Of a DNA stretch of 27,108 nt, positions 1 to 27,108 are shown in pieces (the stretch's first letter is position 1; each line of letters begins with the position of its first letter). The position numbers and the translations under genes are program-made. Below the pieces are notes generated by a model. It made no database searches. It saw nothing but the letters and a program-made list of their open reading frames with translations, and was not told where the DNA came from. Origin of the DNA: a virus; the IMG/VR virus record IMGVR_UViG_3300016457_001426, positions 1 to 27,108 of that record. One strand, written 5' to 3'.

Positions 1-2
1 CG

Positions 3-947
3 CATGATGATTCTTATTCTTATAAATATACGCATTCTCTGAAAATTTCAAAAGGAAGTTCAAATGCTTCTTATTGGAAATCCGACACCCATTCTGTTTC
101 TGAAGAGATTTATTACAAAGCAACCGCAAGAATTTTCGTTGATTCAAATACTTCTGGAAATACTTATTTGAAACTTGAATTTTTAGACACAGATGAAAAT
201 GTTGTTAAAACCTACACTTCAGCAGCAGTAACTAAAGAGATTACGCAACCATCTTCAGCTTCTACTATTTCAGTTGTTTCAGATTCTTCTTCTGATACGA
301 CCCAATCAATTATGATTTATGGAGTTGTCAATAACAACAGAACATTGGAAACTGTTGAATTAAATGGAACCTCTTCGGTTTCAACAGAAAAATCATTCTC
401 TCAGATTATTTCGGTTAAGAAGAGTTCATCAACTTCAGGGACCATCACTTTAAAATCAAATGGAGGAGCAGTCACAAATTGCACTTTATCATCAACAGAG
501 AATGAAAAAAATATGTGGGTAAAAGCAGAAATTGAAGGCTCGCCGACGGAAGATTCTGCATCTGTAAGAGTTTCCTTTTATTGCGATGCTTCTTCTGGAA
601 ATGCTTATGCTGATTCGTTTTCGTTAAGGAAAAGGCAATGGTGGACGATGATTGACGGAGTTCATTTTGCAGACAAGTTAAAAGGCTATTTTGAGATAGA
701 TTATGAATTAGCAGAGATTCCAATGATGGTTAGAGAGTTGATAAGAGATTTAAGTTGTTTATATGTCTTGGTTTATTTGTCAGGAGGCGATTCTGCAGGA
801 ATGAATTATGAGGCTTTGAAATCCGCTCAATATACGAGCATGGGTTTCAGAGAGATTTATTTAAGAATTCTTGGAGAATTTGAAAGAAAATTGGATGCTT
901 ATTGTATGATCTATAATCCGCCTTTCTTAAAAGGTAATCTTAATTAA
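3..947 (+). CDS. Virion surface/fibre protein, 5' truncated
   Basis: The reading frame is open from base 3, well before the first internal ATG at 168, so the gene begins outside the window. The visible part (about 314 residues) is rich in Ser, Thr and Asn, with alternating beta-type stretches. Its first part (SYWKSDTH, then ATARIFVDSNTSGNTYLKLEF) looks like a jelly-roll carbohydrate-binding (CBM4/9-like) domain. Around 640-947 it changes to a helical C-terminus (MMVRELIRDL, FREIYLRILGEFERKLDAY), which may be a separate assembly or attachment domain. It lies directly upstream of the adaptor candidate and the HxH fibre, which fits a tail or fibre role. Function is inferred from composition and position only. 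Confidence 0.75.
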   Translation, partial: HDDSYSYKYTHSLKISKGSSNASYWKSDTHSVSEEIYYKATARIFVDSNTSGNTYLKLEFLDTDENVVKTYTSAAVTKEITQPSSASTISVVSDSSSDTTQSIMIYGVVNNNRTLETVELNGTSSVSTEKSFSQIISVKKSSSTSGTITLKSNGGAVTNCTLSSTENEKNMWVKAEIEGSPTEDSASVRVSFYCDASSGNAYADSFSLRKRQWWTMIDGVHFADKLKGYFEIDYELAEIPMMVRELIRDLSCLYVLVYLSGGDSAGMNYEALKSAQYTSMGFREIYLRILGEFERKLDAYCMIYNPPFLKGNLN

Positions 948-962
948 ATATTTTAATTAATT

Positions 963-1319
963 ATGCCGACTTATACAACTTACGATATTGTCAAGGACAG
1001 AGTTAAGCAGATTTCAGCCGATCTTACGCAAGCGAAAATTGAAGAAAATATCAATCAGGCGGAATCTATTGTTGATGCAGTAATGAAAATGACTGCAAGA
1101 GGCTCTAATCCAGATTTTACCTTCGATGCGGACAAACACGGAATTATCAGAGATGCAACAACTTGCATTGCAGCCCTCCTTTGCATCATGTATGATACCT
1201 CTGGTTTTTCCTCAAGAGCAGAAGCTGCTTTCGTATGCGATCTTCTTTGGAACGAAGCAAACAGATGCCTTGCACTTCTTTATGATGAAAAAGGTAAAAA
1301 TTATCTAAAAAATTTATAA
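963..1319 (+). CDS. Probable head-tail adaptor (gp6-like connector)
   Basis: 118 residues. It starts at an ATG preceded by TTAATT, the context shared by the late genes. The N-terminus TYTTYDIVKDRV followed by an IEENINQAESIVDAVM helix and a long C-terminal helical region matches the plan of small all-helical adaptors that sit under the portal (HK97 gp6 / SPP1 gp15 type): a short N-terminal segment, a helix with 'I..A...ID..', and a predicted bundle. A repeated Cys-rich helix (TTCIAALLCIM) is unusual for that family. It lies 15 nt before the fibre gene and in the same late operon as the terminase genes. The family call rests on pattern resemblance, so a generic small virion protein is the alternative. 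Confidence 0.45.
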   Translation: MPTYTTYDIVKDRVKQISADLTQAKIEENINQAESIVDAVMKMTARGSNPDFTFDADKHGIIRDATTCIAALLCIMYDTSGFSSRAEAAFVCDLLWNEANRCLALLYDEKGKNYLKNL

Positions 1320-1333
1320 AATTCTCATAAGTT

Positions 1334-2965
1334 ATGGATAAATCATTTTATGACCATGTTCAGGATGAGGAAAATAACTGGTTTAAACTTTTAGAGCAGT
1401 TCAGGCACAATCTCTTCCGCTATACTAGGCCTGAAGATTTCAATTTCGATCCAAACAATTTCTTTCAGTCAATAGAAGATATTAAAAGAGGCTTCACTAC
1501 TTTTCTTGAATCTCTTTCACATCTACCTTGGCAAATTTATTCAAGTTATGAAAAATTATTCGACAGAGTAACCAACCGAAGAGATTATTCCCGCTCACTT
1601 GGCAGAAAGAGAGTTTCTACCTACAAGGAAAGCTTCCGAGAAAATTGCTCTTACGATCATCCAATAGTCCATAACTATAAATTCCCCGCAACTTTTGAAA
1701 AACAAGAGCAATTAAAGAGGGTTCGCTTAACTATTAGAAGATACAAAGTTAAATGGGATAACAAAGAAGAAACAGAACTTCATTTTCACGATGGAGGAAC
1801 TTATACTGTTGAGGGTCATACTCATGAAAAAGGAACTTTTTCAACTGATAGTCATACACACGAAGTAGGAACATTCACCGTATCCGCTCATCTCCACGTC
1901 GCAGGAACTCTAACCGTAGAAAGTCATTCTCATGAAGTAGGAACATTCTCTGTAGCAGGCCATGTTCATGCAGTAGGAACACTAACTGTTTCGAGCCATT
2001 CCCACGATAAAGGAACTTATTCTGCATCTTCTCATTATCACGAGGTTAATGGAACTGCCGATAGCACAACACCTTCTTCTGCCGCTGGCGTTTCTGTTGT
2101 CCATGCAGGTTACATAAACACTTACGACAGATCAGATTCGTGTTGCCACATTAATGAGAATTTAGTCGGCGATCCAACTCTATACACTACTAGGGTCTGG
2201 TGGCTTGCTTTCAATGCTACTGGCTACACGCAATCCGTTACAGCATATGTAGAATATCCATCAGGCTCAACCGATACAGCTTATCTTTCAGTTGATAATG
2301 GTCACTTCTATTATTGGACAATAGGAGAATCTTCTGCTTACAATTCTAGTGGATGGTTCCATTTCGGAATTCTAAATGCGAGTTATGATGGTTTTTATGT
2401 AAGCGGAACCGCTCAAAATATTTATACCCATACTCATGGTTCTCACACTCACGGCATTGACTTTAATTCTCAATATACAGCTCCAGGAATATCAGGAACC
2501 TCTGCCGCAACGCAACCAGGTTTATCTGGTACTTCAGGAAATACTCAACCAGGTTTCTCAGGAACTTCTGGAGCAACTCAACCTGGCCTTACAGGATCAA
2601 CAGGAACAAGTTCCCCTTCTTTAACAGGAACATCAGGAGCAACGCAACCAGGATTTTCAGGAACATCAGGAACCACTCAACCCGCATTCTCTGGAACTTC
2701 AGCAAATGCTACTGCCCCTATTGAGAGAAATGTTTATGAAGTAGATGATGGAGCTTCTTATCCAATAAAGGTTGAAATTAATGGTACGGTTGTTCACACA
2801 ACAAATTCTTTAGCAGTAGGAGACTCGGAAACTGTCGATCTAAAAAATTATGTCAGCGGAGATTTCACCTTGTCAGTTTATCCTGATGATCCATCAGCAA
2901 TTGTCAGATTAGACACAAACTTTGAAGTTTCTTTTTGGTATAGAGAAGAAACAGGAGGTTTATAA
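1334..2965 (+). CDS. Tail fibre with HxH metal-binding repeat array
   Basis: 543 residues. Residues 1-145 are charged and helical, probably the attachment end. Residues 150-236 contain eight HxH motifs (HFH, HTH, HTH, HLH, HSH, HVH, HSH, HYH) with an exact 12-residue period and a G-T-[FLY]-[ST]-V core between them. Residues 240-370 look like a globular domain with Cys and aromatic residues. Another HTHGSHTHG follows, then seven 11-residue repeats of the P-G-x-[ST]-G-T-S-G-x-T-Q type (384-460), and a compact beta C-terminus. HxH motifs in phage fibres (T4 gp37 needle, lambda side-fibre family) bind a line of iron ions along a trimer axis, so a metal-stabilised trimeric fibre is likely here. 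It ends with TAA-TT-ATG into the next gene. Confidence 0.75.
   Translation: MDKSFYDHVQDEENNWFKLLEQFRHNLFRYTRPEDFNFDPNNFFQSIEDIKRGFTTFLESLSHLPWQIYSSYEKLFDRVTNRRDYSRSLGRKRVSTYKESFRENCSYDHPIVHNYKFPATFEKQEQLKRVRLTIRRYKVKWDNKEETELHFHDGGTYTVEGHTHEKGTFSTDSHTHEVGTFTVSAHLHVAGTLTVESHSHEVGTFSVAGHVHAVGTLTVSSHSHDKGTYSASSHYHEVNGTADSTTPSSAAGVSVVHAGYINTYDRSDSCCHINENLVGDPTLYTTRVWWLAFNATGYTQSVTAYVEYPSGSTDTAYLSVDNGHFYYWTIGESSAYNSSGWFHFGILNASYDGFYVSGTAQNIYTHTHGSHTHGIDFNSQYTAPGISGTSAATQPGLSGTSGNTQPGFSGTSGATQPGLTGSTGTSSPSLTGTSGATQPGFSGTSGTTQPAFSGTSANATAPIERNVYEVDDGASYPIKVEINGTVVHTTNSLAVGDSETVDLKNYVSGDFTLSVYPDDPSAIVRLDTNFEVSFWYREETGGL
1781..2041 (+). repeat. Eight-unit 36-bp coding repeat (HxH array)
   Basis: Eight in-frame HxH codon triplets start at 1781 and recur every 36 bp, the last at 2033-2041. 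Synonymous positions differ strongly between units (CATTCTCATGAA against CACACACACGAA types). The array is therefore old or selected at protein level rather than a fresh slippage product. Confidence 0.9.
2483..2713 (+). repeat. Seven-unit 33-bp coding repeat (PGxSGTSGxTQ)
   Basis: Seven consecutive 11-codon units encode variants of P-G-[ILF]-S-G-T-S-G-[ANT]-T-Q. Unit 4 is the most divergent (PGLTGSTGTSS). Such Gly/Ser/Thr repeats are common as flexible or beta-helical shafts in virion fibres. The array lies inside the HxH fibre gene, after its globular middle domain. Confidence 0.9.
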
Positions 2966-2967
2966 TT

Positions 2968-3432
2968 ATGGAAGTGAATCTTTCTGCCGAGGAGTTGAAA
3001 AAAAGAATAAAATCTTTCATTAAAGAAAAACCTATAGGTCTTAAATGGGTTTCCGAGATTAAGAGAGAGAATCCAAAAGAGATTTTAATCAACGGGTTTC
3101 CAAAAAAAGTTTTAGACAATTTGGATAAATATCCTACTTTGAAAAATCATCCTCCCAATTTCCATGTAGTAGATATTAAGACGTTTCCAAACGGCAAGAT
3201 GCAAATCGAAGGGATTATTAGAGATGGAAAAGAGAAGACGAAAGAATATCAGGCTTTTGGAATTTTGATTCCCTCAGACAAAGAATTATTTGAACTTGAA
3301 AAAAAGCAATTCAAGAAGGGGAAACTCAAAGAGGTCGCAGAAAGAACTTTGAAATTTCATCGCTTAGAGGATTATTGGAATGATTTATCTCAAAAGATTA
3401 AGAAAAAACAAATAAATATAAAAAATCATTAA
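2968..3432 (+). CDS. Small basic protein of unknown function
   Basis: 154 residues, strongly basic, with Lys-rich helices at both ends and a central beta segment (FHVVDIKTFPNGKMQIEGII). It starts 2 bp after the preceding stop, in the recurring TAA-TT-ATG junction, with no ribosome-binding site. I recognise no family. Its place between the fibre and the terminase genes suggests a virion assembly or DNA-contact role, but nothing in the sequence proves that. Confidence 0.65.
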   Translation: MEVNLSAEELKKRIKSFIKEKPIGLKWVSEIKRENPKEILINGFPKKVLDNLDKYPTLKNHPPNFHVVDIKTFPNGKMQIEGIIRDGKEKTKEYQAFGILIPSDKELFELEKKQFKKGKLKEVAERTLKFHRLEDYWNDLSQKIKKKQINIKNH

Positions 3433-3434
3433 TT

Positions 3435-3674
3435 ATGGTAGAGTTCAAGATTGAGAAGACGGAAGATGAAGGCTCGCTTGTTTCAATGGATATTAGATAT
3501 AAAATAGGCGATTGTTGGAAAAAAGTCAAAATTCAGTTCAATAAAGAAGAGGTGATTTCTGGAGAGTGGAAAGAAAGGCTAAAAAGGTTTCTTGAAAGAG
3601 AAGAAGAGCAATCTAAAGTTAAAATCGATTTGAAAGATATAGTCGGGAAAAAATTAAAACCAGAAGATTTGTAA
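3435..3674 (+). CDS. Small charged protein, unknown
   Basis: 79 residues, joined to the upstream gene by another TAA-TT-ATG junction. The first half is predicted beta (VEFKIEKTEDEGSLVSMDIRY) and the second half a charged amphipathic helix (WKERLKRFLEREEEQ). No cysteines, signal peptide or membrane segment. No family recognised. It is kept as a real gene because of the tight, regular packing with its neighbours and codon use like theirs. Confidence 0.6.
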   Translation: MVEFKIEKTEDEGSLVSMDIRYKIGDCWKKVKIQFNKEEVISGEWKERLKRFLEREEEQSKVKIDLKDIVGKKLKPEDL

Positions 3675-3683
3675 GCTCAGAAA

Positions 3684-3938
3684 ATGTGGGTAAGAAGTTA
3701 TGACGGGCTCTCTCTGATTAATCTAGACAAGGTCATGGAAATTCGCATAGTCCAAACAAATCAGCCAAACATGTTTCAAATTAGGATGTTTTTTCCAGTC
3801 GCTTTGTCAGTTCAAACAGGTGCTTTCTCGGACTATGCGGTTTATTTCCAGGGGACAGAAGAAGAATGTAGGAAAAAATTAATAAGGCTTGAAAATAATA
3901 TGAAAGCAATGAAAGAAGAAATTCTTGAATTCTTTTAA
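3684..3938 (+). CDS. Small protein, unknown (PH-like beta fold possible)
   Basis: 84 residues. The start M-W-V-R-S-Y-D-G followed by LSLINLDKVMEIRI and a later YAVYF strand and C-terminal helix (EECRKKLIRLENNMKAMKEEI) resembles many short viral and bacterial proteins that report 'sequence-context' loops ahead of a helix. No enzymatic motif. It lies 9 nt after the previous gene and just before the small terminase. Confidence 0.6.
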   Translation: MWVRSYDGLSLINLDKVMEIRIVQTNQPNMFQIRMFFPVALSVQTGAFSDYAVYFQGTEEECRKKLIRLENNMKAMKEEILEFF

Positions 3939-3952
3939 GTTAATTGTTAATT

Positions 3953-4366
3953 ATGGGTGAAGAGAAAAAAGCTGAAAAACCTAAAATAAACAGGAAGAAA
4001 TTCAAAAGCCCGGAAGAATTGCAGAGAAAAATTGATAAGTATTTTGAAGATTGTAAGAAGAATAAAGAGCCTGTTACCATCACAGGGCTAGCACTCGCTT
4101 TAGATATGAGCTCTCGGCAAGATTTATTGAACTATTCTTCAAAACCAGGATATGAAGACTTCTTTGACATCGTAAAAAAAGCCAAATTAAGGGTTGAAAA
4201 TGAGATTGAAAAGGCCGTTAGAAAATCTAGTCGCGCAGGAGACATTTTCATCCTAAAGAATTTAGGATGGTCTGACAGGCAGGATGTTGCGCTTGTTCTC
4301 GATGAGAAAGTATTTCTTAACGTGAACAAGCCATTTAAACATGGTCTCCCGAAAAGTAAACGTTAA
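3953..4366 (+). CDS. terS: Terminase small subunit
   Basis: 137 residues from the ATG at 3953. That start has the TTAATT context of the late genes, and a TTG at 3944 is less likely. The product should recognise viral DNA and hand it to the large terminase. The evidence is the HTH-like N-terminal region (SPEELQRKIDKYFEDCKKN, then VTITGLALALDMSSRQDLLNY), the conserved-looking middle (FFDIVKKAKLRVENEIEKAV), and the ending G-D-I-F-I-L-K-N-L-G-W, which is the hallmark of Terminase_6-like small subunits where K-N-x-G-W-x-D follows. The gene overlaps the large terminase start by 26 bp, the usual coupling of the pair. Confidence 0.85.
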   Translation: MGEEKKAEKPKINRKKFKSPEELQRKIDKYFEDCKKNKEPVTITGLALALDMSSRQDLLNYSSKPGYEDFFDIVKKAKLRVENEIEKAVRKSSRAGDIFILKNLGWSDRQDVALVLDEKVFLNVNKPFKHGLPKSKR

Positions 4367-6563
4367 TTTCTTTGAAAAGCAATACGAGGCATACGAGTTT
4401 AAGACTCAGTTTTGCCTCGTTTGCGCGGGTGTTCAATGTATTTCTGAAGACGAATTTGTCTATACTCCAAAAGGCATCATTCAAGTTAAAGATGTGAAAA
4501 ATGGAGATGAAATATTAGGAGGCAAGGTCAGTAATGTTTATCAGTTTAAAGATGATATCTATGAGGTTCATTTCAATAATGGAATAAAGATAAAAACTAA
4601 CTTAGAGCATCCATTTTATTGTAAAAATAAAGGATGGATACGGTTAAAGGATATTAAAGCCAAGAAAGATAAAGTCTTTTTCTATTCTGTCGATAAGAAG
4701 AATGTAATAGAGCGTCCAATTAAATCTGCCAAATTGCTTGGCTATCTTTGCAGCGATGGCTACGTTAGCGGAGAAGGGCAGAGTCTAAAGTTTACCAACA
4801 CCAATTTCCATTTCATCGATGAAGTCAGAAGATTGAGCAAAGCTTTTCCAGATATCAAACCACATCTCTATAAAAAAGGTAAAGGTTGGGATTTACTGCT
4901 AACTACATATCATGGAAGTCGAAAGAATTCTCTCAAAGATTATATCAAAGAATTAAAAATTACTAAAGATAGTTTTGGCAAGATAGTAGAAGGTGATAAG
5001 AATTCTTTAATTGACTTTTTACAAGGATTCTTTAATGGAGATGGATATTTAACTCTTTATCAAAATCGCCGAAATAGAAAAGATATTTATCTCATAGGTT
5101 TTTGCATCGGGACTAGTAAGAGAAAAGCTTATGAAATGCAGTACATTCTTTGGAAATTAGGCATCAGATCTCACATCAGGGAAGAATCATATAAGAAATC
5201 TCAGAAATATTTTTACAGGGTTGTTGTTGATAGAAATTCATCTGAAAAACTTCTTCATCTACTAGATTGGAGCAAATATCCACTCAAATTCTATAAAGCA
5301 TCTTTAATAAAGACAATAAAAGCTAGAAATAATAAGGAATGGCTTTCAGTCTCTAGCATTAAAAAAATAGGAAAAGGAATAGTAAAAGGTTGGAAAACGA
5401 CAACTCACGAGATTATCAGTTATTGCGGAATGAAAACTCACAACAGCGGTAAAACTTATTTAGGTTCTGTTTGGGTTGTTAAGAAATTTAAAACTCTTGA
5501 TCAATGCACGGGAGCAATTATTGCTCCAACTTACAAAATTCTTCAGCAGTCAACCTTGCAGAAATTTTTCTCTTTATTTCCGATTTTAAGACTAGGTTAC
5601 AAAGAACAAAAGGGAGAAATTGAAATAAGTCCTGTTAAGAAAATTTTCGTTAGATCAGCAGATAATCCATTAAGTCTTGAAGGAATGTCTCTGGATTTCG
5701 CTTGGCTTGATGAAGCAGGAATGATGCCTAGATTAGTTTGGGATGTTATAAGGTCAAGGGTTTCAATGACAGGCGGGCAAGTTTTGTTAACAACAACCCC
5801 CTACGGTATAAACTGGCTGTATTATGATTTCTATCTTCCATGGCTAAATAAACAAGATCCTTCTCTTTCTTTCTTTACTTGGAAATCTATTGATAATCCA
5901 AAATTCAACAAAAAATTTTTTGAATCAGAAAGAAAAAGGATGAGCGAAAAAGAATTTAGAAGAAGGTATTGCGGTGAATTTCAAAAGATGGAAGGATTAG
6001 TTTATGATCTTCCAGAGAGTCAAATTATTGATCCAAAAGAAATTAATGATGCTACCTATGTTTGCGGAGTAGATTGGGGTTATAAAAATCCTTCTGCTAT
6101 TTTAGTTCTAGCAATAACTCAAAATGAAATTTATGCTGTTGATGAATGGAAGGAAAGCGGAAAAACAACTCCAGAAATAATTAATATTCTAAAGGCTCTC
6201 ATCTCTCGCTATAATATCAAACATGTTTTTCCAGATCCAGCAGAACCTGATAGGATAAAGGAATTAGATCTAAGCGGGATTAAATCTGAGAAAGTTAGCA
6301 AAGATCTCAAAGGAGGAATTTCTTTTATTCAACATTTGATAAAAGAAAGGAAATTATTCATTTTCAAGAATTGCGTGAATTTAATTGATGAAATGAACTC
6401 TTATCACTATCCAGAGAAACTTGATGCTTATCCAGATATCCCTGTAAAACTAAATGACCATTTATTGGATTGCTTAAGATATGCTTTATATTCTTATAAT
6501 TTAAATCTAAAAAGTTCGATTAATGAAAAAGTAACTGATGAGATAATTTGCGGGAATTTTTGA
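4341..6563 (+). CDS. terL: Terminase large subunit with intein in Walker A
   Basis: 740 residues, of which 33-368 are an intein; the spliced protein would be 404 residues, a normal TerL length. This is the motor that pumps DNA into the head and cuts it. Extein features are the Walker A motif GVQ-SGKT, rebuilt only after splicing (residues 30-32 and 369-372), Walker B in LDFAWLDEAGMM, the coupling stretch LLTTTPYG, and an RNase H-like nuclease with D in GVDWGYKNPS, D in FPDPAEPDR and DHLLDCLRYALY. The small terminase gene lies immediately upstream and overlaps it. The late operon ends here, before a large hairpin at 6568. Certain as a terminase; activity depends on splicing. Confidence 0.96.
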   Translation: MVSRKVNVNFFEKQYEAYEFKTQFCLVCAGVQCISEDEFVYTPKGIIQVKDVKNGDEILGGKVSNVYQFKDDIYEVHFNNGIKIKTNLEHPFYCKNKGWIRLKDIKAKKDKVFFYSVDKKNVIERPIKSAKLLGYLCSDGYVSGEGQSLKFTNTNFHFIDEVRRLSKAFPDIKPHLYKKGKGWDLLLTTYHGSRKNSLKDYIKELKITKDSFGKIVEGDKNSLIDFLQGFFNGDGYLTLYQNRRNRKDIYLIGFCIGTSKRKAYEMQYILWKLGIRSHIREESYKKSQKYFYRVVVDRNSSEKLLHLLDWSKYPLKFYKASLIKTIKARNNKEWLSVSSIKKIGKGIVKGWKTTTHEIISYCGMKTHNSGKTYLGSVWVVKKFKTLDQCTGAIIAPTYKILQQSTLQKFFSLFPILRLGYKEQKGEIEISPVKKIFVRSADNPLSLEGMSLDFAWLDEAGMMPRLVWDVIRSRVSMTGGQVLLTTTPYGINWLYYDFYLPWLNKQDPSLSFFTWKSIDNPKFNKKFFESERKRMSEKEFRRRYCGEFQKMEGLVYDLPESQIIDPKEINDATYVCGVDWGYKNPSAILVLAITQNEIYAVDEWKESGKTTPEIINILKALISRYNIKHVFPDPAEPDRIKELDLSGIKSEKVSKDLKGGISFIQHLIKERKLFIFKNCVNLIDEMNSYHYPEKLDAYPDIPVKLNDHLLDCLRYALYSYNLNLKSSINEKVTDEIICGNF
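4437..5444 (+). other. Intein with LAGLIDADG endonuclease domain
   Basis: 336 codons in frame inside the terminase gene. It begins with Cys33 (C-I-S-E-D-E-F-V), has block B TNLEHPFYC with the catalytic-type His90, and two LAGLIDADG helices (LLGYLCSDGY at 132-141, FLQGFFNGDG at 226-235). It ends MKTHN followed by Ser369 as the +1 residue. All the residues needed for protein splicing (C1, block B His, terminal HN, +1 Ser) are visible. Both LAGLIDADG motifs keep an acidic residue, so homing activity may be intact. Confidence 0.93.
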
Positions 6564-6567
6564 TAAG

Positions 6568-6635
6568 AGCGAACCCATAATTTCGGGTGGAATTTGTTCA
6601 ATTCCACACGCTTCGCTCCAAAATTAGGGTTCGCT
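6568..6635 (+). terminator. Nested hairpin at convergent operon ends
   Basis: AGCGAACCC (6568-6576) pairs with GGGTTCGCT (6627-6635), extended by AATTT/AAATT. Inside it GTGGAATT (6587-6594) pairs with AATTCCAC (6600-6607) around a TGTTC loop. It begins 5 nt after the terminase stop, between two convergent operons. No T-tract follows, so it may be an RNA 3'-end protector or a DNA site rather than a classical terminator. Confidence 0.6.
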
Positions 6636-6637
6636 GT

Positions 6638-6697
6638 TAAACTTAACGGAAGCAACTGCATTCATGATAAACTTAACGGGAGCTACCGCTTCCACCC
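6638..6697. repeat. Two 30-bp direct repeats
   Basis: TAAACTTAACGG occurs at 6638-6649 and again at 6668-6679. Similarity continues imperfectly after it (AAGCAACTGC against GAGCTACCGC), giving two tandem units of 30 bp. Non-coding. They could be protein-binding iterons or a recombination site. Confidence 0.6.
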
Positions 6698-6755
6698 ATC
6701 TCACCAAATTTTATTAAAGCGTATCTCTTATTTGCCTAATCAGATTTGGTGAGAT
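6698..6755. repeat. 12-bp perfect inverted repeat
   Basis: ATCTCACCAAAT (6698-6709) and ATTTGGTGAGAT (6744-6755) are perfect complements around a 34-nt AT-rich spacer. This follows the direct repeats and lies 21 bp beyond the end of the minus-strand operon (stop at 6776). It may act as a 3' hairpin for that operon or as an operator or attachment site. The sequence alone does not decide. Confidence 0.65.
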
Positions 6756-6775
6756 GCCTCCGTCAATTGTCGTAA

Positions 6776-6973
6776 TTAAGATTTCCACTTCTTTCTATAT
6801 TCCTCAAAAGAATTTCTCTCCCAAGCATCCATTAGATCTACAAACCTTTCAGGATTTATTTCGCATAATCTACTCATAGCATCAATGGTTTTTTGGTCTC
6901 CAGATTTTACTTTCTCAAGAATAATTTCTAAATTCTCCTCAACATATCCCCAAGTTAAAACCAATTCAACCAT
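6776..6973 (-). CDS. Small helical protein, third gene of minus operon
   Basis: 65 residues from the ATG at 6973, chosen because GGGAGAG lies just upstream; an in-frame ATG at 7000 would add nine residues. All-alpha in appearance, with a Trp-rich acidic/basic mix (VELVLTWGYVEENLEIILEK, FVDLMDAWERNSFEEYRKKW). No known domain. It overlaps the 3' end of the ATPase gene by 19 bp, so it is probably translationally coupled and may partner the ATPase. Confidence 0.6.
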   Translation of the reverse strand: MVELVLTWGYVEENLEIILEKVKSGDQKTIDAMSRLCEINPERFVDLMDAWERNSFEEYRKKWKS

Positions 6974-8091
6974 TTCTCTCCCTTCTTTGTTAAAAACCAC
7001 TTCAATAACCTTTTTTCTGAATCCGCTTCATAAAAATCTAGCAAACCTAATTGAGCCAAGCAATACAACTCAGACTTAACCGTCTTCCAACCCAATTTCA
7101 AACTGTTAGCAATCTGATTGATTGTTAATTCAGTGGAAGGATCTAATTCGCCTTCCTTTGTGCACAAGGTTTTAAACATTCTGAATATTTTATATCTCTT
7201 CTCCTCAATGCAACTATATGAAATCCTCTTTATTAATTCTTTTCCTCTCTCTAAATCCCCAGAAAGCATCAAATAACTTTTCAGCATCTTCTTCAGCATT
7301 TTAAAAATTCTATCAGGATCTTCTGGACTGGTAAATCCAATTGGCTCTCCAGAATAAGCATCAACTTTTATCTCGCTTCTAAAAATGCTCACAAATTCTG
7401 TTAAATCTCTCAAATATTTCAGTGTCTCTAAATCTAATTTAGGAACGCTTTCAAATTTATTAACTTCAAAGAACATCTTCATAAGATTTTTATATTGCTC
7501 AACAACATAACTAGTTTCTCTCTCCTCTAACAAATAATCCAAATTTTTCTCAACCCAATAATCAACCCTAAAAGATATGTGCCTGGTCCCAAGGGTTTGA
7601 AATAAAGTAATTTGATTCTCTATGTCTGGAGTAGAACAAGTTAAAAGGCTAACGAATAAATTTCTATATTCTACCCTCTTTCCAGAGCCGAATTTTTGGA
7701 TCGCGTACCCATCCCATAAATTTCTGAATTGAGACCATATCTCTGATTTCTCTTGAGGATTCAAAGTCAAAAATTGAGAGAAATCAGGAATTAAAACAAT
7801 TTTTCCATCCATTTTCAAAACTTCATCAGTTTCACTCTTCAATCCTGTTATCAAAGTTCTAGAGGTTAATTTTGTCAAAAGGTAAACATCCTCAAAATCT
7901 TCAAATCCTTTTAAGTGCAAGGTTTTTCCGAAAGAGGAAGGCGCTACTACAAATAGCCAAACAGGATCTCTTTTTTCTAACTTGTGAGAGAGATAATGAG
8001 CCATCAAGATTTCTATCAAGCTGCTATCATTCACGCTGAACAATTTCTTATATATTCTTAACACCTCTCCAAAATCAATCAATTTTTGCAT
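6955..8091 (-). CDS. AAA-like P-loop ATPase with C-terminal winged helix
   Basis: 378 residues. Walker A is APSSFGKT (about residues 50-57, matching [AG]x4GK[ST]), Walker B is KIVLIPDFSQ, and LLTCSTPD looks like a sensor-1 strand. G-T-R-H-I-S-F-R-V-D carries candidate arginine-finger residues. The C-terminus has a winged-helix segment (TINQIANSLKLGWKTVKSEL, then LAQLGLLDFYE) like those of replication initiators and plasmid or virus helicases. The best reading is a viral replication or initiation ATPase acting on the adjacent control region. It overlaps the RHH gene upstream by ATG/TGA coupling. Which AAA clade it belongs to cannot be settled by eye; a transcription-control ATPase is possible. 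Confidence 0.75.
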   Translation of the reverse strand: MQKLIDFGEVLRIYKKLFSVNDSSLIEILMAHYLSHKLEKRDPVWLFVVAPSSFGKTLHLKGFEDFEDVYLLTKLTSRTLITGLKSETDEVLKMDGKIVLIPDFSQFLTLNPQEKSEIWSQFRNLWDGYAIQKFGSGKRVEYRNLFVSLLTCSTPDIENQITLFQTLGTRHISFRVDYWVEKNLDYLLEERETSYVVEQYKNLMKMFFEVNKFESVPKLDLETLKYLRDLTEFVSIFRSEIKVDAYSGEPIGFTSPEDPDRIFKMLKKMLKSYLMLSGDLERGKELIKRISYSCIEEKRYKIFRMFKTLCTKEGELDPSTELTINQIANSLKLGWKTVKSELYCLAQLGLLDFYEADSEKRLLKWFLTKKGEKWLNWF

Positions 8092-8212
8092 TCTTCTTCC
8101 AAAACCAGATCAAATAAACAATTACATCGTTATAAGAGTTTATCCAAGGATAGTTTTCTTTGATAACAGAAATAATTTCAGAAAGCTGATCCTTAGTTTC
8201 TTTCTTTAGCAT
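8075..8212 (-). CDS. Small RHH-type DNA-binding protein
   Basis: 45 residues (MLKKETKDQLSEI ... INSYNDVIVYLIWFWKKN). The pattern 'K-K-E-T-K-D-Q-L' strand and helix, a turn, then S-Y-N-D-V-I plus a hydrophobic helix is the ribbon-helix-helix plan seen in archaeal and viral repressors. Its stop overlaps the ATPase start, so the two are co-translated. A TATA element lies about 40 nt upstream. It is a likely autorepressor of this operon or of the neighbouring control region. The short length is normal for RHH proteins. Confidence 0.65.
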   Translation of the reverse strand: MLKKETKDQLSEIISVIKENYPWINSYNDVIVYLIWFWKKNAKID

Positions 8213-8237
8213 TACAGGAGAAAACCTCTTTTCCATA

Positions 8238-8600
8238 AATATTATAAAAAAATATATAAGTTTTTAAAGGCCTTTTCAGCGAAATTTTGCCCCCAAAATT
8301 CTAAGGGTATTCGGCGATTCTCCGCATTCTATTAGGGGCAGGTCAAAACTTCAATCTTTATAACACTGTAATAATGGGTTATATAATAAAATATTATATA
8401 GTGATTAATTTTCGTGTAACACGATTTATATACTCGAGAATATATTCACCCTTAAAATTTTAAGAGTATAAGCCAAATAACCGCAAAATAGAGTTTTTCT
8501 TTTTTATTTTTATTATTAATAAAGTTTTAACAAAAAATATATAAGGGTATATAAAAATTTTTTAACGATATATACCTTTATAATTTTGGTGGGGAAGAGT
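8238..8600. other. AT-rich intergenic control region with dyads
   Basis: No gene is visible. The stretch has several perfect dyads: TATATAATA-AAA-TATTATATA (8380-8400), TCGTGT-A-ACACGA (8412-8424), CTTAAAATTTTAAG (8451-8464), and GGTATATA (8546-8553) facing TATATACC (8569-8576). The last pair also forms back-to-back TATA boxes. AT-rich DNA beside a palindromic GC-rich region and an ATPase gene is the usual setting of an origin of replication, but this is inference. Confidence 0.5.
8252..8261 (-). promoter_or_regulatory. TATA box for the RHH/ATPase operon
   Basis: On the minus strand this reads CTTATATATT. Start of transcription about 25 nt downstream would fall near 8230, leaving a short leader that contains a small hairpin (GAGG-TTTT-CCTC) before the ATG at 8212. 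Confidence 0.5.
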
Positions 8601-8717
8601 TCATTTCTTTTCAGTAATAAAATCACTTATTTTTACAGAATTGCCCTCTTGAAAGAATTCATTCAATTTCCTGTTCTTAAAAACTTCTCTCCAATTTACT
8701 GCCATAACTAATAACAT
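8601..8717 (-). CDS. Possible small protein, low confidence
   Basis: 38 residues from the ATG at 8717, or 34 from the ATG at 8705 (MAVNWREVFKNRKLNEFFQE...). Charged and helical. It lies just outside the left arm of the giant palindrome, on the strand that leads away from it, which mirrors the 44-residue gene at the right arm. No convincing ribosome-binding site or family, so it may be chance. Confidence 0.3.
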   Translation of the reverse strand: MLLVMAVNWREVFKNRKLNEFFQEGNSVKISDFITEKK

Positions 8718-8765
8718 CTTTAATATAAATAAAGAACTCTTCCTTCGTTAATAGTCGGTGTCCAT

Positions 8766-8975
8766 TTTCTCCCTCCTGCGTTTGGCGCCACTGCCAACTC
8801 CCTCCTGCTTGCGCCTGCTTCCCGCTGGGGACGACGCTGTTCCAGAGCGGACGGGTCGTCGTCCTCATCCGCCCCTCCTGTGTGCCTTCGCCGCCTCGCT
8901 GGCTCGCGCCGTCTCGCAAACGGCGCTGGCGCCTCATCTCCTGCCTTGCGCCTTCGTTTTCCTTCCAAGGAAAAC
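8766..8975 (-). ncRNA. Left-arm structured leader RNA (divergent copy)
   Basis: Read on the minus strand it starts at a GTTTTCCTT-CC-AAGGAAAAC hairpin (8956-8975) and passes through a GCGCCGT/ACGGCGC hairpin, GGATGAGG, a GTCCGCTCT/CAGCGTCGTCC segment and GGGAGTTGGCAG. It ends at GGAGGGAGAAAATGG, as the right arm does. In this copy the ATG opens only a five-codon frame (M-D-T-D-Y-stop), so the gene it once led appears lost or shifted. Confidence 0.5.
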
Positions 8976-9029
8976 ATAACTGTGTAACGGGAGGGTTACG
9001 GTCTTTTGCGGGCTTTCACTTGCGCTTCT

Positions 9030-9074
9030 CGAAAATTTGGACAGCAAATGTGTTTAGGTGAGTCCAAATTTTCG
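9030..9074. repeat. Central hairpin of the giant palindrome
   Basis: CGAAAATTTGGAC (9030-9042) and GTCCAAATTTTCG (9062-9074) are perfect complements around a 19-nt loop. This is the symmetry centre of the whole region and its only AT-rich part, suited to strand opening, protein binding or divergent transcription starts. Confidence 0.85.
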
Positions 9075-9175
9075 GAATGCTCGTGAAACCGCCCTGTGAA
9101 TATCTTGTGCTTCCCGCAAAATCCCGTCCGTTGCGATGTCTTCTCACGACACCACTCCCGTTTCCTGTGTATTGA

Positions 9176-9398
9176 GTTTTCCTTTCCAGGAAAACTTCGG
9201 CGCTTCGGCGTCGATGAGGCTGACACAGCGCCTTATTGCATCGACGGGCGCGTCGCCAGCTGCGGCAGGCGAAGCCCCGAGAGGGGCTAGGATGAGGCCT
9301 CCTCCCGACGTCCGCTCTTCCACAAGCGTCGTCCCATCCCCGCGTCCAGCAGGCGCGTCGCGGGAGTTGGCAGATAGGCGCCACTTGGAGGGGAGAAA
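9176..9398 (+). ncRNA. Right-arm structured GC-rich leader RNA
   Basis: The element starts at a GTTTTCCT-TTCC-AGGAAAAC hairpin (9176-9195). It shares ordered blocks with the left arm while paired segments differ: a GCGCC/GGCGC hairpin here replaces GCGCCGT/ACGGCGC there, and AGCCCC-GAGA-GGGGCT is an extra hairpin here. Conserved unpaired blocks with changing stems indicate selection on RNA structure. It ends in GGAGGGGAGAAAATG, the start of the next gene. No known RNA family was recognised. Confidence 0.55.
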
Positions 9399-9533
9399 AT
9401 GGCGGTGTACGTCGGCGAAATCCGGGTAAAGTGCAGTGAATTAGATGAAATTGAACGGCTAGTGAAATCCAAAGTTCCTTTGGATAACTGGCCAAAGCGG
9501 TTAATCAGAATCTTATCAGTGATGTTAGATTAA
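9399..9533 (+). CDS. Small accessory protein, paralogue 1
   Basis: 44 residues (MAVYVGEIRVKCSELDEIER...), starting at the ATG directly after GGAGGGGAGAAA. Its C-terminal part (V-x-C-x-x-L-D-E-I-E-R-L-V-K ... P-L-D-N-W-P-K-R-L-I-R-I-L) follows the same pattern as the genes at 9641 and 10144, so the three look like diverged copies. No known domain; predicted strand plus two helices. A T-tract follows the stop. Probably an early regulatory or host-takeover protein, but no function can be read. Confidence 0.6.
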   Translation: MAVYVGEIRVKCSELDEIERLVKSKVPLDNWPKRLIRILSVMLD

Positions 9534-9558
9534 AATTTTTGTTTTGTTTTTAGTTTTT

Positions 9559-9640
9559 ACGATAGAAGCCAGGCAGTTAGCCTGAGCTTCCGTCCCGTGG
9601 GGGTGAAAAGCCCTCTTGGGGTTTTGAAAGGTGATGTACC
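9559..9640 (+). ncRNA. Structured leader, copy 1 (CGATAG hairpin type)
   Basis: It begins after a T-tract with ACGATAG, then a hairpin GAAGC-CAGGC / GCCTG-a-GCTTC (9565-9590). The following CCGTCCC / GGGGG / GCCC / TTGGGG segment forms nested G-C pairs. It ends in GGTGATG before the ATG at 9641. It shares the TTTTT-[AC]CGATAG-hairpin entry with the elements at 10051 and 10707 but lacks their pseudoknot. Confidence 0.5.
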
Positions 9641-9775
9641 ATGAAATTCTTGTGCTACGAAGATGTTTGCATTCCTTGCACCATTGAAGATATCGAGACT
9701 GTAAGAATGAAACTCAGAAGAGCTATCGATCTTCTCCCAAGAGAAGTGGAGATTGCAAAGATTTTGCGATTATAA
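9641..9775 (+). CDS. Small Cys-containing protein, paralogue 2
   Basis: 44 residues. AAAGGTGATG, a full archaeal ribosome-binding site, precedes the ATG. The N-terminus carries C5, C10 and C13 (FLCYEDVCIPC), perhaps metal binding. The C-terminus I-E-D-I-E-T-V-R-M-K-L ... L-P-R-E-V-E-I-A-K-I-L matches the gene at 10144 (L-D-E-V-R-R-K-L ... D-R-E-V-E-I-A-R-I-F). Co-transcribed with the membrane protein 10 nt downstream. Function unknown. Confidence 0.65.
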   Translation: MKFLCYEDVCIPCTIEDIETVRMKLRRAIDLLPREVEIAKILRL

Positions 9776-9785
9776 GGTGGTGAAA

Positions 9786-10031
9786 ATGAGATTCGAAGAT
9801 GTGTTGTTTTGGCTCCTAACAGGATTGACAGTGTTCGTGATTGTAGCAGGCATTTCCTTGTCTTCCAATGAATCCCCGATCGAAGAGATCGAAGAAAGTG
9901 TTCAGGAAGATGCTTATTCAGTGACCGTTCAAGTCTTGCCAGAAGATCAGATTCCTGAGAACGCAACTTGCTATCCGGTCGAAGGCGAATACATGGTTTA
10001 TTGCTCGGATGGTAAGTTGTATATAGATTGA
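9786..10031 (+). CDS. Small single-pass membrane protein
   Basis: 81 residues from the ATG at 9786, chosen because GGTGGTG precedes it; an upstream in-frame TTG at 9753 overlaps the previous gene and is unlikely. Residues 5-25 (DVLFWLLTGLTVFVIVAGIS) form one transmembrane helix. They are followed by an acidic linker (ESPIEEIEESVQED) and a small beta domain with two cysteines (NATCYPVEGEYMVYCSDGK) that may form a disulphide outside the cell. No family recognised. Possibly superinfection exclusion or envelope-directed, but this is a guess from the topology. Confidence 0.65.
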   Translation: MRFEDVLFWLLTGLTVFVIVAGISLSSNESPIEEIEESVQEDAYSVTVQVLPEDQIPENATCYPVEGEYMVYCSDGKLYID

Positions 10032-10050
10032 TTTTCCATTTTAAGTTTTT

Positions 10051-10128
10051 CCGATAGAGGTTCAGCAAGTCTGAACCTCCGACCGCCGAATGGGCTTCCC
10101 TGGCGGTATAGAAGTTAGTTGGAAGCCC
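10051..10128 (+). ncRNA. Hairpin plus H-type pseudoknot RNA element, copy 2
   Basis: After a T-tract and CCGATAG comes a perfect 9-bp hairpin GAGGTTCAG/CTGAACCTC (10057-10079). Then CCGCC (10083-10087) pairs with GGCGG (10102-10106), while GGGCTTCC in its loop (10092-10099) pairs with GGAAGCCC (10121-10128), which makes an H-type pseudoknot. The segment 10098-10122 is identical to 10753-10777 in the second copy. It leads into the gene at 10144. No known riboswitch class was recognised. Confidence 0.75.
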
Positions 10129-10143
10129 AAGAAAGAAGTTAGA

Positions 10144-10326
10144 ATGTTCGAAGAATACGATAGATGGTTGGAAGAAGTCACAGAAGCAAAGATAGAAAGA
10201 AATCCAGATGGAACTTATGCGGTTTTCGTTCCCAAAGACGAATTGGATGAAGTAAGAAGAAAATTGAAAAAGAACCTCCCCCTTACAGATAGGGAGGTCG
10301 AGATAGCAAGAATCTTTGAACTATGA
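10144..10326 (+). CDS. Small protein, paralogue 3
   Basis: 60 residues from the ATG at 10144. An in-frame ATG at 10090 lies inside the pseudoknot and is rejected as a start. The C-terminal module (DELDEVRRKLKKNL ... DREVEIARIFEL) is shared with the gene at 9641 and more weakly with 9399. The N-terminal half (FEEYDRWLEEVTEAKIER, then GTYAVFVPKDEL) is its own. Unlike its neighbours it has no GGTGAT site, only AGAAAGAAG. Its stop overlaps the SWIM protein start (ATGA), so the two are coupled. Confidence 0.65.
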   Translation: MFEEYDRWLEEVTEAKIERNPDGTYAVFVPKDELDEVRRKLKKNLPLTDREVEIARIFEL

Positions 10327-10679
10327 AGATCTACAATTCGGTTAATCCGGAATTCCGGGTTAACCTCCCTCGGGTTCAGTTCTTCAGCGATAATCCAGTG
10401 TTCAATCAGAAAGTTTTAGAAAGACTTGCTAGAAGCCTGCTCCTAAAAGGTAGGCCCAGGAGGATTATTTCAACTCCTGGGTCAGATACTTATTATGTCA
10501 GAGGTTCGAGAGGTATCAGATATGAAGTTGTTCTAGGAAAGGCAGAAAGAAGAGGTTACTGCACTTGCCCAGACTTCCAGAGAAATCTGAGAATTGCAGA
10601 AGAAAAAGGATATGACAGCGTTCTTCCATGCAAGCATATATTGAAGATTTTGGCATATAGAAGAGCAACAAGAAAATAA
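10323..10679 (+). CDS. SWIM zinc-finger protein
   Basis: 118 residues. The C-terminal part has the SWIM signature C-x-C-x(n)-C-x-H: YCTCPDFQ ... LPCKHILKIL, preceded by the usual strand (YYVRGSRGIRYEVVLGKAERRG). The long spacer between CxC and CxH is typical of viral and plasmid SWIM proteins. The N-terminus (YNSVNPEFRVNL, VLERLARSLLLKG) resembles the short helical lead common in such proteins. SWIM domains bind nucleic acid or protein. Here it is coupled to paralogue 3 in the early module and followed by a T-tract. Confidence 0.85.
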   Translation: MKIYNSVNPEFRVNLPRVQFFSDNPVFNQKVLERLARSLLLKGRPRRIISTPGSDTYYVRGSRGIRYEVVLGKAERRGYCTCPDFQRNLRIAEEKGYDSVLPCKHILKILAYRRATRK

Positions 10680-10706
10680 GTTTTTAAGTTTTTTAAGTTT
10701 TTTTTC

Positions 10707-10783
10707 CGATAGGGAGTTCAGGTTTGAACTTCCCGGACCGCCGAGTGGGTTGCCCTGGCGGTATAGAAGTTAGTTGGCGACCC
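10707..10783 (+). ncRNA. Hairpin plus H-type pseudoknot RNA element, copy 3
   Basis: Same order as at 10051: T-tract, CCGATAG, hairpin GGGAGTTCA/TGAACTTCCC (10712-10734), CCGCC (10738-10742) with GGCGG (10757-10761), and GGGTTGCC (10747-10754) with GGCGACCC (10776-10783). Compared with the other copy, two stem-2 pairs change compensatorily (C-G to U-A, U-A to G-C) and one becomes U-G. GGTGATG of the next gene follows 11 nt later. Confidence 0.75.
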
Positions 10784-10804
10784 TTAAGAAGAAAGGTGAT
10801 GTAG

Positions 10805-10924
10805 ATGCCTAAATGTGCGCTTTGTGGTTATGAGATCAGTAAGGAAGAAGCGGAAAAGTATAATGGTTTGTGTGAGCAGTGCTGGATCGGTGAGGTAGAG
10901 AATCCAGAACACAGGGTTTGGTAG
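10805..10924 (+). CDS. 39-residue zinc-ribbon protein
   Basis: Starts at the ATG after AAAGGTGATGTAG. The sequence MPKCALCGYEISKEEAEKY followed by GLCEQCW gives two CxxC knuckles (C4/C7 and C23/C26) around a short helix-capable linker, a minimal zinc ribbon. It is followed one base later by the next gene. Probably a nucleic-acid or protein adaptor of the early module. Real by its strong ribosome-binding site and clear Cys pattern. Confidence 0.8.
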   Translation: MPKCALCGYEISKEEAEKYNGLCEQCWIGEVENPEHRVW

Positions 10925-10925
10925 T

Positions 10926-11264
10926 ATGATAAGCATAATAACTCTTACGGGAAAAATTGTAAAAGTAGATGAGATCGAAAGAGTAAGCACTGTTTCAGCA
11001 GATTTGATCAAGAAAAACAATCAGCAACTCATCGAACAATTGCAAGCCGTAGTTAAGTCAGATCACTATAATAAAGTAACAGTCAAAATAAATGAAGAAA
11101 CAAAACTCGTATGGGTAAATGATGAAGAAGCAAAGAGAATTGAAAAGATGATAAAGGAAGAGTATGAAGAGATCATTAAGCAAGCAATCGCTCAACAAAA
11201 CAGAATGATAGATGGCAGTGATGAAAGAGCGTTTCGGAAAGGTTTAGAGTTTGATTGGAGATGA
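10926..11264 (+). CDS. Small protein, unknown
   Basis: 112 residues. An N-terminal beta segment (ISIITLTGKIVKVDEIERVS) is followed by helices, a short beta hairpin (KVTVKINEETKLVWVNDEEA) and a long Glu/Lys-rich helix (KMIKEEYEEIIKQAIAQQNR). No motif. It follows the zinc-ribbon gene by 1 nt and overlaps the next gene, so it belongs to the same transcript led by the pseudoknot element. Confidence 0.65.
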   Translation: MISIITLTGKIVKVDEIERVSTVSADLIKKNNQQLIEQLQAVVKSDHYNKVTVKINEETKLVWVNDEEAKRIEKMIKEEYEEIIKQAIAQQNRMIDGSDERAFRKGLEFDWR

Positions 11265-11557
11265 CAAATATGAAATACATAGAAGTTTTCGAGTTAATGA
11301 AGAAAAAAGACAAAAGAATCTTAGAAGACAAAGATTTGTTCAGAAAATCGCAGCTTATAGATAAAATAATTGATCTAGTCATCAGAGAAAAAATAGCAAG
11401 CGAAGACAGAATTAGAAGGATGTTAGATAAAAAACAGAATTCAGCATACGAAAATAATAAAAGATATGCAGAACTCTACGAAATTGAGAAAGAAGTTTGT
11501 AGTGTTGCTAAAATGTTAGACAGTATCGACGAAATTGTATCTTCTTTTTCTTTTTAG
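11261..11557 (+). CDS. Small coiled-coil protein, unknown
   Basis: 98 residues from the ATG that overlaps the previous stop (ATGA at 11261); an in-frame ATG at 11270 is the alternative. Almost entirely helical and highly charged (KKDKRILEDKDLFRKSQLID, IASEDRIRRMLDKKQ), with one Cys near the end. It ends beside a T-tract (TCTTTTTCTTTTTAGTTTTTT). No family recognised. Confidence 0.65.
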   Translation: MTNMKYIEVFELMKKKDKRILEDKDLFRKSQLIDKIIDLVIREKIASEDRIRRMLDKKQNSAYENNKRYAELYEIEKEVCSVAKMLDSIDEIVSSFSF

Positions 11558-11568
11558 TTTTTTCCAAT

Positions 11569-11683
11569 CCCAAGAAGTCTCAGGCTTCTTGGGGGGAAGC
11601 GACTCACCGAACCTATGATTTTGGTTTGAAGATTGAAGATTGAAGACCAAAGGAGGTTCACTTTCCTTAAAAGGTGATGTATC
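11569..11683 (+). ncRNA. Structured leader with possible SD-sequestering stem
   Basis: A perfect 9-bp hairpin CCCAAGAAG/CTTCTTGGG (11569-11593) is followed by AGCGACTCACCGA (11598-11610). Then comes a two-part stem GAACCT/AGGTTC (11609-11614, 11654-11659) with TTTGGT/ACCAAA inside it (11620-11625, 11646-11651). TCACC (11604-11608) is complementary to GGTGA (11673-11677), the ribosome-binding site of the next gene, and would close the hairpin and hide it. The 13-nt motif recurs at 12191. Confidence 0.6.
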
Positions 11684-12070
11684 ATGTCTCAGGAAATAAA
11701 TATTTTCGCCAATAACACTTCAAAAATCAAAAAGATTTTAAGACAAAGATTTCCCAAAGCGACTTTCAGAATTAGAACTCAAAGTTTCTCAGGAGGTAAA
11801 TCGATAGATATTTATACAGATCTATTTAGAGAAATTGATCACAATAGGAAAAGAGAACTTGAACTCAAGTTACAGAATCAAGGATTAGACAGTGAAGAAT
11901 ACAAAGAACTTCAAAGAACAGAAAGAGACATTGCTTGGAACAGATCATTAGAAGGAAATATCAAGAAACTGCTAAAAGATTTCTGGTCAGTAGATTATGA
12001 TGAAATCACAGGCGAAGTTTTAAGTGGTGGTAATTGCTATTTATTTGTAGAACCTCTTTCAAGATTTTAA
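11684..12070 (+). CDS. LPD29-like small viral protein
   Basis: 128 residues. The N-terminal stretch SKIKKILRQRFPKATFRIRT ... SFSGGKSIDIYTD matches the 'large polyvalent protein' domain pattern found in phage and plasmid proteins (K..L...FP...F.V....YSGG.SI.V). That domain otherwise occurs as a module of anti-defence or transfer proteins injected with DNA. Here it stands alone with a helical insertion (KRELELKLQNQGLD) and a final strand (GGNCYLFVEPLSRF). The ribosome-binding site is GGTGATGTATC. Family call from motif memory; function unknown. Confidence 0.5.
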   Translation: MSQEINIFANNTSKIKKILRQRFPKATFRIRTQSFSGGKSIDIYTDLFREIDHNRKRELELKLQNQGLDSEEYKELQRTERDIAWNRSLEGNIKKLLKDFWSVDYDEITGEVLSGGNCYLFVEPLSRF

Positions 12071-12116
12071 TTTCACCCCCCTCTAGGTGGCGCCTGTCTT
12101 TCATTTTGTTCTTATC

Positions 12117-12159
12117 GGTCGCCCTGTTATCTTTGTTATTGGTTATCTATGTGGCGACC
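12117..12159. repeat. 7-bp inverted repeat beside a TATA box
   Basis: GGTCGCC (12117-12123) faces GGCGACC (12153-12159) across 29 nt. The right arm touches the TATA box at 12160, a position suited to a repressor or activator site, or to an end-of-transcript hairpin of the gene upstream. Confidence 0.55.
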
Positions 12160-12170
12160 TTATATAAATA
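12160..12170 (+). promoter_or_regulatory. TATA promoter of the 12191 leader
   Basis: TTATATAAATA is a near-consensus archaeal TATA box. A start about 25 nt from its centre falls close to 12190, exactly where the AGCGACTCACCGA leader begins. It also fits a leaderless start at the ATG at 12187. Confidence 0.65.
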
Positions 12171-12186
12171 CTCTTATTGTATAATT

Positions 12187-12258
12187 ATGCAGCGACTCAC
12201 CGAGCAATTGAAAGGATGGTTAATAGTCCTTGATGCTCTCTTGTTAAAAAAAAGGTGA
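12187..12258 (+). CDS. Possible 23-residue leader peptide (uORF)
   Basis: The ATG at 12187 is 22 nt after a TATA box and has the TAATTATG context of the leaderless late genes. The frame MQRLTEQLKGWLIVLDALLL ends with TGA at 12256-12258, inside GGTGATG of the next gene. If translated, the ribosome would unfold the leader and stop on the downstream ribosome-binding site. The same bases are also explained as structured RNA, so this is a low-confidence alternative. Confidence 0.35.
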   Translation: MQRLTEQLKGWLIVLDALLLKKR

Positions 12259-12264
12259 TGAAAT
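12191..12264 (+). ncRNA. Leader with AGCGACTCACCGA motif, second copy
   Basis: AGCGACTCACCGA (12191-12203) is followed by a hairpin GAGCA/TGCTC (12202-12206, 12234-12238) with AAGGA/TCCTT inside it, then an A-rich stretch and GGTGATG (12254-12260). TCACC (12197-12201) can pair with GGTGA (12254-12258). Apart from the shared 13-mer, the hairpin sequence differs completely from the copy at 11598 while the arrangement is the same. Confidence 0.6.
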
Positions 12265-12597
12265 ATGGATGAATCAACTTCGGCCTCAGCCATATACGGA
12301 GGAACTTTCCTCACAGGCAAGATGGCAAAGGAGATAGGTCTGGAAGGAGTTCAGAAAATTGCGAAAGTTGAGAAGATTTCCTTTACTAGAAAAGGAGAGG
12401 ATATCGAGCAGACAAAGATTGGCTTAACTTTTGAGAAATTTCCAGAATTTCAGTTATTGCTCAATAAGACAAATGCGAAAGTTATGATTACGAAATTTGG
12501 AGATGATTTTTCTAAATGGGAAGGCAAAGAGATCAAAGTTGTTATCAAAGAGACAGAAGTTTCAGGAGTTCCAACACCTGTTATTAGATTAGAATGA
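12265..12597 (+). CDS. Conserved-type small phage protein (OB-like)
   Basis: 110 residues. The central motif L-L-N-K-T-N-A-K-V-M-I-T-K-F-G-D-D-F-S-K-W followed by EGKEIKVVIKE and a final VIRL strand resembles a widespread phage family with LNKTN...GDD..WxGK, usually encoded near recombination or replication genes and thought to have an OB-like beta fold. The N-terminus (SASAIYGGTFLTGKMAKEIG) is Ser/Gly-rich. Its ribosome-binding site is GGTGATG inside the leader described above. Coupled by ATGA to the next gene. Confidence 0.6.
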   Translation: MDESTSASAIYGGTFLTGKMAKEIGLEGVQKIAKVEKISFTRKGEDIEQTKIGLTFEKFPEFQLLLNKTNAKVMITKFGDDFSKWEGKEIKVVIKETEVSGVPTPVIRLE

Positions 12598-12713
12598 ATG
12601 AAGAATATTCCAAGAAATTGGTGGAAGAGGCTATTAAAATTGTCAGGGAGTTACAGGATTATCAGAAAGAGGATAAGAAGAAAATTTTAAGGATTGCAAC
12701 AACTTTGCTTTGA
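12594..12713 (+). CDS. 39-residue helical protein
   Basis: Starts at an ATG overlapping the previous stop. The sequence MNEEYSKKLVEEAIKIVREL then QDYQKEDKKKILRIATTLL is two amphipathic helices, like many very small phage DNA-replication accessories of the 'L..L....R.RIL...' kind. A T-tract (TTTTCTTTTTTTTTT) follows, so the transcript of this gene pair probably ends here. Real by coupling; function unknown. Confidence 0.55.
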   Translation: MNEEYSKKLVEEAIKIVRELQDYQKEDKKKILRIATTLL

Positions 12714-12750
12714 TTCTGTTTTCTTTTTTTTTTATTATCCCCTAACAGCC

Positions 12751-12926
12751 CGCCATAGGAGGGCGTGTGGAAAGGTGTCCGGGTCGGCACACCTATGGCG
12801 AAAAAATCTGCGGTGCTCTCCTGGAATGCAAGGTTTCACACGCTCCTATGGAGAGAAGCCTTGCAAAGCAGGGTGTGGAACTGCTACCACCGTCATCGCA
12901 GAGGGCTGGGGGAGAAGGTGAAAGAA
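12751..12926 (+). ncRNA. GC-rich multibranch structured RNA/leader
   Basis: The 5' domain is closed by CGCCATAGG (12751-12759) with CCTATGGCG (12792-12800). The 3' domain is closed by CTGCGGTG (12808-12815) with CACC...CGCAG (12888-12901) and holds two arms: TGCAAGG/CCTTGCA (12827-12833, 12859-12865) capped by CTCC-TAT-GGAG, and AGCAG/CTGCT (12867-12871, 12881-12885). It lies between a T-tract and a small gene with GGTGAAAGAA. Three overlapping ORFs cross it in different frames, none plausible as protein. No known family was recognised. Confidence 0.6.
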
Positions 12927-13058
12927 ATGATAAAAACAAGGCTATTGAATTGGAAAATAATTGAAAAAAGAACAGGAATTAAAATAGGACAAGTTATGGA
13001 TCTTCATGTCGTATGCGATAAAACAGGCGATTGGTTGATAATCGAATATCAAGAGTGA
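12927..13058 (+). CDS. 43-residue protein, unknown
   Basis: Starts at the ATG after GGTGAAAGAA, not at the upstream GTG/ATG codons inside the structured RNA, where the composition is unlike protein. The sequence (IKTRLLNWKIIEKRTGIKIG, then VMDLHVVCDKTGDWLIIEYQ) suggests one helix and a three-stranded sheet. No family recognised. It is followed within 6 nt by another tiny gene. Confidence 0.6.
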   Translation: MIKTRLLNWKIIEKRTGIKIGQVMDLHVVCDKTGDWLIIEYQE

Positions 13059-13064
13059 GAGAAA

Positions 13065-13151
13065 ATGAGTGAATTTGAAGTTTGGGAAGCTTATAGACAG
13101 TTGATGGGCTTCTCTCCAAGTTGGTTGAAGACTTATTTTATAGAAAGTTAA
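13065..13151 (+). CDS. 28-residue peptide, tentative
   Basis: Small ORF (MSEFEVWEAYRQLMGF...). It starts 6 nt after the preceding stop with GAGAGAAA before it and ends 4 nt before the next ATG. Acidic then aromatic helix, no motif. Packing with its neighbours is the only support. Confidence 0.4.
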   Translation: MSEFEVWEAYRQLMGFSPSWLKTYFIES

Positions 13152-13155
13152 GAAT

Positions 13156-13362
13156 ATGAGCAGAAAATTATCAACAGATGATATTGTTGCTTTGATTGAC
13201 ATTTTGGATTCAAGATGCATTCAATTTGATATATTTGTTGAGCCGAATCTTTTCATTGATATTGAGAAAATTAAGAATTATTGTAAAAGGAATAATATTT
13301 CAATCAGATTACTAGAAGACAAGACAACAATTCCTATTAAATTATTGTATATTAGAAAATGA
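13156..13362 (+). CDS. Small protein, unknown
   Basis: 68 residues. N-terminal helices (STDDIVALIDILDSRC), then FDIFVEPNLFIDIEKIKNYC and ISIRLLED, an alternating alpha/beta pattern. Two Cys. Its stop overlaps the next start by ATGA. No ribosome-binding site, so it belongs with the coupled genes rather than the GGTGAT set. No family recognised. Confidence 0.55.
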   Translation: MSRKLSTDDIVALIDILDSRCIQFDIFVEPNLFIDIEKIKNYCKRNNISIRLLEDKTTIPIKLLYIRK

Positions 13363-13814
13363 CTGATAGGAAATTTTTTATTTTTCTTTTGTTTTGTTTT
13401 TCTATTTTATTCATATCTTTATTTTACAAATCCTTTAATTCTCCAATCCTTTATTTTCCTGATTACAATCAGTTGAATTATTTTATCAATTTAGATGATA
13501 TTGATCAATATTTATATGATGATGAATCTTTTGATTGTACTGAATTTTCCAATCTATTTGTTAAGAGATTTGCTGATAAAGGATTCTTTTCTTGTACTGC
13601 TGAATTAAATCTTTTATCAAATAATAAATCTTTTGGCCATATCATTGTTGCTGTTTATACCTTAGATAAAGGATTATTTTATGTTGAGCCTCAGACTGAT
13701 ATGATTATTTCTGATAAGGATTTAATCCTTAATACGAATTATTGCAATTTGGTTTCTTGGTCGTGCAATTGGACTATTAAAAAAGTTAGTTCTTGTTTTG
13801 GAGTTTCTTATTAA
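13359..13814 (+). CDS. Membrane-anchored transglutaminase-like protein
   Basis: 151 residues. Residues 5-24 (KFFIFLLFCFSILFISLFYK) are an N-terminal membrane anchor or uncleaved signal. The outside part has the papain/transglutaminase-like order: a Cys in F-D-C-T-E-F-S at the start of a helix, a His in S-F-G-H-I-I-V-A-V-Y, and an acidic residue in F-Y-V-E-P-Q-T-D. Additional Cys near the C-terminus may form disulphides. In viruses of this type such a protein could act on the host envelope at entry or release. It lies just before the repeat array and the late promoter. The fold is inferred from the Cys-His-Glu/Asp order. Confidence 0.55.
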   Translation: MTDRKFFIFLLFCFSILFISLFYKSFNSPILYFPDYNQLNYFINLDDIDQYLYDDESFDCTEFSNLFVKRFADKGFFSCTAELNLLSNNKSFGHIIVAVYTLDKGLFYVEPQTDMIISDKDLILNTNYCNLVSWSCNWTIKKVSSCFGVSY

Positions 13815-13866
13815 TTATTCCTTATTTTTTTTTTTTAAAATTATATCTTATCTACTCCCCCCCTGT

Positions 13867-13990
13867 CTTATTCCTTTTACCCTTATTCCCTTTACCCTTA
13901 TAAGTCCTTTACCCCTACTCCCTTTACTCTTAGTTCCTTTAACCTTATAAGTCCTTTACCCTTATTCCCTTTACCCTTATAAGTCCTCAC
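13867..13990. repeat. Pyrimidine-rich 15-17 bp tandem repeats
   Basis: About eight degenerate units of CTTATTCCCTTTACC, some carrying the insert that makes CTTATAAGTCC (CTTATAAG at 13897, 13944 and 13976). The strand is almost free of G. The array sits immediately upstream of the late promoter, with a last degenerate box (TTTATAAG) at 13992-13999. Units are too short and unspaced for CRISPR. Confidence 0.85.
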
Positions 13991-14020
13991 CTTTATAAGC
14001 CAATAAGTCATCCTCACAAT

Positions 14021-14035
14021 CCTTTATAAATATAT
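14021..14035 (+). promoter_or_regulatory. Late operon TATA promoter before portal
   Basis: CCTTTATAAATATAT gives a strong archaeal TATA box. The portal ATG is only about 18 nt from its centre, so the transcript would be leaderless, unless TTTATAAG at 13992 is used to give a roughly 20-nt leader. Confidence 0.65.
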
Positions 14036-14045
14036 CCTATATATT

Positions 14046-15200
14046 ATGGCTCTAAAGGATTTCATTTCGAAGCTGAAAAATTTTGGCAAAGTCGAGGAGA
14101 ATTTCAAAACTCTTATTTCTCTAGGTCCAAATAAAGAACGATTTTCTTACGGCAATTATGAAAAACCTGATTATCAAAGATTGGAGAATGCATACAGAGA
14201 TTTTGCTGTTTTTGCTTCCTTAAACCTTTTCTCTGCTTCTGTTTATGGTTCAGGTTTTACTTTAAAAGGAGATGAAAGAGTTTTAGAATTATGCGAACCA
14301 ATTCAACATATTTCATCTTTTAAACCCGCTTGCATTGATGGAATAAAGAATGCTTTGGTCTTTGGAAATGGATTTAATGAAATCTTATGGGAGGGAAAAG
14401 AGATAGTCGGATTTAAAGTTGTTGATACTAAAACAATAGAGCCAAAATGGGATGAAAAAGGAAATATCATTTCTTATGTCCAAGAAGCACCTAATGGAAA
14501 ATCTATTCCTTTAGATAAACATGATTTGATATTTTACAGATTTTACAGGAATTCGGATAATGTTCATGGCATAGGATTTGTTGAACCTATTGTTAGACTA
14601 TTAGAAATAAGAAATGAAATGGTTGAAGCGATTGGAGATATTTTCCGTTATTTAGCCCTTCCTCCAATTCATGTTGTTAAAGAAGGAGCAAAAACGAAAA
14701 AAGAACTGAAAGAAACAGAAGAAGCCTTAAAAGATTTTCACAGAAAACATTATTTTATATCATCTGAAAAATACAAATTCAATCTTTTAGAAGTCAAAAG
14801 GACTCTTCCTGATTTAACCAAAAATCTAGAGATGATTAATGATTATATTTCAACAGGCTTAAGAGTTCCCGCCAATTTCCTATCAGGCAGAGTTACTTAT
14901 TCAACAAAAGCAGCCTTTTTAGCCCTAAAAGAGTATTCCCAGGATGAAATTCAATACATAAGAGAAAAATTAGCAGCAATCCTAGAAGAACAATTATTTA
15001 AACCATTTTGCTTGAAGAATGGCATCCCAGAAAGAAAAGTCCCTCAGGTTTATTGGAAACCAGATCAAACAATAGATCCAAAGACTTCTTCTGAAATCCT
15101 GTTGAATAAAATAAAGGTTATCGGAACAGCAGTAGATTTGGACTTATTGGACAGAAGCGATGCCAAAGAATTAGTTAAATCTATTTTAGAAAAGATATAA
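14046..15200 (+). CDS. Portal protein
   Basis: 384 residues, the ring at the head vertex through which DNA passes. Features fitting phage portals are FASLNLFSASVYGSGFTLKG near the N-terminus; the clip/wing region (GIKNALVFGNGFNEILW, FKVVDTKTIEPKW, GKSIPLDKHDLIFYRF); a crown and stem region (HGIGFVEPIVRLLEIRNEMV); and a C-terminal TGLRVPANFLSG...KAAFLALKEYSQDEIQYIRE segment like SPP1/HK97-type portals. It is the first gene of the late operon and is followed by the maturation-protease polyprotein, the usual order. The terminase, its normal partner, is 7.5 kb upstream across the early region. Confidence 0.93.
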   Translation: MALKDFISKLKNFGKVEENFKTLISLGPNKERFSYGNYEKPDYQRLENAYRDFAVFASLNLFSASVYGSGFTLKGDERVLELCEPIQHISSFKPACIDGIKNALVFGNGFNEILWEGKEIVGFKVVDTKTIEPKWDEKGNIISYVQEAPNGKSIPLDKHDLIFYRFYRNSDNVHGIGFVEPIVRLLEIRNEMVEAIGDIFRYLALPPIHVVKEGAKTKKELKETEEALKDFHRKHYFISSEKYKFNLLEVKRTLPDLTKNLEMINDYISTGLRVPANFLSGRVTYSTKAAFLALKEYSQDEIQYIREKLAAILEEQLFKPFCLKNGIPERKVPQVYWKPDQTIDPKTSSEILLNKIKVIGTAVDLDLLDRSDAKELVKSILEKI

Positions 15201-15204
15201 TTTT

Positions 15205-17019
15205 ATGATTGGTCTTTATTTGGTTCCAAAACATGCTGAACTAATTTATCAAGGCAAGAAAAAAGCAATTATAAAGAGAAGACACTTTAAGACTTATTTG
15301 AGAAATGATTTAGAACTCATTACCAAGATTAAAGGAATCGGTTATTCTTTAGGAAAAATCAAATTATCCCCTCCCAAATATTTATCACTTAAAGAAATCA
15401 AAAGATTAGAACCTTTCCATTTAGTAACAGATGAAGAAATTAAAGAATGGTTCCCTTATGCTAAGAAACTTTACTATTATGAGATAGAAAGATTTGAAAA
15501 ATATGAGAAACCCAAAATAATTCAAATCAAACCAGGAGTTCAAACAATTCAGCATTTCCTTTATTCTGATAATTTTATAAAGGATATTGAATCTTATAAT
15601 CCTTCTGCTTTAAGAAAAAAGGTTTTGCAGGATGATTGGAGAATTATTTGCGCTTGGTATTCTTCAAAGAAACAAGGCAAAAAGATCAAATTTTCTATGG
15701 ATCAAATTCTTTCAATGGCCAAAAAAATCTATCAAGAACTATTAAGAAGAGGCATCCAACCAGGCCAAACAAAATTATCAAAAGAATTAATTCAAAAAAT
15801 CAAAAAAGATTTCTCCAAATATCTCCCAATTTATAGAGGTTCAGAATCCAAAGAAGGAGAAGAAATCAAATTATCGAATTTTTTAAAGAAATGGAAACCC
15901 TTTATAATTCACAAAGATTTCATCCAATTAGTCGGCTCTTTGGCTAATTGGGAAAAAACAGTCGGAGATATAGATATCCTAATAAAAGCAGAACCAGGAA
16001 CAACTCTTTGGAATTTAGCAACTTGGAGAATTCTTAGAGCATATCCCGAATATCAAGACAGATTCCATTTCATCCCTTATAACTATGGAAATTGGCAGGG
16101 TCCTTTCACAGTGCATGTTCCTTTAGGAGATTTATGCGTAAGTATCGATCCCGAAAGATTCAAAAGAATCGAAATGTCAAAAGAAATAGATCTCAAAAGA
16201 GACCCAAATTTCAAAAAATATTGCCTCTTATCAGAAAAAGAAGATAAGCTCGTTCCTTTCAGACCATTTTTCCAAGAGAAACCTCAACACGGAAGAAATG
16301 TAGGAGAAGCATATAATTTAGATTCTTTGGTTGAAGTTGTTAATAAAACTTGGCCCAATTGGAAAGAAAAAGGAATCTATATTGGCGTGAAAAGGGATGG
16401 GGTAACCTGCCAGGTCCATTTCGATAATGGAAAAGTAAAAATATGGACAGAAGACGGCTCTGACGTTACTGAAAATCTTCCTACAATAGTTTCTCAATTT
16501 GCAAAAAAACCAGGCAAATGCGTTGTTATCGGAGAATTAGAATGGTATCATAAAGGGAAACATATGCCTAGATCAGACACCGCAGGAATTGTTAATCACA
16601 AAGACGAAAAAGAAAAAGAGGTTAGAATCACAATTTACGACAAACTTTATTCTGACTCTTATAAAGGAGATTTTGGAGATATGCACAAGAAGCCTTATTC
16701 ATTTAGAAGAGAGCAATACACGAAAATCCACGAAGATAAAAACATAAAAATCAGCAATCCTGAATATTTGGTAAAAGATGAAAAATCTCTGAGAAAATAT
16801 GTTGAACAGTGTTCAAATAAGGAGGGTTCGGAAGGAGCAATGTTAAAATTAGCAACCGCTCCTTATCCTTTAACAGTTCATCCTTATCCTCCAACCATGA
16901 TAAAGTTTAAGAAAGAATATCAAGTCATAGCGAGAGTTGTCGGCATTCATAAGGTTAAAGGTGCTGATGCCTACGTCTATGACGTTGCAGTTGATGAAGA
17001 TAAATTTGAAAAGGTTTAA
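15205..17019 (+). CDS. ASCH-like / nucleotidyltransferase / ATP-dependent DNA ligase fusion
   Basis: 604 residues. Residues 1-110 form an ASCH/PUA-like domain (IGLYLVPKHAELIYQGKKK, YSLGKIKLSPPKYLSLKE, ending EKPKIIQIKPGVQ). Residues 220-330 form a pol-beta-type nucleotidyltransferase with GS (244-245) and the D-x-D pair GDIDILI (D255, D257). Residues 380-600 form an ATP-dependent ligase core with motif I K396-R-D-G, an acidic motif III VIGELEW (E444), motif IV EGAMLK (543-548) and motif V MIKFKK (565-570). The stop falls in the ligase OB domain, which continues in the next gene. Known ligases seal nicks via a Lys-AMP intermediate. A ligase next to the portal is unusual. Domains are read from motifs; ligase is the surest. 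Confidence 0.85.
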   Translation: MIGLYLVPKHAELIYQGKKKAIIKRRHFKTYLRNDLELITKIKGIGYSLGKIKLSPPKYLSLKEIKRLEPFHLVTDEEIKEWFPYAKKLYYYEIERFEKYEKPKIIQIKPGVQTIQHFLYSDNFIKDIESYNPSALRKKVLQDDWRIICAWYSSKKQGKKIKFSMDQILSMAKKIYQELLRRGIQPGQTKLSKELIQKIKKDFSKYLPIYRGSESKEGEEIKLSNFLKKWKPFIIHKDFIQLVGSLANWEKTVGDIDILIKAEPGTTLWNLATWRILRAYPEYQDRFHFIPYNYGNWQGPFTVHVPLGDLCVSIDPERFKRIEMSKEIDLKRDPNFKKYCLLSEKEDKLVPFRPFFQEKPQHGRNVGEAYNLDSLVEVVNKTWPNWKEKGIYIGVKRDGVTCQVHFDNGKVKIWTEDGSDVTENLPTIVSQFAKKPGKCVVIGELEWYHKGKHMPRSDTAGIVNHKDEKEKEVRITIYDKLYSDSYKGDFGDMHKKPYSFRREQYTKIHEDKNIKISNPEYLVKDEKSLRKYVEQCSNKEGSEGAMLKLATAPYPLTVHPYPPTMIKFKKEYQVIARVVGIHKVKGADAYVYDVAVDEDKFEKV

Positions 17020-17021
17020 TT

Positions 17022-19850
17022 ATGACAACATTCATCTCCAAGACTTATAATACAAGCATAAAAGCAGAGAAAGGAGACTTATTAAAAGTCAGCTTTGTAG
17101 ATATTTCCAAATACATAGATCCAAAAACAGGCAAAGTCTTCTTTAATCTTTGGGCTCCTCATGTTATCGCCAAGGTAAATAAAAGAAAAACAACTTCCAT
17201 TTCCACTTTAGAAAAACTCGTCCAGAAAACAACAGGAAGAGTTCAATATAAAACTTATCCAAAAGAGCCAGAAAAATATCACCCAGAAACAGCAAAAGGA
17301 TTCTCCGAATGCATCTCCGAAAACATAGAACCAATCCCATTCTCAGATTTCGCCGAAGAAGTAAAACCTTTCTCCTTTTCAGATAAATATATCTTTGTAG
17401 CATTTTCAGGAGGAAAAGATTCCTCTGCCGCCTTAACTCTTTTAAAGAAAAATGAATCATTCCCAGGCCAAGTCCAAGCAATTTATGTTGATTCTCCTTC
17501 AGAATTTCCAGGCTTAAAAGAAAATGCAATCGCAGTCTGCAAAAAATTAGGAGTTAAACTCCATCTAATAAAAGGAAAAGATCTCTTCTCCATAATAGCA
17601 TCTCACGATTACAAACCTCCATCAGCAAAAGCCCCCTATTGCTCAAGAGAAATGAAACTTCTTCCTGTTAAAGAATTTCTAAATTCCCTTAATATCCCAA
17701 GAGAAAAAATCATCCTTGCAATCGGCACAAGACATTCTGAATCCTTAAGAAGAAGAAACCTCAATCTCCCTAAATATGGCTATCTCAGTTTCTTCCGAAC
17801 TTATGTCACTTATCCCGTCGCTGATTGGTCAGAAGAAAAAGTTTTTTCATATTTAAGAGAAAACAATATTCCTATATCTCCACTTTATAATTATCTCTCA
17901 AGAACAGGCTGTTATGCTTGCCCTTTCGCTAACAAAGAACATTGGCTTTACTTAAGAGATCACCATCCAGATTTATTAAAGGAAGTCCTTGATTTCGAGA
18001 AAAAGCACAATTTCCCATTTTGGAGTCTCAGTCATGACCAAAAAGTCTATCTTTCCAATATGTTCAAATTTTGGGATTCTCACTTAAAGAAAATTCCAGA
18101 AGATTGGATAATCAAAGCCGAGAAAAAAAGTTTCGCCAAATCAAAGAAATGGGTTCTTCAGGCTCATATCAGATTAGGAACTTGTCACGGAGACTTCAGA
18201 TATGCTCCAGATCATTTCCTCAAAGGATTCACTCTTGCTTTCCAAACGAAAGAATTCAAAGACAAAGCTCTTAAACCAATCAAAATTGAAAAAGAGAAGA
18301 ACATTTGGACTTTTTATTGGAACGGCAAACCTTATTATCAGGTAGATATCAAACAAGACAAAGTCTTGAAAATGCCTTCAACAGAGCAGAAAAAAGAAAT
18401 ACTCCAATATTACAAAGAGCTTCTCAAAGATCCTTCTTTATGGAAAATAGACCTAAACACAGGAGAAGAAAAGAAAAGAGATGAAAAAGAAAAAATTTAT
18501 TGCATTCAAAAAGGAATTGAGCCTTATGATTGGATTAATGTTGAAGGAGTCACAGATCCAAGAATCGTTGAACCAGTTCCAGGAGGCACTCGCAATGGTC
18601 CTGGAATTTTCATCATAATAGATGAAGGAACTTATGAGATGGGTGCAGACAAACCATATTTCAAAGAATTCTTCCTCCACGGCAAAAAATTCAAAGGAAG
18701 ATACTGCTTTAGACTAGTTTCTGGACTGAAAGAAACGAGAAAATTAATGGACTGGCTTTATTGGAAACCTGACGATCAAAATCCATATGTTCTATCGAAA
18801 AGAGCAATCAAAGAGAAGTGGCTTCCAAAAGAAGGTTCTGCTCTTCCAGCAGACTTAGAGAGAAGAGTTCCTCCAAATTTATGTTATTGGAAAAAAGGAT
18901 TATCAATGGAGGAAAAATTGAGAAGGAGAGAAGAAGTTGCTAAATTTTTATTAGGAAAAAATAAATCATTTATGGTTAATAAATTTTTGCTCACTCGAAG
19001 ATTCTGGAAAGGCCAAGAAGTTATCAGGAAAGCAGAGGTCTCAGACTATCATCTTAAATTTGGAAAATACCAATTCCATTTAGATAAAAATCCGATTCTT
19101 AACAAAGCAACAGGATTAATTTTCTCAAATGATCTTGAATATTTCACTCCAGGAAAATACCCTCCAAAATCCAAAATCAATCCTAATAAGAAGATTCCTG
19201 TCTATGTAGAAATCATAGATTCAGGCACTTATGAACTATTGAGAGAAGAGCCAAAAAGAATTCAAGTCAAATTCAATGGGAAAAAATTAAAAGGCCTCTA
19301 TTATCTCCTATCAACCGATGGCGTAATGTTTCAAGTCATTAAGCAAGATTCTCCAAAAACTTTCTCCAAAGAATTTTATTTCAAACTCCAAGATTTCAAA
19401 AAAGAAGACAAAACAATTCTTTCCTCTGATATCAAATTTCCCTATCGCTTTAAGACGGTCGCATTTTCAGAAGGAACTTGGCATGATACTTTCTATCCTT
19501 GGGAAGTTATTAAAGAAGCAGCACCAAAAATTCTTAATGTTCCTGTCGTAACTTATCATATTGGTCCAAATGACCCTATTTTAACAGAAATTGGAAGAGT
19601 CATTGATTTTGAACTTGATGAAGAAAAGAAGAGATTAATCGTTGATTGCGAACTGTTTGATACAACCGCAGGAAGAGATTGCGCTATTTTATTAGCAAAC
19701 AAAAGAATCCCTGCTGTTTCCGTAAGAATTCTTGAAGACTCAGAATTCGGAGAATGCAAGAAAATCCTTGAGTTTCCTCACATTGCATTTGTTAGAGAAG
19801 GAGAAGTCCAAGATGCAAAAATTTGCTATGATGGAGTATGTCCTGCATAA
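17022..19850 (+). CDS. OB / PP-loop / two LigD-type phosphoesterase / protease polyprotein
   Basis: 942 residues, joined to the ligase gene by TAA-TT-ATG. Residues 1-55 read as the missing end of the ligase OB fold (SKTYNTSIKAEKGDLLKVSF). Residues 120-350 are a PP-loop/PAPS-reductase-like domain (SGGKDS at 129-134, TGCYACPF at 296-302). Residues 376-570 are a LigD 3'-phosphoesterase-like domain with H382, H389-x-D391-x-R393, and residues 650-780 are a second, degenerate copy. Each ends in a DxGTYE ... GKKxKGxY strand pair. Residues 805-942 look like an XkdF/S78-type prohead protease (GTWHDTFYPWEVI, ELFDTTAGRD, IPAVSVRILED, H920). The C-terminal protease could release the other domains inside the head. 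Domain calls are from motifs. Confidence 0.85.
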   Translation: MTTFISKTYNTSIKAEKGDLLKVSFVDISKYIDPKTGKVFFNLWAPHVIAKVNKRKTTSISTLEKLVQKTTGRVQYKTYPKEPEKYHPETAKGFSECISENIEPIPFSDFAEEVKPFSFSDKYIFVAFSGGKDSSAALTLLKKNESFPGQVQAIYVDSPSEFPGLKENAIAVCKKLGVKLHLIKGKDLFSIIASHDYKPPSAKAPYCSREMKLLPVKEFLNSLNIPREKIILAIGTRHSESLRRRNLNLPKYGYLSFFRTYVTYPVADWSEEKVFSYLRENNIPISPLYNYLSRTGCYACPFANKEHWLYLRDHHPDLLKEVLDFEKKHNFPFWSLSHDQKVYLSNMFKFWDSHLKKIPEDWIIKAEKKSFAKSKKWVLQAHIRLGTCHGDFRYAPDHFLKGFTLAFQTKEFKDKALKPIKIEKEKNIWTFYWNGKPYYQVDIKQDKVLKMPSTEQKKEILQYYKELLKDPSLWKIDLNTGEEKKRDEKEKIYCIQKGIEPYDWINVEGVTDPRIVEPVPGGTRNGPGIFIIIDEGTYEMGADKPYFKEFFLHGKKFKGRYCFRLVSGLKETRKLMDWLYWKPDDQNPYVLSKRAIKEKWLPKEGSALPADLERRVPPNLCYWKKGLSMEEKLRRREEVAKFLLGKNKSFMVNKFLLTRRFWKGQEVIRKAEVSDYHLKFGKYQFHLDKNPILNKATGLIFSNDLEYFTPGKYPPKSKINPNKKIPVYVEIIDSGTYELLREEPKRIQVKFNGKKLKGLYYLLSTDGVMFQVIKQDSPKTFSKEFYFKLQDFKKEDKTILSSDIKFPYRFKTVAFSEGTWHDTFYPWEVIKEAAPKILNVPVVTYHIGPNDPILTEIGRVIDFELDEEKKRLIVDCELFDTTAGRDCAILLANKRIPAVSVRILEDSEFGECKKILEFPHIAFVREGEVQDAKICYDGVCPA

Positions 19851-20065
19851 AAGACGAATTGGCCTATATTAGGGAAAAAGTTGATGAAATCTTAGTCACA
19901 ACAACAAAGAATGAGGAACATTTGAGGAGTATTAATGGAATTATTAAAAGGCATGAAGATATTTTAAAATCTCATTCAAAGAAAATCAACAATCTTTACT
20001 ATTATCTTGGCTTCGCTTTCGGTGTTGTCAGTGTTATTGTATTAATAGTTCAAGTTATATTATGA
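19838..20065 (+). CDS. XhlA-like coiled-coil membrane protein
   Basis: 75 residues: an N-terminal charged coiled coil (KDELAYIREKVDEILVTTTK, then HLRSINGIIKRHEDIL) and a C-terminal hydrophobic helix (YYLGFAFGVVSVIVLIVQVIL). This is the plan of XhlA (hemolysin/holin-accessory) proteins of prophages. It overlaps the polyprotein 3' end by 13 bp and the next gene by ATGA. A role in membrane contact at release or entry is likely. An alternative is a virion-internal membrane peptide. Confidence 0.55.
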   Translation: MSCIKDELAYIREKVDEILVTTTKNEEHLRSINGIIKRHEDILKSHSKKINNLYYYLGFAFGVVSVIVLIVQVIL

Positions 20066-20430
20066 GACCAGGAATTTATAGAAGGGATGAGATAACTCTT
20101 GAATGGGGAACTATTGGAACAGGAGCAACAAATGTCGCTCCATCAACAGATACAGAAATAGATTGCAGAAATGCGAAAGCCATTATCATTCAAGTAGATC
20201 AATCTTCTACTACTTATCCGGGAAATGATACAGACATTAATGTCATAACAAGATCCGAAACCGCAACTACTTACGATAATGTTCCTTTCACTTCAACAAC
20301 AGTCGCTTCCGCATCTGTTGAATCCTTTACGGTTGAACCTGCAGGTTTTGCTTATATGAAATTAAGAGCAGACAATAATGATACAACAAATCTTTGCGCT
20401 CCCAAAGTAATTGTCCAAATTATCGGATAA
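20062..20430 (+). CDS. Beta-rich virion protein
   Basis: 122 residues, Thr/Ser/Asn-rich and beta-dominated (KAIIIQVDQSSTT, DINVITRSETATTYDNV, FTVEPAGFAYMKLRADNND). No signal peptide. The ending CAPKVIVQIIG resembles small jelly-roll decoration or neck proteins. It lies between the membrane peptide and the scaffold in the head operon, so a minor capsid role is likely. A TATA promoter follows, before the next gene. Confidence 0.55.
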   Translation: MRPGIYRRDEITLEWGTIGTGATNVAPSTDTEIDCRNAKAIIIQVDQSSTTYPGNDTDINVITRSETATTYDNVPFTSTTVASASVESFTVEPAGFAYMKLRADNNDTTNLCAPKVIVQIIG

Positions 20431-20450
20431 TCTCTAATTTCCCTATTTTT

Positions 20451-20460
20451 CTTTATATTT
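20451..20460 (+). promoter_or_regulatory. TATA promoter for scaffold/capsid genes
   Basis: CTTTATATTT is centred about 25 nt before the ATG at 20481, the distance from TATA to start of transcription in archaea. A leaderless mRNA for the scaffold, decoration and capsid set is therefore expected. Confidence 0.6.
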
Positions 20461-20480
20461 GAATCCAATTTTCTCTCAAT

Positions 20481-21044
20481 ATGGACCAAAAAGATGAGCC
20501 TATGGAGTCGGACTTTTTCGACTTCGCAACGGCGTTCGGAGACTTGAATGCTAAGATTGAAGAGTTGAGTGAGGCGATTCAGCAATTAGTCGATGAAGCA
20601 AAGAAAAAGAAAAAAGAATATCCTTATCCTTACCCTTATCCATACCCAAAGAAAAAGAAAATGAGCGATGACGAAGAAGGGGATGGAGAAGGAGAAGAGG
20701 ATGAGGAAAAGAAAGAAATGGCTAAAAAAATTGAAAAATTAGAAGCGGAAGAGAAAAGCAGGCTTTTAGAGGAATTCGCAGAACTTCAAGGAAATGAAAA
20801 ATTAAAAGAAGAAGTTGCGGATTTCTCTATTGATCAATTGAAGAAATTGATCTCATTATCAAAAGCAAAGGAAGTTAACTTCGGCAAAACCGTAAAAAGT
20901 CCAGAAACTACAAAGGATTATTCAAAAGAAATTGCTGCCTTGGAAACAAAAATCAAAGATTTCCAAGTAGCAGGTCTAGAGATGTCTGCTAAGGAAGCTC
21001 AGGAGGAACTTGAAAAATTAAAGAAACTTCAATATGGTAAATGA
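20481..21044 (+). CDS. Probable scaffold protein
   Basis: 187 residues with extreme composition: acidic N-terminus, a Lys run followed by four Tyr-Pro pairs (YPYPYPYP), an acidic block (DDEEGDGEGEEDEE), then coiled-coil helices rich in Glu and Lys (KKIEKLEAEEKSRLLEEFAE, EIAALETKIKDFQVAG). Position directly before the decoration and major capsid genes, high charge and coiled coil are what phage scaffolds have. It overlaps the next gene by 11 bp. The YP repeat and the flanking poly-Lys stretches are odd and may mark a membrane or nucleic-acid contact. Confidence 0.7.
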   Translation: MDQKDEPMESDFFDFATAFGDLNAKIEELSEAIQQLVDEAKKKKKEYPYPYPYPYPKKKKMSDDEEGDGEGEEDEEKKEMAKKIEKLEAEEKSRLLEEFAELQGNEKLKEEVADFSIDQLKKLISLSKAKEVNFGKTVKSPETTKDYSKEIAALETKIKDFQVAGLEMSAKEAQEELEKLKKLQYGK

Positions 21045-21453
21045 TTCTGTTGGAAGGGGGGATTTCTTGAAATTTGAAACATCTTCAACCACAATAGAAA
21101 TCCCCACTGGGAGAATTGTCGGTTTGGATTCTAATGGAAATGTTACTTTAGCAGATGCAACAGTCAATCCAATTGGCGTTTCTGCAACAAAGGTTGATTC
21201 AAGAACTTCAGCCTCCAAAGAAGACATTGTTGTGCAGGTTTCTGGCTTGGCTCATGTAACCTGCGCAGCAAATGAGGCATTCTCTTATAACGACTTTGTT
21301 GCAGGCGGAACTGAAGGAAAAGCCACAACTTTCGCTTCTATCGCAGGAACAACTTTCAGTTCAGAAAAAATGAAAAAAATAATCGGTAGAGTAGTTACTC
21401 CTGATGCAACAACTGAAGGGACGACCGTTATTATAAGGATTGGAATATGTTAA
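21034..21453 (+). CDS. Capsid decoration protein (DUF2190-like)
   Basis: 139 residues, small beta protein. It has the DUF2190/SHP-like plan: GDFLKFETSSTTIEIPTGR, IVGLDSNGNVTLADATVNPI, GVSATKVD..., IVVQVSGLAHVTCAA, with repeating G-x-V turns. Such proteins trimerise on the capsid surface and stabilise the head. It lies immediately upstream of the major capsid gene and overlaps it by 7 bp, the standard arrangement. Confidence 0.7.
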   Translation: MVNDSVGRGDFLKFETSSTTIEIPTGRIVGLDSNGNVTLADATVNPIGVSATKVDSRTSASKEDIVVQVSGLAHVTCAANEAFSYNDFVAGGTEGKATTFASIAGTTFSSEKMKKIIGRVVTPDATTEGTTVIIRIGIC

Positions 21454-22310
21454 AATATGTAAATTTTTCTTCGGTAGTAACTACAACAACTCTGCCTAGC
21501 AGAGTCAGCGAAGTAATAGTTGCAGCAGCGATCGAACAATTGAAGGAGATTAAAAATCTCCGACAGTATGGTTTAGTAGATAATGTCAACAATCCAGGAG
21601 CGAAAACTTACATTTTCAACACTTATGACGATCTCACTGCTGCTTATGACAGAGCCGAGCTCGAAGCCTTCAAATACGATGCCGCCAATGCAACCGAGAC
21701 AACTAAATCCTTTGTAGAAATCGCAAAGGGTTTCCAGTTGTCTTGGGAGGCAGATCATCTTCAAAAATTGGCTATAAGAGCAGCTCAAACAAAAGCGGCA
21801 GTTAGAGAAGTCCAAGACAGAGAAGATTACAAAATCGCTCAAGCACTAATAGAAAGCGGAGCTCTAACTTCTTCTGTTTCAGCAACTGCAGCATTATCTG
21901 AAACATCCGCAGACCCTGTGAAAGATATTGCTCAGGCAAAGAGGAAAGTCAGGAATTTAGGTTATACTCCTGACATGCTCTTAATAGAAGAGCAGAATTT
22001 GGAAGAATTGCTTTCAATAATCGCAAGCAATACTTGGTACGAAACAACTGCAAAAGCAATAATGGCAGGAACCCTTGACAAATTCATGGGTTTAAAAATA
22101 GTTTCACTTCCAAGTTCAAAATTAACACACGGGACAGCAGTAGTTATGAAATCTGGAGTTGGAGGCGTCTTCCAATTAGGAGTCGCTCAGGATGTCCAGA
22201 TCAAGATATTTGACGATAACGACACTCACTCAACAAAAGTTCAAGTCTACGAACGGATTTGTCCAGCAGTTGTAAGACCCGATGCCGGTGCGAAGATAAC
22301 TGGATGGTAA
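21447..22310 (+). CDS. Major capsid protein, HK97 fold
   Basis: 287 residues. Typical features are a flexible N-arm region; an extended E-loop-type stretch (YDAANATETTKSFVEIAKGF, then SWEADHLQKLA); a long spine helix (RAAQTKAAVREVQDREDYKI); a P-domain part (DMLLIEEQNLEELLSIIAS); and the A-domain ending (GLKIVSLPSS, VQVYERICPAVVRPDAGAKI). The length is near that of small HK97-type capsids without a fused delta domain, which agrees with a separate scaffold gene upstream. Confident by sequence pattern and position. Confidence 0.92.
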   Translation: MLKYVNFSSVVTTTTLPSRVSEVIVAAAIEQLKEIKNLRQYGLVDNVNNPGAKTYIFNTYDDLTAAYDRAELEAFKYDAANATETTKSFVEIAKGFQLSWEADHLQKLAIRAAQTKAAVREVQDREDYKIAQALIESGALTSSVSATAALSETSADPVKDIAQAKRKVRNLGYTPDMLLIEEQNLEELLSIIASNTWYETTAKAIMAGTLDKFMGLKIVSLPSSKLTHGTAVVMKSGVGGVFQLGVAQDVQIKIFDDNDTHSTKVQVYERICPAVVRPDAGAKITGW

Positions 22311-22372
22311 TTCCATCCTCAAGAATTTTGTTTTATTTTTGATTTCTTCCTTTCCCTTTTCTACTCTTATTT

Positions 22373-22486
22373 ATGGGAAAGAATCGGCCAGGCGTTAGAG
22401 ATGGCTCAGGACCTTATAAAGGAAGTTATCAATACTCAATCGGCCATAGAGGAAGAAAAGCAGGACATAGAAGAGGTTCTTGTTAA
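22373..22486 (+). CDS. 37-residue basic Gly-rich protein
   Basis: MGKNRPGVRDGSGPYKGSYQ then YSIGHRGRKAGHRRGSC. Strongly basic, no hydrophobic core. N-R-P-G-V-R-D-G-[ST]-G-P is a motif I associate with tiny proteins near capsid genes of uncultivated archaeal and CPR phages, though I cannot verify this. The ATG has the TTATTT context and T-tracts lie on both sides. Possibly a DNA-binding or virion-packaged peptide. Confidence 0.6.
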   Translation: MGKNRPGVRDGSGPYKGSYQYSIGHRGRKAGHRRGSC

Positions 22487-22525
22487 GGTTTTTTTATTTT
22501 CTTTTAGTATATTTAAAGATTAATT

Positions 22526-23008
22526 ATGGGAAATCCAGGTGTTTATGGGCAAAGAAAGTTTGAAAGATTGGATTACGATGAAGCAATATCCAGATCAGAG
22601 ATAGCAACAACAGCAGTATCTCCAGATCAGGTCTCTTCAGAATTGAAAACAGGCCAAATAGTAGTTCAGCTGGGAGCAGGTAACAAAACAATATATCTCA
22701 ACAAGCCAAGCCACCAGATAACAATTAATAAACTAGAGGTCTTTGGTTCTATTGGTGCAGCAACTACAACTACAACTGGTTATTTAACCGTAACCCTTAA
22801 AAGCGCATCCTCAGGAGGAGCAACCACAGCAACAGTTTCTGGAGCAGTCGCAACTCTAACAGCAACAACTGCAAACTTAGTCAAATCCGTTTCAACAACA
22901 GGTTTAGCAGCAACAATTGCAGCAACTCAAGGTCTTTACTTAGTCGCAGGAGCAACAACTTTAGTAGATGATAACGCATCAGCAATAATCCAATATACAA
23001 TAGATTAA
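22526..23008 (+). CDS. Beta-rich virion protein (Thr/Ala-rich)
   Basis: 160 residues. The N-terminus is MGNPGVYGQRKFERLD, followed by a beta barrel-like part (GQIVVQLGAGNKTIYLNK, ITINKLEVFGSIGA) and a low-complexity Thr/Ala/Ser half (TTTTTGYLTVTLKSASSG). The start has the TTAATTATG context, with a TATA-like TATATTTAAA at 22508-22517. It follows the capsid gene, so a head-surface or neck protein is likely; no specific family. Confidence 0.55.
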   Translation: MGNPGVYGQRKFERLDYDEAISRSEIATTAVSPDQVSSELKTGQIVVQLGAGNKTIYLNKPSHQITINKLEVFGSIGAATTTTTGYLTVTLKSASSGGATTATVSGAVATLTATTANLVKSVSTTGLAATIAATQGLYLVAGATTLVDDNASAIIQYTID

Positions 23009-23081
23009 TCTTCCAATCTTTTCCAATTAACTTAAGAGTCTTTTCTGCAGTTTTTATTATAAATACTTTTTATGTATTATT

Positions 23082-23207
23082 ATGGAGCAATTCAAATGCC
23101 GTGTGATTTCCAATTACCGAATTACAATTCCGAGAGAGATTGTTCTATTAATGGATATAAAGACAGGAGATTTCTTGAAAGTCACTATTGAGAAATTGGA
23201 TCTATGA
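23082..23207 (+). CDS. AbrB/SpoVT-like DNA-binding protein
   Basis: 41 residues (MEQFKCRVISNYRITIPREI then LLMDIKTGDFLKVTIEKLD). The pattern V-x-[SN]-x-x-[RQ]-I-T-I-P-x-x-[IV] followed by G-D-x-[LV]-x-V is the swapped-hairpin AbrB fold, common as antitoxin or repressor in archaea. A TATA-like TTATAAATA lies at 23058-23066, close to the ATG. It overlaps the glycosyltransferase gene by ATGA, so it may control the cargo set that follows. Confidence 0.8.
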   Translation: MEQFKCRVISNYRITIPREIVLLMDIKTGDFLKVTIEKLDL

Positions 23208-24166
23208 AACCAAAAATCTTGTTTCTGGCCTATAAACTTTTTGATCAGATTTTAGAGAATCAACCAATAATGACTGGATGCTATCAATGGATTAGAATTT
23301 TTAATTCAGATTATAAGAATTGGAAAGATATAGAACAGACCAAAAATGAATTGGAAAAATACGACATTATTCACATCAATGCAGATCCAATGGATTTGAG
23401 ATTGTTATCAGAAGTTAGATCAATTTTAGGCCATTCTACTTCAACAAAAATAGTCATAAATCAAGACCACGCTCCAGAATTATGGGATTCAACATTTCCT
23501 TTCATTTCTGAGTTCCAAAGAGGAATTGCAGAGGCAGATTTCGTTTTCGCAACTTCCCCTTATGCTCAAGCATTAATGCAACTATTATCGCCAAAGAAAA
23601 AAATTCATCTCATACCTCATCCTTGCGAAACCCATGTTTTAAAGAAATTCGCATCTTTTATCAAAAATGAACACATCTTATTTTTCTGGCATAGATATGA
23701 TCATCAAATGGTCACCCCATATTTGATCACAAAAGACCTTCCAATTCCTGTTTCTGTAGTCGGCTATATGGAAGATTCAGATCCAAATCCCAAAATATTT
23801 CAGAAGGTTTTGAAATGGAATGTTTTTCCTTATATGAAATATCCAGATTTTATCAAAGTGATCAAAGAGGCGAGAATTGGTTATGATCCATTTCTCTCTT
23901 TCTCTTATGGAAGAATTCCCTGCGATTGCGCTTGCTTAGGCCTTCCAATTGTTTGTTCAGAGTTCAATTACTCTTCCCAAATTTGTTTCCCGAAAACTTG
24001 CGTTAATCCATATGATGCTGTCAAAAGCAGAAGACTTCTTAAAAAACTTCTTTATTCTCCCCAATTCTATGAAGAAGTTCAAGAAGAAGCTTATGAAAAT
24101 GTTGAGTTTTTCAATCACAAGAATTCAAAAGAAAGGTTTATGAAAATGATTGAAAATGCCAAATAA
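23204..24166 (+). CDS. Glycosyltransferase, GT-B type
   Basis: 320 residues. Rossmann-like start (KPKILFLAYKLFDQI), strand motifs YDIIHINADP and TKIVINQDHAPELWD, an acceptor-side segment VFATSPYAQALM, and the C-terminal domain with G-Y-M-E-D-S-D, YMKYPDFIKVIKEARIGYDP and C-A-C-L-G-L-P-I-V-C-S-E (a degenerate form of the nucleotide-sugar E-x7-E region). Fits a GT4-like retaining enzyme. It probably glycosylates virion or host surface proteins, in keeping with the sequon-rich fibre proteins downstream. Its 3' end overlaps the nuclease gene. Confidence 0.75.
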   Translation: MKPKILFLAYKLFDQILENQPIMTGCYQWIRIFNSDYKNWKDIEQTKNELEKYDIIHINADPMDLRLLSEVRSILGHSTSTKIVINQDHAPELWDSTFPFISEFQRGIAEADFVFATSPYAQALMQLLSPKKKIHLIPHPCETHVLKKFASFIKNEHILFFWHRYDHQMVTPYLITKDLPIPVSVVGYMEDSDPNPKIFQKVLKWNVFPYMKYPDFIKVIKEARIGYDPFLSFSYGRIPCDCACLGLPIVCSEFNYSSQICFPKTCVNPYDAVKSRRLLKKLLYSPQFYEEVQEEAYENVEFFNHKNSKERFMKMIENAK

Positions 24167-24440
24167 AAGCTATCAGAAGGGTTATAGATTCCAGCAGAGA
24201 GTCAAAAGACACTTGGAGAAATTTGGTTATTTCGTTATGATATCTCCGAGAAGTAAATTTCCAGATGGCGTGGCCATTAAAGCGAACAGAGCATTCTTGT
24301 TTGAATGCAAATGGAACAAATATCTCAGCAAAGAGGAAAAATTGAAAGCTAAAGAATTGGTCAAGAAATTCAAGGTTGATTTTATTGTCTTCTGGAACAA
24401 TAAAAGAAAAATAGATTCTTATAAATTATGTCCGAAATGA
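24156..24440 (+). CDS. Hjc-like PD-(D/E)XK nuclease
   Basis: 94 residues from the ATG at 24156 (a TTG at 24150 is less likely). KGYRFQQRVKRHLEKFGYFV, then SPRSKFPDGVAI and FLFECKWNKY give the PD-(D/E)XK order (D in FPDGV, E-x-K in FECKW), with the archaeal Holliday-junction resolvase start R-x-x-R-F-E/Q. Hjc resolves branched DNA, and a viral copy could debranch DNA before packaging. Short, as Hjc is. Confidence 0.75.
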   Translation: MPNKSYQKGYRFQQRVKRHLEKFGYFVMISPRSKFPDGVAIKANRAFLFECKWNKYLSKEEKLKAKELVKKFKVDFIVFWNNKRKIDSYKLCPK

Positions 24441-24574
24441 GAATCACAATCGCAACTTGCGAATTTTGCGGGAAAACAAAAGAAGCAGTCATCTTCTCAA
24501 AAGGTGATAGAGGAGTAACTATTTGCCAATCCTGCATTTCAAAGGCCTTCCGAAGTTTTAATAAAAAACATTAA
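24428..24574 (+). CDS. Small C4 zinc-finger protein (ClpX-type)
   Basis: 48 residues, overlapping the nuclease 3' end. CEFCGKTKEAVIFSKGDRGV then TICQSCISKAF gives C-x2-C ... C-x2-C with the spacing of the ClpX zinc-binding domain. Alone it could be an adaptor or DNA-contact peptide. Probably part of the same cargo set. Confidence 0.7.
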   Translation: MSEMRITIATCEFCGKTKEAVIFSKGDRGVTICQSCISKAFRSFNKKH

Positions 24575-24582
24575 TCTTTATT

Positions 24583-24897
24583 ATGATACCATTATCAGAC
24601 AGGGCTTTCATAGCAGGTTATTCGGAAATAGGAGATGGCTCTAAAACGGTTTCAACAGCAGGAACAAGAGTTGCTTTAGGCTCTGGAAGTTGTTGTCATG
24701 TTTTTATAACCGCAAAGAGCGACAATTCAGGAACCATCGTCGTGGGAGGAAACACGGTTGTTGCAGCCTTAGCAAATAGAAGAGGAATTCCTTTAGATCC
24801 AGGAGATACTATTGATTTTCCAATAGATGATCTCTCTAAAGTTTATATTGATGCAACTTCAAATGGAGATGGCGTTACTTATCTTTATTTAAAATGA
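24583..24897 (+). CDS. Small beta-barrel virion protein
   Basis: 104 residues: SDRAFIAGYSEIGDG ... TVSTAGTRVALGSGSCCHVF, ITAKSDNSGTIVVGGNTVVA, RRGIPLDPGDTIDFPIDDL, KVYIDATSNGDGVTYLYL. This order (value, 'G', 'L-x-P-G-D', 'D-L-S-K-V-Y-I-D-A') is found in small phage head and tail beta-barrel proteins. Overlaps the next gene by ATGA. Confidence 0.6.
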   Translation: MIPLSDRAFIAGYSEIGDGSKTVSTAGTRVALGSGSCCHVFITAKSDNSGTIVVGGNTVVAALANRRGIPLDPGDTIDFPIDDLSKVYIDATSNGDGVTYLYLK

Positions 24898-25169
24898 CAG
24901 GCGTAAAGAGAAAAGGGAAGGTCCCAAGGACTGAAACCTTCACGGGGAGCGATTGCTCTGGCTTAGATGGAGAAACAAACAGAGTCTTAACTCTAAATAA
25001 CAATTTGAAAACTTCAGAAGAGATTATACTAGTTCAAGGCGCTTTCTTATATCCCTCTCAGGATTACAATATCAGTCACAAATCTTCAAATTCTGAGATC
25101 ACTTTCTTAGGTCCTATTTGGAATAGTCAGAAAATTTTAGTTAAATATTTTGTTCCTTCACCAGTATAA
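24894..25169 (+). CDS. Small virion/fibre-associated protein
   Basis: 91 residues. Opens with TGVKRKGKVPRTETF and has a strand pair EEIILVQGAFLYPSQDYNIS / SEITFLGPIWNSQKILVKYF. This resembles 'V-x-G-x-x-L-x-P-x-x-D-Y' modules repeated in phage fibres, here as a single copy. Joined to the next gene by TAA-TT-ATG. Confidence 0.55.
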   Translation: MTGVKRKGKVPRTETFTGSDCSGLDGETNRVLTLNNNLKTSEEIILVQGAFLYPSQDYNISHKSSNSEITFLGPIWNSQKILVKYFVPSPV

Positions 25170-25171
25170 TT

Positions 25172-25816
25172 ATGAGGAAACTGCTTCTTGGTTTCGGGTT
25201 GATATTCTTGGCGTGTTTAGTTTTTGCTATTGATTTCACTCCTTATGGAAATATTGACATGCAGGATTACTGGAATTTCACTCATGTAAATTATTTCTGT
25301 GAATCTGATATCACTTGTTATAATCTTTCAACTTTAGCCGCAGGAGGAGCTGATACAAATTGTTCTGCAGAATACTCTTGTCCCAATATCATTTATAAAG
25401 GAAATACAAGTTGGGTCACTTCTAATGAGCAAGACTTAGCTCATGATGAATGTTCTGAAATCTCTGGTTGCGTTGTCGGGGCATACAATGATATCTCAAA
25501 TTTTACGGGAACTCTGACTAATGGTTATTGGTGCAGATATGACTCAACAGGCAATGAAATAGATTGTGACGTTGCTCCTTACACAGATTTTGGAAGCTCT
25601 ATCGACGATACAGAATTAACCGCAGAAGATTTTGGAGATTTTTCTTGCTCTGGAAGTGAAGATGGATGCACTCTTGATGCTAATACGGTTGGAAATGATG
25701 AACTAGTTTATGATACTGGACAAGATTTAACACCTACTAGCAGTCCAACCTTTGTAAATCTTACATCTATTAATTGCATTGTTTTCGATTCAGGAGGTAA
25801 AATTTGCAGTAGTTAA
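25172..25816 (+). CDS. Secreted Cys-rich fibre-like protein
   Basis: 214 residues with a classic signal peptide (MRKLLLGFGLIFLACLVFA). The mature part has about 12 Cys and several N-x-S/T sites, plus fibre-type phrases (YDTGQDLTPTSSPTFVNLTS, then NCIVFDSGGKIC). A signal peptide on a virion fibre is unusual. It could be exported to the host envelope or anchored there. Joined to the next gene by TAA-TT-ATG. Confidence 0.7.
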   Translation: MRKLLLGFGLIFLACLVFAIDFTPYGNIDMQDYWNFTHVNYFCESDITCYNLSTLAAGGADTNCSAEYSCPNIIYKGNTSWVTSNEQDLAHDECSEISGCVVGAYNDISNFTGTLTNGYWCRYDSTGNEIDCDVAPYTDFGSSIDDTELTAEDFGDFSCSGSEDGCTLDANTVGNDELVYDTGQDLTPTSSPTFVNLTSINCIVFDSGGKICSS

Positions 25817-25818
25817 TT

Positions 25819-27108
25819 ATGGCTGGATTGAAATGGCAGAAAGCAGCAATTATTTTAGCATTAGCAGCAGGAGCGGGAATTCTCGGCTATGTTCAATTGT
25901 TTGGAGTTCTCTTCCAATTATCAGGAATAAATGCAACTTATTCTGGCGATCAAGTTTGCGGTTTTAAATGCGAATCTTACATTAATGTGACAACTTCTTA
26001 TTGGAGAATCTGCTTCGCTCATTACAAAGGAACAAAATATGAAAATGAAACTCTGTTTAAGAAAGTTTCAAGGAGTAGAACACTTCATGTAAATTTAGAC
26101 AAGGTTGATAATTTAATTTCAACAGATCCAAAAGTTCCTGTCGGATGGTTTGTTCCTACCTATGGAGGAAAATGGAGACCTATCAAAGATAGAGATTGTT
26201 GGGAAAGAGGAAAAATAAATAGAATCAAATTGGTTGGTTACAAACCGCTTAATTTAACAGTCAAATGGAGTTTTGGCCTGCCAGGAAAAGAATTAGCAGA
26301 CCCCCTATGGATCGGCTTTGTTGATTTACTCGGCGAACCTCAGATTTTAGAAGAAAAGAATTTTAAAAAATTGTCATTTCCAAATCTGTTTGCTGATATT
26401 TCTTTGATAGATTTAGCAGAAAAAGAGAATCTCAACATTTTTGACTTGTTAAAATTAGAAAAGAAAAGATTCTTCGGAGATGCAGAGGTCAAACTAATGG
26501 AAAAAGTCAATATCACAAAACAAAGAATAAAAAGATATTTTAAATGTAATTGCACAAACAAAACAATCAATCAGACGATTTTTGATAACTCAACAGAAGA
26601 GAATAAGATTGAAGTCTGTCAAACCTGCAGAGAATATGAGAATTACACAGTTGAGGTAATGAGAGAGATTAATCCTGAAAATTTTGTTTTAAGGAGAGGC
26701 AAACCGATTTATGAAGTCTTTGAAGGTTGTAAGAAAATTGTGAAATTGCCTAATGGAAAATGGGGTTGTTCTGTTTGGACGGATGTTTATATCTTAGGAC
26801 TGAAAATTAAAGGATTAACCTGGTGGAATTCTTCCTGGAATTATAGGCAGGCAATAAACATCTCAAACACAGCAGGAAATTTAACCAATTATCAAGTTAA
26901 ATTAGATTTAAATAGTTCAAATGTAGGCTCAAATTTCAATTGGAGCAAGAACGGAAGTGATATAAGATTTACAAACTCAGCTGACGATGAACTAAATTTT
27001 TGGACAGAGGATTGGGATTCAACAGGGCAAGAAGCAACAATTTGGGTTAATGTAACTTCTCTACCGAACAACACGAACACAACGATTTACATGTATTACG
27101 GAAATCCT
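25819..27108 (+). CDS. Large membrane-anchored surface protein with DUF2341, 3' truncated
   Basis: 430 codons open to the window edge. An N-terminal signal/anchor (KAAIILALAAGAGILGYVQL) is followed by a long Cys-poor region with many sequons (NATYS, NVTTS, NETLF, NCTNKT, NQTIF, NSTEE) and a CNC...CQTC cysteine group near residues 250-275. From about residue 335 there is a DUF2341 domain (WWNSSWNYRQAINISN, SDIRFTNSADDELNF, TTIYMYYGNP), a concanavalin-like module common in archaeal and bacterial surface proteins. Likely receptor binding or host-surface attachment. Confidence 0.85.
   Translation, partial: MAGLKWQKAAIILALAAGAGILGYVQLFGVLFQLSGINATYSGDQVCGFKCESYINVTTSYWRICFAHYKGTKYENETLFKKVSRSRTLHVNLDKVDNLISTDPKVPVGWFVPTYGGKWRPIKDRDCWERGKINRIKLVGYKPLNLTVKWSFGLPGKELADPLWIGFVDLLGEPQILEEKNFKKLSFPNLFADISLIDLAEKENLNIFDLLKLEKKRFFGDAEVKLMEKVNITKQRIKRYFKCNCTNKTINQTIFDNSTEENKIEVCQTCREYENYTVEVMREINPENFVLRRGKPIYEVFEGCKKIVKLPNGKWGCSVWTDVYILGLKIKGLTWWNSSWNYRQAINISNTAGNLTNYQVKLDLNSSNVGSNFNWSKNGSDIRFTNSADDELNFWTEDWDSTGQEATIWVNVTSLPNNTNTTIYMYYGNP

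Follow-up and report, generated by a model that had tools for sequence, protein, structure and literature searches.

Organization of the locus and its viral setting

The window, that is the whole 27,108-nucleotide stretch that was analysed, carries the genes of a tailed virus, including those for the small and large terminase, the portal and an HK97-type capsid protein. The large terminase gene (4341-6563) is interrupted by a LAGLIDADG-type intein, while the relatives of this terminase align without it. For two adjacent proteins the nearest named virus was the archaeal virus ANMV-1 (E 9e-44 and 2e-23), and one of the two best matched PAPS-reductase models which we take to be of archaeal type. 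On these two grounds the host is probably an archaeon, and the contig looks like that of an archaeal tailed virus. A 7.5-kb module of early or replication type (6560-14046) separates terminase from portal in this virus, whereas in the terminase relatives the next gene follows within about 0.4 kb of the terminase.

To the left of the element described here is a set of leftward genes, a 378-aa protein (6955-8091) together with small frames, and to its right lies an early region that is read rightward. Walker-like motifs could be discerned by eye in the 378-aa protein, and its predicted structure had a pLDDT of 38. The original prediction was of a GC-rich giant palindrome, and this proved to be real. 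It is an imperfect inverted repeat of 641 bp with exact limits at 8762-9402, and when it was self-aligned with its reverse complement the arms gave a score of 185, compared with 32 +/- 5.5 and a maximum of 49 for 300 dinucleotide shuffles. As had also been claimed, GC content was far higher within the element (0.60) than in the 500 bp to its left (0.27) or right (0.42), and the CpG ratio was 1.11 as opposed to 0.60-0.69 in the remaining window. Each of the mirror-order blocks named beforehand was located in both arms (Table 1), and the perfect central hairpin proposed at 9030-9074 was found to be formed by a 13-bp stem and a 19-nt loop. Scanning of the contig gave no second comparable inverted repeat, and 8762-9402 is present there as a single copy.

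Table 1. Window coordinates of the inverted repeat, of its parts in the predicted minus-strand fold and of the flanking direct repeat
Feature	Coordinates	Strand	Evidence
Whole element, putative 641-nt rod-shaped RNA gene	8762-9402	minus	Fold, G.A-closed loops, purine-rich unpaired bases
5' arm of putative rod RNA, pairs with 8762-8990 over nearly its whole length	9160-9402	minus	Inverted repeat, alignment, fold
3' arm of putative rod RNA, pairs with 9160-9402	8762-8990	minus	Inverted repeat, alignment, fold
Branched rod tip: small hairpins 9133-9155 and 9091-9110, and stem to apical hairpin	8991-9159	minus	Fold
Apical hairpin, loop UCACCUAAACACAUUUGCU	9030-9074	minus	Inverted repeat, fold
GGA/GGA-loop segment, partner 8956-8975, flanking helices of 8 bp and 9 bp	9176-9195	minus	Inverted repeat, fold, alignment
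Segment with two GGA/GGA 3x3 loops, partner ~8817-8845	9318-9350	minus	Fold, alignment
Tandem GA/GA loops alternating with single G-C pairs, partner 8854-8863	9297-9306	minus	Fold
Mirror blocks CCATTTTCTCCC/GGGAGAAAATGG	8762-8773 and 9391-9402		
Mirror blocks CTGCCAACTCCC/GGGAGTTGGCAG	8791-8802 and 9362-9373		
Mirror blocks GTTTTCC-GGAAAAC	8956-8975 and 9176-9195		
CGGTGT, left direct-repeat copy, abuts element exactly, possible target-site duplication	8756-8761		
CGGTGT, right direct-repeat copy	9403-9408		

Predicted fold and differences between the arms

The minus strand of the element was predicted to fold into one rod of ~226 pairs (-368 kcal/mol, z -21.6 relative to shuffled sequence), with 9402/8762 at one end and, at the other, a branched tip bearing the 9030-9074 hairpin. 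In this fold it is the conserved blocks that form the stems, by pairing with their mirror counterparts, and the variable stretches between them are internal loops, so that the earlier description of conserved blocks with varying stems was mistaken. When folding was predicted at 75-85 C, the rod persisted and retained 216 and 202 pairs. The bases left unpaired in the minus-strand fold were A 86, G 53, C 25 and U 25 (74% purine). The whole plus strand also folded strongly (z -18.1), as did the minus strand when treated as DNA (z -18.6), and folding energy alone is therefore no proof of RNA. When single arms were folded separately, they were barely beyond shuffled sequence (z -1.2 and -1.8).

With respect to coding capacity, minus-strand frames of 76, 85, 86 and 159 aa appeared by eye to be chance frames. 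A 44-aa plus-strand frame (9399-9533) has a ribosome-binding-site-like sequence and its ATG (9399) within the closing stem of the rod, and a mirror-image site precedes a 5-codon frame at the other end; given the start signals of the 44-aa frame, the rod end could instead be constrained by translation. The apical loop includes UCACCU, the complement of the AGGTGA ribosome-binding sites of this virus, and pairing between the two was dropped as evidence because loop-to-genome pairing was no better than that of shuffled loops.

Arm-to-arm alignment revealed 38 mismatches and 91 gap columns. Transversions accounted for 35 of the mismatches, and at 32 of the 38 a purine was opposite a purine on the minus strand (A.G 15, G.A 8, A.A 6 and G.G 3). 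This direction was stable across five alignment settings and departed from an even three-class split with a binomial P of 1.4e-10. A DNA palindrome decaying neutrally after insertion is expected to accumulate mostly transitions, with no strand preference, and arm differences dominated by transversions and biased by strand thus make a decaying DNA repeat an unlikely source of the element. As the purines at the differing positions of both arms fall on the minus strand, it is this strand which would be the RNA strand. A purine-purine strand bias between palindrome arms may be of wider use as a single-sequence test to separate RNA selection from a DNA palindrome.

The internal loops of the predicted rod showed the same strand preference. 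In the minus-strand fold, eight of nine symmetric 2x2 or 3x3 internal loops had 5'-G...A-3' on both sides (GGA/GGA three times, GAA/GAA once and GA/GA four times), compared with none of nine in the plus-strand fold. Loops of the GGA/GGA, GAA/GAA and GGA/GGA type also emerged from an alignment by identity only, which uses no energy model. When 300 decayed palindromes were simulated with 5.5% substitutions and 5% indels per arm, each had at most one G.A-closed loop; the simulated palindromes were slightly less diverged than the real element, which makes the comparison approximate, but the gap is very large. The thermodynamic literature, as far as it is cited in PMC5393185, describes the 5'-G...A-3' orientation as the stable sheared form in RNA and GGA/GGA, GAA/GAA and GA/GA as a stable symmetric purine loop type. 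In the modelled fold, the eight loops are a signature of sheared G.A motifs. In the literature cited there, such internal loops constitute a known motif and not a family; here the motif would recur eight times in one rod.

A probable single large RNA and competing explanations

From the purine-purine mismatches, the rod fold and the recurrent G.A-closed loops, we consider it most likely, at a probability of roughly 0.68, that the palindrome is the gene for one large structured RNA of the minus strand, modelled as a single long rod. Leftward transcription from the minus strand would yield one large structured RNA folding end to end into a rod of ~226 bp with a branched tip, in which small internal loops rich in purines, most of them sheared G.A motifs, would connect GC-rich helices. 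This RNA would accumulate as a separate molecule, and the rigid rod could serve along its length as a docking surface for protein or RNA partners. Its most likely role would be that of a stable non-coding RNA which docks proteins or RNAs at the G.A motifs and acts as a scaffold or decoy in infection. No homologue and nothing similar was detected in the databases searched, and the predicted rod RNA may thus represent a viral non-coding RNA of a new kind. Upstream of 9402 no clear promoter could be identified for the minus strand, and the 6-bp direct repeat which flanks the element has no explanation if the element is an RNA gene.

Within the RNA reading, the main alternative, which we regard as possible but unlikely, is that the rod is a cis-acting leader, forming the 5' untranslated part of a leftward mRNA and controlling a replication-type gene such as that of the 378-aa P-loop protein. 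The rod does lie directly upstream of leftward genes (8702-6955), and several structured leaders are encoded on the other strand of the virus. However, a TATA element resembling a promoter of the next leftward gene is situated just beyond the rod at 8751-8722, which weakly favours a free RNA over a leader. Furthermore, no long open reading frame follows immediately after the rod, the ATG at its edge opening only the 5-codon frame.

A rather improbable explanation is a transposable element of the foldback (MITE-like) type, which would have entered the space between the divergent genes and duplicated CGGTGT at its target. Like MITEs and foldback elements, the palindrome has long terminal inverted repeats and an abutting 6-bp direct repeat that could be a target-site duplication. 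The inverted repeat stops exactly where the perfect direct repeat starts on both sides, a 6-bp match at this spacing being found at a frequency of 6e-4 of window positions, and the composition of the element is unlike that of its flanks in both GC and CpG ratio. The CGGTGT pair is what a transposon insertion leaves; from sequence, chance or a mobile RNA unit may each account for it. Unlike such elements, however, the palindrome is a single copy in the contig and its arms differ in a strand-biased and structure-preserving manner. Neither further copies in the viral, genome, phage and plasmid collections searched nor a related transposase were found, and exact-pattern scans of the viral and genome collections would miss diverged copies. 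As records very close to the window may have been hidden from the searches, the absence of copies is no proof. The six genome matches and eight viral matches which those scans returned were chance matches. By blastn no copies were detected in phages and plasmids, the sole plasmid match being to 30 bp of AT-rich flank. An ordinary foldback transposon is disfavoured by the strand-biased, transversion-dominated arm differences, which are the opposite of what neutral decay would give. The foldback and RNA readings are compatible and may both be true. In such a case the palindrome would be a mobile unit of structured RNA, the DNA copy of the rod having inserted with a 6-bp target duplication and its fold having been kept by selection; we consider this very improbable, and if true it would connect viroid-like RNAs with DNA viruses. 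Neither an empty nor an occupied site was found among the terminase relatives, which share essentially only the terminase with this virus.

The original prediction also listed a replication origin as a candidate, and an origin or other DNA structure acting as a single-stranded or cruciform hairpin is, in our estimate, improbable. Leftward genes switch to rightward at the element, the GC skew changes sign there, the element adjoins the protein with a Walker-like motif and the minus strand folds well as DNA; divergent genes alone would nevertheless produce the skew change, and apart from the position between leftward and rightward genes nothing positive was found for an origin. No initiator gene was recognised, the 378-aa neighbour being without a Pfam, PHROGs or NCBIfam match, and we know of no replication origin resembling a rod of 641 bp in which one strand carries G.A loops.

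As to the remaining proposals, the earlier preference for RNA was supported, but not in the form of two divergent structured RNA genes, for which there is very little chance. The arms are homologous in inverted orientation, as such a pair would require, yet each arm alone is unremarkable, which argues against two RNAs, and a single rod is predicted for the element as a whole (z -18 and -22 for the two strands). When read outward, moreover, the arms have purines in one and pyrimidines in the other at 32 of the 38 differing positions, and with this opposite bias two homologous divergent RNAs cannot share the same structure. Assembly is known to be error-prone at long inverted repeats, but a chimeric inverted join would give near-identical arms in a near-perfect palindrome, and this possibility is excluded by the strand-biased pattern of the arm differences.

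Relation to known RNAs and other structured regions

Searches with the Rfam 15 covariance models (GOLLD, ROOL, OLE, HEARO and all others) gave no match at the gathering score in the whole window. Below threshold, the 8200-10400 region had two unrelated matches (E 3-4), both outside the rod. No self-cleaving ribozyme of a known class was present among Rfam matches up to E 5, and there were no tRNA or tmRNA matches.

Provided that it is expressed, the RNA would represent a large non-coding RNA with a single rod, from a tailed virus whose host is probably an archaeon, and its simple architecture of a rod with G.A loops would complement the ornate GOLLD and ROOL RNAs of phages. To our knowledge, few large RNAs are known from archaeal tailed viruses. 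GOLLD, ROOL and OLE are large ornate structured non-coding RNAs, GOLLD and ROOL having been described from bacteria and phages and OLE, which has coaxial helices, measuring 577 nt in one species (Kretsch et al. 2025, PMC12286853). The putative RNA would resemble them as a large structured non-coding RNA, but they are multi-branched and defined by covariation whereas the element, from a virus with a probable archaeal host, has no match to their Rfam models and is predicted to form a single long rod that ends in a small branched tip. Viroids (200-400 nt) and Obelisks (about 1 kb), including those from hot springs, are rod-like with extensive self-pairing, and the hot-spring Obelisks are likewise without a ribozyme (PMC13096302). 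The likeness is that of a rod-like, self-paired RNA of similar or somewhat larger size than the element. In contrast to these circular RNA replicons, of which Obelisks encode Oblin, the element is part of the genome of a DNA virus, lacks a convincing open reading frame or ribozyme match, and has both its ends at the same end of the rod.

No relatives were retrieved with the 378-aa protein or the capsid protein as query. Twenty-seven terminase relatives were found, eleven of them at 45-58% identity, and none had a comparable rod. A high inverted-repeat score in one terminase relative (L011) was due to a tandem repeat inside a gene; at 2860-3205 the same sequence has a long array of a ~12-nt repeat (GAGTTCTTTGNG) inside a coding region. 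The same scan detected no rod in the ANMV-1 virus, in which a 1.15-kb region near the terminase without annotated genes (L063:13200-14349) folds extensively but not as a rod.

Further folded RNAs are predicted in the same virus, comprising a GC-rich, strongly folded plus-strand region at 12730-12925 (z -4.4), upstream of a gene and without an Rfam match, and three plus-strand leaders with z below -3. Two of the leaders are paralogous (10046-10135 and 10701-10790, z -3.7 and -3.3) and likely form an H-type pseudoknot in which CCGCC/GGCGG is interleaved with an 8-bp stem. At three positions of this stem the copies differ, and pairing is kept at all of them, at two through double changes. Both also have an identical 24-nt stretch, of which no copies were found elsewhere. 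The third leader (9554-9645, z -3.2) starts with the TTTTTMCGATAGA motif common to both pseudoknot leaders. Finally, 32-bp tandem repeats of the CCCTTTACCCTTATAAGTCC type occupy the intergenic region before the portal gene (13869-13994), and from their sequence these could be iterons or a promoter array.
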